Source of the DNA: a virus
IMG/VR virus record: IMGVR_UViG_3300042924_001821
Location: 1 to 53,215 of that record
Strand: one strand, 5' to 3'
Length of the DNA stretch: 53,215 nt
The translations under genes were made by a program, and so were the position numbers. Of this stretch, positions 1 through 53,215 are shown piece by piece (positions within the stretch are counted from its first letter, which is position 1; the number at the start of each line of letters is the position of its first letter). The notes under the pieces are model-generated. The model made no database searches and was not told the DNA's origin. It saw nothing but the letters and a program-made list of their open reading frames with translations.

Positions 1-537
1 GCCTTCGGTTACGACATCAACGCCGCTCGCTTCAACGCTGACACTGCCTTCAACGCATCGCTCGCTCCGTTCAACGAAGCTGATCCTGCTACATGGGCGC
101 GTCTCGTCCGCGTTCCTCGCTATATCAAAGTGGTGATGGAAAACGGCTGCTCGTATGTTCCTAACAAAGCCTACCGCAATGCCGACTTTGGTATCTCGGT
201 TGCTATGGTCAACAAAGCAATGGTTAAATGGACAATGCCATCCTCGACTGGATACGGCCAAGCCCAACAGATGACCCAGAACTACGCTGGTGATTGGGAA
301 TGGAAGAACCCAGATTGGGAGTGCAACCGCTGGCGCAAATCGGGCTTCTATCAAGCCCAGTTCCGTCTCGCTGCACAGGTCAAAGACCCAACCATCATGC
401 ACTCGTTCCTGCATCGCCTGCCTAAGAGCAAGAATCTCTATGGTTCCTGCTGCCCAGTTCAGAGCTACATCGTTCCTGAGAACAATCAGGACTGCTATAG
501 CTGCGCTGGTGTGGGTGACATCGTTGTGCCTTCCTAA
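1..537 (+). CDS. Putative major capsid protein, C-terminal 178 residues (5' end outside window)
   Basis: The frame is open from base 1 to a TAA at 535-537, so this is the 3' part of a longer gene; the first ATG inside the window (130) is internal. The fragment is rich in aromatic residues and Cys and ends GVGDIVVPS. No motif proves the identity. The capsid call rests on position: the window ends in a scaffold-like gene that follows the portal, and here a long virion-type gene ends in a strong hairpin, followed by a probable decoration protein. Portal, scaffold, capsid, decoration is the usual order if the molecule closes on itself. Another abundant head protein is possible. Confidence 0.55.
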   Translation, partial: AFGYDINAARFNADTAFNASLAPFNEADPATWARLVRVPRYIKVVMENGCSYVPNKAYRNADFGISVAMVNKAMVKWTMPSSTGYGQAQQMTQNYAGDWEWKNPDWECNRWRKSGFYQAQFRLAAQVKDPTIMHSFLHRLPKSKNLYGSCCPVQSYIVPENNQDCYSCAGVGDIVVPS

Positions 538-546
538 GTTAAATAA

Positions 547-573
547 GGGGAGGGGCTATTAAAGCCTCTCCCC
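547..573 (+). terminator. Strong GC-rich hairpin after the capsid gene
   Basis: Left arm 547-557 (GGGGAGGGGCT), loop attaa, right arm 563-573, giving 11 pairs with one G.T. No long T-tract follows, so it may attenuate transcription or protect the 3' end of the capsid message rather than terminate completely. Confidence 0.6.
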
Positions 574-597
574 ATAACCTTAAATAAAATACAAAAT

Positions 598-1212
598 ATG
601 TCTAACAAACGACCACTCGCTTATGATCGCGTCAACCTTTTTGGCCCTGTCGCAATCAATCTTCTCGCTGCTGGAGACGCTGACCTCTTGGTTCTTAACG
701 ACCAAGACACCAAGTTCTTTCCAACAAGCATCGTTCTGGAAACTGCCTACGCTCGCGGAACTACTGCCACCGATCCAGTTGTGATCGTTGATAACGGAAC
801 CACTGGCGAAAACGTCACTTCCTCGCTGACCATCACGGACGCTCTTGATAACCAAGGCCGCTTCAATCCTCTTGCGATTGCTGCTAATCCTTACGTCATC
901 ACTGGCTCTCGCAAACTCCGCTTGCTGAAAAGCACAGTTGGTGCTGGTCAAGCTACCGCAACTGTTGCTCGCGCTTCGGGCGTTGCTACAATCGTTACTG
1001 CCGCCGCTCATGGTTTTGCCACGGGTGACGTCATCACGATTGCCAGCATGACCGATAGTTCGTTCAACGATGTGCAGGCTGAAGTTACTGTTGTTGACTC
1101 CACCACGTTCACCTATGCGAACGCTGGCGTTGATGTCGCATCTGGTGCTGACACTGCTGGACGTGTTGGCGCACTCTACGTGAATGCCTACATTGTCGGT
1201 ATCTACTACTAA
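598..1212 (+). CDS. Putative head decoration / virion protein
   Basis: 204 residues. Residues about 136-178 (AHGFATGDVITI ... STTFTYA) match the recurrent phage-virion pattern of a small beta domain in which an AHG..TGD turn is followed by F(N/D) and TFTY strands. The N-terminal half is Ala/Thr-rich with no catalytic motif. The gene sits between two strong hairpins (547-573 and 1224-1251), directly after the presumed capsid gene, which fits an abundantly made head-surface protein. The start ATG at 598 is preceded by an A-rich stretch with no Shine-Dalgarno. The decoration role is inferred from position and fold type. Confidence 0.5.
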   Translation: MSNKRPLAYDRVNLFGPVAINLLAAGDADLLVLNDQDTKFFPTSIVLETAYARGTTATDPVVIVDNGTTGENVTSSLTITDALDNQGRFNPLAIAANPYVITGSRKLRLLKSTVGAGQATATVARASGVATIVTAAAHGFATGDVITIASMTDSSFNDVQAEVTVVDSTTFTYANAGVDVASGADTAGRVGALYVNAYIVGIYY

Positions 1213-1223
1213 ACCTCAACCTT

Positions 1224-1251
1224 GGGTGGGGAGGTCAATTCCTCCTCACCC
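1224..1251 (+). terminator. Second strong hairpin, before T-rich stretch
   Basis: Arms 1224-1234 (GGGTGGGGAGG) and 1241-1251 (CCTCCTCACCC) pair over 11 bp with one wobble around a 6-nt loop. Downstream is ccccttttcatttt. This is a probable partial terminator or mRNA-stabilising hairpin after the decoration gene. Confidence 0.6.
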
Positions 1252-1268
1252 TAACCCCTTTTCATTTT

Positions 1269-1526
1269 ATGGCTTGCTTCACATCTCTTCCTTACCGCGA
1301 TAAAACTTATCCTTTCGTTCAAACAATCGCCGCCGCCGCCGGCATTGATCCAACTTCTTTCGGTTGCTATGATGCAGCAAGTGATGCTGCCAAGCTCTAC
1401 CAATTCTATGTTGGACTCGCAACAATTGGTGGTCTATCCCCAGTTACTGAAAATTGCTTTGTGCAAAAAACTGAAGACCAGCAATACTTCCTCACTAACG
1501 AAGCTCTTGCTGCGGCTCTTGCTTAA
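1269..1526 (+). CDS. Small virion-region protein of unknown function (85 aa)
   Basis: Encodes MACFTSLPYRDKTYPF..., Ala-rich, with no recognised domain. The stop TAA at 1524-1526 is directly followed by the 16-bp palindrome at 1527-1542. The position between decoration and fibre genes suggests a minor head or tail component. An internal +1-frame ORF at 1345 is a shadow. Confidence 0.55.
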   Translation: MACFTSLPYRDKTYPFVQTIAAAAGIDPTSFGCYDAASDAAKLYQFYVGLATIGGLSPVTENCFVQKTEDQQYFLTNEALAAALA

Positions 1527-1542
1527 TTATCGTAACCGATAA
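1527..1542 (+). promoter_or_regulatory. Dispersed palindrome, copy 1 (centre TAAC)
   Basis: TTATCGTAACCGATAA, perfect 6-bp arms. It abuts the stop codon of the upstream gene and ends 6 nt before the ATG at 1549, where a ribosome-binding site would be expected. Confidence 0.75.
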
Positions 1543-1548
1543 AATCTT

Positions 1549-1815
1549 ATGGCACTCTCTCAACCCTGCTTTACCGATCTAACTCAAGATCAACAGAACT
1601 ACAATATCTACGAATCTTTGAAAGAAATCGCAGGATTTGAGATTCCTGCATACGATCAGATTGATATTAGTTACTATGGTTCGACTAACAATATTGCCAC
1701 AGTGCAGTATTTGAAAGATGGAACTCCAGTTGCAACGCTAACCCTTACTTACGCTATCCAACCTCCAGTTGCTAATGATGCGAATCTGACAACTGTGTCT
1801 GTAGCTTATCCATAA
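1549..1815 (+). CDS. Small virion-region protein of unknown function (88 aa)
   Basis: Encodes MALSQPCFTDLTQDQQNYNIY... with a C-terminal beta-rich part (IDISYYGSTNNIATVQYLKDGTPVATLTLTY) and no recognised domain. Its start codon follows a dispersed palindrome by 6 nt. The next gene starts 3 nt after its stop, so it probably belongs to the fibre transcription unit. It may be a small adaptor or baseplate-like piece, but that is a guess from position. Confidence 0.55.
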   Translation: MALSQPCFTDLTQDQQNYNIYESLKEIAGFEIPAYDQIDISYYGSTNNIATVQYLKDGTPVATLTLTYAIQPPVANDANLTTVSVAYP

Positions 1816-1818
1816 AAT

Positions 1819-2265
1819 ATGGCACTTACATTTAATCCATTCACTGGTAAACTTGACTTTACTGGAAGTTCAGCAACTGCCGCAATCGGCGCAACTGGGG
1901 CTACAGGCCCAAGTGGTGGCCCTACTGGGGCTACGGGATTGCAGGGCAGCACAGGAGCAACTGGCATTGGCGCAAGTGGAGCCACTGGAGCTACAGGCCC
2001 AATCGGAGCAAGTGGATTAAGTGTTACTGGAGCTACAGGGGCTACTGGTTCTGGCGCAACAGGCGCAACTGGACTTGTCGGAAATGATGGATCAACTGGT
2101 GCAACAGGCATCCAAGGTGAAATTGGTTCTACTGGAGCAACTGGAGTTGCTGGAACAGATGGAGCTACAGGCGCAACTGGTTTGCAAGGCATACCCGGAG
2201 TTGTTTATGCTGGCGTTTGGAATGGAGCAACATCATATAATGCTGGAGACATTGTAACTTTTTAA
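1819..2265 (+). CDS. Short collagen-like fibre protein (148 aa)
   Basis: Residues 1-22 contain the short strand-type motif [14 protein letters not shown], followed by a Gly-X-Y collagen-like region ([11 protein letters not shown]..., [13 protein letters not shown]) to about residue 130. It ends in [20 protein letters not shown], the beginning of a carbohydrate-binding-like module that is normally longer. The next gene, after a TAA-TTT-ATG junction, begins TSYIAKQAVPAG..., which looks like the rest of such a module, so the two may once have been a single fibre gene. Collagen-like triplets in phages form trimeric stalks. Confidence 0.75.
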
Positions 2266-2268
2266 TTT

Positions 2269-5200
2269 ATGCCAACTACATCTTACATTGCAAAACAAGC
2301 TGTTCCAGCAGGTCTTACTGACCCAAGTTCAAATCCTACATATTGGGATGTTTTTACACCAGCAGGCGACACAGGCGCAACTGGCGTTGGAACAACAGGC
2401 GCAACGGGTATCGCTGGAAACGATGGTGCTACAGGTGCTACTGGGTTGACTGGCGCAACTGGCCCATCAACTGGAGTAGCTGGAGGAGACTTGTCTGGTA
2501 ATTATCCAGACCCAACTGTTGTTAAGCTCCAAGGAAATGCAGTTTCTTCTGCAACCCCAAGCAATGGTCAAACACTGCAATGGAATGGCAGCGCATGGGT
2601 TCCGGGTGCTATTCCAACAGGCGGCTCTGGTGGTGGTGGTGTAATCTATTATTTGAATTTCAATACTGCCTCTGATGCTCCAGTAACAAATATTCCACAA
2701 ACTCCTAATGCAACGAAAGAGCTTGGAATTTCTGGAGAAGTCACGGCAACAAGTTATACTTCTCCAATTCTTTCTACTGCATCGTATGATTTTCTTGCAT
2801 CGTTTGCAACTGACCTAAATGTTCCTTCTTCGACAACGATTCCTGCTGGCATTTGGGATTTCAATATATTTGTTGAAAGCACTACCACAAACAATGCAAA
2901 TCAAGTTTACTTTAAAATTGAGGTTCTTAAATATGACGGAGTAAATGCTCCAACATTACTTGCAACATCAAACGACACTTACATTTACGACCCTTCAGAA
3001 ATTACACAGCAAGTATGCTCGGTTGTGATGCCTCAAACAACAATTTTGGCAACTGATCGAATTGTTGTGTATTTCTATGGACGAGCGCACCAAAATAACA
3101 ATCAAGTAACCTTCCATTTTGGTGACGGGTATCCAAGTCATACTCACACAACGCTTCCATCTGTTGCAGGAAGCGGTGTAGTAAAAGTTGTAAATGGAGT
3201 ATTTCAAACTCCAGCAAGCACGATTGTTGACGCTGATGTGTCTGCAACAGCAGCAATCCAGCAAAGCAAAATTGATGGACTTACAACAAGTCTTGCAGGT
3301 AAAATCGCAAATGGTGGTGGAATTCCAACAATCATCGAACTTACGGAGGCTGAATACGCTGCATTGACTCCAGCGCAAGTTGACCAAACTGCCACTTACA
3401 TTGTTAAGGGAAGCTCAACACAAAATTCTACTTCGTATGAAGGCAAAGAATTTGGTGGATCAAAACCAGTTTCGCTGCTCGCGCAACCAGTAGTTGTTGG
3501 AAATTGTAATCGAGTTTCTGCTACAATTGCTACTGGGTCTATTGATTTTATCCAAGCAAGTCCATTTGATTCTAACAAGTTTTATTTCTCACAAAACCTT
3601 GGAACAACTGGAGGCAATGGATCATCTGCAATGTGGCGTGGAACATTGACAAAAGATTCTTCAAACAAAATTTCTGGAGGATCAAATAGTTATGGTGGTC
3701 AACAATCACTCGCTTACAGTGTTTTTAACGCATCCAAAGGTGGTTCTGTTTATGATGCTGACACAGTATTTATTCCAGATGAAAAAAATTCTGCTACAGA
3801 CTTTTTTGGTAGAATCATAAAAGTTGATCTTGCTACTTCAACAACCAGCGAGGCTTGGAATTTCCAAACCTCAACGCCAGCAGTATCCCGCGCTGACATT
3901 GCAACCCAACTTTGGTATCCTCAAGATTGTCTTGTTGATCGTGCAAATAACAAATTGTTTGTGTCATCGACTGGACAGACAACGGATGGTAGCAGCGTAG
4001 CACGATTCTCAATTGATCCAACAACTAAAGCATTGACTCCTGATAGTTGGGTTAAAGCTGTTACGCCAAATGGAAGCAACACTTCTTTTATTACACGACT
4101 TGTATTGCTTCCAGACGGATATATTTTTGTTGCAAACTACAATTACTCAATCAGCACATTGGCATTCCAATCATTTGACGCATATGGTTCTGATGCTGGA
4201 AATGCAGCGTCAGTAGGGATTTCTTTTGCAGCAAACAATCTTTGTCAAGGTGCAGTATTTAAAGCTGACACAAATGCTCCAAGTGGCATTGGTTATATAT
4301 TGCTTGCATTGCGTGCAGGCGCGGATGCTGGTAAAATCTACGCATTTGATTACCAAGGCGCAGGTGTATTTAATACAACTGCAACTGATGTCATAAATCT
4401 CACAACTATTGGTAAAAATGCAGGATTGTGGACAAACTCTAACAATCTTGAAATTGGTTCACTTTCTATTACGGCAGATGGGTCTATTCTATGTGGAACT
4501 CGTCATGGTTCTGGAGCATTGCAGCGCAGTGTTATCGCATTCAATTGGATTCCATATGCTAAATCTGGAACTCTTTCGACTCAAAATTTAGACAATGTAA
4601 ATATTTCTGGAGGATCAATTAACGGAGTTAGAAATTTGACTCCAAAGATTGAGTATATCAACTCAAGCCGTTATTGGTATAAAGATGAACTTGCAAAATA
4701 TGTTCGTGTCCAAGCATGGGGTGCTGGCGGCGGAGGTGGATCGGGACGCAAAGATTCTACGGGAACAGTAGTTCGTGGTGGTGGTGCTGGTGGCGGTGGT
4801 GGTGCATACGCAGATGTTTTTATTGATGCGTCAATTTTGCCAAGCACAGAAATCCAAATTGGAATTGGCGGCGGCGGCAATGGAGGCGCAGCACAAACTG
4901 TCAACGCAACAAACGGAAACGCTGGAACTACTGGTGGTCAAACAAGTTTTTCTACTTATGCAGTTGCGCGTGGAGGTTTAGCTGGTGCTGCTGGAGTTAA
5001 TGGTGCTGCAACTGGTGGCTCTGGTTCAACAAACGGACACGCTGGAGGCTCAACATCTTCAACTGGAGCTGCTGGAACTGCTGGTTCTCCGACATCTGCA
5101 AGTGTTACGAGTGCATTGGCTGCTGTTGGACTTGGAGGTGCTGGAGGTGGTGGTGCTGGTGGTATTACAACTGCAAATGCAGTATCTGCTGGTGGATCAG

Positions 5201-5475
5201 GTGGAAATTCATTTTATGGATCAACCCTTACAACAGGAACTGCTGGAACTTCTGGTGGCGGTAATGGAGGAAATGGAAATAACACAACCAATGGAACATA
5301 CCAAGTAGGAACTGGTGGCGGCGGCGGTGGCTCAAGCATTACTGGTGATGGCGGCAATGGTGGCAATGGAGGATTTTGCTCTGGCGGTGGTGGTGGTGGA
5401 GCATCGCAAAACAACAACTCTGGTGCTGGCGGCAATGGTGGCAACGGATTTATGATTGTAACAACTTATTACTAA
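2269..5475 (+). CDS. Large tail-fibre / receptor-binding protein with glycine-rich tip (1068 aa)
   Basis: Domains by eye: an N-terminal module (1-33), a short collagen-like stretch (about 34-70), a GDLSGNYPDPTVVKLQGNA module (about 72-116) common in fibre proteins, a beta domain, a spacer (IELTEAEYAALTPAQVDQTA, about 355-380), a long repeat-bearing region (about 400-780) with LLPDGYIFVAN-type strands that could be a propeller, and from about 813 to 1060 a very Gly-rich tip (GAGGGGGSG, GIGGGGNGG) ending MIVTTYY. Gly-rich tips of this kind are known in phage adhesins. The role is host-receptor binding at the virion surface. The start is set by the TAA-TTT-ATG junction. Confidence 0.75.
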   Translation: MPTTSYIAKQAVPAGLTDPSSNPTYWDVFTPAGDTGATGVGTTGATGIAGNDGATGATGLTGATGPSTGVAGGDLSGNYPDPTVVKLQGNAVSSATPSNGQTLQWNGSAWVPGAIPTGGSGGGGVIYYLNFNTASDAPVTNIPQTPNATKELGISGEVTATSYTSPILSTASYDFLASFATDLNVPSSTTIPAGIWDFNIFVESTTTNNANQVYFKIEVLKYDGVNAPTLLATSNDTYIYDPSEITQQVCSVVMPQTTILATDRIVVYFYGRAHQNNNQVTFHFGDGYPSHTHTTLPSVAGSGVVKVVNGVFQTPASTIVDADVSATAAIQQSKIDGLTTSLAGKIANGGGIPTIIELTEAEYAALTPAQVDQTATYIVKGSSTQNSTSYEGKEFGGSKPVSLLAQPVVVGNCNRVSATIATGSIDFIQASPFDSNKFYFSQNLGTTGGNGSSAMWRGTLTKDSSNKISGGSNSYGGQQSLAYSVFNASKGGSVYDADTVFIPDEKNSATDFFGRIIKVDLATSTTSEAWNFQTSTPAVSRADIATQLWYPQDCLVDRANNKLFVSSTGQTTDGSSVARFSIDPTTKALTPDSWVKAVTPNGSNTSFITRLVLLPDGYIFVANYNYSISTLAFQSFDAYGSDAGNAASVGISFAANNLCQGAVFKADTNAPSGIGYILLALRAGADAGKIYAFDYQGAGVFNTTATDVINLTTIGKNAGLWTNSNNLEIGSLSITADGSILCGTRHGSGALQRSVIAFNWIPYAKSGTLSTQNLDNVNISGGSINGVRNLTPKIEYINSSRYWYKDELAKYVRVQAWGAGGGGGSGRKDSTGTVVRGGGAGGGGGAYADVFIDASILPSTEIQIGIGGGGNGGAAQTVNATNGNAGTTGGQTSFSTYAVARGGLAGAAGVNGAATGGSGSTNGHAGGSTSSTGAAGTAGSPTSASVTSALAAVGLGGAGGGGAGGITTANAVSAGGSGGNSFYGSTLTTGTAGTSGGGNGGNGNNTTNGTYQVGTGGGGGGSSITGDGGNGGNGGFCSGGGGGGASQNNNSGAGGNGGNGFMIVTTYY

Positions 5476-5476
5476 T

Positions 5477-5638
5477 ATGTTAGAACGATACGCTATAATT
5501 AACGAGGCAGGAAACTGGTTGGAAAACATCATCGTGTTGGATGAAGAGAATGCAGCAGGATGGATTGTTCCAGAAGGAATGATTATTAAAAAAACAAGCG
5601 AAGTTGATTTTGCTGCATTAGTAGAAAAACCAGAATAA
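5477..5638 (+). CDS. Small protein after the fibre gene (53 aa)
   Basis: Encodes MLERYAIINEAGNWLENIIVLDEENAAGWIVPEG... It starts 1 nt after the fibre stop, and its own stop overlaps the next start (TAATG). The pattern of a short N-terminal strand plus VLDE..AAGW.VPEG occurs in small proteins beside phage fibres, where a fibre-assembly or chaperone role is sometimes proposed. No such function can be shown here. Confidence 0.6.
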   Translation: MLERYAIINEAGNWLENIIVLDEENAAGWIVPEGMIIKKTSEVDFAALVEKPE

Positions 5639-5817
5639 TGGACACTCACTCATTTAACGCAGGCATGGCAGGAGTTATTGCTACGGCAACATCAGTTGGA
5701 ATTTCATTGCTGCCAGAAATCGAAGCATGGTTGCGGATTGTTTCTCTTCTCGTCGGTATTGCAGTTGGAATTGGATCGCTTATTGTTATCGTGCGTAACT
5801 GGAATAAAAGTAAATGA
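5638..5817 (+). CDS. Small membrane protein, holin candidate (59 aa)
   Basis: Encodes MDTHSFNAGMAGVIATATSVGISLLPEIEAWLRIVSLLVGIAVGIGSLIVIVRNWNKSK. It has two hydrophobic segments (about 10-26 and 33-53) and a basic C-terminus, the size and layout of a small class II holin. It is translationally coupled both upstream (TAATG) and downstream (ATGA), in a cassette with a lipoprotein, a second membrane protein and a lytic enzyme. The role would be to permeabilise the inner membrane at lysis; which of the two membrane proteins is the holin cannot be decided. Confidence 0.6.
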   Translation: MDTHSFNAGMAGVIATATSVGISLLPEIEAWLRIVSLLVGIAVGIGSLIVIVRNWNKSK

Positions 5818-5972
5818 ATCCTAAACAAATCGCGCTTGGACTAATTTTGATCTCATTTGCATTTCTTGCAATGGCATTTTTGACTGGGTGCGAGACACTT
5901 GGAATTTCCCTACAGACAGACTTTGGAAGGATCACATATGAACTTCCAGAACCAAAAGGAACAAAGAAATGA
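5814..5972 (+). CDS. Small lipoprotein of the lysis cassette, spanin candidate (52 aa)
   Basis: Residues 5-22 are hydrophobic and are followed by a lipobox LTGC with the lipidated Cys at residue 26, leaving a mature peptide of about 27 residues (CETLGISLQTDFGRITYELPEPKGTKK). Small outer-membrane lipoproteins are the o-spanin component in phages of diderm hosts. No separate i-spanin gene was found, so the spanin role is tentative. It is coupled by 4-nt overlaps to the genes on both sides. Confidence 0.6.
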   Translation: MNPKQIALGLILISFAFLAMAFLTGCETLGISLQTDFGRITYELPEPKGTKK

Positions 5973-6139
5973 AAATCGTAAATATACTACTTCAACGACT
6001 CAGTGAAAATTCAACTTGGCGCGGATTGATTCTGATTGCTACGGCAGTCGGAGTGAAGATCGAACCAGAACTTCAAGAAGCAATCCTTGTCGCTGGACTC
6101 GGACTTGTCGGACTAATCAACGTGATCCGTAAAGGCTAA
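5969..6139 (+). CDS. Second small membrane protein, holin-like (56 aa)
   Basis: Encodes MKIVNILLQRLSENSTWRGLILIATAVGVKIEPELQEAILVAGLGLVGLINVIRKG. The order STWRG, hydrophobic segment, short polar turn with EPELQEAI, second hydrophobic segment and basic end is typical of a widespread group of phage holin-like proteins. It starts by ATGA overlap with the lipoprotein gene. The downstream lytic enzyme is separated from it by the antisense HNH gene at 6143-6673. Confidence 0.65.
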   Translation: MKIVNILLQRLSENSTWRGLILIATAVGVKIEPELQEAILVAGLGLVGLINVIRKG

Positions 6140-6142
6140 TGG

Positions 6143-6673
6143 TTATTTCTCCAAAGAATGACAAGGAATACACATAGGCACAACATCGAGCCAATGTTCA
6201 ATATTATAGCCATTATGGTGATGATATTGTTGTGCTTGATTCCCGCAATTTATACATTGCAATGTGGAAACCTTGGGGATTTTATTTTTGGCAATAGCAT
6301 TATTAACTTTGCTTCTTGCTTTATATTTATCAGGGAATTTTTGTCTTTGCTGTATTGTGGATTTTCTTCTGTGCTGATTGAGTCTTTTAATCTGATCTTC
6401 TGTCATATTTTTAAAACACCTCAACTTGATCTCTTTAACTTTTTGTGGATTTCTTTTAGCCCAAGAAACACATCTTTTCATATGTTCTTGTTTGTGTGTT
6501 TCGTAATATTTCTGGCAAGATTCTTTTCTCCCATCTGGATTATCTCTACACGATTTAATGCTTGCAATTCTATGGCAATGCTTACATCTGTTAGAAAATC
6601 CATCTTTCGATCTGGAGGATTTAACAAATTCGTTCAATTCTTTTTCGGTTTTACATCTGCAACAAGTCTTCAT
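6143..6673 (-). CDS. HNH endonuclease with zinc fingers, inserted antisense in the lysis cassette (176 aa)
   Basis: The N-terminal zinc-finger-like cluster has C4, C5, C7 and C30-K-H-C33. The C-terminal HNH core is CINC (140-143), HHH (151-153), N157 and CIPCH (168-172), with the two CxxC pairs forming the structural zinc site. The middle is Lys/Arg-rich. It lies on the opposite strand between the last membrane gene and the lytic enzyme, with only 3 and 16 nt to spare, and is visibly more AT-rich than its neighbours. This is typical of a free-standing homing endonuclease gene. Whether it is mobile is inferred. Confidence 0.8.
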   Translation of the reverse strand: MKTCCRCKTEKELNEFVKSSRSKDGFSNRCKHCHRIASIKSCRDNPDGRKESCQKYYETHKQEHMKRCVSWAKRNPQKVKEIKLRCFKNMTEDQIKRLNQHRRKSTIQQRQKFPDKYKARSKVNNAIAKNKIPKVSTLQCINCGNQAQQYHHHNGYNIEHWLDVVPMCIPCHSLEK

Positions 6674-6689
6674 AGATGAAGAGTAATAT

Positions 6690-7235
6690 ATGATGATTCC
6701 AAAGTCAAGACCTCAACAAGCTAAAGAAAAATCTTTAGCTATGGCTATAAAAGCAGGAATAGAAGATAGAGTTGTTTTAATCGGTATTAGGGGGTATTAT
6801 TCTGAAACATTTCAACCATCAGGCAACCAAAGGGGCATCTACGACGATGCGATTATACTACTATCTCCTTCTGTTCATGCTACTTTCAACGCCAATACTG
6901 ATCCATCAGTTTTTAAGAAAGGTATCGCGGTTCTTAAAACGGGCGTTCATAGGTATCGTAAGGGCAATCATGGTATCTCTAAACCCGGAGGCGGCTACCC
7001 AGCGTTGCGACCTGCTAACTCAAAAGAAGAACTCCCTGTTACGCGAGATGGCGAAGGTGATTCGATGGGAGTAGCAATCAACATCCACAAGGGCGGGTAT
7101 AACACAACATCGTCATTGGGATGCCAGACGATCTACCCTCCGCAATGGGATGGATTCATCAACCTTGTCTATTCTGAAATGAATAGATACAACCAAAAAA
7201 CAATTCCATACCTATTGGTGGAACAAACATCTTGA
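6690..7235 (+). CDS. Putative lytic enzyme with L,D-transpeptidase-like active site (181 aa)
   Basis: Residues 33-55 (IRGYYSETFQPSGNQRGIYDD) begin a conserved phage family. Residues 131-145 carry H133 and a SLGC motif (S142-C145), the His/Ser-x-Gly-Cys arrangement of YkuD-like L,D-transpeptidase folds. Location directly after holin and lipoprotein genes makes it the best endolysin candidate, acting on peptidoglycan. The family could cut or remodel cross-links; the reaction is not known from sequence. Either ATG at 6690 or 6693 could be used. Confidence 0.6.
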   Translation: MMIPKSRPQQAKEKSLAMAIKAGIEDRVVLIGIRGYYSETFQPSGNQRGIYDDAIILLSPSVHATFNANTDPSVFKKGIAVLKTGVHRYRKGNHGISKPGGGYPALRPANSKEELPVTRDGEGDSMGVAINIHKGGYNTTSSLGCQTIYPPQWDGFINLVYSEMNRYNQKTIPYLLVEQTS

Positions 7236-7248
7236 ATTTAAAATCACT

Positions 7249-7264
7249 TTATCGTAAACGATAA
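7249..7264 (+). promoter_or_regulatory. Dispersed palindrome, copy 2 (centre TAAA)
   Basis: TTATCGTAAACGATAA, perfect arms, ending 5 nt before the ATG of the fibre gene at 7270. It is the only notable signal in the short gap after the lytic enzyme. Confidence 0.75.
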
Positions 7265-7269
7265 TCCAT

Positions 7270-9348
7270 ATGGGAAATTGTAATGAAACTATCATAGTTG
7301 CATCTTATGCAAGGTCAGCAAAAGAAAGTGCTGCAAGTGCCGCGAAGTCAGCTTGCATAGCATTACAATCCATTGGAGCAAGTGGGGCTACTGGGGCTAC
7401 AGGAGTTGGGGCTACAGGTGCTACAGGTTTGCAGGGTGCAACTGGCCCATCTGGAGGGCCAACGGGCGCAACCGGAGCCACTGGTGAAGGGGCAACTGGA
7501 GCTACGGGATTATCTGGCATTAACGGAACTACAGGTGCTACAGGATTGCGTGGAGCTACAGGTAGCACAGGAATTCAAGGTCAGCAAGGCGCGACTGGAC
7601 AACAAGGTTCTACTGGTATTGGCTCAACTGGTGCTACCGGAGCCACGGGGCAGCAAGGCCCGATTGGGCCGGAAGGTGCTACTGGAATGGTTGGCCCTCG
7701 CGGAGCTACAGGATTGACTGGGCCAATGGGTGCAAGCGGTTCTGGAGCGACTGGATCAACTGGAGTTGATGGCCCGACTGGAGCGACTGGATTGACAGGG
7801 GCTACGGGAGCTACTGGAGAAGGCGCAACCGGAGCTACTGGAATACAAGGTTTAATTGGAGCAACTGGGCCTCAAGGCGTTCAAGGCATCCAAGGAAACC
7901 AAGGAATTGAAGGAAGCACGGGATCAACTGGTGCTACTGGAATTCAAGGGTTAGAGGGCAGCACTGGCGCAACAGGTATTGCGGGGTTAGATGGAAGCAC
8001 TGGCGCGACTGGCATTGTTGGAAATGATGGGGCGACTGGCGCAACCGGAATCGGATCAACTGGAGCAACTGGTCTTACAGGTGCTACTGGCGCGGCTGGA
8101 CAATCTTCTTCATTTTACAATTACAAAGCAGATACAACAACGCTATCTGGTGTTCCATCAGTTCAAACATTGTATTGGGACAATGCCACGCAAACCTCAT
8201 CAACGATTGTAACTCTTTCTCATATCGATGCACTTGGAAATGATATTGATGTTTTCTTCCCGCTTTTTAAGACTGGAGACACATTTATTATCCAAGATCA
8301 AGGGAACTCAAACAACTTTCAAACTTGGCAAATTTCAGCAACTCCAACTGTTGTTCTTAATAGTTATATCTCAATTCCAGTAACTCTTGTTGCTTCTGGT
8401 GGAACATCGCAATTTTCTAACAACCAGCAATTGATTTTTGCGATTGTTACATCTGGCTTAACTGGTGCGACAGGATTAACTGGCAGCACTGGAGCTACTG
8501 GCGTTACAGGCGGGCAAGGCGCAACTGGAAGCACGGGTATTCAAGGATTGACTGGAGCGACTGGCATTGGAGCTACAGGAGCAACTGGACTGCAAGGCGC
8601 GACAGGATTGATTGGTTCAACTGGCGCAACTGGATTGCAAGGAATCCAAGGAAGCACAGGCGCAACTGGATTGCAGGGAGTTCAAGGCATACAGGGAACG
8701 CAAGGTTCTACTGGTTCTACTGGAGCCACTGGCATCGGTGCGTCTGGCGCGACTGGGCTTCCTGCTGGAATGCGGTATCAAGTTTCTACAATTACAACTG
8801 ATTCTGATCCCGGAAATGGTTTCTTTAGAATGAATTCAACAGTCGCATCGAGTGTGACTCAAATGTATATTTCTAAAATAGGTGCTGATGGCATTAATAG
8901 AGCAACAGCTATTTCAATTTGGGATGATAGCACAAATGGAAACCCATACGGATTTATTGCAATACCATCAACATTGGGAGCATTTAATTCGCAAATTGCT
9001 ATTACAGGAACATTAATAGATGCTGGGACTTATTTCAAAGTTCCAATATCTATAATTGCTGGCGCGGTTCCAGCTCTTGATTTTGATAATCGGTTTATTA
9101 CATTTTCAAGAACTGGCAATATGGGCGCAACTGGAGTAGTAGGTGCAACTGGAGCTACTGGACCTGCAGGTTCTGGCGGTGGGGCAACAGGTGCAGGAAC
9201 TGATGCTATCTTTTGGCAGAATGGTCAAACTGTGAATACATCATATTCAATTCCAGTTGGAATAAACGCTGGTAGCTTTGGCCCGATTACAATAGCCTCT
9301 GGAGTTGTGGTAACAGTTCCATCTGGTGGAATATGGACAGTGGTGTAA
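7270..9348 (+). CDS. Collagen-like tail fibre protein (692 aa)
   Basis: A short N-terminal helix ([22 protein letters not shown]) is followed by collagen-like Gly-Ala-Thr / Gly-x-Gln triplets at about 37-277, a beta domain (278-395), a second collagen-like stretch (396-498), another beta domain (499-616), a short third stretch (617-640) and a C-terminal tip (640-692) of the pattern DAIFW.N.Q.V...Y.I ... VTVPSGG.WTVV. The tip is clearly related to the tip of the next gene. The protein is expected to form a trimeric fibre. Start chosen because the N-terminal helix follows it and the palindrome sits 5 nt upstream. Confidence 0.75.
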
Positions 9349-9370
9349 TTCTTTGAAAAAAATGCTTGCA

Positions 9371-9412
9371 ATGAAAACAATCAACCTTATCGTAAACGAT
9401 AATCAACTATGA
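9371..9412 (+). CDS. Possible 13-codon leader peptide across a palindrome
   Basis: ATG at 9371 encodes MKTINLIVNDNQL and stops at a TGA that overlaps the next start codon as ATGA. The peptide frame runs through palindrome copy 3. It could couple translation of the fibre gene to a hairpin, but so short an ORF may arise by chance. Confidence 0.25.
   Translation: MKTINLIVNDNQL
9387..9402 (+). promoter_or_regulatory. Dispersed palindrome, copy 3 (centre TAAA)
   Basis: TTATCGTAAACGATAA, identical to copy 2, ending 6 nt before the ATG at 9409. The 60-nt gap before it holds no convincing promoter. Confidence 0.75.
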
Positions 9413-10050
9413 GTTGCGGAAATTCCAGAAGTTCTAAATGCAATCCATGCGGCCCAAGTGAAGCGGCATTGAACTCGATTGCGGATCGTGCAGCTTATTA
9501 CGCTCGTATAGCTATAGTTGCTTCAGAAACTGGTGGCGGTATCCGTTGGGGATATATCGGTGATGGGACTGAAGTTACCTTCAACATTGACGGAGCCGCA
9601 ACAACCAATAGCGCATCATTCCTTGTAACGATTGATGGAGTAGTCCAAGACCCATTGGATTATACAATCACCCATGGATACCCATATACCATCACAATGA
9701 ACAATCCCGTCCCATCTGGTGATGAGATTGTCATTGTATCATTGAATGGTAAAACTGGCGCAACTGGCCCCGGAGCAGGCGCAACTGGGCCGATGGGGCC
9801 GATTGGCGCGACTGGCCCTCAAGGCCCAATTGGGCCTGGTGGTGGTGCTACTGGTTCAACGGGAGCAACTGGCCCTGCTGGTGGCGCAACAGGAGCAGGA
9901 GGAGACGCTATCTTTTGGGAAAACGACCAAAATGTCACCACTGACTATACAATTTCCACAAACAAAAACGCAATGACGGCAGGGCCAGTTACAATTGACT
10001 CTGGCGTTACTGTGACAGTGCCAAGCGGATCAACATGGACAGTAGTATAG
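9409..10050 (+). CDS. Collagen-like fibre protein with paralogous tip (213 aa)
   Basis: The N-terminal part has several Cys residues and a helix (EAALNSIADRAAYYARIAI). A beta module follows with VTIDGVVQDPLDYTI, a pattern common at the head of fibre domains, then a short collagen-like region (about 113-165) and a C-terminal tip (DAIFWENDQNVTTDYTI ... VTVPSGSTWTVV) matching the tip of the 7270 gene. The repeated tip suggests that the ends of these fibres have been duplicated and exchanged. Confidence 0.7.
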   Translation: MSCGNSRSSKCNPCGPSEAALNSIADRAAYYARIAIVASETGGGIRWGYIGDGTEVTFNIDGAATTNSASFLVTIDGVVQDPLDYTITHGYPYTITMNNPVPSGDEIVIVSLNGKTGATGPGAGATGPMGPIGATGPQGPIGPGGGATGSTGATGPAGGATGAGGDAIFWENDQNVTTDYTISTNKNAMTAGPVTIDSGVTVTVPSGSTWTVV

Positions 10051-10062
10051 AAAATTAAAATT

Positions 10063-10638
10063 ATGCCAGTAACAATTAATGGAACAACAGGAGTAGTAAC
10101 ACCCGGAGCAACTATTGGATCAATCAATGGTATCTTGAAATCATCTTCTGGAGTAGTATCACAAGCAAGTGTTGGAACTGATTATTCGCAACTAACTCTC
10201 GCAACTGCACAAACCGCATCTGGAACTGCTGTTGATTTTACTGGAATCCCAAGTTGGGTGAAACGGATTACGATTATTTTAGATAGTTTATCTACTGGAG
10301 GAGCCAGTAACATTCTATTTCAAATTGGAGCATCTTCATTTGAGACAATCGGATATAACAGTTATAGCAGTACTGGTGGAGGATCTGGAACAAGCACCGC
10401 TGGTTTTATTTTACTTTTGGGAGGATCAACAACAAATCTTACTGGACATATTTTTCTATCAAAAATTAACGGAAGCACTTGGGTTTGCTCTGGTGTTGGG
10501 GCAAGTATGGCAATAAGTAACGGATTTACTTTAGGTGGTGTTAAAACAATAACTGGAACTTTAGCCAGACTTCGCATTACTACAGTAAACGGAACGGACA
10601 CATTTGATGCTGGAACAATTAACATTTCTTACGAATAA
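10063..10638 (+). CDS. Fibre / tail-spike-type protein (191 aa)
   Basis: Starts MPVTINGTTGVVTPGATIGSINGILKSSSG, a fibre N-terminal repeat pattern, followed by a Ser/Gly/Thr-rich all-beta region (VKRITIILDSLSTGGASNILFQIGASSFETIGYNS...). It carries no enzyme motif. The N-terminus resembles those of the next two genes, so this is probably one of a set of interchangeable receptor-binding proteins. Confidence 0.6.
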   Translation: MPVTINGTTGVVTPGATIGSINGILKSSSGVVSQASVGTDYSQLTLATAQTASGTAVDFTGIPSWVKRITIILDSLSTGGASNILFQIGASSFETIGYNSYSSTGGGSGTSTAGFILLLGGSTTNLTGHIFLSKINGSTWVCSGVGASMAISNGFTLGGVKTITGTLARLRITTVNGTDTFDAGTINISYE

Positions 10639-10639
10639 T

Positions 10640-11152
10640 ATGGCAACATCACTCTCATTAGAAAACGACTCCAGCCTCGCGCAAGGGTATATCAAGGTTA
10701 ATGGCACTACTGCCGCTACGCTAACTACTAGCGGAATTACAGGGAACTTGACTGGGAATGTGACTGGTAACGCTGATACTGCTACGACACTATCTACTGC
10801 ATCTGGTTCTGCCCCATCTTATGCTTGTAGAGCATGGGTGAACTTTGATGGAACACGCGATACTACTGGTGCAGTCAGCACAGCAAATACGAATCGTTTA
10901 ATTCGTGCAAGTGGGAATGTAACAAGCGTTCTTCGGAATTCATTTGGAAACTATACAATTACTTTTACTACTGCAATGACTGACGCAAATTATTGTTTTT
11001 CATCTGCAAGTAATAGAGTTGGAACAACAAGTTTAACTGGAAATAATTTAATTTCACAAAATACTTTAAATGCAACATTTGCACTTGAGTATGGGGCATC
11101 ATTTAACGCAAACGATGCAAGTATTGTGTCTATAATAATTATCGGGAACTAA
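10640..11152 (+). CDS. Fibre-tip protein, paralogue of the next gene (170 aa)
   Basis: The start at 10640 (MATSLSLENDSSLAQGYIKVNG) is preferred over an upstream in-frame codon at 10604 because it follows the previous stop by 1 nt. Repeats of the type TSGITGNLTGNVTGNADTATTL occupy residues about 30-55, followed by a tip domain (CRAWVNFDGTRDTTGAV ... NYTITFTTAMTDANY) shared with the gene at 11157. Confidence 0.65.
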   Translation: MATSLSLENDSSLAQGYIKVNGTTAATLTTSGITGNLTGNVTGNADTATTLSTASGSAPSYACRAWVNFDGTRDTTGAVSTANTNRLIRASGNVTSVLRNSFGNYTITFTTAMTDANYCFSSASNRVGTTSLTGNNLISQNTLNATFALEYGASFNANDASIVSIIIIGN

Positions 11153-11156
11153 TTTT

Positions 11157-11618
11157 ATGCCAACAACAATCGACTCCGCAGGAATTACTTTTAACGATGC
11201 AACCTCGTTTACGAGTGCTGTGCTTGCCGCTAACTCTGTTGGCGCAACGCAGATTACTAATGGTTCAGTCACCGCATCCAAACTTGGCACTAACGAGCAG
11301 AAGCAGATTTGCAAAGCATGGGTGAATTTCAATGGCACTACATCGCCCGGAACAATACTTTCCAACTACAATGTTTCCAGCGTTACAAAGAATGGAACTG
11401 GTGATTATACAATTAACTTTTCAACGGCATTAGCAGACGCTAATTATTCTGTTTCTGGTATTGCAAATTCTGGATTTGGATTGTCTGTTGGATTAGCTCC
11501 AAATGCTTCATATTCATCAGTAACATTAAAAACAACATCACAAGTTAGAATAATTACAAGAGACTATGCGTCTCTTCAAGACCCTGTAAATATAAGTATC
11601 CAAGTCTTCGGAAACTAA
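11157..11618 (+). CDS. Fibre-tip protein, paralogue of the previous gene (153 aa)
   Basis: The N-terminal repeat module (TTIDSAGITFNDATSFTSAVLAANSVGATQI) is followed by the tip (CKAWVNFNGTTSPGTIL ... DYTINFSTALADANYSVSG) that parallels the 10640 gene. Such domains end many phage fibres and are thought to contact receptors. The junction to the next gene is TAA-TTTT-ATG with no Shine-Dalgarno. Confidence 0.65.
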   Translation: MPTTIDSAGITFNDATSFTSAVLAANSVGATQITNGSVTASKLGTNEQKQICKAWVNFNGTTSPGTILSNYNVSSVTKNGTGDYTINFSTALADANYSVSGIANSGFGLSVGLAPNASYSSVTLKTTSQVRIITRDYASLQDPVNISIQVFGN

Positions 11619-11622
11619 TTTT

Positions 11623-12027
11623 ATGTTTATCACCTACCCACAACCAAACGGACAAGTAGCTATAGTCATCCCTACTGGCGATGTTAATGATGCAATCAAA
11701 GATGTTCCAGCAGGAGTAGAATACAAGATTGTTGAATCAGTTGACATTGATAACGACTACTTCAACGCATACGAGTTTGATGCTGAAACTGGCGCAAAGG
11801 TAAACATTGAGAAAGCGAAAGCTATCCATCTTGATAAGTTCCGTGCCGCTCGCGCTCCCAAACTTGCCAAGCTTGATATTGACTTTATGAAAGCAGTTGA
11901 GGCTAACGATGAAGAAAAAAAAGCTGAAATCATTGCCGCTAAACAAGCGTTCCGCGATGTTACTTTGACTCCGCTTCCAGATGACCTCGCTGGCATCAAA
12001 GCAACTTGGCCCGATATTCTGAATTAA
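11623..12027 (+). CDS. Fibre-assembly-like protein (134 aa)
   Basis: A short beta N-terminus (MFITYPQPNGQVAIVIPTG) is followed by a helical C-terminal half with KAKAIHLDKFRAARAPKLAKLDIDFMKAVE and FRDVTLTPLPDDLAGIKATWP. This combination is typical of small proteins encoded next to phage fibres and often annotated as tail-fibre assembly or baseplate proteins. It is likely a chaperone or minor fibre component; no catalytic residues are seen. Confidence 0.55.
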   Translation: MFITYPQPNGQVAIVIPTGDVNDAIKDVPAGVEYKIVESVDIDNDYFNAYEFDAETGAKVNIEKAKAIHLDKFRAARAPKLAKLDIDFMKAVEANDEEKKAEIIAAKQAFRDVTLTPLPDDLAGIKATWPDILN

Positions 12028-12032
12028 ATATT

Positions 12033-12902
12033 ATGACTCCATGCACTCCAGCCCCACCATGCGACTTGGAATATCCATTGTTCTGCGAACCCCGCGAGCT
12101 TACAGCAATCGCTAAAAGGTTGGTTGTAGAAGATTCGTCTGCTTGTGATAAGACGCTTCAGACTCCACCATCTGGTCAGGTTCTTATCTCCAACGCAAAT
12201 GGAACAATATCGTGGACTAACGGAGCGAATGATACTCTTCTACGAAAGACATCAACTGGAAGCATTGAGTTTGCTACGCTAAATAACATTCTTCAAGCTA
12301 ACCCAGTTAATCTTGGCAGCCAATCATTGACCACTACTGGAGCGATAAACGTAGGAAGTGTAACTGCTACTGGTGTAGTAACAGCGGCAAGCGTTACTCT
12401 CGCTGCAAATCCGACTGCAAATCTTGAAGCTGCAACAAAGCAGTATGTTGATACCGCTGATGCTCTCAAGCTCAATAAGGCTGGAGATACGATGACTGGC
12501 GCGCTTATTGTTAACAGCACGATAGCATCAAACAGCACCATCCTTGCTAATGGAAACTCATCCAAGATTGGATATGACACTGGTGCTGGAGGCAGCGTTA
12601 TTCAAGGCGTAGGCTCAAAAACAAATGCTGTTACTCTGAATCGTCCTACTGGAATTATCGTTACCGATAGCGCGGCACTCGCGGCCAATACTGCTGTGAC
12701 ATTCAATTTGAGCAATTCGGTTATCGCAGATACAGACATCGTTGTGGTAAGTCATGTCTCTGGCGGAACGCTTGGATCATATAACTTCGCGGTAGCTCCA
12801 GCGACAGGCAATGCTAACATTGTGATTAGGAATATCACCGCAGGAAGTTTGTCTGAAGCACTGACATTGCGGTTCATTGTAATCAAGAGTGTCAACGCAT
12901 AA
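12033..12902 (+). CDS. Tail fibre protein with KAGDTMTGAL module (289 aa)
   Basis: The start at 12033 (MTPCTPAPPCDLEYPLFCEPRE) is preferred over 12006, which lies inside the upstream gene. Residues about 135-160 (AATKQYVDTADALKLNKAGDTMTGAL) are the classic fibre repeat. The C-terminal 110 residues (IGYDTGAGGSVIQ ... SLSEALTLRFIVIKS) form a widespread beta-sandwich tip. Its stop overlaps the next start (TAATG). A one-mismatch palindrome copy lies at 12655-12670. Confidence 0.75.
   Translation: MTPCTPAPPCDLEYPLFCEPRELTAIAKRLVVEDSSACDKTLQTPPSGQVLISNANGTISWTNGANDTLLRKTSTGSIEFATLNNILQANPVNLGSQSLTTTGAINVGSVTATGVVTAASVTLAANPTANLEAATKQYVDTADALKLNKAGDTMTGALIVNSTIASNSTILANGNSSKIGYDTGAGGSVIQGVGSKTNAVTLNRPTGIIVTDSAALAANTAVTFNLSNSVIADTDIVVVSHVSGGTLGSYNFAVAPATGNANIVIRNITAGSLSEALTLRFIVIKSVNA
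12655..12670 (+). promoter_or_regulatory. Dispersed palindrome, intragenic, one mismatch (centre TTAC)
   Basis: TTATCGTTACCGATAG. It encodes IVTD within the fibre tip. The centre is not of the KAAM type found in most copies. Confidence 0.45.
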
Positions 12903-14746
12903 TGCCAGCAGAAGGATCAGTCTTTGATGGATTCACAAGTATCATCGCGCAAGACGCAGATACTCATCCATCGTATTTGCCAGAATCTGTAGTATCAGAG
13001 TCAGTAAATAGGACATTCCGAGGCGGCATCAATCGAACAAGGCCAAGCATTCGTAACATTCCGATTGAGGTTGGCGCGGGGCAGGATGCAAATATCGTTA
13101 ACGATATTCAGAGTGGAAACTTCCAAGGTGCATATCCATATCGGGCGACTAATTTAAAAACAAACGATGGAATTCTGTTATCAGTATCTGGCGTTATCTA
13201 CTTTCTAAAGATCGTAAACAACCGTGCATTTGCCTACAAGATCATCGAAGGTAACGATCCGGGCATGATGCACACATGGTTCGTGCAAGCCGAAGATCGG
13301 GCATATATCCAAAATGGCTACCAGAATGCCATAGCATGGGATGGCGACTTAACAGTGCCAGCTTATCGACTGAATCCATACTTGGCAAAGATGCCGATTG
13401 GAACGATAATGGAGTATGCCTTCGGGCGAGTATTTGTAGCTGACAAATTCAATCAAATCTACGCTTCTGACATTATCTACGGGAATGGATTTACCGATAC
13501 CAAGAATACGGAGAACTTCACGGAGATAGGATACTGGGCAGAGGGTGGCGCGTTCTCAACTCCAGCCATGATGGGGAATATCACGGGGATGAAAGTCATG
13601 CCACAGATCGGAACTAACCTTCGCGGACAAGGCGAACTTGTAGTCCTTACAGGGAACGGAGCGTTCTCAATGGATGTGTCTATCCCAAGATCACAATGGA
13701 ATACATCGAACATCCAACGCATCTCACTCCTTGGGCGCGGATGCACATCGCCATACCTTGGACTCGCCAACTCTGAGCTTTGGTTTAGATCACACGATGG
13801 CTGGGCATTCTATTCTAATAGCCAATCTGAGTTTGCCAGATACTTCTCACTTCGTAAACTATCGAGGGAAGTGAACAAGTGGGTCGAGAATGATACTCCT
13901 TGGTTGAAGCAATTCGCTTCTACGATGTTCTTCAACAACTACCTTATTAGCACAGTTGCACCACAGACCTATCGAGCAGAAGGCGTAGAGGGACTGAATA
14001 GGTATCATAGGGGAATGGTAGTTCTCGACCTCGACCAATCTTCTTCGCCTGCACCAGATGCACAACTTCAATTTCGCTGGAATGGCATCTGGACAGGAAT
14101 CAGACCAACTCAACTTCTGACCGCATTGATAACTGGTGAGAAACGTGGATTCGGATTCTCGTTTGATGCAGACAACAAGAACCGACTTTACGAGTTCACT
14201 GTAGCCCAAGGCGACGACTACGGGCCGAATGGAAGCAGACAGATTGAATCCTTCTTCACAACTGGCAGGTATGACTTCAACCGAAGCGGGGCTACCAATA
14301 AGTTCCTCCGCAAAAAGATTACTGGTGGAGAAATGTGGATTAGTGAGATTAAGGGGGAAGTGAATAGTTCAGCCGAGTTCCGCGCAGATTCTAATCCTTG
14401 CTGGTCAGAACTGAAGGTTCCTACGACATTCGGGTGTGATCCATGCTCACCAGTAGTAACTGAATGCTTCCCGCAACGAGGAGGTAATCGCTACAAACGC
14501 TACAAGTTTAACACGCCAGACCCAAGCGAGTGCAATGACTTGGCAGGCATCCCATCGGTAGAAGGAAGCGAGTTTCAGATCAGAGTTCATTTAACAGGCG
14601 CAGCTACAGTTGATAGAGTAAGGTTAATGGCGAACATCAAGAACAATGATGACTCTCCAGTTGGTGACTGCCCCGAAGAAAATCAAGAGTGTGAACCATT
14701 TTCTTGTTGCCAAGAGAAATATTGGGAATACAATATCGTAAATTAA
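12902..14746 (+). CDS. Tail / injection-apparatus structural protein (614 aa)
   Basis: Starts MPAEGSVFDGFTSIIAQDADTHPSYLPESVVSESVNRTFRGG, then a long region of beta repeats (FQGAYPYRATNLKTNDGILLSVSGVIYFL, MHTWFVQAEDRAYIQNG, GRVFVADKFNQIYASDI, GELVVLTGNGAFS) that look like propeller blades, and a Cys-rich end. This family recurs in short-tailed phages next to connector genes. A tail-tube/nozzle or stopper-type role is inferred from size, context and fold. It is translationally coupled to the fibre gene upstream. An 18-bp perfect palindrome lies within it at 13091-13108. Confidence 0.6.
   Translation: MPAEGSVFDGFTSIIAQDADTHPSYLPESVVSESVNRTFRGGINRTRPSIRNIPIEVGAGQDANIVNDIQSGNFQGAYPYRATNLKTNDGILLSVSGVIYFLKIVNNRAFAYKIIEGNDPGMMHTWFVQAEDRAYIQNGYQNAIAWDGDLTVPAYRLNPYLAKMPIGTIMEYAFGRVFVADKFNQIYASDIIYGNGFTDTKNTENFTEIGYWAEGGAFSTPAMMGNITGMKVMPQIGTNLRGQGELVVLTGNGAFSMDVSIPRSQWNTSNIQRISLLGRGCTSPYLGLANSELWFRSHDGWAFYSNSQSEFARYFSLRKLSREVNKWVENDTPWLKQFASTMFFNNYLISTVAPQTYRAEGVEGLNRYHRGMVVLDLDQSSSPAPDAQLQFRWNGIWTGIRPTQLLTALITGEKRGFGFSFDADNKNRLYEFTVAQGDDYGPNGSRQIESFFTTGRYDFNRSGATNKFLRKKITGGEMWISEIKGEVNSSAEFRADSNPCWSELKVPTTFGCDPCSPVVTECFPQRGGNRYKRYKFNTPDPSECNDLAGIPSVEGSEFQIRVHLTGAATVDRVRLMANIKNNDDSPVGDCPEENQECEPFSCCQEKYWEYNIVN
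13091..13108. repeat. 18-bp perfect palindrome related to the dispersed element
   Basis: AATATCGTTAACGATATT. It shares the inner TATCG-NNNN-CGATA with the dispersed palindromes but has outer A/T bases and centre TTAA. It lies in coding sequence and may be fortuitous. Confidence 0.35.
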
Positions 14747-14749
14747 GCT

Positions 14750-15253
14750 ATGGACAATCAAGATTCATCTCCTGCACTTACATTTCCAAATGTTCCAGAT
14801 GACTTCTGTCCAATTGGTAATTGGCAAAATGTATTTCAGCAATTCATTGATGAGGTTCTTTCCAACGGAACAATCAATGTGCCGGGTCTGGGTGATGTAA
14901 CTCCACAGCAAGTTGCTCAAATCAACCAAACTCTCGCTGACCAGCAGACGCAGATTACCGCACTTGATACGCGAGTCGATGCTTTAGAGCCAGCGATAAA
15001 AGTTCGTTATGGCACATACTCTCCACTCCTGCCAAATGACACAACATCTATCGGAATTAACTTTAGTTCCCCTCTTCCATCTGCCGTGTATGGAATCTCG
15101 TTGACTCCTTATTACGCTTCTGGGAATCCATTAACAACGCCACTTTACACTATTGTTTCACAAAACACAGCAGGATTTACAATTCGCGTTGATAGCAACA
15201 TCGCAGAAATTACGAGCTTGAACTGGATGGCGGTTCATTCTTCAACACCATAA
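14750..15253 (+). CDS. Short fibre-type protein with coiled-coil segment (167 aa)
   Basis: N-terminal region to about residue 60, then a heptad-like helix (QQVAQINQTLADQQTQITALDTRVDALEPAIK, about 58-85) and a C-terminal beta tip ending in NWMAVHSSTP. The plan of a trimerising coil followed by a small beta tip is that of a short tail fibre. The start is 3 nt after the upstream stop. Confidence 0.6.
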   Translation: MDNQDSSPALTFPNVPDDFCPIGNWQNVFQQFIDEVLSNGTINVPGLGDVTPQQVAQINQTLADQQTQITALDTRVDALEPAIKVRYGTYSPLLPNDTTSIGINFSSPLPSAVYGISLTPYYASGNPLTTPLYTIVSQNTAGFTIRVDSNIAEITSLNWMAVHSSTP

Positions 15254-15278
15254 GCCATCGCAAAGAAAAACTAAACAT

Positions 15279-15443
15279 ATGACACCACTAAAAGGAACAG
15301 AACCCAAATTAGTTTCGGGCGGCGCACCTACTCGCGGCATGATCCGTGAAGGTATGGGGAACATGAACCCACCTAACACTGGCAAGAACCCATACTCCAG
15401 CGCACCTATGCCAAAATCTGGCAAGCCCGTTGGCGGAAAATAA
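15279..15443 (+). CDS. Small Gly/Pro/Lys-rich protein (54 aa)
   Basis: Encodes MTPLKGTEPKLVSGGAPTRGMIREGMGNMNPPNTGKNPYSSAPMPKSGKPVGGK, low complexity and basic. It starts 25 nt after the fibre gene, and its stop abuts palindrome copy 4. Short basic proteins of this kind occur beside connector genes in phage late operons; function unknown. Confidence 0.5.
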   Translation: MTPLKGTEPKLVSGGAPTRGMIREGMGNMNPPNTGKNPYSSAPMPKSGKPVGGK

Positions 15444-15459
15444 TTATCGGAAACGATAA
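15444..15459 (+). promoter_or_regulatory. Dispersed palindrome, copy 4 (centre GAAA)
   Basis: TTATCGGAAACGATAA, perfect arms. It directly follows a stop codon and ends 5 nt before the ATG at 15465. As RNA the loop would be a GAAA tetraloop. Confidence 0.75.
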
Positions 15460-15464
15460 TCCCT

Positions 15465-16427
15465 ATGGCTGATACCCTCGAAGAGATGGTAGAGCTTGTG
15501 AAGGGGTTTGTCGGCGACTCAGGAACGTGTTCGTATGAGCGCGGAGTTAAGGCCGTAAACCAAGCAAGGCGACTACTTTGGAACAAAAGGGCGTGGAGTT
15601 CGCAAGAAGAATACGTCCAAATCTGTTGTGTGAACGATTGCTTCACGCTTCCGGCCCGCTATGAGCAAATCAAACTTGCTTGGATCGGTGACAACTCTGC
15701 GAGCCTCGCTGATGAATGGTTCAATGCGACCAACGCTTTTGCTCTTCATGCGGATCATTCATGCCATAGGGGGATTGTAGAAGTAGGTGGACTTCATGTC
15801 CTCTTCCGCGACTACACAACGCATCCATACCAAATCGGAGTAATGGCCGAGGAAGCTGAAGACATCGGCGTAGAGTTGATGTTCGACGCGCAAGACCAGT
15901 ATGACACCTACCACAAAGTAAAGGTGACTACTGCCAATCCTCCAACGTTGGCGAAGTCTGATCTCCTTGTGAAAGGAATTCGCGCAGTCAGCAAGCCAGT
16001 AACCAAAGGAAGGATTCGCGTATATGCCTACGATACCGCATTGGAAGCAAAGACGCTGATAGCAATCTATCAACCGAACGATGCTAATCCAACCTTCCGC
16101 CGATTCAAAGCACCGAAGACCTGCGAGTGTATCACGCTCTACGCATCGAAGAAATACTTTGATCTAATCGATCCAAAGGAACTCTGCGAGTTCATCCCAG
16201 ATGCGATGATCTATGCGGTTCTTGCATTGAACTCGCGTGAGAATCGTAAGGCGCAGGAGTTCTTGAGTAACCTATCACTCGCCGTGCAAGAGCAAGAGAA
16301 AGAGATGGAGAACTTGGAGATACCAACAGCAGGGCCAATTCGCTTTGCCAACTATAGTCGAGCAGAGAACCTAATCGGGTCTGACCTATTGTCACCCTCA
16401 CCTAACGACTACTTCCTATACCGATGA
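15465..16427 (+). CDS. Putative connector / tail tubular-type protein (320 aa)
   Basis: The N-terminal helix region MADTLEEMVELVKGFVGDSGTCSYERGVKAVNQARRLLWNKRAW resembles the start of head-tail adaptor proteins, which line up short helices around R(R/K)LLW..R. The C-terminal part is helical (AMIYAVLALNSRENRKAQEFLSNL). It lies between fibre and ejection-protein genes. The stop overlaps the next start by 4 nt. The connector assignment is by family resemblance and position only. Confidence 0.5.
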   Translation: MADTLEEMVELVKGFVGDSGTCSYERGVKAVNQARRLLWNKRAWSSQEEYVQICCVNDCFTLPARYEQIKLAWIGDNSASLADEWFNATNAFALHADHSCHRGIVEVGGLHVLFRDYTTHPYQIGVMAEEAEDIGVELMFDAQDQYDTYHKVKVTTANPPTLAKSDLLVKGIRAVSKPVTKGRIRVYAYDTALEAKTLIAIYQPNDANPTFRRFKAPKTCECITLYASKKYFDLIDPKELCEFIPDAMIYAVLALNSRENRKAQEFLSNLSLAVQEQEKEMENLEIPTAGPIRFANYSRAENLIGSDLLSPSPNDYFLYR

Positions 16428-16912
16428 CGCTGACAATCCCAGATAAGATTGATGCAAGGAACGTAGTTGGGTATGGTGATCCAGACTACGAGCTTAACTT
16501 GATGGACTTGGAGATTCTAAAACTTCCTCCACGGGAATGTCCGTTGGTTCACAAGTTCACTCCGGGGATGTATATTCGGGAAATCTATATGCCGAAGGAT
16601 ACGATTCTCACAACCTTGCTCCATCTTACTACGCATCCATTCTTCATAATGAAGGGTGATGTGACTGTCTGGTATCATGGCATCCCTGCCCACCGATATA
16701 AAACAGGCTACAGTGGCATTACAGAAGCGGGAACAAGGCGTATGCTCTACACCCACAGAGACACAATCTGGACTACTTGCCATGTCACAGACTTGACTGA
16801 TCCAGACGAAATTATTGACACGATCACTTCCAGAGACTTTAATCCTCACATCGCCAAGGAAGACCCAAGGGTGCAGAAGTGGCGACACAATCGAACCGAC
16901 TTAATCAAATGA
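16424..16912 (+). CDS. Cupin-like virion-region protein (162 aa)
   Basis: Residues about 40-115 (FTPGMYIREIYMPKDTILTTLLHLTTHPFFIMKGDVTVWYH ... YTHRDTIWTTCHVTD) have the strand spacing and His residues of a cupin barrel. The same fold is seen in small proteins of several phage late operons, where their role is not settled. It is coupled to both neighbours by ATGA overlaps. Confidence 0.55.
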   Translation: MTLTIPDKIDARNVVGYGDPDYELNLMDLEILKLPPRECPLVHKFTPGMYIREIYMPKDTILTTLLHLTTHPFFIMKGDVTVWYHGIPAHRYKTGYSGITEAGTRRMLYTHRDTIWTTCHVTDLTDPDEIIDTITSRDFNPHIAKEDPRVQKWRHNRTDLIK

Positions 16913-18009
16913 GATTTCTTCTACCAAACCCATTAGGCAACGATAAACATTCTCAGATGTTTCATACCAGCGGATTCGCTATTGCTGCTGGCGTGGTAGC
17001 TGTAGGTGCGGCAGCAGGATCGGCGGCTATCTCAATGTCGGCAGCGGATAGGGCAAAGAGAGGTCAAGGCGCAGCGGCGGCAGCATTTAAAAAACAACAA
17101 AGAGAAGCTGTTGCTGGATACGAAAAAGGTCAGAAGAAAGTTGGCAAGATGATTAGTGGGGTGCAGGTTCCTCAATATAATCTTGGAGCGATGATCGGTG
17201 ATGCTGGCAAGATTTCAGATTACTATCAACAACAACTTGAGCAATTCCAGCCCGGAGCAGCACAGCAACGCCAACAAGCTCAGACTCAAATCGGGCAAGC
17301 GATGGATGTTATTTCCAACTACCTCCGTGGAGACATCCCACAAGATGTTAAGGAACAGATCACGCGTAATGTCGCGGAGAGTGCAGGAGCAGGATTCAAC
17401 CCAGCAACAGCAGGACGTGCTGGAGGATTCCAAGCAGCACAAGGGCAGATGGCGCGTAATCTTGGACTAACTTCACTTGATATTCAAAGGCAGGGACTGG
17501 CAGCAATGCCAGCAGTTCAAAACACAGCAATGAACTGGCAGCAGTTGGCGCGAGCATTCACAGCAGACCCACTCGATGTAGGAAGACTACAACTTGGCTA
17601 CCAAACTGCCCAAGCACAAGTTGGCTTGCAAAAAGCTAAGATGACATCTGATATGTTCTCTAACATCTACAATGCTCAGTCTGGTCTTGCTACGCAAATC
17701 TACGGAGCGAATAAAGAAAACATCGCCGCAAGTTACGCTGCTCAACAAGCAGTCGGCCAAGGTGTCTCTGACATTGGTAAAGCTACCTCTGGTGCGTTGA
17801 TGGGAATGAGCGGTGCTGCTGGAATGATGGGAACATCAACAACTCCTAATGCTGGAGGATTCTATGGTGGAGAAATAGGCGCGGCCAACGCATACAAGGT
17901 AGCCCCATCACAATTATCATATCAAAAACCTACAGGTGGATTTATGGGTATTGGTGGAACCAGTGGCGGTTATTACTATGACCCATCTGGGGTATATGGA
18001 AGATCATAA
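16909..18009 (+). CDS. Ejection / internal virion protein candidate (366 aa)
   Basis: The start at 16909 (MRFLLPNPLG) overlaps the upstream stop as ATGA and is preferred over 16879. A hydrophobic Ala/Gly segment at about 22-46 (FAIAAGVVAVGAAAGSAAISMSAA) is followed by a long Gln/Ala-rich helical body and a Gly-rich end. The first hydrophobic segment, helical body and position as the first of three large genes after the connector genes match podovirus ejection proteins, which are expelled into the envelope on infection. No sequence motif proves it. Confidence 0.55.
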   Translation: MRFLLPNPLGNDKHSQMFHTSGFAIAAGVVAVGAAAGSAAISMSAADRAKRGQGAAAAAFKKQQREAVAGYEKGQKKVGKMISGVQVPQYNLGAMIGDAGKISDYYQQQLEQFQPGAAQQRQQAQTQIGQAMDVISNYLRGDIPQDVKEQITRNVAESAGAGFNPATAGRAGGFQAAQGQMARNLGLTSLDIQRQGLAAMPAVQNTAMNWQQLARAFTADPLDVGRLQLGYQTAQAQVGLQKAKMTSDMFSNIYNAQSGLATQIYGANKENIAASYAAQQAVGQGVSDIGKATSGALMGMSGAAGMMGTSTTPNAGGFYGGEIGAANAYKVAPSQLSYQKPTGGFMGIGGTSGGYYYDPSGVYGRS

Positions 18010-18012
18010 TTT

Positions 18013-19728
18013 ATGTCTATCGCAGAACTCATAATGACAGGAACCAATCGCGCATCGGAATCTACCGCATGGGTTGGAGATTCTTTGGCTAAACTTGGTC
18101 AGAATGTAGGACAAGCGTTAGCTCAACGCGAGCAGCAGAAGCAAGCGCAGGAGATGCTACCATTCTTGCAGCAGAGTATGCAGGAGTCGATGACACTTGC
18201 TGGACAAGGACAGACTGGCGAGGCGTATGCGAAGTTGATGCCGTTTATTACAAACCCATCGGTGATAAATAATCCAAATTTGTTGCTGCCAATAGAAACG
18301 GCACTAAAGTTAAATGAAAAAGCAGCGAATGACTTCTTGAGGCAGAGACAAATTAACGCATATCAAAGTCGTTCTTCAAGAAAATCGGCAGGTGGATTTG
18401 AAGTTCCTTCATTTGAAGAAATGGATGATTCTACTTCATTGGTTGATGCGAATGCGCCAGTCGAAGTGGACACAACTGTTGGAGGATATTATGATATTTT
18501 AGATAAACAAAATGCAGAAAATCTTCCACAAAATCAACCTCGTAGATTTACTGCTGGATTGAGAGATGAACAAACTCCGTTTTCATTTGGAATGGAAACT
18601 GGAAACGTATCATTATATATTGCTGATGAGGAAACAAAAAATAAAGCTGTATCTGCAATTCAAGACTATAAAACATATACACCAGATCAAAAATCTGAAG
18701 TTGTAGGAAAAATTGTTGATACAAGCAATCAACCTCCAGCAGATAATATTAGAGTAGACATACCGGGATTTGGACAAGGCTTTATTACAGGGCCATCAAT
18801 GGCAAGAGCGCAAGAGGTTACTGGAGTTAAACGAACTCAAAAAGTTTCTCAAAAATCTGGGCTTGAAAGACAAGAAGAAAAAACATACGGCCAAAAAGAA
18901 AAGACTCAAGATCAACTTGCATTTGAAGGATTTGCTCAAAACATTGGTGTAGCCTCATCAATGTTCAAACAAAATAAACAACTCCGTGATATTATGGAGA
19001 TGGCTGGTGGTGATATTACGCAAATCACAACTGACGATGATGTGGTTGAAGATGTAAATGGAAAACAAGTTCCAGTTAAAAGAGTTTTTGTTAAGGGTCA
19101 AGATGCTGGAATGCTTTCTATGGAAAGACCAATGGGTGCTGATGGCAAGCCAGACCCTCGTAGAATGAGTGAAGCCCAAGCTGTTGAAACTATTATTGAT
19201 GCGCCGGGATTGATTGAGCGATTTGGATGGAAATTCTACCCACAACAAGGCGAAAAACCAGCAGCGAAAGCTTCAACGGAATTGCAAGCTGGAATACCAG
19301 CAAATCAACTTACTACTACCGCTCCTCAAATCCCAGAAGAGGCAATGGCTCTACAAAAGATAGTTGAGCAAGGACAAGCCGCTAAAGCTGGAGAAACAGC
19401 CAAGAATGTTGAAGCGCGGATTAAGGATATTGACGCACAAATCAAGCGGTTGGGTTCTACAACTATTGAAAGAGGAGGTCGCCTTGCGTCTGAAGGAAAT
19501 ATACCTGCAAGAAGTAAAACATCAGAAGAAGCTCAAGCTGACATTCAAAAGATTACACAACTTAAAACTGAAAGAGAATTGCTATTTGCCAAAACAGAAA
19601 AAGCATATAACGCTGCAAAATCTGAAGGTCGTGTATTTCAAAATGCTGACGAAGTGAAATCCAGCAAAAAGAAATTTCCTGCTGGAACGATTATTTATAT
19701 TGGCAGAGAGCCAGCAAAAGTGAAATAA
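18013..19728 (+). CDS. Ejection / internal virion protein candidate (571 aa)
   Basis: Starts MSIAELIMTGTNRASESTAWVGDSLAKLGQNVGQALAQREQQ, mostly helical with Gln/Glu/Lys-rich stretches. A charged coil lies near residues 445-550 (AKNVEARIKDIDAQIKRLG, KTEKAYNAAKSEG). The end (SSKKKFPAGTIIYIGREPAKVK) looks like a small beta domain. Second gene of the ejection-type trio; TAA-TTT-ATG junction upstream. Confidence 0.5.
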   Translation: MSIAELIMTGTNRASESTAWVGDSLAKLGQNVGQALAQREQQKQAQEMLPFLQQSMQESMTLAGQGQTGEAYAKLMPFITNPSVINNPNLLLPIETALKLNEKAANDFLRQRQINAYQSRSSRKSAGGFEVPSFEEMDDSTSLVDANAPVEVDTTVGGYYDILDKQNAENLPQNQPRRFTAGLRDEQTPFSFGMETGNVSLYIADEETKNKAVSAIQDYKTYTPDQKSEVVGKIVDTSNQPPADNIRVDIPGFGQGFITGPSMARAQEVTGVKRTQKVSQKSGLERQEEKTYGQKEKTQDQLAFEGFAQNIGVASSMFKQNKQLRDIMEMAGGDITQITTDDDVVEDVNGKQVPVKRVFVKGQDAGMLSMERPMGADGKPDPRRMSEAQAVETIIDAPGLIERFGWKFYPQQGEKPAAKASTELQAGIPANQLTTTAPQIPEEAMALQKIVEQGQAAKAGETAKNVEARIKDIDAQIKRLGSTTIERGGRLASEGNIPARSKTSEEAQADIQKITQLKTERELLFAKTEKAYNAAKSEGRVFQNADEVKSSKKKFPAGTIIYIGREPAKVK

Positions 19729-19735
19729 TCAACCT

Positions 19736-22700
19736 ATGGAATTTGAATTTCTTGGTGAAGTTAGTGGTAAATCTGAAAAACCATCTACGACAAAACCGAA
19801 TGATTCTGGAATTGAGTTTGAATTTTTAGATGAAGCTACAGAGCAACCGTCTGGCACATCTTTCGGAAAAGAAGTATCACAGCTTGGGTCTGCATTTGTT
19901 GAATCTATTGGTCGTCCATTGGAAAACATGGGGGAATCTTTTGAGTCCTTTGGATTCACGGGTGTAGCTAATGCGCTTAAAGGAGCTATTACAGAACCAG
20001 AGAACTATGTTTCCGCAGGGCAAAGGTTTATAGAGCCAGCACCAGATGAAGCTCAGTTTATGGGATTCGCTTGGCAGTATGCTCCAAGAGCGGCAGTCGA
20101 ACAAGTCGGTCAAGCAATCGGAGCAATAGGAACAAGGGCAGTTGGTGCTGCTGCTGGTGGAGCAGTTGCTGGCCCACCGGGCGCGATTGCTGGTGGGTTT
20201 TTAGGCCCAGCAATATTTGGAGCCGCACAAGTTATCGGCCCAGTAGCTAAAGAACGAGCAAAGAACAATGGCCGCGAAGTTCCGAATAATAGTGACTTGG
20301 TTGCTGCTACTCTAACTGCTATCGGGTCTGGTTCTTTGGATGCGATTGGAGCAAGATACCTGCCCGGAGGAGACAAGGCTACTGGCAAATTCTTCAAACG
20401 AGTAGCTTCATCATTTGTTGGAGAAGGTGTGCTTACAGAAACTCCGCAATCTTTTATCGAGCAAATTGGTTCTACTGCTGGAACTGAAAAAGGATTAAAC
20501 ATCAATGTTAAGCAAGCTGTAGGTGAAGGATTGATTGGCGGCACAAGTGCTGCTGGACTTACAGCAATCGTTTCTCCTTTCTCTAAACCAACTGAGAACC
20601 AAGTTATCCGCACTCCAGAAGAAGCAGAGGAACTTGACATTAATGCTAAGGCTAACCAAGAAGCGATATTGTTGATGGGTGATCCAGCAGATCAAACCCA
20701 AAACGAGCGCATCACCAAATTAAAGGAAATAGAATCGGTCATAGCCAACAACGAAACTTTGATGAGTGGCTTGGAGCCTAATGCGCCAGAGAGAACCAAA
20801 CTTGATTTGGAGAATCGGGCGGCAATCAAAGAGGCTGAAAAACTGAAGTTGGAGATAAAGCAATCAGTAGGATTATCGGAACCGATAACAGAAGCCGAAC
20901 GTCAGCAAGCCGAGTTAGCCAAGGCGATAGTAGAAGAACCTACCCCAACTGTTAAGGAATCCTTGACAGTTCAGCCTGCACAAGCCGCCCCAGTAGCCGC
21001 ACCAGTAGAACAAGTAGTCACGCCACCAGTAGAGGTTGCGCCACTTCCCCTAAGAACAGTTGAAGAATCTATTCAGAACAAAGATACCTTTGAGTTTGAA
21101 GGGATGCGCGGGGCAGTAACACTTGAAGATGACACTGCTGTATTCCGTCCGTTTGGAACAAATGATAAGTATGAAGTTCCAATCAATCCCAACCAAGCTA
21201 TCAGTGAGATCGAAGGAATCCAATGGGTTCGCAAAGGACAGACTCGCCAAGTTCCAGTTGAGCCAACAATTCCAGAAGTTGCAGCAATAGTTGAATCGCA
21301 ACCACAGATTACAGAAGAAGAATTTAATGCTACGGAAGATGACTTCCAACTTCCTCCATCTTTGATTGAGATTGAAAAGTCACCAACGCTAAATGCGATA
21401 GCTGATATTTTTAATACGGGTGAATCGAAGATTGTCCAAGAAGGTAAGCGAGCGAAGAAAGTTTCAGCTACTCCAGAGTTCTATAGGCAGATCAGTCCAG
21501 AACAAGTTGATGTAGCCAATAAGCAAATTGATAATGCGTTAAGGATCATTGATAACCTGCCTGTATCTGAAGAACAGAAGCAAACATTGGCAGAACCATA
21601 TCTGTTAATCGACCAAGACATTTCAACTTATGAAAACAATCCAGAATACAAACAATACAAAGCCTCAATTCGCAGGGAAGTTCGCCCTGCTGACCAAGCT
21701 GTCGCACTCCCAGAAACTGTTGGCAAAACTAAAGCCACAGCAAAAAAACCAAAACTCGGAGAAAAAGGCGGCGTTCTAATCCCCACCAAAGAAGACTTCA
21801 TCCAAGCAGGACAGAACATCTACGAGGCTGGCATGGAGTTTGGTGCTTGGGCTAAACAGATGATCCAAAGATTCGGTGATGCGGTCAGGGAATTTCTTGG
21901 GGAAGTATGGCAAGCAGTGAGTGGTGCGCCAGCGAAGTTGAATGAACTGATGGGGTATCTTCCGAAGAAGGGTGAGACTGGAGCAGTCAATGTTGGTAAG
22001 GGTAAGATAGGTGAGAAAGCTAAAGCCGCAGAAAAACCAGCACAACCTACTTTAGAACAACCAACACCTACACCAGAGAAGCCAGCGGCAGAACCCGCGC
22101 CAACAGGTCGTGAGCAACCATCTAAAACTACTCGCCGCACCACAATAATGAGTGTAGAGGCGGGAGAAGAGGTAGAAACTCCAGAGGCTATTATTGCCAG
22201 AACAAAAGATTTACTTCGTAAACAATTCGATCCTACGAAAGTAACCGAGAAGAATACTACTGAAGCATTCCGCGCATTAGGGAAGTTGGCTGGAAATAGG
22301 AAAGAAGCATTGGCATACGCCGAACAACTTAATGACATCGGCAGATTGGTAGATAAATCTGGCGCAGCGAGTGAGATTAGCATGGGCGCAGCGTTGTTTG
22401 TGAATGATTTGTTTGAGTATTCCATCAGACTCGCGGCAGAAGGTGATAGCAAGATGCTTGGTATAATGATGGCAAACATCAACAGGCTACCTACCGCAAT
22501 GATTGGAGCGAGTGATGCGGGTAGAACGCTCGCGGCAAGAGCAGAGTTGAAAGCTCGATTCAGTATGATGGGACAAGCCGAGCAGGATGCCTACGCAAAC
22601 TATGTAGCAGAGTTCATCTACGGGCCTAACCCAACGAAAGAACAAATCAAATCCATCAAGGATGCCTATGCAGCGGTTGAGAAAACTCCACAAGTAACCG

Positions 22701-25639
22701 AGCAAGAATTGACTGATGAGATTGCAGCGGTTGGTGGCAGAACTGGAACTGACTTGGTTGGTAAGATCAACGAGGAGTTCACTAAAGCTACTGAGAAGAA
22801 GACCGAGCAGCGCAAGACTGAGTTGGAAGAACTTGATAAGGAATACAAGAAGATTCAAAACCAAGCAGACGCTGAGATTGAAAAGCTCGCCAAGATTCAG
22901 TCTGATACGCCTTCGTTCGATCCAGCAGCAGCAAGGCAGACCGCGAATGATGTCCGTGCTATCGTAGCTAATGACCTAAAGCAACGCCCAGACATGGGGC
23001 GCAAAGCTCCTTGGAAGTCTATGTTGGTTGCCAAACTACAAGAAGCAGGGGTGGAACTGGCGGCAGCAGAGACATTGGCAGATATTGTTTGGAGACAGCA
23101 TGAGATCAACAACCTTTCGAGGGAACTATCTTCAATCAACAAAGCGATAGAGAAGGGGCCAATCTCGGAGATTGTCAAAGCAATCAAAGAAACTCCGCTG
23201 GAAGATCAACAGAATCCTAACTGGAGATATGAGGTCATGCGTGACTACCTCCGCAGAGCAGGGTTGACTATTGCCCAATCGGAAAGGATTGCCAAGTTGA
23301 TGGACATCTCGCTCCAGAAACGCTTCACAATGGCGCAAGAGCAAGCATTCACAGATGCTATCAGTAAGTCTGCACCTTGGAAAGCTGGAGATACCAGAAG
23401 CCGCCGCGCATTTCAGAAGGTATTGCAAGCCCTCCGCGCTGGCGCATTAGACCCTGCAAGGAATGTATTGAGTGACATGGCGGCATTGAATGGATGGACT
23501 GGGTTTACTCCAGACCAATACAAGACTCTTCTCAAGAATGACGCTATCCTATCTGATCCAGAGTCCGCTGATGCAACAAAGGCTGAAGCGCATAAGGCAA
23601 TCCAAGACACCATCTCTAAAGCCAAGCTGCCTATCCGAGCAAGGGATGTTATCGGGCAATACTACGATGCTCAAGCGTTGAGCGGTATCCCTACTGTGAC
23701 TGTGAACATCTTCTCGCCTGCTGGTGTAGCGGTGAAGAATGCGCTAACCCAAGCCTTGAATGGTGTAATAACAGCAAGACCAGAGCAGATCACAGCTTCA
23801 TTGACTACCTTTATTGACTCAATCAAATCGTGGGCAAACACAGTAGCTTTCTCTTTCAAGAACAATGTCACAGTTTACTCTAATGTTGAATACTTGGTGA
23901 ATGATGAGGCGCTTCTGAAGCTCTACAAGAAAGGCGTAGATCAGTTTAACAACGGCAAGACTCCCCGCGATAGGGCAGACGGGGTAAAGAACATGATGAT
24001 TGGTATGATGGATTATGTTCGTCGTATCTTGAATGCTCTTGACTACGGAGCTATCGCTTCTCTTCAGAACCAATCGGTATCCAAGTATGCCTTGGCCGCT
24101 ATGCAGGCAAAGGGAATGTCCAGCAAGGATGGAGCAAAGATGCTCAATGCCATGATGGAAGAGAAGCGAAACTTCTACAATGACCAGATCGCTATCGGAA
24201 CCGATAAAAACAAAGCAGCGGTTCTTGCTGATGAGTTCTTCATCTCCTCATGGAGACAAGCATTGACTGACGCGAAACTTCCAGCGCAAGAAGTGATGGA
24301 TGCCGCGCTCAACGATGCTATGTCATCAGTAGGCAGAAACAGACAGTCACTCGACGCATTCCGCGAAGAGGATACTAATATTCGTGATGAAGGCGTGACA
24401 TCCTATCCTGCTATTTGGCTATTGGAGACAATGGCAAACGCTGCCAACCAAAGTGACAAGCAACTTATCAAAATCTTCAGCAGAATTATCTATGGATTCG
24501 CAGTAGTTCCCGCTCGCGTTCTACGAGAGACAGCATGGTTCTCTCCGTATGGAGCAGTTCGTTTTGCATACGATGCCATCGCAAAGAAGATGGGTAAGGC
24601 ATCTCCATATGCACAGAGTTTGGGTAATGATCTTCAGTATCGCCAAAGGCTGACTGAAACTATTACTGGTAGTTTAGTCATGCTTGCATTCGCGGCGGCA
24701 ATGTCATCATCAACCGAAGATGAAGATGATGAGAAGCCATTCAAGATTGTGGTAACTGGCAACGGCCCTCTCCGTAGTGAAGACCCGCAGTTCTACGATT
24801 CTTGGATGAAGAACAATAGGCCGAACACTGTGAGGGTTCAATTCGGTAAAACCAAATTCACGATCAATACCATGAGAGGGTTTGAAGCCTTTGCTTGGCC
24901 TGCCATGATGCTTGGCGCGGTGGATGACTGGCATATTCGCAGAAAGCAAAAGCGTGAGACGAATACTCCAGTGCAGATGGGTGATGCAGCTATCATTGGA
25001 GGGTTTATCTTGAGTGCTTCACTTCGTCGCGGCCCATATGCTTTTGCTGCTAAACCTCTCTTTGAAGCCTATGGAGATCGAGGAGTAGAGAGCTTGGCAA
25101 AGAGCCTTGCATTCCCCGCAAAGACTATAGTTCCGGTATTGGGATCAAGTCTTGCAAGTAACATCTCAAACTTCCTAAACGAGCCAGTAGATAGGCGAAC
25201 ATTGGAAGGTGCGTTGTGGGCTAATGTCCCATTCATCGGGCCTGCTGTAGCACCGAAATCTTTAAACGCATTTGGTGAACCAGCGATGGCAAACGATGCT
25301 GCTGACAAAATATTCAAGCTCGGAGTTCCGATTGTTTTTGACATCCCGACTGATAGGGATTCGGTGAATCTCCATGAGTTAGTCTTGAAGCAGGGTGGCG
25401 GGCCAAGCATACCGACTCGGAATCAGCTTGCACAGAGGCTCGATAGGCAACCAACCAACAAAGAATACGAGATGTTCGTGAAGGAATATGGTGCGGTTCT
25501 CACGAAGTCGATGAAGAAGAATTACGAGAAACTTTCTGCGATGAAACCGGAGGCTTACACTAAGGTTGTTGAGCGGATCGGTAATCGTGCAAAGGACATC
25601 GCGGAGAACAAAGTTAGGATAGCTACAAAAAAACCTTGA
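19736..25639 (+). CDS. Giant internal virion / ejection protein (1967 aa)
   Basis: The largest gene of the window. The N-terminus contains a duplicated EFEFLGE/EFEFLDE motif (2-8 and 25-31). A Gly/Ala-rich hydrophobic region at about 120-170 could insert in a membrane. Pro/Glu-rich linkers lie near 405-440 and 760-800, and a charged coiled coil near 1020-1070. The C-terminal third has hydrophobic stretches (GSLVMLAFAAAMSSS, about 1645) then an acidic patch. Transglycosylase or protease motifs were looked for and not seen. Size and placement at the end of the virion operon fit the largest ejection protein of a podovirus; a polyvalent phage protein is an alternative. It contains palindrome copies at 20873 and 24192. 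Confidence 0.6.
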   Translation: MEFEFLGEVSGKSEKPSTTKPNDSGIEFEFLDEATEQPSGTSFGKEVSQLGSAFVESIGRPLENMGESFESFGFTGVANALKGAITEPENYVSAGQRFIEPAPDEAQFMGFAWQYAPRAAVEQVGQAIGAIGTRAVGAAAGGAVAGPPGAIAGGFLGPAIFGAAQVIGPVAKERAKNNGREVPNNSDLVAATLTAIGSGSLDAIGARYLPGGDKATGKFFKRVASSFVGEGVLTETPQSFIEQIGSTAGTEKGLNINVKQAVGEGLIGGTSAAGLTAIVSPFSKPTENQVIRTPEEAEELDINAKANQEAILLMGDPADQTQNERITKLKEIESVIANNETLMSGLEPNAPERTKLDLENRAAIKEAEKLKLEIKQSVGLSEPITEAERQQAELAKAIVEEPTPTVKESLTVQPAQAAPVAAPVEQVVTPPVEVAPLPLRTVEESIQNKDTFEFEGMRGAVTLEDDTAVFRPFGTNDKYEVPINPNQAISEIEGIQWVRKGQTRQVPVEPTIPEVAAIVESQPQITEEEFNATEDDFQLPPSLIEIEKSPTLNAIADIFNTGESKIVQEGKRAKKVSATPEFYRQISPEQVDVANKQIDNALRIIDNLPVSEEQKQTLAEPYLLIDQDISTYENNPEYKQYKASIRREVRPADQAVALPETVGKTKATAKKPKLGEKGGVLIPTKEDFIQAGQNIYEAGMEFGAWAKQMIQRFGDAVREFLGEVWQAVSGAPAKLNELMGYLPKKGETGAVNVGKGKIGEKAKAAEKPAQPTLEQPTPTPEKPAAEPAPTGREQPSKTTRRTTIMSVEAGEEVETPEAIIARTKDLLRKQFDPTKVTEKNTTEAFRALGKLAGNRKEALAYAEQLNDIGRLVDKSGAASEISMGAALFVNDLFEYSIRLAAEGDSKMLGIMMANINRLPTAMIGASDAGRTLAARAELKARFSMMGQAEQDAYANYVAEFIYGPNPTKEQIKSIKDAYAAVEKTPQVTEQELTDEIAAVGGRTGTDLVGKINEEFTKATEKKTEQRKTELEELDKEYKKIQNQADAEIEKLAKIQSDTPSFDPAAARQTANDVRAIVANDLKQRPDMGRKAPWKSMLVAKLQEAGVELAAAETLADIVWRQHEINNLSRELSSINKAIEKGPISEIVKAIKETPLEDQQNPNWRYEVMRDYLRRAGLTIAQSERIAKLMDISLQKRFTMAQEQAFTDAISKSAPWKAGDTRSRRAFQKVLQALRAGALDPARNVLSDMAALNGWTGFTPDQYKTLLKNDAILSDPESADATKAEAHKAIQDTISKAKLPIRARDVIGQYYDAQALSGIPTVTVNIFSPAGVAVKNALTQALNGVITARPEQITASLTTFIDSIKSWANTVAFSFKNNVTVYSNVEYLVNDEALLKLYKKGVDQFNNGKTPRDRADGVKNMMIGMMDYVRRILNALDYGAIASLQNQSVSKYALAAMQAKGMSSKDGAKMLNAMMEEKRNFYNDQIAIGTDKNKAAVLADEFFISSWRQALTDAKLPAQEVMDAALNDAMSSVGRNRQSLDAFREEDTNIRDEGVTSYPAIWLLETMANAANQSDKQLIKIFSRIIYGFAVVPARVLRETAWFSPYGAVRFAYDAIAKKMGKASPYAQSLGNDLQYRQRLTETITGSLVMLAFAAAMSSSTEDEDDEKPFKIVVTGNGPLRSEDPQFYDSWMKNNRPNTVRVQFGKTKFTINTMRGFEAFAWPAMMLGAVDDWHIRRKQKRETNTPVQMGDAAIIGGFILSASLRRGPYAFAAKPLFEAYGDRGVESLAKSLAFPAKTIVPVLGSSLASNISNFLNEPVDRRTLEGALWANVPFIGPAVAPKSLNAFGEPAMANDAADKIFKLGVPIVFDIPTDRDSVNLHELVLKQGGGPSIPTRNQLAQRLDRQPTNKEYEMFVKEYGAVLTKSMKKNYEKLSAMKPEAYTKVVERIGNRAKDIAENKVRIATKKP
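20873..20888 (+). promoter_or_regulatory. Dispersed palindrome, intragenic, perfect (centre GAAC)
   Basis: TTATCGGAACCGATAA. Read in the frame LSEPIT, a different codon phase from the copies that encode IVTD or IGTD. Confidence 0.6.
24192..24207 (+). promoter_or_regulatory. Dispersed palindrome, intragenic, one mismatch (centre GAAC)
   Basis: CTATCGGAACCGATAA. Only the first base departs from the consensus. Encodes IGTDK. Confidence 0.5.
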
Positions 25640-25663
25640 CACCCGCAGAGGCTCATGTAGATT
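25636..25663 (+). promoter_or_regulatory. Sigma70-type promoter at the end of the virion operon
   Basis: -35 TTGACA (25636-25641), 16-bp spacer, -10 TAGATT (25658-25663) followed by GG. The same TTGACA-N16-TAGATTGG string recurs at 25792-25821. The -35 overlaps the TGA of the giant gene. Expected start near 25670. Confidence 0.55.
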
Positions 25664-25669
25664 GGCTCT

Positions 25670-25743
25670 GCAACATTCGGGATGTTGTATTCGTGTTATT
25701 CATTAGGTTGACGCACCTCGGAGAAATCTGGGGTGCGTTTTCT
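25670..25743 (+). ncRNA. Candidate small RNA of about 75 nt
   Basis: Between the promoter at 25636-25663 and the terminator at 25711-25741 there is no ORF. The would-be transcript opens with a hairpin (CAACAT / ATGTTG around a short TCGGG loop, about 25671-25687) and ends in the terminator stem. An independent promoter plus two hairpins suggests a small regulatory RNA. The alternative is that this is only the 3' end of the late message with a fortuitous promoter. Confidence 0.35.
25711..25741 (+). terminator. Rho-independent terminator closing the virion operon
   Basis: Stem 25711-25719 with 25730-25738 (ACGCACC/GGTGCGT plus one wobble and one C-G pair), 10-nt loop, then TTTT. It separates virion genes from the early-type genes that follow. 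Confidence 0.75.
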
Positions 25744-25745
25744 AA

Positions 25746-25761
25746 TTATCGGAACCGATAA
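25746..25761 (+). promoter_or_regulatory. Dispersed palindrome between terminator and early promoter (centre GAAC)
   Basis: TTATCGGAACCGATAA, perfect arms. It lies about 30 bp upstream of the -35 box at 25792, a place where an activator or repressor could act. Confidence 0.75.
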
Positions 25762-25791
25762 AAATATTTTCTAAAAAGTATTAAAAAAATG

Positions 25792-25819
25792 TTGACACGA
25801 TTTTCGCGGTATATAGATT
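25792..25819 (+). promoter_or_regulatory. Sigma70-type promoter for the rightward replication-gene operon
   Basis: TTGACA (25792-25797), 16-bp spacer, TAGATT (25814-25819). Start expected near 25826, which coincides with a GTG that opens the next ORF in frame. An AT-rich stretch lies just upstream. Confidence 0.65.
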
Positions 25820-25858
25820 GGGCTTGTGAACGGCACAACCTCCGTCCATAAAAATCCA

Positions 25859-26068
25859 ATGAAAGAAACACCAACAGTAAAAAAAGAAGTAGCAGAAAAA
25901 CCAGCAGTGAACTCCGAACTCCAGCGTGACATCTATCTCCGCTTGGTATCGGCAGCGGCAGCAGATGGACGATTCCTTCTCGGCAATCTTCCCAATGCAC
26001 AGGCAGTAGTCAAGCAGGGCGACCACCTCAAGGGTGTGGCTGAAATCCTTGCCAAGTGCTACGAATAA
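25859..26068 (+). CDS. Small protein, first gene of the rightward operon (69 aa)
   Basis: Encodes MKETPTVKKEVAEKPAVNSELQRDIYLRLVSAAAADGRFLLGNLPNAQAVVKQGDHLKGVAEILAKCYE. ATG 25859 is chosen. The in-frame GTG at 25826 lies at the predicted transcription start and would give a leaderless 80-residue form. The charged N-terminus is probably disordered, the rest helical. No family recognised. The stop overlaps the next start (TAATG). Confidence 0.55.
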   Translation: MKETPTVKKEVAEKPAVNSELQRDIYLRLVSAAAADGRFLLGNLPNAQAVVKQGDHLKGVAEILAKCYE

Positions 26069-26205
26069 TGGAAGACGATTACGATCTTTCTTCGGAAATC
26101 GAAGAGGCGCGTCACGAAGCATACATCCATAAATGCGCGATGCGCGACATGGATCAAGGCATCCGACCTACCTATTGGGACGAACCAAATGACGATCACG
26201 AATAG
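26068..26205 (+). CDS. Small acidic protein (45 aa)
   Basis: Encodes MEDDYDLSSEIEEARHEAYIHKCAMRDMDQGIRPTYWDEPNDDHE. It overlaps the upstream gene by TAATG and the nuclease gene by 17 nt, a compact early-operon arrangement. Function unknown. Confidence 0.5.
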   Translation: MEDDYDLSSEIEEARHEAYIHKCAMRDMDQGIRPTYWDEPNDDHE

Positions 26206-27058
26206 ATATGACCTCCCCGCCCCTATGTATCGGGCGTTGGCACACGATGGTTATATGGCTGGTCAAAGGAAAGCTGACATCTCAGTGACTACTTTGATTG
26301 GGCCACCGAAGATCAACCAACTCAAGAAACGATACTCTGACCAGATCGTAGAAGACGCATCCGATAGGGTGTGGGCATTGCTTGGTCAGTCAGTGCATAA
26401 AGTTCTTGAACTGGCAGGCGGCGAAGATGAGATGACTGAAAAGCGTCTATACAAAGAAATCAATGGATGGACGCTGACTGGTCAGACTGACCTCTATGAA
26501 GTGGAGAAAGGAATTGTCTCTGACTTCAAGGTAACTTCAGTCTTCTCATTTCTTCTCGGACAAAAATCTGAGTGGGTAGCCCAACTCAACTGCAACGCCC
26601 TACTTTGGAGAGAGTATGGGTATTCCCCAAAGAAACTCCAGATCGTCGCCATCCTCCGTGACTGGCAGGCAAGTAAGGCAGAGTTTGATAAAGAGTATCC
26701 TCAATGTGCAGTTCACATTGTTGACATACCACTTTGGAATAACGAAGAATGTTTGCGCTACGCTACGGAGAGGATTAAACTTCACCAAGCGGCGGCAGCA
26801 ATGCCAGACGATACCATCCCTGCCTGTGATCCAAAGGAACGCTGGGCTAAACCAGATACCTTTGCCATCAAGAAGGACGGGAACAAACGAGCAGCAAAAG
26901 TGTGCGAGACATTGGAGGAAGCTGAAAGACTGCTACCTACCTATGGCGCGAAACACTCAATCGAAAAACGAAGCGGAGGGGATATGCGCTGCGAGCGTTA
27001 CTGCTCAGTAGCACCCTTCTGCCACTACTACAAAACAACCTATAAATCAAATGAGTAA
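26189..27058 (+). CDS. PD-(D/E)XK nuclease, Cas4/RecB-like (289 aa)
   Basis: Motifs in order: GQSVH (66-70), GQTDLYEVEKGIVSDFKVTS with catalytic-type D101 and D112-F-K114, and QLNCNALLW (132-140). Near the C-terminus RCERYCSVAPFCHYY gives three spaced Cys residues, suggesting an iron-sulphur or zinc site as in Cas4/AddB-type nucleases. Lengths and spacing fit phage exonucleases that act in recombination with the single-strand binding protein encoded next. The start at 26189 keeps the conserved N-terminus NRYDLPAPMYRAL. It overlaps the downstream gene by 8 nt. Confidence 0.75.
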   Translation: MTITNRYDLPAPMYRALAHDGYMAGQRKADISVTTLIGPPKINQLKKRYSDQIVEDASDRVWALLGQSVHKVLELAGGEDEMTEKRLYKEINGWTLTGQTDLYEVEKGIVSDFKVTSVFSFLLGQKSEWVAQLNCNALLWREYGYSPKKLQIVAILRDWQASKAEFDKEYPQCAVHIVDIPLWNNEECLRYATERIKLHQAAAAMPDDTIPACDPKERWAKPDTFAIKKDGNKRAAKVCETLEEAERLLPTYGAKHSIEKRSGGDMRCERYCSVAPFCHYYKTTYKSNE

Positions 27059-27875
27059 CCAATTAGAAGGAATCGAACAGAAAGACATCATTAAACGAGT
27101 GACTGGTAAGGTCACTAAATTGTGGGAAGCCAAGACATTCAATGGCCCGAAGGGTGAGTTTGTCATCCAAGGTGGAGAGATTGAGATCGACGGACAAACC
27201 TACGGCCTCAAGTTCTTCAACAATACACAGGAACAATCTATCAAAGGTAATGTAGTCACATTGTCCTCAGTCCGTGGCAAGCATGGTCTGACTGGCGTAT
27301 CGCTGGAGCATGAGTCCTACGATGGTAAGAATGGTAGGGTAGATCGTGACATCATCAAGGTAACAGCCACTGGTAAGGTTGAGTTCGACTTGCCAAGCGA
27401 AGAGCCTGCCCGTGTCACCTCAACACCCAAGACTATCGTAACCGATAATCCAGAGAAGGCATTGGATGAGATTGTTGAGATGCACCAATACATCGACTCC
27501 TTGGTTCGCATGGCTTATCTCGGCAAGATCACAGACGAAGAAACCCTTCGCTCGTATGTCTCATCGGTCTTCATCGAAGCTAACCGCAAAGGTATCCACT
27601 ACTCATCGAAGGCCGAAGCACCAAAGAAGGAAGAACCGAAGGAAGAACTTAATCCCGATGACTGGGGTTCAGCAATCGTTCCAGAAGGACATCCTAAGTT
27701 CAAAGAACTTGGTGGCAAGAAGCTGGCAGAGATCGGCAAGCCTGCCCTTACTAAACTCTACGAGTATTTCTTGGAGAAAGGATTCACAACTCCATTCGCT
27801 AAGTGCGTAGAGAAAGCAGCGGAAGACCTCAGCCTCGATGCTCCAGTAGAAGAAGCAGACGAAATCCCTTGGTAA
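27051..27875 (+). CDS. Putative single-stranded-DNA-binding protein (274 aa)
   Basis: The N-terminal 110 residues are beta-rich (VTGKVTKLWEAKTFNGPKG, GEIEIDGQTYGLKFFN, GNVVTLSSVRGKHGL) and fit an OB fold. The middle is charged. The C-terminal tail, APVEEADEIPW, resembles the acidic tip ending in IPF by which SSB proteins recruit partners. It follows a RecB-like nuclease with overlapping ends, a common phage recombination pair. A palindrome copy lies at 27433-27448. Confidence 0.6.
   Translation: MSNQLEGIEQKDIIKRVTGKVTKLWEAKTFNGPKGEFVIQGGEIEIDGQTYGLKFFNNTQEQSIKGNVVTLSSVRGKHGLTGVSLEHESYDGKNGRVDRDIIKVTATGKVEFDLPSEEPARVTSTPKTIVTDNPEKALDEIVEMHQYIDSLVRMAYLGKITDEETLRSYVSSVFIEANRKGIHYSSKAEAPKKEEPKEELNPDDWGSAIVPEGHPKFKELGGKKLAEIGKPALTKLYEYFLEKGFTTPFAKCVEKAAEDLSLDAPVEEADEIPW
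27433..27448 (+). promoter_or_regulatory. Dispersed palindrome, intragenic, one mismatch (centre TAAC)
   Basis: CTATCGTAACCGATAA. Encodes IVTDN in the SSB-like gene. Confidence 0.5.
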
Positions 27876-27917
27876 TCCTGTTCTCCCCAGAACACCTAAC
27901 CTAAACCTAAACACAAC
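27876..27917 (+). promoter_or_regulatory. A/C-rich leader of the ParB-like gene
   Basis: 42-nt gap with almost no G after the first 20 nt, containing repeated CCTAAA units and ending ACACAAC directly before ATG. The same style of leader precedes leftward genes at 36321, 35416, 35130 and 33592. No Shine-Dalgarno. Confidence 0.45.
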
Positions 27918-28895
27918 ATGAAAAAGAAAGAATTAGAATTGTTCAGTCCAACTCAAGAGGGCGTTATTGTTCCTCTTAATAAGTATCTCAAGCAAATGGT
28001 AGAGTTTGCTAAATCAGAATGGCCGGGAGTAGCGATTACAGACTCCAAGGTAAAGGAAGTCTGGAAACTTGTAGCTTCCAACAGCTACATTGATGACGAC
28101 CAACCAAATGAGGTTGCCGAAATGTTTGAGAAGATGTCCGCTGACTTGGATATGGCCGAGGAAATGGAAGAGGAACGCCTTGCCATGCCAGCAGTAGCAG
28201 AAGAAGTTGAGGTCGAACTTACCGAAGATGAACCAGTCAATGAATCCCTCGCTCTTGTGGAGAGTGTGAAGGATGGATTGGAACTCAGTTCATTCACACA
28301 GAAGTTCGACATCGGATCGGGAATGACGCAGTGCGTTCCCAAAGGTAAGGTAGAGATGAAAGACTGGGTGGCGGCATTCGCCTTCGGTCTGACTCTGGAG
28401 TCCGGCGCACAATGGATCATCGGTGATTCGGTTGTAGCTTTGGAGAACGCAGGGCATGAGGATGTAGTGAACCAACTCTGTTCTAACTTTAAAAAGAGCT
28501 ATCCAACTGTGTCTGGTTACGCCCGTGCTTGCCGCGCATTCCCCGCTGATAAGCGTGATCCTGCCCTTCCATTCACAGTTTATCGAGAGATTGGCAACGC
28601 TAACTTCGGAGACAACAGCAGTAAGAAACAGCAAGAACTTCTTGAAGCAGCGAAGACGGAGAAGCTATCCTCAACTGAAGTCCGCAACCGAGTGCGGCAT
28701 GAGCAGGGTAAAGAAGTAGATAAACCATCCGGTCATCGCTTCCTTCTCCTCAATGTCGGTAACTTCAGCAACTCAGAAGTTCTCCGCTCAATGCCCGAAG
28801 AAGTGCAAGAACATCAACTGCTGATCGACCTTGGCGACAAGTCATGGTTTGATCCAGCGGAAGGTGAATGGATGAAATTCTTGAAAGAGGCTTGA
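27918..28895 (+). CDS. ParB/KorB-like DNA-binding protein candidate (325 aa)
   Basis: The N-terminal 130 residues are helical and acidic. Residues about 160-285 (GAQWIIGDSVVALENAG ... SYPTVSGYARACRAFPADKRDPALPFTVYREI ... ELLEAAKTEKLSSTEVRNRVR) match the plan of a helical DNA-binding region found in ParB-like and plasmid replication/partition proteins: a short helix, TVSGYARACRAFP, LPFTVYREI, then LSSTEVR. No nuclease motif seen. It may act in regulation, partition or replication; all are inferred. Confidence 0.45.
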   Translation: MKKKELELFSPTQEGVIVPLNKYLKQMVEFAKSEWPGVAITDSKVKEVWKLVASNSYIDDDQPNEVAEMFEKMSADLDMAEEMEEERLAMPAVAEEVEVELTEDEPVNESLALVESVKDGLELSSFTQKFDIGSGMTQCVPKGKVEMKDWVAAFAFGLTLESGAQWIIGDSVVALENAGHEDVVNQLCSNFKKSYPTVSGYARACRAFPADKRDPALPFTVYREIGNANFGDNSSKKQQELLEAAKTEKLSSTEVRNRVRHEQGKEVDKPSGHRFLLLNVGNFSNSEVLRSMPEEVQEHQLLIDLGDKSWFDPAEGEWMKFLKEA

Positions 28896-28896
28896 T

Positions 28897-29370
28897 ATGA
28901 GTGAGTGGGAAACATTTTGCGATACCTGCTACTACGATCTGTGGCGGTTGCGCCGGAAGGATGAGCGGGGGTTTAATGATGGGTATCACCTCCAGAATGA
29001 GAAAGAAGCGAAGGCTTTGGTCGAACTATTGAACCGACTTGAGCGTGAGCGAGATTTCTCAAGAAAAAACCACGCGCTTGCAGTTGAATCAATCTTTGCA
29101 TGGAAAGAACGAGCGAAGAAAGCGGAACGCGAGCGCGACGAAGCGAGGGCAGACGCTCATAATTACAAAGAGGGGTATCATATTTACAGCCTTCAAGCTG
29201 ATTTTATAGAGCGCAAGCTAAACGAAACGAAAAAACAAATAAAAGAGCTAATATCTATTGCAAAACGAGCTATTTCATTAGCTGAAATAGATGTTGATAA
29301 CGACAAGTTTGGAATCGTATCTGAACTTAGGTATGAATTAAGAGAAATCATGCAGGAGGAAGCGAAATGA
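28897..29370 (+). CDS. Coiled-coil protein (157 aa)
   Basis: Starts MSEWETFCDTCYYDLWRLRRKD and continues as a long charged helix with LERERD, AERERDEARADA and IERKLNETKKQIKEL heptads. It shares the ERERDEAR style with genes at 29558, 42061 and 42482. Function unknown. The stop overlaps the next start (ATGA). Confidence 0.55.
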   Translation: MSEWETFCDTCYYDLWRLRRKDERGFNDGYHLQNEKEAKALVELLNRLERERDFSRKNHALAVESIFAWKERAKKAERERDEARADAHNYKEGYHIYSLQADFIERKLNETKKQIKELISIAKRAISLAEIDVDNDKFGIVSELRYELREIMQEEAK

Positions 29371-29489
29371 ATAAAACAGCAGTAGCATTAGCATTTATTT
29401 GCGGTTTTTATGTGGGGTTACTTCTTACTGCACAGTTAATGTTAGTGTTTTTTGTTAATCCAATTCAGGAAGACGCTATTAGACTGTGA
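29367..29489 (+). CDS. Single-span membrane micro-protein (40 aa)
   Basis: Encodes MNKTAVALAFICGFYVGLLLTAQLMLVFFVNPIQEDAIRL; residues 5-31 are hydrophobic. It is coupled by ATGA to the gene upstream. Probably inner-membrane; role unknown. Confidence 0.5.
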   Translation: MNKTAVALAFICGFYVGLLLTAQLMLVFFVNPIQEDAIRL

Positions 29490-29498
29490 TATGCAGAA

Positions 29499-29561
29499 AT
29501 GAAACTACAAACACCATACGATACTAAATCAGTATTTACTTGGAAGGAAAACGCAAAATGA
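29499..29561 (+). CDS. Possible 20-residue ORF
   Basis: Encodes MKLQTPYDTKSVFTWKENAK and overlaps the next start as ATGA. It fills the only gap in a tightly coupled run, but its length gives little statistical support. Confidence 0.3.
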   Translation: MKLQTPYDTKSVFTWKENAK

Positions 29562-29755
29562 ATTACCAGCCTACACCAGAGACGGATGCAGTATTGGATC
29601 GCTTTTTGGGATCGAGAAAATGGCAGGAGCTTACAGATTTAAGCTGCAAGCTGGAGCGCGAACGCAACGAGGCGAGAGCGCAAAACGCCAAACTCCTAAA
29701 CAAACTTGATAAACTTTATCGTGACGCAGAAATCGAACGATTCAAGAGGAGGTAA
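29558..29755 (+). CDS. PETD-type coiled-coil protein (65 aa)
   Basis: The start at 29558 (MNYQPTPETDAVLDRF) is preferred over a TTG at 29540. The N-terminal TPETDA plus KLERERNEARAQNAKLLNKLDKL heptads place it with 42061 and 42482 in one small paralogous family on both strands. Function unknown. Confidence 0.55.
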   Translation: MNYQPTPETDAVLDRFLGSRKWQELTDLSCKLERERNEARAQNAKLLNKLDKLYRDAEIERFKRR

Positions 29756-29756
29756 A

Positions 29757-30026
29757 ATGAGTGATAATAGAACAATGATTCAAAAAATCTTAGTGAAGCT
29801 ATGCGTGTTCTCATCTAAGCAACTCATAGGCATTGCTAACAAAGCGTTGAATGATAGGCAGGAAATATTTGAAAGATTAGAAAAAGAGAAAGCAAGATTT
29901 CAAGCTATCAACTCACGCTTGCTGGTAAGGCTGGCGATGACAGAGAGAGCGCGAAACGAAGCTCAAGCAGAAGTGCAAAGATTAACTAACTTAGAAATAG
30001 CAAGACAACAAAACAAAGAACAATAA
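29757..30026 (+). CDS. Helical protein with a good Shine-Dalgarno (89 aa)
   Basis: The start at 29757 is fixed by AGGAGG at 29747-29752, one of the few clear ribosome-binding sites in the window. Encodes MSDNRTMIQKILVKLCVFSSKQLIGIANKAL followed by a charged coil (RARNEAQAEVQRLTNLEIARQQ). Related in style to the PETD group. Function unknown. Confidence 0.55.
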   Translation: MSDNRTMIQKILVKLCVFSSKQLIGIANKALNDRQEIFERLEKEKARFQAINSRLLVRLAMTERARNEAQAEVQRLTNLEIARQQNKEQ

Positions 30027-30029
30027 TTT

Positions 30030-30311
30030 ATGTCAGAACCAACACAACAAAACGAAACATCCAAAACAATTCTTGAGGCTTTTAGCTTCATCAAATGTGA
30101 GGATGAGAAACTAAACGAACGAGTCCACGCTATGGCGAGTCTCTTACATACAGCAGCGATGATGGTAGTCCGATCTGAATCCCGCAAGGGTGAAGGGTTT
30201 GAAGCTATCCGCTACTTGGAAACGGCATTCCTTTACTATAAGGAGTCCCAATTCCGCAAGCGATTCGATAAGGAAGAGGAGAAAGAAGAGCCTTCTCGCA
30301 TCGTAACCTAA
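30030..30311 (+). CDS. Small helical protein, last gene of the rightward operon (93 aa)
   Basis: Encodes MSEPTQQNETSKTILEAFSFIKCEDEKLNERVHAMASLLHTAAMMV... with an acidic EEEKEEPSR tail. TAA-TTT-ATG junction upstream and bidirectional terminator downstream. The pattern of helices around EAIRYLETAFLYYKES recalls small phage helper proteins, but no function is assigned. Confidence 0.5.
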   Translation: MSEPTQQNETSKTILEAFSFIKCEDEKLNERVHAMASLLHTAAMMVVRSESRKGEGFEAIRYLETAFLYYKESQFRKRFDKEEEKEEPSRIVT

Positions 30312-30328
30312 CCATCAAGACAACAAAA

Positions 30329-30370
30329 AAGCCCACCTTGGATTTCTCCTTGGTGGGCTTCTTGCTTTTT
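30329..30370. terminator. Bidirectional rho-independent terminator
   Basis: Stem AAGCCCACC (30329-30337) with GGTGGGCTT (30352-30360), continued by GGA/TCC after a 2x2 internal loop. A-rich on the left (six A) and T-rich on the right (cttgcttttt), so it can end both the rightward operon and the leftward helicase operon. Confidence 0.85.
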
Positions 30371-30374
30371 AGAA

Positions 30375-31997
30375 TCAGATTAACTCTTCTTCTTTTGGAG
30401 CTAATGTAATAGTTGGATCGACCTCGCCATCTGCGAGGACATCAAGCCGCTTGAGTTTAGTGTCCAATTTCTCACAGATAGATTCCTCGATAGGAACACC
30501 AGCCGCGTATATGAGATACTGGATTGAACGGGATTTTCCACCTGCTCTATGCACTCGACCCAATACCTGCTTGGTGTCGAAAATTGAAGGGCAAGGCATA
30601 ATTAGCGCAACTCGTGGATGGTTGCCGTTTAGATCGTGGAGGTTTAATCCTTCACGGCAGGCTTGGATTTGTCCGATAATGACTCGGCTCTTATCATTCT
30701 GGAACGAATCAATTTTGCCCCGGCGTTCAATCTCGTTCTGTCCTCCGAAGATAGCGCAATCAGTCTTCAGTTCTTCCATGAGCCATGCGCGGGTTTCGCT
30801 GTAATTGACTGCAATGAACACCGAATTGCCTTCTTCGATTAAATCACGCGCCATTGCCGCCACCGCTGGAGCTTTGAGGGCTTCGATCCTCTGCCTTGCA
30901 CGGGTCTGTTCTGCCAGCACATTTGCCGAAAAATTTTCTTGCATCCTCAACTCTTCGATGCGGTTACATAAATCTTCGTATTCACCAGCAATCTTTCGAG
31001 CATTGTCCATGTCGAAGGCTTTAGCTTTGATTAACGTTTCAGGGAACGCATCACCAAGGTCTGAATGCCTCAGACGATTACCTTTTTCGGGATAAATTCG
31101 GCTATGCAACTTCTTTAGGACTGAATAACCTCCGGTGAACTGCATTCCAAAGCGGGTCTTCCTGCATCCGTTCTGACTGAGGAAACGGAAATAATCTTTC
31201 CCGCCTTGGTGAAGACCGAGGAACTGACCAATCGCCCATAACTTTGTTGGATCATCGGCAATGGTAGCAGACAGAGCAATGGCAGGGATATTCTGAACTA
31301 CTGAATCCCGAACGAGGAAAGCGTTCTGGGTAGCTTCACCTTTACCGCGATGAACCTCATCGAATACCAGAAGGACATCTTCGGGCAGCATGAAGCGGAA
31401 TGTCTTTTTGTTCTCGTCTGTCCAGCGTCCGAGTTGAGACTTACCAGTTTTCGCCCACTCCCAGCCACAAATCTCAAAGACCTCAACGCCCATCATCTTC
31501 GCGGCACGATGCCAGTCAGTAGTGATAGGCTTCGGACAGACTACCGCAATGCGTTTGCCTAACTCCCGTGCAATACCCAAGGCGCAGAAGGTTTTACCAA
31601 CGCCTGTGGAGTGACCCAAAAGAACGCGATTGTATTTGTTCATGGAGGCAACGCCCATCTGGACGGAGGTTTGCTGATACTCAAACAAGCCTTCGGGGTG
31701 GAGAAGCGGAATCAGATTAAGTTCTGGCTCTACCTCAGTCTGAGTATCGGTTACGATAATCTGCTTAAACTTGAGTTGATCGTCTGACCAATGGGTTAGT
31801 TGCCATTCTTCGCGGAACTTGCCAAGCTGGATACCAGCATCGGACATTTGCTTTTTAAATAGTTCCTTGTCCTCACCATAGACTTTCCAGAAAGCCTGAG
31901 TGATAGGGGCTTTCTTGAGGAGTCGAACGCCTCGCTTTGTGTTTAGTTGAATGGGATGCGACCACTCAACTGTTGCCATCAAATCATTTATGTTCAT
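30375..31997 (-). CDS. SF2 (DEVH) helicase (540 aa)
   Basis: Walker A GHSTGVGKT (128-136), DEVH (213-216), motif III SAT (243-245), late motif with IIGQIQACREGLNL (about 449-462) and motif VI QVLGRVHRAGGKS (about 486-498). These make a complete superfamily 2 ATPase of Snf2/DEAD type with two RecA-like lobes. Roles known for phage SF2 enzymes include replication, recombination and counter-defence; which applies is not visible. Last gene of a leftward chain, starting by ATGA overlap with the gene at 31994, ending just before the shared terminator. Contains a palindrome copy at 31744. Confidence 0.85.
   Translation of the reverse strand: MNINDLMATVEWSHPIQLNTKRGVRLLKKAPITQAFWKVYGEDKELFKKQMSDAGIQLGKFREEWQLTHWSDDQLKFKQIIVTDTQTEVEPELNLIPLLHPEGLFEYQQTSVQMGVASMNKYNRVLLGHSTGVGKTFCALGIARELGKRIAVVCPKPITTDWHRAAKMMGVEVFEICGWEWAKTGKSQLGRWTDENKKTFRFMLPEDVLLVFDEVHRGKGEATQNAFLVRDSVVQNIPAIALSATIADDPTKLWAIGQFLGLHQGGKDYFRFLSQNGCRKTRFGMQFTGGYSVLKKLHSRIYPEKGNRLRHSDLGDAFPETLIKAKAFDMDNARKIAGEYEDLCNRIEELRMQENFSANVLAEQTRARQRIEALKAPAVAAMARDLIEEGNSVFIAVNYSETRAWLMEELKTDCAIFGGQNEIERRGKIDSFQNDKSRVIIGQIQACREGLNLHDLNGNHPRVALIMPCPSIFDTKQVLGRVHRAGGKSRSIQYLIYAAGVPIEESICEKLDTKLKRLDVLADGEVDPTITLAPKEEELI
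31744..31759 (-). promoter_or_regulatory. Dispersed palindrome, intragenic, one mismatch (centre TAAC on - strand)
   Basis: On the coding strand TTATCGTAACCGATAC, encoding IVTDT in the helicase gene. The KAAM centre follows the direction of transcription. Confidence 0.5.
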
Positions 31998-32572
31998 TTT
32001 TCGATTTCAGCAATGAGTTGAGCGAGTTGTCCTGCTGTCAATTCACAGGGACGGCGAATGATAACCTTCTTGCCCCTTACTTGGTAGAGAGCAGAAGGCG
32101 ATTGAAGAACATCTTTAATTTCAGCAATGCTACGCTTGTCTTCAAGGTAAGCTCTTTGTGCGCCAATAGACCGGACTTGATCTCCGTCAAAGGCTTGCTT
32201 GCATTGGGCGGTTGTCATGTTCTCAGGCTTAACCATGAGAGTTGAGGACTCCTTACCTTGCATGACAAGTAACTCAACAGCACCCTCAACGATTCGCTTT
32301 TGCTCGGAGTAAGGCAGGCGAATCAAATGACGAGCAGCGGGGTAGTCTGCTACCAACAAGCGAGGGAATAATTGCTTCCTCCCTAACTGTTCAAAGCGGG
32401 TTACAATGTCCTCAGTCAGAAACTCCGAGGCTTCTGCAATTTCTTGAATCGTCATATTCTGGTTGTCCAAAAGGTTGACGATGATTTCTCCTGCTTTTGA
32501 CCAGCACTCAATGCCTTGGGCAACGAGGCTGACGAATTCATTTACTTGGTTGTTTTGTATTTCGGTATTCAT
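31994..32572 (-). CDS. Helical DNA-binding-type protein (192 aa)
   Basis: The N-terminal region (LVAQGIECWSKAGEIIVNLLDNQNMTIQEIAEASEFLTEDIVTRFEQLGR) has a helix-turn-helix-like TIQEIAEASEFLTEDIV. The central LIRLPYSEQKRIVEGAVELLVMQ is typical of the helical core of ParB-like or phage regulatory proteins. It is coupled to the helicase gene by ATGA. A role in loading or regulation is conjecture. Confidence 0.45.
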   Translation of the reverse strand: MNTEIQNNQVNEFVSLVAQGIECWSKAGEIIVNLLDNQNMTIQEIAEASEFLTEDIVTRFEQLGRKQLFPRLLVADYPAARHLIRLPYSEQKRIVEGAVELLVMQGKESSTLMVKPENMTTAQCKQAFDGDQVRSIGAQRAYLEDKRSIAEIKDVLQSPSALYQVRGKKVIIRRPCELTAGQLAQLIAEIEK

Positions 32573-32577
32573 TTTAT

Positions 32578-33258
32578 TTATTTGGTTTTGGTTTTATTCA
32601 GATGCGCCATTGCACCTAAAGTTTTGAAGAAAAGAATCGTTGATTCTTTAATTGGTTTAAGTTTTTTCAGTTTTCTTGCAGCGGATTTTACGATTGATAA
32701 TTTTGATATAAAATTATCTGAATCCATAAATTCGCGGTGATTTCGAATCCCATAAATTTCTGCAATTTCTCCAGAAACGAACGAGGTTTTTGATTTTACT
32801 CTCATTAAATCCCAAAATGGAGCATCGCCTGCGATATGAAAACCTTTCCCATTTACGCTTCTTTTAGGGATGCGACGAAAAAGCCAAGGGCGTTTAGAGT
32901 ATTTGATTTCTTTATTATCTTCATATTGCCATACTAATCCAGTGGAAGGACAAATATATGGAGGATTGCATACAACGCATTCGGTTATCTCTCCGAGTGG
33001 TTGATTGTAGAAGGAAAATGGCTCCTCAAAATCTGAAGGCTCAATTTCCTTATCAAATGCAGCGTAAAGTTTTCGGTAAATTTTTTTATCAGGTGAATTG
33101 ATATAATTCACAGCTTGAATTGCCCGAAATGATGGGTATGGAGCATCGCCCCAATGCGAGGTTGATCGTTGAGAGGCTACTTTCTCTTCATCTTTGAATA
33201 TCACTCTATCATAATGAATATAGGTTTTGGCAAACCTTGGGTATAAAACCAACTTCAT
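32578..33258 (-). CDS. Protein of unknown function (226 aa)
   Basis: Encodes MKLVLYPRFAKTYIHYDRVIFKDEEKV... Aromatic- and Lys-rich, with the segment CVVCNPPYICPSTGLVWQYED (about 94-114). Although NPPY recalls amino-methyltransferases, the Cys residues on both sides and the absence of an SAM-binding glycine loop argue against it. AT-rich; overlaps the upstream gene by 4 nt. Confidence 0.5.
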   Translation of the reverse strand: MKLVLYPRFAKTYIHYDRVIFKDEEKVASQRSTSHWGDAPYPSFRAIQAVNYINSPDKKIYRKLYAAFDKEIEPSDFEEPFSFYNQPLGEITECVVCNPPYICPSTGLVWQYEDNKEIKYSKRPWLFRRIPKRSVNGKGFHIAGDAPFWDLMRVKSKTSFVSGEIAEIYGIRNHREFMDSDNFISKLSIVKSAARKLKKLKPIKESTILFFKTLGAMAHLNKTKTK

Positions 33259-33443
33259 CGTGTCCTCCTTGCGTTATCTAAAGCGCGGCGGCACTGCATC
33301 ATCAAGAGCGTGTCGCCATCTCCATAAGCATCCAGAACGGCTTCCAAGGCTTCCATCATCTCCCGCTTCACCGACTCCCCACTAAGTGGAGAGTCTTTGA
33401 ATCTGAAGAGGGGTTTCTGTTTGTGCATGGTAAATGTTCTCAT
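33255..33443 (-). CDS. Small protein (62 aa)
   Basis: Encodes MRTFTMHKQKPLFRFKDSPLSGESVKREMMEALEAVLDAYGDGDTLLMMQCRRALDNARRTR. Overlaps both neighbours as ATGA, supporting the reading frame. A start at residue 6 is also possible. The helical C-terminal half looks real; no family assigned. Confidence 0.5.
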   Translation of the reverse strand: MRTFTMHKQKPLFRFKDSPLSGESVKREMMEALEAVLDAYGDGDTLLMMQCRRALDNARRTR

Positions 33444-33592
33444 TTTTTGAATGGGATGGATTTGATGTTTTTGTTAGGATATACAGTTGACCGAAACTTA
33501 GGCATCTCGGCGGATTTCTCTGCTTTCTGCCAAAGGCGAATGTAAACCTCCGGTGGAAGGCAAGTTGACTCTGTTTTTTCTGTGTAACTCAT
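33440..33592 (-). CDS. Small protein at the head of the leftward helicase chain (50 aa)
   Basis: Encodes MSYTEKTESTCLPPEVYIRLWQKAEKSAEMPKFRSTVYPNKNIKSIPFKK. It ends in an ATGA overlap with the next gene. Preceded by a G-free, A/C-rich leader that starts with CCCTCCACAAC. Function unknown. Confidence 0.5.
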   Translation of the reverse strand: MSYTEKTESTCLPPEVYIRLWQKAEKSAEMPKFRSTVYPNKNIKSIPFKK

Positions 33593-33645
33593 GTTATGTT
33601 ATTGGTTTATGTTTGGTTTATGTTGTTGTGTTGTGGAGGGAAAAC
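33593..33645 (-). promoter_or_regulatory. A/C-rich, almost G-free leader
   Basis: On the - strand it reads TTTTCCCTCCACAAC then repeats of A, C and T with essentially no G up to the ATG at 33592. It contains one copy of the 9-mer (TGTGGAGGG on + at 33632-33640). Confidence 0.4.
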
Positions 33646-33647
33646 TA

Positions 33648-33676
33648 TTGACAAGCGGAAAGGCATGGAATAAGTA
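33648..33676 (+). promoter_or_regulatory. Possible promoter of the terS candidate
   Basis: TTGACA at 33648-33653 and, 17 bp on, TAAGTA (33671-33676), a poor -10. The gene starts at 33683, so the leader would be nearly absent. The surrounding CTTGTCAATAGTT (- strand) also occurs at 45919-45931 (+). Confidence 0.35.
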
Positions 33677-33682
33677 AACTGC

Positions 33683-34246
33683 ATGAAGCAAGAATACAAC
33701 GCCGAGACACTCGGAACGAGAAGGCGCAAATGGGATGTTGCGAAGATAGAGCAATTATACATGGCAGGCGCGGAGTTGGGTGACATTCTCAAGACTCCTG
33801 AGTTTTCCAAGTTGTCGAAGAACTATCTGAAGAACCTGATGGTGCAAGGAAAGTGGATAGCAAAGCGAATCAAACTGCGTGAAGAGGTAGCCAATACACT
33901 TGCGCCCCGCATGGAGGACATCATGCGGCAAGAGACGGAGAATCATTACAACTTCATGTTGCAACAGATTTCCGAGGAGAGAAAACAGATTGAAATAAGG
34001 AACAAATCGGGGAACATTAAAGACCAGTCCGCTCGCCTCGATGTATTGGCACAATATGAGAAAATGGCAACGAGAGCTTTGGGGTTGGACGAGAATAATC
34101 TTCACGACAGAAAGGGTTTAAACATTAACGCCATGATCAGTCTCCATGTGGAGGGGCCAAAGAAAGCAGTCGATATTGATATTGTTCCTGTGGAATGTTC
34201 CGATGCTGTGGAGGGGCAGATAGAACCCGCCGAAAAGGAACAATGA
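33683..34246 (+). CDS. terS: Putative small terminase subunit (187 aa)
   Basis: The N-terminal helix-turn-helix-like region (KWDVAKIEQLYMAGAELGDILKTPEFSKLSKNYLKNLMVQGKWIAKR, about 15-62) has the length and order of the DNA-binding head of small terminases. It is followed by a helical oligomerisation region (LAPRMEDIMRQETENHYNFMLQQISEERKQIE) and a variable tail. It is the only rightward gene inside a leftward accessory block, 12.7 kb from terL. The identification rests on motif style and on nearby repeats; a transcription factor is the alternative. Confidence 0.5.
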   Translation: MKQEYNAETLGTRRRKWDVAKIEQLYMAGAELGDILKTPEFSKLSKNYLKNLMVQGKWIAKRIKLREEVANTLAPRMEDIMRQETENHYNFMLQQISEERKQIEIRNKSGNIKDQSARLDVLAQYEKMATRALGLDENNLHDRKGLNINAMISLHVEGPKKAVDIDIVPVECSDAVEGQIEPAEKEQ

Positions 34247-34324
34247 TGTAGTGAAAAGTATGTCACAAAAATCTGTGGACAAAAGGCAGAATAGGATTGG
34301 ACTATTTCCGCCCCTTGTGGAGGG

Positions 34325-34549
34325 TTATTTATAGACTGAGCCGAGACTTTCCAGATAACGATACATGGGCGTGCCGATAGGAATCATTCTGTGAACCCCG
34401 TCGCGCCTTATCCATTCGCAATCCTGTAGCTTGCCATTAACGTCATACCACGCCGAGCAATGGCCGGAAAAGTATGGGGATGTTATCTTGTGGAGGGCGA
34501 ATCGTCCAAGAATCCCACCAGCGGGGAAGGTGACTTTTTGGATTTTCAT
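34325..34549 (-). CDS. Small protein, end of the leftward accessory chain (74 aa)
   Basis: Encodes MKIQKVTFPAGGILGRFALHKITSPYFSGHCSAWYDVNGKLQDCEWIRRDGVHRMIPIGTPMYRYLESLG.... Starts by ATGA overlap with the gene upstream. Its stop lies beside a TGTGGAGGG copy and the convergent terS candidate. Beta-rich, no family assigned. Confidence 0.5.
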   Translation of the reverse strand: MKIQKVTFPAGGILGRFALHKITSPYFSGHCSAWYDVNGKLQDCEWIRRDGVHRMIPIGTPMYRYLESLGSVYK

Positions 34550-34905
34550 TTTGTTTTGAGGTTTTTAGGGATAAGTGCCAGTGTGTTTCTGCCTTCAGAA
34601 ATGACATTGCGAACCATTTGGGAAAAGTAAGAGCCAACGCCATTTTGTCTTTTAACTCCAAGATGGTCGCGGAAATCCCGTGTGTTTTCATAAATACACT
34701 GCCCAAGATAATCATTGGCAATTTCCATTCCGCGAAAGGAGAGTGTAGCCCTTACCGCAAAGCAAAGCCAATCTCCGCGTTCAATCGCTTTTTGCGTTTC
34801 TCCGGTTTCATCGAAGGAAAAGTCAGTAAAAGGCTCTTCCATTGCGTCAACTGATACGCTAAAATTGCGAGTGTTGAAGGTATATATATTTTCGAGTGTT
34901 TGCAT
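34546..34905 (-). CDS. Conserved accessory protein of plasmid/phage type (119 aa)
   Basis: Residues about 46-105 (LCFAVRATLSFRGMEIANDYLGQCIYENTRDFRDH ... GSYFSQMVRNVISEGR) match a conserved pattern seen in many plasmid and phage accessory genes of unknown function. Short A/C-rich leader upstream (21 nt). Coupled to the next gene by ATGA. Confidence 0.6.
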   Translation of the reverse strand: MQTLENIYTFNTRNFSVSVDAMEEPFTDFSFDETGETQKAIERGDWLCFAVRATLSFRGMEIANDYLGQCIYENTRDFRDHLGVKRQNGVGSYFSQMVRNVISEGRNTLALIPKNLKTK

Positions 34906-34926
34906 AATGTTATTCTGTTGAGTGTT

Positions 34927-35130
34927 TTATTTTACTTTTCCGCCATTTTTGCCGCATTTTCCATCAATATAATCAAGCCAGCGTTGGCGATTAAAGTTTG
35001 GATTTTGACTCGCGCAAAAATCCGCAAGTTCAAGAATTGCGGAGCGTGAAAAAGTCCCTTGTGAGGAACGGTCTTGTGGAGCGGAGGCAATGATAACATC
35101 AGCCAATGCGATTAGGGTTTTTTTAGTCAT
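34927..35130 (-). CDS. Conserved small accessory protein (67 aa)
   Basis: Encodes MTKKTLIALADVIIASAPQDRSSQGTFSRSAILELADFCASQNPNFNRQRWLDYIDGKCGKNGGKVK. The LADFCASQNPNFNRQRWLDYIDGKCGKNGG segment is a recurrent signature in small plasmid and phage genes; function unknown. It has its own A/C-rich leader. Confidence 0.6.
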   Translation of the reverse strand: MTKKTLIALADVIIASAPQDRSSQGTFSRSAILELADFCASQNPNFNRQRWLDYIDGKCGKNGGKVK

Positions 35131-35173
35131 ATTATTTATTAGGTTTTTGGTTTGTTGTGTTGTGGAGGGAAAA
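35131..35173 (-). promoter_or_regulatory. A/C-rich leader with CCCTCCACAACAC
   Basis: 43-nt gap that on the - strand starts TTTTCCCTCCACAACACAAC and has no G before the ATG at 35130. Same layout as upstream of 35416 and 33592. Confidence 0.45.
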
Positions 35174-35416
35174 CTAAGCTATTTCGAGCATGATTTTTTT
35201 AAGGGCCGTATCAATATGTTCATCGTTTGCATAGGCATACAAATCCGAAAGAATACCGCCATATTTTGCGGCATGGAAAGCATCCCAGCGGAGGCGCATT
35301 TCGACATCTTTGGATTTACCTTCTACAATTATAGCTTCTCTATGCTTTGCAAAATGCTCTTTTAGTGGAGCGATTGCATTTTTTAGTATAGTGTAATGTT
35401 CGGGTTTTATTTTCAT
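35174..35416 (-). CDS. Small helical accessory protein (80 aa)
   Basis: The start at 35416 (MKIKPEHYTILKNAIAPLKEHFAKHREAI) is chosen because the A/C-rich leader ends there; an upstream in-frame codon would add a hydrophobic, unlikely extension. The C-terminal MRLRWDAFHAAKYGGILSDLYAYANDEHIDTALKKIM is conserved in style with other phage/plasmid accessory proteins. Function unknown. Confidence 0.55.
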   Translation of the reverse strand: MKIKPEHYTILKNAIAPLKEHFAKHREAIIVEGKSKDVEMRLRWDAFHAAKYGGILSDLYAYANDEHIDTALKKIMLEIA

Positions 35417-35609
35417 GTTGTGTTGTGTTATGGTTTGGCGTTGTGGAGGGAAAATCAGTGTGGAGGGATTATCGGAAACGATCAAAGCCGCAAGAATGCG
35501 CGAAAGAAAAGAGGAATGGCATAGTAGCGGAGAGAGAATAAAAGAGAGGATGCGGGGCAAATAGGGCAAAGCGGGATCGGATCGGACGAAACCCGCAATG
35601 CGTAAGAGG
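35417..35609 (-). other. Spacer with leader, two 9-mer copies and one palindrome copy
   Basis: On the - strand the part next to 35416 is an A/C-rich leader (about 50 nt) with two CCCTCCACA copies. Further upstream is a one-mismatch palindrome at 35469-35484. No convincing ORF in the remaining part. Confidence 0.4.
35469..35484 (+). promoter_or_regulatory. Dispersed palindrome, one mismatch (centre GAAA)
   Basis: TTATCGGAAACGATCA in a spacer between leftward genes. The only KAAM copy whose orientation opposes the flanking genes. Confidence 0.5.
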
Positions 35610-35720
35610 CTACAACAAGACGAATATCAGGATTGCGCCAATTGTGGAGAGTGTAAGCAAAAGACCGAAAAAGCGGGATTTTGCGCGGTTGTATTGGAAA
35701 GAAGAGGATAGTTTATTCAT
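35610..35720 (-). CDS. Membrane micro-protein (36 aa)
   Basis: Encodes MNKLSSSFQYNRAKSRFFGLLLTLSTIGAILIFVLL, a basic N-terminus and one hydrophobic segment (18-36) running to the end. It starts 4 nt after the upstream stop. Probable tail-anchored inner-membrane peptide; could act in superinfection exclusion or lysis control, but nothing proves this. Confidence 0.45.
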   Translation of the reverse strand: MNKLSSSFQYNRAKSRFFGLLLTLSTIGAILIFVLL

Positions 35721-35724
35721 TAGA

Positions 35725-35919
35725 TTAGATTTTTTCAGAGTAATTTTCTACAAGCCATTGGTAAGCCTCCGATTCTCTTAGCTCCTCAGATAGTGAGGAG
35801 GAGAAATTAGAGGGACGAAGGCGGGAAATGAGACGATAGCCTCTTGACCACTGGCCACTGTGATAATCCATGCAAAATTGCGCCAATTCAAAATAATATT
35901 CTTTAGATAGTTTTTTCAT
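35725..35919 (-). CDS. Small accessory protein (64 aa)
   Basis: The start at 35919 (MKKLSKEYYFELAQFCMDYHSGQWSRGYRLISRLR) is preferred; a longer form from 35964 would add MRQVRPFAAFLLYNI. The C-terminal SEELRESEAYQWLVENYSEKI is helical. Function unknown. Confidence 0.5.
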   Translation of the reverse strand: MKKLSKEYYFELAQFCMDYHSGQWSRGYRLISRLRPSNFSSSLSEELRESEAYQWLVENYSEKI

Positions 35920-35970
35920 GATATTATATAAGAGAAAAGCGGCGAAGGGTCGAACTTGCCGCATTTTGGA

Positions 35971-36321
35971 TTAAAACGAGGAGACGATAATCCCGCCTTC
36001 AAATTCGATTAGCTGCCCGTGGTCTTGAATATATTCGCGTATTTTCTCATCAAGCTCACTCTCATCAGCCTCATAATCGCATTTCACATTATCCCGCCAA
36101 TTATCATGCGCGAAGTAGTCATTCGCCCATTCTACAAGGGAATCATGCTCAGAGAAGTCGCAGCGGATGGCGACATAATCAAATTCTAATTCCTCTCCGG
36201 TGCTCTCCTCATATTCTTCCAAGTATTCAACCAAGGCACGCGCACCAGCATAAGACCAGTTTGCATTTTTGTCGTTAAATAGGATGTCTGCCGCTTCTGA
36301 AGTGGATAATGTTGTTTTCAT
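35971..36321 (-). CDS. Conserved acidic accessory protein (116 aa)
   Basis: Residues 20-50 (NWSYAGARALVEYLEEYEESTGEELEFDYVAIRCDFSEH) and the end GQLIEFEGGIIVSSF are a strongly conserved pattern in many plasmid- and phage-borne genes. The highly acidic composition raises the possibility of a DNA-mimic or anti-restriction role, which is inference only. Preceded by a 56-nt A/C-rich leader containing three CCTAAA units. Confidence 0.6.
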   Translation of the reverse strand: MKTTLSTSEAADILFNDKNANWSYAGARALVEYLEEYEESTGEELEFDYVAIRCDFSEHDSLVEWANDYFAHDNWRDNVKCDYEADESELDEKIREYIQDHGQLIEFEGGIIVSSF

Positions 36322-36377
36322 GTTGTTAGTGTATTCTATTGTGTTTTAGGTTTAGGTTTAGGTTATAGGGGGAAATC
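36322..36377 (-). promoter_or_regulatory. A/C-rich leader with CCTAAA repeats
   Basis: Between two leftward genes. On the - strand it starts TTTCCCCC, continues with CCTAAACCTAAACCTAAA-like units and ends ACTAACAAC before ATG, closely matching the leader at 27876-27917 on the other strand. Confidence 0.45.
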
Positions 36378-36647
36378 TCAGCCAGCGTATGCAGATTCGA
36401 TGCGTTTGCCAGAATGATCGCAAGTAAGCTCGCCGTCTTCCCAGTTCGCGTCACAGCCGACAACCCGCCAGCCGTCATTGACTTCGTTTTTAATAGACCA
36501 AAGGACGGAGCGAAAATTCTCCTTCACGCTATCAAAAGAAAGCGCGGCCCCGTCTGAAGTGATAAAGAATAAGGGATAGCAACCGGGGAAGCTATAAGCT
36601 CCCGAACGAATCGCGTTTTTCAAGTCTGTAGTATTTGTGATATTCAT
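36378..36647 (-). CDS. Conserved accessory protein with C-H type ending (89 aa)
   Basis: Encodes MNITNTTDLKNAIRSGAYSFPGCYPLFFITSDGAALSFDSV ... GWRVVGCDANWEDGELTCDHSGKRIESAYAG. The FPG.YPL.FITSDG..L and CDH.GKRIESAYA signatures are common in plasmid and phage accessory genes of unknown function. The CDHSGKRI segment has lost the second Cys that relatives use as a zinc knuckle. Coupled to the upstream micro-ORF by ATGA. Confidence 0.6.
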   Translation of the reverse strand: MNITNTTDLKNAIRSGAYSFPGCYPLFFITSDGAALSFDSVKENFRSVLWSIKNEVNDGWRVVGCDANWEDGELTCDHSGKRIESAYAG

Positions 36648-36754
36648 TTTTTCTTTTGTTCGAGTTGTTGGATTTTTAGTCTGAGCGCATGGATTTTTTT
36701 TGCGTCCGTCATAGAAGCAAGTTTGATCCTTAACGCATAGGTTTGCTTATTCAT
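36644..36754 (-). CDS. Basic micro-protein, first gene of the leftward chain (36 aa)
   Basis: Encodes MNKQTYALRIKLASMTDAKKIHALRLKIQQLEQKKK, a single basic amphipathic helix. It overlaps the next start as ATGA and lies about 110 nt downstream of the promoter candidate at 36873-36900. Confidence 0.45.
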   Translation of the reverse strand: MNKQTYALRIKLASMTDAKKIHALRLKIQQLEQKKK

Positions 36755-36872
36755 TGGATTGATTCGCACACTATCAAAAGACAGGAGCGAAAAGTTTTTT
36801 TAGTCAAAGATCAATTTGTGATTCAGTCCGCAGAGCCTTATTCTAAGGGCTTCCGCAGTCAGCACGGGAAAC

Positions 36873-36900
36873 AAGATACTACATTGTGCGAATATGTCAA
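36873..36900 (-). promoter_or_regulatory. Leftward sigma70-type promoter candidate
   Basis: - strand: TTGACA (36900-36895), 16-bp spacer, TATCTT (36878-36873). Would drive the leftward accessory chain beginning at 36754. Confidence 0.45.
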
Positions 36901-36962
36901 CAGATTTTTTTTGACAAAATAAAAAAAGGTATAAGCAAATCGCGTGCCACTGCTATATAGCC

Positions 36963-37075
36963 ATACAGCGATAGAGTCAGATCAACATATCATGATATGA
37001 AGATATGTTCATTGGATATTATATCGCCAAATCGTTATATCGCCAAACAGCGATATTTGCCATATTGCGTATGGC
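36963..37075. repeat. Palindrome and direct-repeat cluster
   Basis: ACAGCGATA at 36965-36973 and 37046-37054. AACATATC / GATATGTT inverted repeat (36984-36991 and 37002-37009) overlapping the perfect palindrome CATATCATGATATG (36986-36999). Direct repeat TTATATCGCCAAA at 37019-37031 and 37035-37047, 16 bp apart. GCCATA-N5-TATGGC hairpin at 37059-37075. This looks like a protein-binding array of an origin or partition site. Confidence 0.55.
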
Positions 37076-37361
37076 TTTGTAATTCTCGCCATGATGGAAT
37101 CGGTTTTCTGGTCATCGCTCGAAAGTGCGATTGCACCCATTTTCACCCCATAGCATAGCCCCGCTCTATTCAATCAACGCAATCCTACGCCAACCTCGCG
37201 CAAAGATTATTGCAACTTGCTTGCATTATTTCATCTTCTTATTGAGAATAATATATTCTGATAATATCAGTAATAAGTCCCGACGCTTTTTGAGTCTCAA
37301 TAAGCCAGACATCATTGGCAATCGGCTCGGCTTGTCATCACTCATCATATATACTATGCAC

Positions 37362-37383
37362 CACGCTGCACGCTGCCACGCTG
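37362..37383. repeat. Three tandem CACGCTG units
   Basis: CACGCTG at 37362, 37369 and 37377, the last with one extra base before it. Short tandem repeat in non-coding DNA; meaning unknown. Confidence 0.4.
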
Positions 37384-37598
37384 TGAGACTGTACTAAGCA
37401 GGGGCGCTGTGAGCATAGGCGGGCCGCGGGACTCCAAGGAATCTCTTTTCTTATGGAGCGGCGATGCCATCACCCCTCTACCCCATGCACCCCGTGCGCG
37501 TAACTCCCAATGCGGAAAACCCCTCTCCTTAGAAAAACTGCTATTTTTAGTAATGCGTATATCTATACTTCGCTCCCATGCAGTTACGTTGACCTATA

Positions 37599-37614
37599 TT
37601 ATCGTTACCGATAA
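37599..37614 (-). promoter_or_regulatory. Dispersed palindrome, perfect, abutting a stop codon (centre TTAC)
   Basis: TTATCGTTACCGATAA. Directly adjoins the stop codon of the leftward gene at 37615, as copies 1 and 4 adjoin theirs. Centre differs from KAAM. Confidence 0.65.
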
Positions 37615-37896
37615 TTACTCATCTTCAAATTTTGATATTTGAGAAGCACACTTAGCGTATCCTGCTATATCTACATAGGTATCCCGTGTTGGGGTGTAGC
37701 ACGCTCTTGCTAATTTTAGAATAATCATCATGTGTGCTACGTCCAAGGCTGAGAGTGGGGCATTTGGGTCTTTGCGGGATGCTATATACCAGTTCCATCC
37801 ATCTGCTATTCTTTTATGGTTTGGTGTGGCTTTATCGTAGTCGCGGCGACGGTCGCCTGTTGTTACTTCAATTGCTGTTTCGAGGATGCTGTTCAT
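37615..37896 (-). CDS. DUF6378-like phage protein (93 aa)
   Basis: Encodes MNSILETAIEVTTGDRRRDYDKATPNHKRIADGWNWYI ... LDVAHMMIILKLARACYTPTRDTYVDIAGYAKCAS. The series GDRR.DY, W, V..MM..LKLAR and D..VDIAGYA is a well-conserved phage family. The spacing of charged residues resembles MazG-like all-alpha nucleotide pyrophosphatases, so a nucleotide-metabolism role is possible but not shown. Overlaps its upstream neighbour by 4 nt. Confidence 0.65.
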   Translation of the reverse strand: MNSILETAIEVTTGDRRRDYDKATPNHKRIADGWNWYIASRKDPNAPLSALDVAHMMIILKLARACYTPTRDTYVDIAGYAKCASQISKFEDE

Positions 37897-38438
37897 TGTT
37901 CGCAGGAGTAGATGGTATCTTGGAGTTTGAGTTTTGGGAGGGTGGGGAGGGTGTAGGAGTTATCTTGGAAGGTTATTCTATTTGTTGGTTGGATGGTTAG
38001 TCTTCCGTTGTTTAGTTGGGCGAAGATGAATTCTTTGTCTTGTTCTGGGCTATCTGACCAGCCGTCGTTTAGGTGGGTGGTGGAGAATAGGTATTTACCT
38101 TTGTAGGTATTTGGGCCGATCTTCGCGGTTATGGGGAGTCCTGATAGGATTGGGTTCTGTAGTATTGAGAAGTTGTATGAGTAGCAGTCCCAGAGTTGGC
38201 TTTCTTCTATGCGCCAGTTTTCGATTGAGTTCTCTTTGAATCTTACTGCGTTTGGTGGCAGGTTTCTGTAGAGTGCGCCGCCTTCTCTTAGGATTACGTT
38301 TATTCCCCATGCTCTACTTGGGATGCTTGTTAGTCCTACCCACATAGCTTCTACTGGCCCGATTGGTTTTTCGTGGGTATATTCGCTATCTATCCAGATG
38401 TAGCGATGGGTTGGTAGTGCGCCGATTTTTGTATTCAT
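37893..38438 (-). CDS. Conserved phage protein of unknown function (181 aa)
   Basis: Encodes MNTKIGALPTHRYIWIDSEYTHEKP ... GKYLFSTTHLNDGWSDSPEQDKEFIFAQLNNGRLTIQPTNRITF. The GKYLF ... EQDKEFIFAQLNNGR.TIQPNNRI-type region is typical of phage accessory proteins. All-beta; no catalytic motif. A half palindrome (TTATCG) lies just upstream of its start. Confidence 0.5.
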   Translation of the reverse strand: MNTKIGALPTHRYIWIDSEYTHEKPIGPVEAMWVGLTSIPSRAWGINVILREGGALYRNLPPNAVRFKENSIENWRIEESQLWDCYSYNFSILQNPILSGLPITAKIGPNTYKGKYLFSTTHLNDGWSDSPEQDKEFIFAQLNNGRLTIQPTNRITFQDNSYTLPTLPKLKLQDTIYSCEQ

Positions 38439-38550
38439 ATTATCGTGAGAGTCCCAGTTTTATGTGATTACTGGAATGGTTTACTTACTGACCAGAGGTT
38501 GACCCGCCAAGGTTTATCCCCCGCCACAATGCCACGTTATTGCTCTCAAA

Positions 38551-38634
38551 TTACCTTCTCGTTGTTGTTTCTACTATGAAGCAGGCTACTACTATGCTCC
38601 ATGCTAAGATTATTGCTGCTATCTGGTCGTTCAT
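38551..38634 (-). CDS. Membrane micro-protein (27 aa)
   Basis: Encodes MNDQIAAIILAWSIVVACFIVETTTRR, one hydrophobic span with a basic tail. It overlaps the end of the deaminase gene as ATGA, which supports translation. The 112 nt between it and the next gene hold nothing recognisable. Confidence 0.4.
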   Translation of the reverse strand: MNDQIAAIILAWSIVVACFIVETTTRR

Positions 38635-39143
38635 GGAACAAGTAGTTTTGCCCCGTTTGGGTAGGTTCCGCGATAGATTTCCGTCTGTGCTTTCCTTACT
38701 ACGAATACAGATGGTTTTCCGCTATGATCCCAGTAGGAGGTTAGTGGTTCTTTCTTAAATTGGACTACTGTGACTCCCATTTTTTCTGCTATCTCTATGG
38801 CTATTGGGTCGGATTTGTAGATTTCTTTGTAGAGGACTCTCTTTATCTTATAGGCGGCTATGGTCTTTAGGCAGTCTCTACATGGCAGGAGGGTGGATAC
38901 CAGTGTCTTTCCTTCTCCGGGGTTTGTATACCTCAAAGCATTCTGCTCTGCGTGAATGACGAACTTTGATCTCTCTTCTCTTGATGACCAGTCTTCTTCT
39001 ACACCTTGTGGGAATCCGTTATACCCTACTGAGGCTATGGAGTTGTCTTCTCTGAGTATCACCGCGCCGACTTTATGCCACGGGTCTTTACTCTTCTTAG
39101 CCACTACCTCGGCTATGCTCATTGCGTATTCGTCCCAGTTCAT
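38631..39143 (-). CDS. dCMP deaminase-like cytidine/deoxycytidylate deaminase (170 aa)
   Basis: The start at 39143 (MNWDEYAMSIAEVVAKKSKDPWHKVGAVIL) overlaps the glycosyltransferase stop as ATGA and is preferred over the longer ORF. The zinc site is HAE (64-66) plus PCRDC (87-91), the full motif of deoxycytidylate deaminases, with the substrate-side motif VGYNGFPQG (39-47). It converts dCMP to dUMP for dTTP synthesis, or supplies precursor for a modified base. Followed by a micro-protein gene. Confidence 0.88.
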   Translation of the reverse strand: MNWDEYAMSIAEVVAKKSKDPWHKVGAVILREDNSIASVGYNGFPQGVEEDWSSREERSKFVIHAEQNALRYTNPGEGKTLVSTLLPCRDCLKTIAAYKIKRVLYKEIYKSDPIAIEIAEKMGVTVVQFKKEPLTSYWDHSGKPSVFVVRKAQTEIYRGTYPNGAKLLVP

Positions 39144-40267
39144 GGATAGTATCTGTTCATGGCTTCGATGTCGTTTCCTTTGGAATACCACCCGTCTCCG
39201 GTATAGACATCCATGACATCTGAGAAGTATTTCTCATACATGGGTGCTACTCGCTCCAAGGTGAAGTTCTTTCCGAATCGGTGGCAGTCGTATGGGCAGA
39301 TCCGGTCGATATTCTTGATAGCATCTACGTAATCTCCCATCGTGCGGCATCGGAATCCTGTTATTCCATGTAGGTTGTTTTCAGTGAAACTACCCCAATC
39401 AGATGTAATTGTTGGAGTGCCAGAGAGTAGGTTTTCTATTTGGACTCCACCGAATGGTTCTACATACTGACTTGGTAGGAAGGATGCTTTGGCCCTCGAC
39501 ATGAGCCTCTTTCTGGTAGAAACATCGGCGTATCCTACATAGTGAACATGGTCTGGTAACTTGTAACCTTCCTCTTTTTGGCCTGCTATGACCAGTTTAA
39601 CTCCCGCTCGGTAGGTAGCTTCAATGGCAATATCTACACCTTTTCCAGAGTATACCCTACCCAGATATAGAAAGTAATCTTCTTTCTGGTCACAGAAGTC
39701 GAAGTCTTCTTTATCGAAGTAGTTTGGGATTACCACGGCATAGTTATCTTGCTGGCAATTACCTACTGCCTGCATTCCACAGAACGCATGGTAGATTGCG
39801 TAGGATTCAAATACTTTCCACCGCGCCCAATGTCCACCAGCATACCCAATGCCCGGCTCAACTGTGATTAGGTCAGGATGCGCGTCACAGATTGGTCTTA
39901 CTCCGCTTCCCCAGAATGGGAGAATGAAGTCGTTTTTCTTCTTACGCTGCCCGATTGCCTTAATCGCATTTCGGTAGAAGGTTTGATAGGCGTGGTCATT
40001 CGTATTGAACTTGAAGAATGTCTTCCTCCAGTCATGTGATCCGTAGCTTTTGTTGAAGTCATCGTTTGTTAGAACAGGGACGTGTTCTGTGCAGATCAGG
40101 TCTGAATCTTCGTGTCCGTAGTGGATTACTTCATGGCCGCGCTGGGTCATCATCTTCCCGAACTTCACCACTTTTTGGGTATAGGCACAGGCATTAAACT
40201 CCTTGGAACTTACTGTGTGAGGCAAGCCGAGGATATGGAAGCGGAATTTATCGTTTACGATACTCAT
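39140..40267 (-). CDS. GT4-type glycosyltransferase (375 aa)
   Basis: GT-B fold: the nucleotide-sugar domain has DYFLYLGRVYSGKGVDIAIEA (about 193-215), VHYVGYADVSTRKRLMSRAKASFLPS, and EPFGGVQIENLLSGTPTITSDWGSFTE (about 277-305) with the E-x7-E-like pair of family 4 retaining enzymes. The acceptor is unknown: candidates are modified DNA bases, host surface glycans or virion proteins. Overlaps the deaminase and an upstream small gene. A palindrome copy covers codons 2-7. Confidence 0.8.
   Translation of the reverse strand: MSIVNDKFRFHILGLPHTVSSKEFNACAYTQKVVKFGKMMTQRGHEVIHYGHEDSDLICTEHVPVLTNDDFNKSYGSHDWRKTFFKFNTNDHAYQTFYRNAIKAIGQRKKKNDFILPFWGSGVRPICDAHPDLITVEPGIGYAGGHWARWKVFESYAIYHAFCGMQAVGNCQQDNYAVVIPNYFDKEDFDFCDQKEDYFLYLGRVYSGKGVDIAIEATYRAGVKLVIAGQKEEGYKLPDHVHYVGYADVSTRKRLMSRAKASFLPSQYVEPFGGVQIENLLSGTPTITSDWGSFTENNLHGITGFRCRTMGDYVDAIKNIDRICPYDCHRFGKNFTLERVAPMYEKYFSDVMDVYTGDGWYSKGNDIEAMNRYYP
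40248..40263 (-). promoter_or_regulatory. Dispersed palindrome at the start of the glycosyltransferase gene, one mismatch (centre TAAA)
   Basis: On the coding strand GTATCGTAAACGATAA, spanning codons 2-7 (SIVNDK). A start-proximal copy inside rather than upstream of the gene. Confidence 0.55.
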
Positions 40268-40470
40268 GGTTTTTTAAATTGAATTTCATCTAACATATCT
40301 GATGGGTCTTGATCGCCATTTGCCATAGCTTCAATCCATCTTGCGGGGTTAATGGTTGCTGTGTGCGTCCATCCTTTACCTGTTAAGGTTTCTCTGTGCG
40401 CTTCATCTGGCGTTAAGCATCTTACCTTACCTTCTTTGGCATAGATAAAAAGGAATTGCGGGATACTCAT
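40264..40470 (-). CDS. Small protein (68 aa)
   Basis: Encodes MSIPQFLFIYAKEGKVRCLTPDEAHRETLTGKGWTHTATINPARWIEAMANGDQDPSDMLDEIQFKKP. The GWTHTATINPARWIEAMANG... segment occurs in small phage proteins; function unknown. ATGA overlaps on both sides. Confidence 0.5.
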   Translation of the reverse strand: MSIPQFLFIYAKEGKVRCLTPDEAHRETLTGKGWTHTATINPARWIEAMANGDQDPSDMLDEIQFKKP

Positions 40471-40724
40471 AGGTTAAGCAGCATCTTTCTTGCCCATTCG
40501 GGCGTGTTATCATCTATTGTTATTGTCCAGTTACCATTAGCAGATTGGCTCATTGCTATTGGTTGAATAGGTTTTCTTTCGTAATTTCCTCGTTTGAGTT
40601 CAACGATTACTTCTTTGGTAGTGAACTTCTCTCCACAATCGCAGAGTCTTCTTCGTATTACTGAGTTGTCTTTCTTCCTACTGTCTTTGACTATTGTTTC
40701 CTTACTGCAATTCGGGCAATTCAT
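40467..40724 (-). CDS. NrdR-like zinc-ribbon protein lacking the ATP-cone (85 aa)
   Basis: N-terminal MNCPNCSKETIVKDSRKKDNSVIRRRLCDCGEKFTTKEV matches the NrdR zinc ribbon: CPNC (3-6), DSR, IRRRR-like patch, CDCG (28-31) and FTT.E. NrdR normally carries an ATP-cone after this; here only about 45 residues follow, so it is a free-standing ribbon. Likely binds DNA or RNA; a link to ribonucleotide reductase control is weak because no nrd gene is present. Confidence 0.65.
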   Translation of the reverse strand: MNCPNCSKETIVKDSRKKDNSVIRRRLCDCGEKFTTKEVIVELKRGNYERKPIQPIAMSQSANGNWTITIDDNTPEWARKMLLNL

Positions 40725-40885
40725 TTCTTTTCCTGACCAGTAATCGTGTATCGTTTCATTCCGCGCTTCTTGAAGAAGTCTTCACAGGCTTTGCTGATCT
40801 GTTTGGAGTTGAGTGGATACTTCCATCCTACTCGACCATCATTCAGATCAACATTGCGTTCTGTGCTTTTCCCGTTGATTTTCAT
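40721..40885 (-). CDS. Small basic protein (54 aa)
   Basis: Encodes MKINGKSTERNVDLNDGRVGWKYPLNSKQISKACEDFFKKRGMKRYTITGQEKK. ATGA overlap with the next gene downstream and directly adjacent to the gene upstream. Function unknown. Confidence 0.5.
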   Translation of the reverse strand: MKINGKSTERNVDLNDGRVGWKYPLNSKQISKACEDFFKKRGMKRYTITGQEKK

Positions 40886-41122
40886 TTATTTCTTACTAAC
40901 CTTCCCGACGCATTTCCATTTTTTCCTACTTAAGTTGTTTGCTGTATTGGGATTGTTCTGCTGTTCTTTTGATAAACGTTTTTTAATCCCGTAACTTCGC
41001 GCACAATAACTTGACCCCTTCGGAGTCCCCGGACTAATCGTAGCACCTTTCTGACCATACTTCACAGTCTTAGTCCTGCCAGTCTTTGGATTCTTAACTA
41101 CTTTTGTAAATCGCTTTTCCAT
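40886..41122 (-). CDS. DUF6321-like basic protein (78 aa)
   Basis: Encodes MEKRFTKVVKNPKTGRTKTVKYGQKGATISPGTPKGSSYCARSYGIKKRLSKEQQNNPNTANNLSRKKWKCVGKVSKK. The KNPKTGRTKTV.YGQKG and NPNT.NNLSRKKWKC signatures are a recurrent phage family. Strongly basic; two Cys. Probably a DNA- or virion-associated small protein, inferred from charge. Confidence 0.6.
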   Translation of the reverse strand: MEKRFTKVVKNPKTGRTKTVKYGQKGATISPGTPKGSSYCARSYGIKKRLSKEQQNNPNTANNLSRKKWKCVGKVSKK

Positions 41123-41304
41123 TATGATTTTTTCTCTAAGTTTTTTTCTGAATAAATGTGTAGAATTCCACGATCATCTTCAACTACTAACCGGATAACT
41201 CCAGAGTCTTTAGTGAATACAGACCTAACTACACCATCAAATCTATAGTCACCTCCAACTTTGGACACGTTATCCCCAACTGAGAATTTAGGATTTTCCA
41301 CCAC
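41122..41304 (-). CDS. Small SH3/KOW-like beta protein (60 aa), GTG start
   Basis: Encodes MVENPKFSVGDNVSKVGGDYRFDGVVRSVFTKDSGVIRLVVEDDRGILHIYSEKNLEKKS. The V.GD.V.K.GG.Y.F.G.V......R.VVEDD.G.LHI spacing is that of a small SH3-like barrel found in many phages. The start is GTG at 41304, inside the upstream ORF by 17 nt. Function unknown. Confidence 0.5.
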   Translation of the reverse strand: MVENPKFSVGDNVSKVGGDYRFDGVVRSVFTKDSGVIRLVVEDDRGILHIYSEKNLEKKS

Positions 41305-41410
41305 GTTTGCGCTCCATTTTCTTCATGGCTTTTGATTCTATCTTTTCGTGCATCTTCTTGTTGCAACCCTTTTTCATGCCACAACATTTTTTACCATTTT
41401 CTTTTTTCAT
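41288..41410 (-). CDS. Lys/Cys-rich mini-protein (40 aa)
   Basis: Encodes MKKENGKKCCGMKKGCNKKMHEKIESKAMKKMERKRGGKS, very basic with three Cys near the N-terminus. ATGA overlap with the gene upstream. One of a run of basic mini-proteins. Confidence 0.45.
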   Translation of the reverse strand: MKKENGKKCCGMKKGCNKKMHEKIESKAMKKMERKRGGKS

Positions 41411-41553
41411 TTTTTCTTTGCAGTTTTAGCTGATTGTTTGAATGCCTTCGCAGTTGGTGCGCCTTTGCTTCCAACCTTCCGCATCTTCTCACCACTACCA
41501 GCGGCGATGCGTTTGCGTTTAGCGTTGATGTTAGCGTAGAGTCCAGTTTTCAT
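41407..41553 (-). CDS. Lys/Arg-rich mini-protein (48 aa)
   Basis: Encodes MKTGLYANINAKRKRIAAGSGEKMRKVGSKGAPTAKAFKQSAKTAKKK. The MKTGLYANI.AKRKRIA.GSGEKMR..GSKGAPT opening is shared by many phages. Almost no acidic residues: likely nucleic-acid-binding or packaged protein. Overlaps both neighbours as ATGA. Confidence 0.6.
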   Translation of the reverse strand: MKTGLYANINAKRKRIAAGSGEKMRKVGSKGAPTAKAFKQSAKTAKKK

Positions 41554-41738
41554 TTTTTCTTTTTGGACATTCCAGCTTGTGAAAGTGCAATCGCTACTGC
41601 CTGTTTGCGGCTCTTAGCAAGTGGTGCTTTCTTTGGGCCTTTAGGGTTCACGCCAGCATGGAGAGTTCCACGCTTGTATTCGCCCATGACTTTAGCCACT
41701 TTCGCGGCCTTACCTGCTTTTGTTGTTGGTTTTTTCAT
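41550..41738 (-). CDS. DUF6496-like basic protein (62 aa)
   Basis: Encodes MKKPTTKAGKAAKVAKVMGEYKRGTLHAGVNPKGPKKAPLAKSRKQAVAIALSQAGMSKKKK. The VM.E.K.GTL..G......V.SRKQA.AIALS.AG core is a recognised small phage/bacterial family. Strongly basic, histone-like composition. Function unknown. Confidence 0.65.
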   Translation of the reverse strand: MKKPTTKAGKAAKVAKVMGEYKRGTLHAGVNPKGPKKAPLAKSRKQAVAIALSQAGMSKKKK

Positions 41739-42064
41739 AATGATTCCATCCCATCCCTAAGTAGTTTGAAGAACGTGTCGGCAGGAATTGTTACCTTCCA
41801 GTTCTTATTATTCTTTTTATGAGCCACTGCCCACGCAATGCCTTTAGCATCCCGCTCGGCCTGCTCGCAAGCCTTATCTAAATTCAAGTTCTGAACGTGC
41901 TTCACCTCAAAGTGGAGTTTACCTTTCAGTTCTTCGCAGATCACATCTGGTGAGTCTTGACCGCCCGCGAATTGCTGTCCACGTTTAGCAGTGAATCCTT
42001 GGGCGCGTAGTTCATCTCGCCACTGACGTTCTGCTCTTGCTCCTTTAGCTCTTGAGTTTATCAT
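41735..42064 (-). CDS. Holliday-junction-resolvase-like nuclease (109 aa)
   Basis: The start at 42064 (MINSRAKGARAERQWRDEL) overlaps the upstream stop as ATGA; the longer ORF is not needed. PD-(D/E)XK site: E12 in the first helix, SPDV (38-41) and FEVK (52-55), the order of archaeal-type Hjc and phage resolvases. It could resolve branched DNA before packaging or in recombination. Confidence 0.7.
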   Translation of the reverse strand: MINSRAKGARAERQWRDELRAQGFTAKRGQQFAGGQDSPDVICEELKGKLHFEVKHVQNLNLDKACEQAERDAKGIAWAVAHKKNNKNWKVTIPADTFFKLLRDGMESL

Positions 42065-42276
42065 TCCGCGACCTCCACTTTGCCAAACAGCAAGCATCCA
42101 AGTTTTTCTGCGTTGAGAATAGCAACTTTCTCCCACGCATCGCGCTCCCTTCTCGCCTCATCGCGCTCGCGTTCCTTCTCTTGGCAATATGTCTTCATTT
42201 TCTCCGCGATGCGATACCGACTGAAATTGGAACATAACTCTTCCCATTCCGCATCCGTCTCTGGTGTATCACTCAT
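42061..42276 (-). CDS. PETD-type coiled-coil protein (71 aa)
   Basis: Starts MSDTPETDAEWEELCSNFSRYRIAEKMKTYCQEKERERDEARRERDAWEKVA. Same N-terminus as the gene at 42482 and similar to 29558. Helical; function unknown. Confidence 0.55.
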   Translation of the reverse strand: MSDTPETDAEWEELCSNFSRYRIAEKMKTYCQEKERERDEARRERDAWEKVAILNAEKLGCLLFGKVEVAE

Positions 42277-42485
42277 TTCGCGCCCTCCTTAATGCGACGC
42301 TGAATTTCTTCGCGTATCATATCGGCACGGACGCGAGCTTCAGAACCGGAGCATCCTTGAGCGAACCGCAAAGCGTTAAAAAGGTGTTGGTCACTGTGCA
42401 GATGGTAGTAGTCGGTTTGAGTTCGTAAATCTTGCGCTCGGCCTTGATCCCGTTGATCCGTTTGTTTATTATATCCAAATCTCAT
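42273..42485 (-). CDS. Small helical protein (70 aa)
   Basis: Encodes MRFGYNKQTDQRDQGRAQDLRTQTDYYHLHSDQHLFNALRFAQGCSGSEARVRADMIREEIQRRIKEGAK. The last residues EGAK also end the next gene upstream. ATGA overlaps on both sides. Function unknown. Confidence 0.5.
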   Translation of the reverse strand: MRFGYNKQTDQRDQGRAQDLRTQTDYYHLHSDQHLFNALRFAQGCSGSEARVRADMIREEIQRRIKEGAK

Positions 42486-42847
42486 TTCGCGCCCTCCTTT
42501 ACAAAAGCCAATACATCTTCTGGATGCTTGTTTGCAAACTGCGGGTTCGTTGAAAGTAACCCAACCGCAATGCGTAGTTGCTCCCTCGCCTCGTCTCGCT
42601 CGGCTATTGCCTTGGTTTTTTCGCCAAAAAATTGGGCGGCATTCATGGATTCATTTCCCCAATGCTCTCGTGCCTCGTCGCGTTCGCGCAAAGCCTCTGC
42701 TAATTTACTACTAACTTCTTGCAGTTTAGTATTTGCTTCGCCTCGCTCGCGTTCAAGTTTGCGAGCAATGTCTACAAAATTAGGCAAGCCTGTTAAGTTG
42801 CAATACCAATCCGATATAAGTTTGTCCGTCTCTGGTGTGTCACTCAT
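42482..42847 (-). CDS. PETD-type coiled-coil protein (121 aa)
   Basis: Encodes MSDTPETDKLISDWYCNLTGLPNFVDIARKLERERGEANTKLQEVSSKLAEALRERDEAREHWG... A second copy of the SDTPETD family close to the first, with longer coil. Possibly a phage-specific protein family expanded by duplication. Function unknown. Confidence 0.55.
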   Translation of the reverse strand: MSDTPETDKLISDWYCNLTGLPNFVDIARKLERERGEANTKLQEVSSKLAEALRERDEAREHWGNESMNAAQFFGEKTKAIAERDEAREQLRIAVGLLSTNPQFANKHPEDVLAFVKEGAK

Positions 42848-43038
42848 GGCAGCATACTATCTACATCTTGTGGTTCTGTCAATACTTTTGTTTCAGAAAA
42901 ATATTGGTTCATTATCTTGAGTCCTTCGTTGTGGTAGTTCTCTGCTATGCAATACCTTTCTTTATCTTGAGCTTCCCAGATTGCGTTTGCCGCCTCCAGA
43001 TACTTCAACGCTTTTCCGTATGCTTGGTCGATTGTCAT
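42844..43038 (-). CDS. Small TPR-like helical protein (64 aa)
   Basis: Encodes MTIDQAYGKALKYLEAANAIWEAQDKERYCIAENYHNEGLKIMNQYFSETKVLTEPQDVDSMLP, two helices with Ala-rich spacing. It starts 1 nt from the helicase stop. Function unknown. Confidence 0.5.
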   Translation of the reverse strand: MTIDQAYGKALKYLEAANAIWEAQDKERYCIAENYHNEGLKIMNQYFSETKVLTEPQDVDSMLP

Positions 43039-44270
43039 TAGTAAACCTCCTCAAGTCTTGAGATGTCACCGCGCATGATGATTTCCGTAGAATAGTTCCT
43101 CTGACCACGGCGGTTCTTCTTGATTGTCAACCTGCTCTTGTCTCCCTTGTGTTCGATATACACAACTTGGTCAGAGTGCATCCCTATTGCCCGTGATTCG
43201 CGTAGTCTTCCTTCGTCGTTAAGCTGGGAAGCAGTCAGCATAATCGAGTTATTCTTGAGCGCAGCTACCTTTAAGCGTCTTGCTATCTCAGAAATCTGGC
43301 TTTCTCTGCCTTCTGCACCATCAAATGCGATGATTTGGAGGTAATCTACCACGATAATATCTGCCCGATTTTCCCCCGTATACCGATTTATATGGCACTC
43401 TATCTCGTCAATTTCGGCTATTCCATCCACGATTTCAAGGGGTAACTGGTGTAATTTTAACAATGCGCCACTGATTTTGGCGAGTTCGTCTTTGTTTGCG
43501 GTCTTGTAATCCTCCGGTTCTCTAATCGGATAACCAGCGATGTTGCAAGCCATGCGAGTTAGGATGTCCTTCGCTTTCATTTCGAGGCTGAAGAACAGAA
43601 CTGACTTTCCTTCCAGTAGATTTGCGAGTGCCGCTTGCACAAGATAGATTGATTTTCCTCCACCTGTCTCTGATGCTACTGTCATCATCTCGCCTTTGTG
43701 CATTCCACCTTTGAGCGCACGATCTACTTTGAGGAGTCCAGTAGGGTAAAAATCTTTTACTGCTTTTCCTTCCATCTCATCAATGATTTCGATGATGAGG
43801 TCTTTGACTGGTTTCACTTTTGATGTGCGATCCTCGGCACACTTCATTATCGTTTCCGATAATTCCTTCAGATTTGCTTTGCCTGTCCGTAGGTTTGGCT
43901 CTTCCTTCTCCATGAGGATCAGAACATCGCGGTATGCCTTCGTGCGGTGAAGATGCTTCCGGTAGTCATCTGCCATATCTTGGCAAACCTTTCCAGAAGC
44001 TACCTTCATCGTAGCGAACATTTCGTGAATCGCATCCTCGCCACCCGCTGCTTCCAACTGACCAGTTGCCTCAAGCTCTGCTATGGCAGAAAACGGGCAG
44101 CAAGAACCTGTCCGCTGGTGAACCCCTTGGAGCGCATTAAAAACGATTCTGTTGGCTGGTATGGCGAAATAATCGCTATCCCATGTTTGTTGGGAAAGGA
44201 TGTTTCTGTCGATTGCGATGAGTGACAACGCTGCCACTTCACTCTTTCGTGCTATTGGGACTTTTTTCAT
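43038..44270 (-). CDS. DnaB-like replicative helicase (410 aa)
   Basis: The N-terminal helical domain (EVAALSLIAIDRNILSQQTWDSDYF) is followed by a RecA-like core: Walker A ASETGGGKS (199-207), VLFFSLEMKAKDILTRM (about 224-240), Walker B IIVVDYLQII (about 303-312) and ASQLNDEGRLRESRAIGMHSDQVVYIEH. Typical hexameric 5'-3' helicase. Paired with the initiator upstream in a lambda O/P-like order, it would be loaded at an origin within that gene. No polymerase is encoded, so host polymerase is probably used. A palindrome copy lies at 43847. Confidence 0.88.
   Translation of the reverse strand: MKKVPIARKSEVAALSLIAIDRNILSQQTWDSDYFAIPANRIVFNALQGVHQRTGSCCPFSAIAELEATGQLEAAGGEDAIHEMFATMKVASGKVCQDMADDYRKHLHRTKAYRDVLILMEKEEPNLRTGKANLKELSETIMKCAEDRTSKVKPVKDLIIEIIDEMEGKAVKDFYPTGLLKVDRALKGGMHKGEMMTVASETGGGKSIYLVQAALANLLEGKSVLFFSLEMKAKDILTRMACNIAGYPIREPEDYKTANKDELAKISGALLKLHQLPLEIVDGIAEIDEIECHINRYTGENRADIIVVDYLQIIAFDGAEGRESQISEIARRLKVAALKNNSIMLTASQLNDEGRLRESRAIGMHSDQVVYIEHKGDKSRLTIKKNRRGQRNYSTEIIMRGDISRLEEVY
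43847..43862 (-). promoter_or_regulatory. Dispersed palindrome, intragenic, perfect (centre GAAA on - strand)
   Basis: On the coding strand TTATCGGAAACGATAA, identical to copy 4. It encodes LSETI, a reading phase different from the IVTD-type copies. Confidence 0.6.
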
Positions 44271-44998
44271 TAGAATGAATTGTTGTTAAAGAAACCCATT
44301 TGACTCTCACTTTCTTTGTGGGCGCGAGCTTTGTCTATCTCTCCAGCCCAGTTGTTAAGGAGGGTTTCCATTGAGCGGCGAGTGTAAACGTCTTTTTCGT
44401 TTCGTTTGGAATAGAAGTTTTCGAGTAACTTCCAGTCTTCTTCACAGGTATCGAGGTTTGGTTTAGCTGCCTTAATTTCTTTTGGTGTCCAGTTTGTAGT
44501 ATCGCGTCTTCCGAGAAGTCGGTTTGCTCGTTGCTGAAAAGTTAAGAGATTAAGAGTTAATTCTCCTGTAGTATCTCTTTTATTATCTCCCTTAGTATCT
44601 ATGTTCACCTGTGGGTTGAGTCTGAGTTCACCAGCAGGTTGACTCTGATTGCACCTGTGGGTTGAGTCAGACTTCACCTGTGGGTGAACTCTGACTTCAC
44701 TTGTAGATGAAGTCCCGCTTGGCAAGACAGCAAGAATTTTCCTACTTCTGCCATCGTAAGAAATCTGTTTAATCATCTTCAATGACCTCAATTTTGAAAT
44801 CATGTTTGAGATGCTTGATTCTGTGCTGTGAAACATTCTTGCAAGATAACCATTACTTGCAAAGCATGGTTTCTCTTCAGTCCCAAGAGAACTGATTTCT
44901 GCCCACAAGCATTTCTCCATCCATGACAATGATTGAGATTCCCATATTTCTACGGGAACCCAAACTCCGCGAAAAACCCGTTCGTTCTTCTCGCTCAT
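44270..44998 (-). CDS. Winged-helix replication initiator candidate (242 aa)
   Basis: N-terminal residues 6-95 (VFRGVWVPVEIWESQSLSWMEKCLWAEISSLGTEEKPCFASNGYLARMFHSTESSISNMISKLRSLKMIKQI) form a winged helix as in RepA/DnaD-type phage initiators. The middle (about 96-135), where the DNA carries five iterons, is low-complexity. The C-terminal part (about 160-235) is helical, a possible helicase contact. It overlaps the helicase start by 1 nt. The lambda O-like arrangement of iterons inside the gene is the strongest argument for the initiator role. Confidence 0.65.
   Translation of the reverse strand: MSEKNERVFRGVWVPVEIWESQSLSWMEKCLWAEISSLGTEEKPCFASNGYLARMFHSTESSISNMISKLRSLKMIKQISYDGRSRKILAVLPSGTSSTSEVRVHPQVKSDSTHRCNQSQPAGELRLNPQVNIDTKGDNKRDTTGELTLNLLTFQQRANRLLGRRDTTNWTPKEIKAAKPNLDTCEEDWKLLENFYSKRNEKDVYTRRSMETLLNNWAGEIDKARAHKESESQMGFFNNNSF
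44604..44718. repeat. Five tandem 23-bp iterons inside the initiator gene, probable origin
   Basis: Units at 44604-44626, 44627-44649, 44650-44672, 44673-44695 and a degenerate one at 44696-44718. CACCTGTGGG is exact in units 1, 3 and 4. Each holds an imperfect dyad TTCACC-N4-GGTKRA, perfect in unit 4 (TTCACC/GGTGAA). Because 23 is not a multiple of 3, each copy is read in a different frame, so the repetition is held at DNA level. An AT-rich stretch (about 44530-44603) adjoins, as for a duplex-unwinding element. Confidence 0.7.
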
Positions 44999-45309
44999 AA
45001 TTCGATGCCCTCCCCATAAACATCATTAATATAATTGATGTTGCAGAATATTTTTACTTCATCACGATTTTTTTGAGCATAAATAAGATCTCTTGCTGCC
45101 AAGCAATCTAATGCGGAGTTTATACTTTTTTTTGATACACCAAAAGAAAAGGCCAAATAGTCTTTATCATTTACACATCCGCGATCCCAATTTTCAATGT
45201 ATGCTAATAATTCTCGTTGCAGCGGAGTTAATCCATCAATGCGATATATTTTGCGTTTAATCATTATCCCGTTTTTTGCCCGTATTGGACAATCGTCATA
45301 TTTTTTCAT
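44995..45309 (-). CDS. Winged-helix DNA-binding protein (104 aa)
   Basis: The ATG at 45309 (MKKYDDCPIRAKNGIMIKRKIYRIDGLTPLQRELLAYIENWDRGCVNDKDYLAFSFGVSKKSINSALDCLAARDLIYAQK) gives a compact winged helix; a longer start at 45381 would add 24 residues across an inverted repeat. Arrangement LTPLQRELLAYIENW ... SKKSINSALDCLAARDLI is a typical helix-turn-helix plus wing. Possibly a regulator or replication partner. Overlaps the initiator gene by 4 nt. Confidence 0.55.
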   Translation of the reverse strand: MKKYDDCPIRAKNGIMIKRKIYRIDGLTPLQRELLAYIENWDRGCVNDKDYLAFSFGVSKKSINSALDCLAARDLIYAQKNRDEVKIFCNINYINDVYGEGIEL

Positions 45310-45323
45310 TTTAGAAAAAGGCG

Positions 45324-45390
45324 ACCCCTTGTAGTGGCGATAGAAAGCGGCAACTGACGCATGAAGGTGGATTACCACCACAAGGGATCA
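45324..45390. repeat. Inverted repeat near the first gene of the replication operon
   Basis: GACCCCTTGTAGTGG (45324-45338) and CCACCACAAGGGATC (45376-45390) are complementary except for two bases. The arms flank about 37 nt. It could form a leader hairpin masking the 45309 start. Confidence 0.4.
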
Positions 45391-45466
45391 TATAGTTTGT
45401 TTGTTAATTTAATTTCTATCTTGAATCCGGCCTTCACCCCGGATGTGCAATTTCTCGCACAAGAGA

Positions 45467-45495
45467 AAACTACTATAGGTTGTGTTCGATGTCAA
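45467..45495 (-). promoter_or_regulatory. Leftward promoter candidate for the replication operon
   Basis: - strand: TTGACA (45495-45490), 17-bp spacer, TAGTTT (45472-45467). A perfect dispersed palindrome (45505-45520) lies 9 bp upstream of the -35 box. The resulting leader would be about 80-150 nt with small hairpins. Confidence 0.5.
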
Positions 45496-45504
45496 GCATC
45501 TTTT

Positions 45505-45520
45505 TTATCGGTTACGATAA
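45505..45520 (-). promoter_or_regulatory. Dispersed palindrome upstream of the replication-operon promoter (centre TAAC on - strand)
   Basis: On + TTATCGGTTACGATAA, perfect arms. It covers the last codons and stop of the 45512 gene and lies next to the promoter candidate at 45467-45495, an operator-like position. Confidence 0.7.
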
Positions 45521-45889
45521 CCAGTCCATTTCAACCTGCTCAACTTCACCCTTCGACCACTCATACATTTTGTCGTTGAGTAAGTCCCAGATTTGACTGG
45601 CATCTTCTTCTGTCTCGCACTGGAAGATGGAGCGGCGTTCACCGATACCTTCGTTTGTTATGATAATATCTGCCTTGATGACAGTATTACTGTTATTGCC
45701 AGTTGCCGCAAGAATAGCTGTGTTGTTAGCTCTCAGTGCCATGACGAGAATGCCGTCATCATTTTCGTAGGTAGCCATGAACGGGGTCTCCAGCGCGGCG
45801 GCTAAAGACATATTCGTAACCATGACAGTTTGCCTTACTCCAGCAAGTAATTTTTCTGCGTTGTCTTTGATTTTGTTAGTGTTATCCAT
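45512..45889 (-). CDS. Protein of unknown function (125 aa)
   Basis: The start at 45889 (MDNTNKIKDNAEKLLAGVRQTVMVTNMSLAAAL) is preferred; upstream codons in frame lie inside the promoter. Mixed alpha/beta with ADIIITNEGIGERRSIFQCETEEDASQIWDLLNDKMYEW, no known motif. Divergent from the XRE gene; its predicted leader is only about 2 nt. Confidence 0.55.
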   Translation of the reverse strand: MDNTNKIKDNAEKLLAGVRQTVMVTNMSLAAALETPFMATYENDDGILVMALRANNTAILAATGNNSNTVIKADIIITNEGIGERRSIFQCETEEDASQIWDLLNDKMYEWSKGEVEQVEMDWLS

Positions 45890-45897
45890 AAGCAACC

Positions 45898-45943
45898 ATA
45901 GTAACAAAAAAGTATTGACTTGTCAATAGTTCTGGTTTATTTT
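45898..45943. promoter_or_regulatory. Divergent promoters sharing a dyad at their -35 boxes
   Basis: Leftward: TTGACA (45926-45921), 17 bp, TACTAT (45903-45898). Rightward: TTGACT (45915-45920), 17 bp, TATTTT (45938-45943). The -35 boxes are the arms of a 7-bp dyad, TATTGAC-TT-GTCAATA (45913-45928). Starts would fall about 2-3 nt before the ATGs at 45889 and 45953, so both messages would be nearly leaderless. The dyad is a natural operator for the adjacent regulator. Confidence 0.65.
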
Positions 45944-45952
45944 TTCTCTGAA

Positions 45953-46309
45953 ATGAAACATCCATTAGAAACTGCTTATGAAACTTGCATGAGTGCCTAC
46001 GAGCAATCACGCACAGTTCGTTCTCTTGGACGCAAGACTTTCGCTAACCAACTCCGCGAGACACGGCGAGCATTGAAATTGACTGTCCGTGAACTTGGTG
46101 ACAAGATCGGCGTTACTGGATCACTCATCAACCAGATCGAAGTAAACTCCAAAAGCATTTTAAAAAAAGAACAAGTAGATAAGGTCATCGAATTATGCAC
46201 GTCTTCATCGAAGCCGAAGAGGGCTTATACGTTCTCAAAGTCAGTCCATACGCAGCAGGAAGACCAACCCCCATGCACGAACGAGGAAAACCTTTCCCCG
46301 TCAAATTAG
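45953..46309 (+). CDS. XRE-family transcriptional regulator (118 aa)
   Basis: The start at 45953 (MKHPLETAYETCMSAYEQSRTVRSL) is used; the TTG at 45920 lies within the promoter. Residues 29-82 (TFANQLRETRRALKLTVRELGDKIGVTGSLINQIEVNSKSILKKEQVDKVIEL) form an XRE helix-turn-helix with recognition helix GSLINQIE. The C-terminal about 36 residues are overlapped by another ORF (46195). It is likely to act on the divergent promoter dyad, and is a candidate to bind the dispersed palindromes; the target is not shown. Confidence 0.75.
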   Translation: MKHPLETAYETCMSAYEQSRTVRSLGRKTFANQLRETRRALKLTVRELGDKIGVTGSLINQIEVNSKSILKKEQVDKVIELCTSSSKPKRAYTFSKSVHTQQEDQPPCTNEENLSPSN

Positions 46310-46431
46310 AATACGACAATCCGATTGACGCTGCTAAAGGCTTAAAAGAGCTAACTGAATACTTTCGATGCTACGAAGAAAAACGCCACTTAAAGCCAAA
46401 ACGGGGTTCAAAAAACGAGGTGGCAAGTTAA
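46195..46431 (+). CDS. Small protein overlapping the regulator gene by 115 nt (78 aa)
   Basis: Encodes MHVFIEAEEGLYVLKVSPYAAGRPTPMHERGKPFPVKLEYDNPIDAAKGLKELTEYFRCYEEKRHLKPKRGSKNEVAS. Its beta-alpha content (YVLKVSPY, PVKLEYDNPIDAAKGLKELTEYF) looks more protein-like than the regulator tail in the other frame. Unusually deep overlap on both ends (also 64 nt with the HNH gene). Confidence 0.45.
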   Translation: MHVFIEAEEGLYVLKVSPYAAGRPTPMHERGKPFPVKLEYDNPIDAAKGLKELTEYFRCYEEKRHLKPKRGSKNEVAS

Positions 46432-46691
46432 AGGCAGTATCAGATTCTCGTAGGATCAAGAACAAAGAATATAGTGAAGTCAGAAAACAATACCTCGAAA
46501 AAGTCCAAGGCAAGTGTGAGGTATGCGGCGGGCAAGCCACGGACATACATCACAAAAGCAAAAGAGGAAAGAACCTATCAGTATCATCCACTTTCATGGC
46601 GGTATGCCGCCCTTGTCACATTAAAATAGAAACAAATCGAGCTTGGGCCAGAGAGAACAATTATCTAATTTATGAATACAAACACGTTTGA
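46368..46691 (+). CDS. HNH endonuclease (107 aa)
   Basis: Basic N-terminus (MLRRKTPLKAKTGFKKRGGKLK) then CEVCGGQATDIHHKSKRGKNL with C50, C53, H61, H62, and CRPCHIKIETN with C80, C83, H84 and N90: a complete zinc-supported HNH motif. Small HNH proteins of this type accompany terminases in many phages and are sometimes needed for packaging. It lies next to terL (convergent). Overlaps the next gene by 20 nt. Confidence 0.8.
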   Translation: MLRRKTPLKAKTGFKKRGGKLKAVSDSRRIKNKEYSEVRKQYLEKVQGKCEVCGGQATDIHHKSKRGKNLSVSSTFMAVCRPCHIKIETNRAWARENNYLIYEYKHV

Positions 46692-46896
46692 ATCCCGCAT
46701 CATCTGCGAGGGAACTGAGGTAACCAATACACCGGAGAAGATTCTATTTCGTCAGAAGTTCAATCAATGCTGGGTGAAGAAGAAAGACATCCGACTTAAC
46801 GAGCAACTTGGTTATCTTGACGGAGAGAAAATGATCCGTATTGTAGTTCCAGAAGAAGTAGCAAATACTTTGGAACTTGAAGGAATATTGGATTGA
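46672..46896 (+). CDS. Small protein (74 aa)
   Basis: Encodes MNTNTFESRIICEGTEVTNTPEKILFRQKFNQCWVKKKDIRLNEQLGYLDGEKMIRIVVPEEVANTLELEGILD, beta-rich. Overlaps the HNH gene by 20 nt and is convergent with terL. Function unknown. Confidence 0.5.
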   Translation: MNTNTFESRIICEGTEVTNTPEKILFRQKFNQCWVKKKDIRLNEQLGYLDGEKMIRIVVPEEVANTLELEGILD

Positions 46897-46899
46897 GTT

Positions 46900-46924
46900 A
46901 TACTGATTTTAGCTAAATTAGTAT
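46900..46924. terminator. AT-rich hairpin between convergent genes
   Basis: A 10-pair stem (46900-46909 with 46915-46924, one G.T) around TAGCT-type loop. No T-tract, but it sits midway between the 46672 gene and the end of terL and may terminate or insulate both. Confidence 0.4.
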
Positions 46925-46937
46925 AAACTTAGTATAT

Positions 46938-48791
46938 TTACCAATCTCCATTATCATCTGATGAGTAAGCGTCGTCATCAGAGAATGATTCAACTGGCTT
47001 TTCATCTCGCGCCCAAAATCGGTTAGTTGGAACTGGTTTATCGTTTCCGATAAAAACGAGTCCATTACGCCGCGCCATTTCGAGGCAGTAAAGATAACTA
47101 TCTGCCAAGTCGGGTGAGAACCCAGTCCTACCCTTGAAGTCATCTTTGGTTTCTACGGAAATCTTCTTGGACTTAATGGTGTATCGGCGCAGGCAAAGTT
47201 CCCTCGACAAATCAGATGATGGTGCAACGCCGAATAGAACTCGACTCTTGAATCCATGATAGGCCGAATACCAATACTCAGATACAAGCCTATCATAAAC
47301 ATCCTTACACGGGCGTTTATCTACCTCTGCTGCGATTCGATCGGTAGGTTTACCCATAGATGAGATAAGAGCGATTGCCGCGCCGCCAGCGTCAAAGCGT
47401 AGCCACTCACGAATGATAGCTTGTCCAACTCGACCACCATCACCGGACACGTCCATACCAAACTTGGATGGTTGAACTCCAGCAGTTCTACAGAACCCAA
47501 CAACTTCAGTAGCCAACTGAATTTCAAACTCGGCAGCGGCGTTAGCGGATAACTGGATAATCTTCTGATCTTCCAACCACATCACACGATTACGAGTCCC
47601 GCGCACATATCCTAACTTAGCGATAGTCAGAACGCATCGGTCACCGCCAACTGTAAACGCAGTATCGAATCCAGCAACCTTGGTAAATCCTTCTGAATCC
47701 CAAAGTGGCTCTTCGTTCGTATCAGCATTACGGATCAAGTCGGCAGTAAGAATAGTCTGAGCAAATCCCGACTTCGGCCACCAACCAATCGCGTTACGAA
47801 CATAGTCGATAGCATTCTCATCTCCGTAACACTGCTTGAGCATGATCTCTTGTTTCTTGCGATCCATCAAGAAAGGGAATGGAGAAGGTTCATTGGCAGG
47901 CGCAGCGAAGTTAGGGCTACGCATACCATTGTAGAACAAGCAAACGCCAGTCTCAGTCTCCCACTTATCCATATCTGGATTCACTGCATCAAAGTTAGAA
48001 GCACCTTTAGGCATTGCCCAACGAGTGTGAGGATTGTCACCAGCAGATGGGTTTCCGATACCGATAAATGTCACATCGTTGTTAGCGGATAAGTTGACCT
48101 TGGCAGTAATCGCGCCCAACTCCATTTCTGGCAACTCATCAAGTGCCAATCTAATACGATCATTCTTACGACCACGGGTGGTATCAATAGCCTTCTGACC
48201 CTCATTACCAGATTGGAACGCGAGAGCTTTTATCGCATTACGATAATCTTTATCCTCATCGTTAGACGCGCCACCCCAAACAATCATGTGGCGATAGTCG
48301 ATGAGCTTGCCAAACTGAACGCGAGCAGACTTCCATAACTTGGAGATGATACCCCAAATACGATCCTCGGACGCGCCCAATGTAGTAGTAGCCACCCAAG
48401 ATGAAGTGCAATGCGGTGCAGCGCACCAATCAAGATAGACCCATAATCCAACTGGAAAGGATTTACCCATCGAGGCAGCTCCGGCCAAACAAATGTCTTG
48501 ATTATTACAAAGTTCTTCAAGCGTCCTTAACAACTGGGTATTGGTGTAACCACGATTAACGATAGAAACTTCAGTCGGCCATTGGAGTTTGACGGCATTA
48601 ATGAAGTGTTCGTGTGGTGAGAGTAATTTAAAATCTGACAGATTTATATTTTGTTTGGTGCAATAGTCTTTTCCATACTCGCCTCGGCTTATAGCGTAGC
48701 AGTATAACTCAATACCAAGATCATCCATGTTTTCTGGGAATTGAATTCCGTAACGACGAATACCTTTGTTTGAAGAAAAAACTCTTGACAT
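46938..48791 (-). CDS. terL: Large terminase subunit (617 aa)
   Basis: The start at 48791 (MSRVFSSNKGIRRYGIQFPENMDDLG) is chosen; the longer ORF to 49097 would run through the rightward neighbour. ATPase: Walker A GAASMGKSF (104-112), Walker B LALDE (215-219), coupling motif VTFIGIGNP (240-248). Nuclease: VAGFDTAF with D376, FGMDVSGDGG with D447, DLADSYLY (561-568). Packages DNA into proheads and cuts concatemers. It runs opposite to the portal operon it faces. A perfect palindrome lies at 47038. Confidence 0.9.
   Translation of the reverse strand: MSRVFSSNKGIRRYGIQFPENMDDLGIELYCYAISRGEYGKDYCTKQNINLSDFKLLSPHEHFINAVKLQWPTEVSIVNRGYTNTQLLRTLEELCNNQDICLAGAASMGKSFPVGLWVYLDWCAAPHCTSSWVATTTLGASEDRIWGIISKLWKSARVQFGKLIDYRHMIVWGGASNDEDKDYRNAIKALAFQSGNEGQKAIDTTRGRKNDRIRLALDELPEMELGAITAKVNLSANNDVTFIGIGNPSAGDNPHTRWAMPKGASNFDAVNPDMDKWETETGVCLFYNGMRSPNFAAPANEPSPFPFLMDRKKQEIMLKQCYGDENAIDYVRNAIGWWPKSGFAQTILTADLIRNADTNEEPLWDSEGFTKVAGFDTAFTVGGDRCVLTIAKLGYVRGTRNRVMWLEDQKIIQLSANAAAEFEIQLATEVVGFCRTAGVQPSKFGMDVSGDGGRVGQAIIREWLRFDAGGAAIALISSMGKPTDRIAAEVDKRPCKDVYDRLVSEYWYSAYHGFKSRVLFGVAPSSDLSRELCLRRYTIKSKKISVETKDDFKGRTGFSPDLADSYLYCLEMARRNGLVFIGNDKPVPTNRFWARDEKPVESFSDDDAYSSDDNGDW
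47038..47053 (-). promoter_or_regulatory. Dispersed palindrome, intragenic, perfect (centre GAAA on - strand)
   Basis: On the coding strand TTATCGGAAACGATAA, encoding FIGNDK near the C-terminus of terL. Confidence 0.6.
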
Positions 48792-48812
48792 ATCAATAAG
48801 AAAATATATTTT
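48785..48812 (+). promoter_or_regulatory. Rightward promoter candidate for the late (head) operon
   Basis: TTGACA (48785-48790), 16 bp, TATTTT (48807-48812). The -35 overlaps the terL start codon on the other strand. Start would be near 48819, just before the ATG at 48828, and the transcript would cover portal, scaffold, capsid and, if circular, the virion genes at the left end. Confidence 0.55.
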
Positions 48813-48827
48813 CCGACGAAAGGCAAG

Positions 48828-49205
48828 ATGAAACTGAAAAACAAAAACCTCGCACCAGTCGGCGGTTGGTATTGGCGTTATGAGATCAAGCGCGATAAAC
48901 TCACGTTTCCAGCGATTGTTTACGGAAGCACATGGAGCGGGTTGATGCAGAACATCCAGAAAGACTATCGCTCCAACGGGGTTGAACTTCCTGCTAACAT
49001 TGAGCAGATGGTCGAAGATCAAATCTGCCAGCGTCAACCAAGTGAACGTTGTTGGTATAGCGATGGACTTGGAGATAAGATTGCACAGGTTATTCACACA
49101 GTAGCCAAGACTACTGACAAAGTTTTAGGAACTAAACTTGAGCATAAAGCTCGCGGATGTAGTTCGTGTAACAAACGAAGAAATGCCTTGAATTCATTAG
49201 CGTAA
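48828..49205 (+). CDS. Small protein with C-terminal Cys pair, before the portal gene (125 aa)
   Basis: Encodes MKLKNKNLAPVGGWYWRYEIKRDKLTFPAIVYGSTWSGLMQNIQKDYRSNGVELP ... HKARGCSSCNKRRNALN. The GCSSCNKRRNALN ending is a recurrent pattern in small proteins encoded next to phage portal genes. AAAGG upstream may serve as ribosome-binding site. Function unknown. Confidence 0.6.
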   Translation: MKLKNKNLAPVGGWYWRYEIKRDKLTFPAIVYGSTWSGLMQNIQKDYRSNGVELPANIEQMVEDQICQRQPSERCWYSDGLGDKIAQVIHTVAKTTDKVLGTKLEHKARGCSSCNKRRNALNSLA

Positions 49206-49212
49206 AAGATAA
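49197..49212 (+). promoter_or_regulatory. Degenerate palindrome before the portal gene
   Basis: TTAGCGTAAAAGATAA, two bases off the consensus, 12 nt before the ATG at 49225. Same placement as the perfect copies before other virion genes; possibly a decayed copy. Confidence 0.35.
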
Positions 49213-49224
49213 AAGTAAAATTCT

Positions 49225-51732
49225 ATGCTCTCAATCGGCTCCGACAACTTTTCCCTTGCAGTTTTAGATCAAGACGGCAAGCCACCCGAAACACGAATTT
49301 CTAACGCCTCGCACGCCTGGAACATCGCAAATCATCTTCGTCTTGCTAATATAGGTCGAGAGAACAAGCGTTTACGAATTTTTAAAGCGTATAAATCTTT
49401 TCCTCCAACTGGTTATAGCAAGCTCGCAGAAAAACGTCTTCCTTGGCAGTCTGATGTGAACTACGGACAACTTGCATTTATCGTTGATAACCAGAAGTCC
49501 AGTTACTACGATGTCATTACGGAACGGCAGGCTTGCTGCACGATCAAGACAAAGTATGGAAACGAAAAAGAACGGCTCGTTAACTCCGAAAACATTTCCA
49601 TCGCATTTGACCAAGCAATCCGCGAATGGCCCGGATACCTCTACAACACAGAGCAAGACCTTGAGGAAATGTTGCTGTATGGAAAAGGAATCGGAATGTG
49701 GGATTCACCTATGGGATGGATGCCAGAACACGTCTTTCTCTCCGACCTTCTCTTTCCAGACGACATTAGGATCGACTTCTGCAACCTTGAGGAGTTTGTT
49801 CGCCGTGTCCGTTTGACACCATACGAACTCTACAAGAAGATTGAGAATCGTGCAGCGGCAGAAGCAATGGGCTGGAATGTGGACGCAGCAATTGATGCGA
49901 TCCGATTCCACCGCGCATTCAGCAATCACCGCAAGACCCGCGAAGACTTCTTCCGCACGATCAGCGAGGCAGGATTCAACTGGTCATTGTCTGTAAACCA
50001 AAAGATTGACCTCTACGAAGTATACTGGAGGGAGTTCGACGGAAAGATCAGCAAGGCGATTATCCTCCAAGACTACCAGCCAATCTCCGACTACATCAAC
50101 TCCAACATCAAAGGAGCAGGCAAGATCAGTGAAGATGACATCAGAACCCAGCACGGGTTTATGATGCTCAAGGTAGGACTATTCAACTCATGGGATGAGA
50201 TCATGTATATGCTCACCGATTCGGTGGGAAGCGGACTCTTTCAAGACATCAAGAGCCAAGCGGAATCGGCGTTCGTCGCCTGCCGTCAGTATGACTTCAC
50301 AATGAACTCGCTGGTAGATGCGGTGCGACTCAACTCCATGCTGATGATTGAGGGACAAGGCCCAGATGCAACCAAGATGCTGAAGCAGATGGAATGGCTA
50401 CCAATTAGCGTGATGCCAGATGGTGCTAAGTTCATTCAGAACCGCTTCCAACTTCCAGTAGCAGAGAGTATGAGCTTCATGCAATTCTTCATGGGAGATA
50501 TGTATCGCGGCATGGGGCAGTATCGAATTAATGCTCCTACCGCTGGAGGAAAGCAACGCACCAAAGGCGAAGCGGAACTTGATGCCGCTGAATCAGCCAA
50601 ATTGTCTGGAACTCAAATCCGTCGATTCAATGAGTGTCAAACGCTTTACTTCAAGCAACTCTACAAACGATTTGTAAACTCCAAATCCAGCGATGATGGA
50701 TATGATTATGTTAAGAAGTTCTATGAAATCTTGGATGAACTTGGAACGCCAAGGGAAGCCGCGCAATGGAAAAATATTACCAGTATCCGTTCTAATCTTA
50801 TCAATGGAGCGGGAAGCCCATCGTTCAAGCTAATTACGGCAGAGAAGTTGCTGAACATCACGGCAATCACTCCAGCCAACGAGGGGCAAGAGAACGCAGT
50901 TAAGGATGCAATCGCGGCACTCTCTGGACGAGACAACGTAGCTCGCTACCGGAATACTAAGGTCAGCAAGATTGATGATACCGCTCGTATCATCGGATTT
51001 GAAAATGCTGGTATGACTGATGCGTTCGTCAATCCTGCAAACTTCCCTGTGCTACCAACTGATCCGCACATCGAACACGCGCAAGGTCACTTCCAAGATT
51101 TGGTCATGCAGTTGCAGATGAATATGCAGTCTGTGCAGCAAGGCCAACCAGAGTTTGCTGAAATCTCGAAAGCGGTTCGTGCAATCAAATTCAAGGGTGG
51201 TCACATCATGGCGCACGTTGAGTATATCAGCAAAGACCAATCCAAGCAGGACTTCTTGAAACAATTCATGCAGGGAATGAACGAGGCTCAGAAGATGGCC
51301 GACGAACTTCAGCAAGTTTACGTCCAGATGGCAGAAGCCGAAGCTCAGAAATCTGGTCAACCAAACTCCGAGGAAGACATCAAACTTCAATACCTCGCCG
51401 CTAAGTCTGGCATCGAAATCGACACCAAGAAGAAACTCGCCGACATCTCAATTGGAAAGGCTTCTATCAGTCACGCTCAACGCACAGAACAACGCAAGGA
51501 ACAGGGTATCACTCAACTTGCGCTTCAGAAGGCTAAGGCTCGTGCTGAGATTCAGAAGGAGAAAGCCAAGCAAGCAACAATGAAAGGCAAGCAGTCTCCA
51601 GAGATGGAAGAGCCAGAAATGGAAGAAGAGGAGCCAGAGGAAATGGAGACTGAAACCGAAGAGGTTGAGACTCCAGAAGGAACCGAAGAAGTTGAGATGG
51701 AGAATAATATCACACCAATGACACCACAATGA
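49225..51732 (+). CDS. Portal protein (835 aa)
   Basis: A long portal of podovirus type: N-terminal helical domain (SHAWNIANHLRLANIGRENKRLRIFKAYKSFPP), central region with PWQSDVNYGQLAFIVDNQKSSYYD and LEEMLLYGKGIGMWDSPMGWMPEHVFLSDLLFPDD, wing/stem helices (FRLNSMLMIEGQGPDATKML, SMSFMQFFMGDMYRGMGQYRINAPTAGGKQRTKGEAE), and a long C-terminal coil rich in Gln/Lys ending in an acidic EEEEPEEMETETEEVE tail. It forms the dodecameric ring through which DNA enters. It overlaps the next gene by 4 nt. Confidence 0.85.
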   Translation: MLSIGSDNFSLAVLDQDGKPPETRISNASHAWNIANHLRLANIGRENKRLRIFKAYKSFPPTGYSKLAEKRLPWQSDVNYGQLAFIVDNQKSSYYDVITERQACCTIKTKYGNEKERLVNSENISIAFDQAIREWPGYLYNTEQDLEEMLLYGKGIGMWDSPMGWMPEHVFLSDLLFPDDIRIDFCNLEEFVRRVRLTPYELYKKIENRAAAEAMGWNVDAAIDAIRFHRAFSNHRKTREDFFRTISEAGFNWSLSVNQKIDLYEVYWREFDGKISKAIILQDYQPISDYINSNIKGAGKISEDDIRTQHGFMMLKVGLFNSWDEIMYMLTDSVGSGLFQDIKSQAESAFVACRQYDFTMNSLVDAVRLNSMLMIEGQGPDATKMLKQMEWLPISVMPDGAKFIQNRFQLPVAESMSFMQFFMGDMYRGMGQYRINAPTAGGKQRTKGEAELDAAESAKLSGTQIRRFNECQTLYFKQLYKRFVNSKSSDDGYDYVKKFYEILDELGTPREAAQWKNITSIRSNLINGAGSPSFKLITAEKLLNITAITPANEGQENAVKDAIAALSGRDNVARYRNTKVSKIDDTARIIGFENAGMTDAFVNPANFPVLPTDPHIEHAQGHFQDLVMQLQMNMQSVQQGQPEFAEISKAVRAIKFKGGHIMAHVEYISKDQSKQDFLKQFMQGMNEAQKMADELQQVYVQMAEAEAQKSGQPNSEEDIKLQYLAAKSGIEIDTKKKLADISIGKASISHAQRTEQRKEQGITQLALQKAKARAEIQKEKAKQATMKGKQSPEMEEPEMEEEEPEEMETETEEVETPEGTEEVEMENNITPMTPQ

Positions 51733-51974
51733 CAACCGAAAAAATAAAATCCCTATGCGCGGCAATAACCTCACACGAAGACTGGAACAAACTACAGGCG
51801 TATTTACTACTTAATGTAAACCCACCAGAAGGAGTAACCACACTTATCCATGCAATCAAAACTATTGATGCTATTGGAACGGAAGAGCAAGGAGCATTCA
51901 AAAAAACAAAAGCTACTGCAAAGCATAAAGAGCCTGCGGATAGCGCGGTTGATCCAGACCTCGACGAAATCTAA
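51729..51974 (+). CDS. Small helical protein between portal and scaffold (81 aa)
   Basis: Encodes MTTEKIKSLCAAITSHEDWNKLQAYLLLNVNPPEGVTTLIHAIKTIDAIGTEEQGAFKKTKATAKHKEPADSAVDPDLDEI. Helical start then a charged tail. ATGA overlap with the portal; TAA-TTT-ATG junction to the scaffold. Perhaps a prohead helper. Confidence 0.5.
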   Translation: MTTEKIKSLCAAITSHEDWNKLQAYLLLNVNPPEGVTTLIHAIKTIDAIGTEEQGAFKKTKATAKHKEPADSAVDPDLDEI

Positions 51975-51977
51975 TTT

Positions 51978-53215
51978 ATGGCAGACACAAACGACACAGC
52001 AGACGTAATCGCGGAACTGAAATCTAAACCTCAAGTCCCGATTAAAGGTAACACATCTGACTTCCTCAAGAAGTTCAGCAAACAACAAGCCGACGAAGGC
52101 AAGCCAAGCGCAACGAATGTTGGCGACCCTAACCTTGGAATACCTAAATACAATGAAGAAGAACCACAAGAAGAACCAACAGGAGTTACCGAAGCTGAAA
52201 TCACGTCTGACCGGACGGGGAAGAAAAAAGGATTCGTTGAGCGGCAAATCGAAGAGAACCGCAAGCTCAAAGAAGAACTTGAGAAATACAAGAAAGATGA
52301 AATCCCCAAGTTTGAAACAAAAATCCAAGAACTTGAACGACTGGTATCCGAGTCAAAATCGACGGCAGAAACCAACCACTACCAAGATCAACTCAACAAA
52401 GCCAATCAAGAGAAGTTGGAGGTTGAGCAACAACTATCAGAGCAGATCAAGGAACTCCGAAGCAAACTCGATTTTCACGACATTACGAGTAATCCTGACT
52501 TCAAAAAGAATTACCTCGATCCTATCAAGAATACCTACGATACTGCGAGACAGTTGCTATCGAATGATCCAACGCTTCTTTCAACATTCTCCCGTGCTGT
52601 CAATGCAAACGCCTCCATCTTCAATGCGGCATCCGAAGAGGATCGTCGAGCGGCGGAAGCCGACCGCGACCAAGCGTTCGAGGAAATCACGAACTCGCTT
52701 TCGCAATTCAAGCAGTATCAATTCGCAGAGCAAGTCAACAGCTTCATCAAAGCAACTCAAAACCACCATTCAGCCCTCGTCAACTTTGAGGAAACCAAGC
52801 AGAACATCCTTCAAACAGCAAAACAACGGGAGCAAGAAGGTAGGAATAAGTATCTGAATCAGTGGCGCGAAAGCTACAAGAACACACAGCAGGAGATCGA
52901 CAACGCTACGGCAATCCCAGATACCCTTGCTGACTACATGAAGGAAAAGGGAATCAAGTTTGACTTGTCGCGTGACGAGGCTATCGCGCTTGCTGCGACT
53001 CAGCAGAGCAACGAACAAGCATCGGTGGAAGACATGAATCGGTTGATCCACCAAGGCCGTGCATACCAAAAGATGCAGGCTCAACTGAAGGCATTGCATG
53101 AAATGGTAAAAGAGAAAGATGAGTATATCGCGCAACTGAAAGGTTCGTCGCGCATCACATCTTCGCCAAGTGCATCGGATTCCCAGAAACCAAGAATGAG
53201 TATTGCTGAAGGGCT
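51978..53215 (+). CDS. Scaffold-like prohead protein, N-terminal 412 residues (3' end outside window)
   Basis: Open from the ATG at 51978 to the window end. N-terminal disordered segment (MADTNDTADVIAELKSKPQVPIKGNTSDFLKKFSKQQADEGKPS), charged coiled coil at about 85-165 (RQIEENRKLKEELEKYKKDEIP, QIKELRSKLDF), further helices to about 400. No catalytic motif. Position directly after the portal and the composition (Glu/Lys/Gln-rich, no Cys) are those of phage scaffolding proteins, which guide capsid assembly and are removed. The next gene should be the capsid gene whose end opens this window. An ORF at 52117 in another frame is a shadow. Confidence 0.65.
   Translation, partial: MADTNDTADVIAELKSKPQVPIKGNTSDFLKKFSKQQADEGKPSATNVGDPNLGIPKYNEEEPQEEPTGVTEAEITSDRTGKKKGFVERQIEENRKLKEELEKYKKDEIPKFETKIQELERLVSESKSTAETNHYQDQLNKANQEKLEVEQQLSEQIKELRSKLDFHDITSNPDFKKNYLDPIKNTYDTARQLLSNDPTLLSTFSRAVNANASIFNAASEEDRRAAEADRDQAFEEITNSLSQFKQYQFAEQVNSFIKATQNHHSALVNFEETKQNILQTAKQREQEGRNKYLNQWRESYKNTQQEIDNATAIPDTLADYMKEKGIKFDLSRDEAIALAATQQSNEQASVEDMNRLIHQGRAYQKMQAQLKALHEMVKEKDEYIAQLKGSSRITSSPSASDSQKPRMSIAEG

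Follow-up and report, generated by a model that had tools for sequence, protein, structure and literature searches.

The phage-encoded small RNAs (sRNAs) collected in the table of PMC12197685 come from phages and prophages of cultured bacteria. Among its entries, the P22 sar and P1/P7 c4 RNAs, of 68/69 and 77 nt, respectively, act on ant mRNA, and sar is described there as interfering with translation initiation. The lambda RNA PreS (LPR1) is listed as an ~88-nt, trans-acting, Hfq-dependent sRNA that targets host dnaN, while lambda OOP, a 77-nt RNA with its own promoter, lowers cII and acts in cis. In addition, PMC11790492 and PMC7383237 describe the KorB/OB (plasmid RK2), Noc/NBS, and ParB/parS systems as sharing a ParB-family DNA-binding fold and 16-bp sites.

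The locus analyzed here lies in a window of 53,215 nt (the whole stretch of viral DNA that was studied) and comprises a predicted sRNA whose open linker matches the start codon of a downstream phage gene, 27918 (Table 1). Similar to sar and c4, it would be a short phage RNA that pairs with or targets a phage mRNA. In contrast to them, it lies on the same strand as its target, ~2.2 kb away, carries its own promoter, and pairs through blocks of 8 to 13 bp, and the predicted target encodes a DNA-binding protein rather than an antirepressor. The likeness to PreS is that of a trans-acting phage sRNA tied to replication, whereas PreS acts on a host gene and the supported targets here are phage genes. 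Likewise, OOP is a phage RNA with its own promoter directed against a phage regulator. However, OOP acts in cis, and the window sRNA does not overlap its target; with both on the + strand, the arrangement differs from the cis-antisense (OOP) type.

Table 1 Features of the predicted sRNA locus and its candidate targets in the window
Feature	Position	Strand	Comment
P1, sRNA promoter, sigma-70-type TTGACA-N16-TAGATT(GG)	25636–25665	+	-35 overlaps stop codon of upstream gene
Predicted small RNA, ~74 nt	25670–25743	+	Fold z -5.66; covariance model 98.3 bits
5' hairpin, begins at predicted +1	25670–25688	+	Conserved stem
Open linker, candidate pairing region	25689–25709	+	Mostly unpaired in partition function
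Terminator hairpin and U-rich tail	25710–25743	+	13 pairs; hairpin itself 25710–25739
16-bp palindrome TTATCGGAACCGATAA, immediately 3' of terminator	25746–25761	.	Candidate protein-binding site
P2, promoter of next (probably early) operon	25792–25821	+	
First gene of P2 operon, 69 aa	25859–26068	+	
Predicted pairing site over gene 27918 start codon	27904–27923	+	Pairs with sRNA 25689–25708
Best-supported target gene, 325-aa helix-turn-helix protein	27918–28895	+	Third gene of P2 operon
Second candidate target, DnaB-like helicase	43038–44270	-	PHROG 19, 5.3e-55

A sequence-only reading had proposed that a promoter string shared with the next operon, followed by a hairpin, no ORF, and a terminator, marks an sRNA rather than only a message end. 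The string TTGACA-N16-TAGATTGG is indeed present at both P1 and P2, offset by 156 bp, and the pattern TTGACA-N(14–20)-TAGATT was found twice in the window against 0.08 expected, a count reached in 0 of 100 shuffles. The description of this pair as a duplication did not hold, as the spacers of P1 and P2 are unrelated in sequence; they are two good sigma-70 promoters rather than copies, and in many relatives their -10 boxes are unlike (e.g., TAATCT versus TAGATT). Downstream of P1, the proposed hairpin was recovered as part of a two-stem fold of the RNA 25670–25745 (-31.1 kcal/mol, z = -5.66), which none of 200 shuffles equaled in stability. A terminator-like hairpin was also located, although the number of terminator-like sites in the sRNA region (1) is no higher than in shuffles (2.6). 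No ORF of at least 60 aa lies within the region, which agrees with the earlier claim, and in relatives the RNA varies from 70 to 86 nt without steps of three, with stops in frames 0, 1, and 2 of 14, 13, and 27 of the 36 distinct RNAs.

To define conservation, we considered 54 loci, namely the window, 52 of 53 related loci (L044, with no upstream DNA, was left out), and L231; they hold the 36 distinct RNAs. In all 54, promoter, 5' hairpin, linker, terminator, and palindrome follow one another in this order. The match to TTGAC-N17-TANNNT at P1 and the palindrome after the terminator were each present in 54/54 loci and each formed part of the search pattern, whose linker alternatives were composed after inspecting the sequences; a first version of the pattern matched 46/54. 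The upstream reading frame stops between -6 and +17 nt from TTGAC in every locus, and while the end of the upstream gene varies, the element is retained as a unit. In type F (L397 and L398), P1 is weak and the hairpin lacks a U-run. The 98.3-bit covariance model match was the sole one with E < 0.1 in the window, with no further copies. The element was absent from all 25 loci carrying more distant exonucleases (L243–L267), and among the matches listed in IMG/VR pattern scans, occurrences with a promoter or palindrome close by were confined to contigs judged by eye to belong to the same set. No Rfam 15 family reached its gathering score in the window, where the only sub-threshold hit with E < 0.1 was an opposite-strand match to BSnc120 (23.9 bits versus 114). 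A literature search returned no paper on this RNA, and two genome_contigs scans for a host returned no relative. The phages carrying the element form an uncultured freshwater group known only from metagenomes.

The predicted fold was then compared with its relatives. A stem of at least 5 bp starting at nt 1–2 was present in 34 of the 36 distinct RNAs versus 11% in shuffles, and five of the seven pairs of the 5' hairpin changed on both sides. The terminator pairs were 100% paired in relatives, with three changed on both sides. Overall, 99.2% of stem pairs were kept, eight showed two-sided changes, and the covariation score was 0.319 compared with 0.171 in shuffles (0/500), so that in this alignment both predicted hairpins are preserved via compensatory changes; RNAalifold run on the alignment did not call the 5' hairpin. 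The linker, which contains UUCGUGUU, has nearly invariant columns, TGTT/ATTCAT. An sRNA is favored over a plain message end, for which there would be no need of a promoter or of a conserved open linker. The proposed sRNA at 25670–25743 is thus supported by comparative evidence beyond that originally offered, namely a unit conserved in 54/54 loci with stem and linker-target covariation, whereas the argument from the same promoter occurring twice is weak.

The same evidence bears on a purely cis-acting regulatory element, in which the terminator would act as an insulator between the virion and P2 operons and the P1 transcript would be an attenuated or antiterminated leader. Such leaders have precedents in lambda pR'-tR' with its 6S RNA and in HK022 put, the terminator does sit between two operons of the same direction, and P1 is directed into the P2 operon. 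However, for insulation alone a promoter, a conserved open linker, and a match to a distant start codon would all be superfluous, and inspection by eye revealed no boxA- or put-like element; we regard this explanation as very unlikely.

We instead favor, as reasonably probable, a phage-encoded antisense sRNA that acts in trans by covering the start codon of a DNA-binding protein gene and probably that of dnaB. Its linker shows complementarity to the gene 27918 translation start, and linker and start shift jointly across diverged types (UUCAUGUGUU/AACACAUGAA, UUCAUAUGU/ACAUAUGAA, UUCAUUAGU/ACUAAUGAA, and UUCAUGUU/AACAUGAA). In the window, the duplex has an energy of -12.7 kcal/mol and a co-fold gain of -13.6 kcal/mol, the target site is largely unpaired, and the AUG-spanning block includes a G-U pair. 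When linkers and leaders were permuted, with L003 (the same as the window here) dropped and identical pairs counted once, the cognate pairs of gene 27918 beat the permuted ones (z = -5.0, 0/10,000; 41 distinct pairs), while the five other families with at least 40 loci gave cognate z values from -0.65 to +1.60. The preference was present in the non-A types alone (p = 0.0005) and absent in type A alone (p = 0.48, n = 28). Among 29 families in seven phages, gene 27918 ranked first (p = 0.0004) and DnaB second (p = 0.0022), and co-folding of the full sRNA with 13 families gave the same order (p = 0.0004 and 0.0014, respectively). Moreover, 22 families are represented in each of the four sequence contexts, and among these gene 27918 alone had a perfect AUG-spanning block of at least 8 nt in 4/4, with DnaB at 3/4; wrong linker-leader assignments reached 4/4 in 0 of 23 cases.

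Individual phages point to the same site. In L045, the 13-nt target block is longer than any other non-self complement across the record; the 10-nt block of L231 is the longest in its record, tied with two other sites, and the 11-nt block of L055 is the longest in the locus examined. In type F, the leader was seen before its sRNA, which then showed the matching CAUAUG. By duplex energy, gene 27918 is only 10th of 68 starts in the window and ranks 3/69, 5/66, 20/67, 6/59, and 5/72 in other phages; type F, the seventh phage, was left out of this ranking, its gene having been called from an upstream ATG.

In another alternative, the complementarity is a by-product of a CAU in the linker and of lineage-dependent drift in the A-rich start contexts shared by phage genes, and there is no regulation by pairing. 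A slight cognate effect is also seen across other starts in general (p = 0.023), so that common start contexts may account for some of the signal. When shuffles keep the CAU, each genome has only a weak excess of matched starts, the observed counts being reached in 5–26% of cases (21/400 to 105/400), and only about four contexts represent independent linker-target changes. The linker's apparent general preference for window gene starts likewise weakened once shuffles kept CAU and was set aside. However, the other 27 of the 29 families come from the same lineages, are subject to the same drift, and still score lower than gene 27918 and dnaB, and the cognate advantage is not matched by reversed or complement linkers (z = +3.2 and -0.4, respectively), leaving the by-product explanation with little probability in our judgment. 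A somewhat stronger competitor, which we still consider unlikely, is a discrete sRNA that acts chiefly on a host mRNA or some other RNA, its complementarity to phage start sites being secondary. The TGTT-ATTCAT core stays nearly invariant in type A though the leaders vary, type A alone lacks a cognate preference, and known phage sRNAs tabulated in PMC12197685 act on host functions, PreS on dnaN and DicF on ftsZ. A host target does not, however, alone predict the joint change of linker and 27918 leader across types.

DnaB was retained as the second candidate because the family ranking, co-folding, and context-block results support it. Its start, covered by CTAATGAA complementary to the linker, is the best-pairing one among 120 starts in the window. 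DnaB leaders are highly variable among type-A phages, and in some cases pairing with the cognate sRNA is poor (L028, -4.4; L011, -6.0). In the 41-pair permutation test, DnaB starts were found for types D and D' and missed for F and B, and the type C start was taken downstream there and upstream in the 29-family ranking and context-block test. Two other starts were rejected. Gene 25859, for which CUAAUGAA and UUCAUUAG form a complementary pair in many type-A phages, was dismissed as the main target since 31 of 120 window starts pair equally or better and no cognate preference was found (z = +0.38). The exonuclease start (26189) pairs strongly in the window and is not conserved (group swap rank 80/120).

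In the antisense mechanism that we propose, host RNA polymerase would start at P1 and end at the terminator, and the 5' hairpin and terminator would guard the RNA ends, leaving the ~20-nt linker open. The linker would pair with the translation start of the 27918–28895 mRNA in the P2-driven operon, and probably also with that of the DnaB-like helicase mRNA. Most target leaders have no Shine-Dalgarno sequence, and covering the AUG would, we infer, block ribosome entry and thus repress rather than activate, limiting both the DNA-binding protein and the replicative helicase. As judged from the comparative sequences, the sRNA probably sets the amount of gene 27918 protein made.

Structural models of the gene 27918 product suggest a helix-turn-helix protein that is weakly ParB/Noc-like. 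With model 1, the top Foldseek hit was Noc (7nfu; E = 0.046, probability 1.0), and comparison with Spo0J-parS gave a VIA Z of 8.5 (RMSD = 3.6 over 116) next to 8.1 for the unrelated Raf1. With model 2, the best ParB ranked only ninth in Foldseek (E = 2.2), and the ParB-type comparison gave a VIA Z of 8.4 (RMSD = 3.9 over 116) next to 7.8 for Raf1, with KorB absent among the VIA matches listed. Pfam gave no support for a ParB-like protein. The tentative likeness to KorB, Noc, and ParB consists of the helix-turn-helix part, the only part of the protein that resembles them, and of 16-bp palindromes; the alignments span only about residues 105–266, and no CTPase domain was recognized. The TTATCGNNNNCGATAA palindrome occurs in 16–27 dispersed copies per ~53-kb phage genome, in both coding and intergenic DNA, with 16 copies (at most one mismatch) in the window, including the one after the terminator. 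That the gene 27918 protein binds this palindrome is a guess; if it does, the copy located between the terminator of the sRNA and P2 could also allow feedback on the operon that encodes it.

Targets are known for few phage sRNAs, and here one is named from comparative sequence alone, via changes on both pairing sides, in phages known only from metagenomes. The finding also connects an sRNA with what may be a genome-wide DNA-binding system. Tentatively, and with more doubt than confidence, we suggest that the sRNA, the helix-turn-helix protein, and the 16–27 dispersed palindromes may form one circuit, in which a ParB/Noc/KorB-like protein would coat or silence the genome from these sites and the sRNA would set the levels of both this protein and DnaB, timing replication versus packaging or late expression.

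The RNA predicted at 25670–25743, between the two promoters, is computed to form two stems, a hairpin at the 5′ end and a terminator hairpin, with an open linker separating them (fold z −5.66); this bears out the sequence-only reading of a hairpin and a terminator after the first promoter. The same reading had noted that one promoter string occurs twice, and both occurrences were recovered, with 2 observed against 0.08 expected by chance. As read by eye, the leader after the second promoter (25826–25857 and relatives) carries a conserved hairpin, GGACGG-CACAACxx-CCGTCC, with a stem that varies among relatives.

Features of the small RNA region in the window, and linker–leader pairs by linker sequence type
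Feature	Window position	Sequence or remark
Upstream gene	19736–25639	3′ end inside the −35 box of the first promoter
First promoter	25636–25663	TTGACA-N16-TAGATT
Second promoter	25792–25819	TTGACA-N16-TAGATT
16-bp palindrome, sites 1–8	1527, 7249, 9387, 12655, 15444, 20873, 24192, 25746	TTATCGNNNNCGATAA
16-bp palindrome, sites 9–16	27433, 31744, 35469, 37599, 40248, 43847, 45505, 47038	TTATCGNNNNCGATAA
Type C pair		UUUUCAUGUGUU with AACACAUGAAAA
Type D pair		UUCAUGUGUU with AACACAUGAA
Type D′ pair		UCAUGUGU with ACACAUGA
Type F pair		UUCAUAUGU with ACAUAUGAA
Type B pair		UUCAUUAGU with ACUAAUGAA
Type A pair		UUCAUGUU with AACAUGAA; plus UUAGG with CCUAA upstream

Relatives were gathered via the downstream exonuclease gene, giving 53 related loci and one more distant (L231); the 54 loci with upstream DNA include the window and exclude L044. 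The order promoter, hairpin, linker, terminator, and palindrome is kept in all 54, which hold 36 distinct RNAs of 70–86 nt, and the promoter always lies −6 to +17 nt from the upstream stop codon despite the differing ends of the upstream reading frames. A covariance model built from five of the RNAs recovers 51 of 54 at E below 1e-4, missing the three most diverged (L045, L055, and L231). In the aligned matches, 99.2% of cells are paired, and both hairpins include pairs altered on both sides, numbering 5 of 7 at the 5′ end and 3 of 13 in the terminator; the covariation score was reached by none of 500 shuffles, in an alignment that is fitted to the model and thus favors the structure. Run on its own, RNAalifold did not call the 5′ hairpin. 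Independently of this alignment, 34 of the 36 distinct RNAs open with a stem, 5 bp or longer, at nt 1–2, versus 11% of shuffles. The terminator is visible in all 14 relatives folded (fold z below −3 in 13). No Rfam family matches the RNA, and the element is absent from all 25 loci with more distant exonucleases searched.

Three further diverged phages also carry the element, that of L392 being located with the same promoter pattern as the other loci, and those of L397 and L398 having a weak promoter and no U-run. The type-F RNA of the latter two (2366–2446) keeps both hairpins, with the terminator stem continuous with the palindrome; because these meet without a U-run, termination may differ from that in other types.

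The palindrome is scattered across the genome, with 16 window sites at one mismatch or fewer (10 perfect). In 624 kb of relatives, 280 occurrences of its 14-bp core were counted where equal base frequencies would give fewer than one, and seven phage genomes have 16–27 each; the palindrome may be where a phage DNA-binding protein binds. Since the spacer of the second promoter (25792–25821 and relatives) often contains a half-site, CGATAATCG or CGATTATCG, this promoter could be regulated by the same protein, as the motif suggests.

The initial candidate target, the gene opening the following operon, failed the pairing tests. We screened all gene families near the element, comparing pairing with own-phage and other-phage sRNAs. 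The gene at 27918–28895 was singled out, its leader pairing better with the sRNA of its own phage (z −4.35 over 39 pairs), and none of 10 other families fell below z −2.1. Including the three newly found phages gave z −5.0 (0 of 10,000 permutations, n = 41). The preference holds in non-A types alone (p = 0.0005) and is absent in type A alone (p = 0.48); reversed and complement linkers gave no comparable advantage. The tabulated pairs are those of the linker with this leader as read from sequence; the type-F leader was known before its sRNA was read, and the window's type-A block contains one G-U.

Across the window and whole records of six relatives, gene 27918 ranked first of 29 families (p = 0.0004; ~0.01 after multiplying by 29 tests) and DnaB second (p = 0.0022; ~0.06 likewise). 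Co-folding of the whole sRNA with 13 families gave the same two ranks (p = 0.0004 and 0.0014), and each gene has a perfect block of at least 8 nt over its AUG in 6 of 7 genomes. Only gene 27918 scored in four of four sequence contexts, which 0 of 23 wrong assignments reached. Ranked by plain duplex energy, it comes no higher than 10th among 68 starts in the window, with ranks from 3rd to 20th in five other genomes, and per-genome counts of matched starts were unremarkable against CAU-keeping shuffles; the predicted target assignment therefore rests on covariation, not pairing strength.

The 325-aa product of gene 27918 matched neither Pfam nor PHROG at E 0.001, with only weak and scattered hits otherwise. 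Its predicted middle part (residues about 142–266) resembles ParB and Noc DNA-binding domains, which were the top Foldseek matches for model 1 (E 0.046) and rank 9 for the deeper model 2 (E 2.2). A structural aligner placed them first with both models (Z 8.5 and 8.4); an unrelated helical protein scored nearly as high. The protein is taken here as a likely ParB/Noc-like candidate.

The sequence studied, one IMG/VR virus record of 53,215 bases, is phage-like in its genes, including a DnaB-like helicase, a terminase-like protein, an exonuclease, and tail fibre proteins; comparison of positions 14000–34000 with 50,697 phage records gave no near match. Of the 53 ORFs scanned, one has an NrdR-like zinc-ribbon domain (PF22811, 1.5e-10). 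Just 11 of the 49 starts carry an SD-like tetramer, and leaders are accordingly A-rich for the most part, with AACCTAA or ACACATG frequent; the host may be a bacterium relying little on Shine-Dalgarno sequences. In L012 and L027, the stretch separating the exonuclease from the first leader of the operon holds extra DNA that by eye looks like a GIY-YIG-type homing endonuclease, and in L006 and L011 like a repeat-rich gene.

At the level of sequence, the architecture, the stem covariation, and the linker–target covariation are shown. Host RNA polymerase would transcribe the RNA, whose linker would cover the AUG of the gene 27918 mRNA and probably that of dnaB, so that translation of both would fall. 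The sRNA might instead activate translation. The kind of RNA is one already known, because sar, c4, and OOP are phage RNAs that lower translation of phage regulators, as described in the review PMC12197685. Judging from literature searches, this RNA family is new, as are its location and the target that covaries with it.
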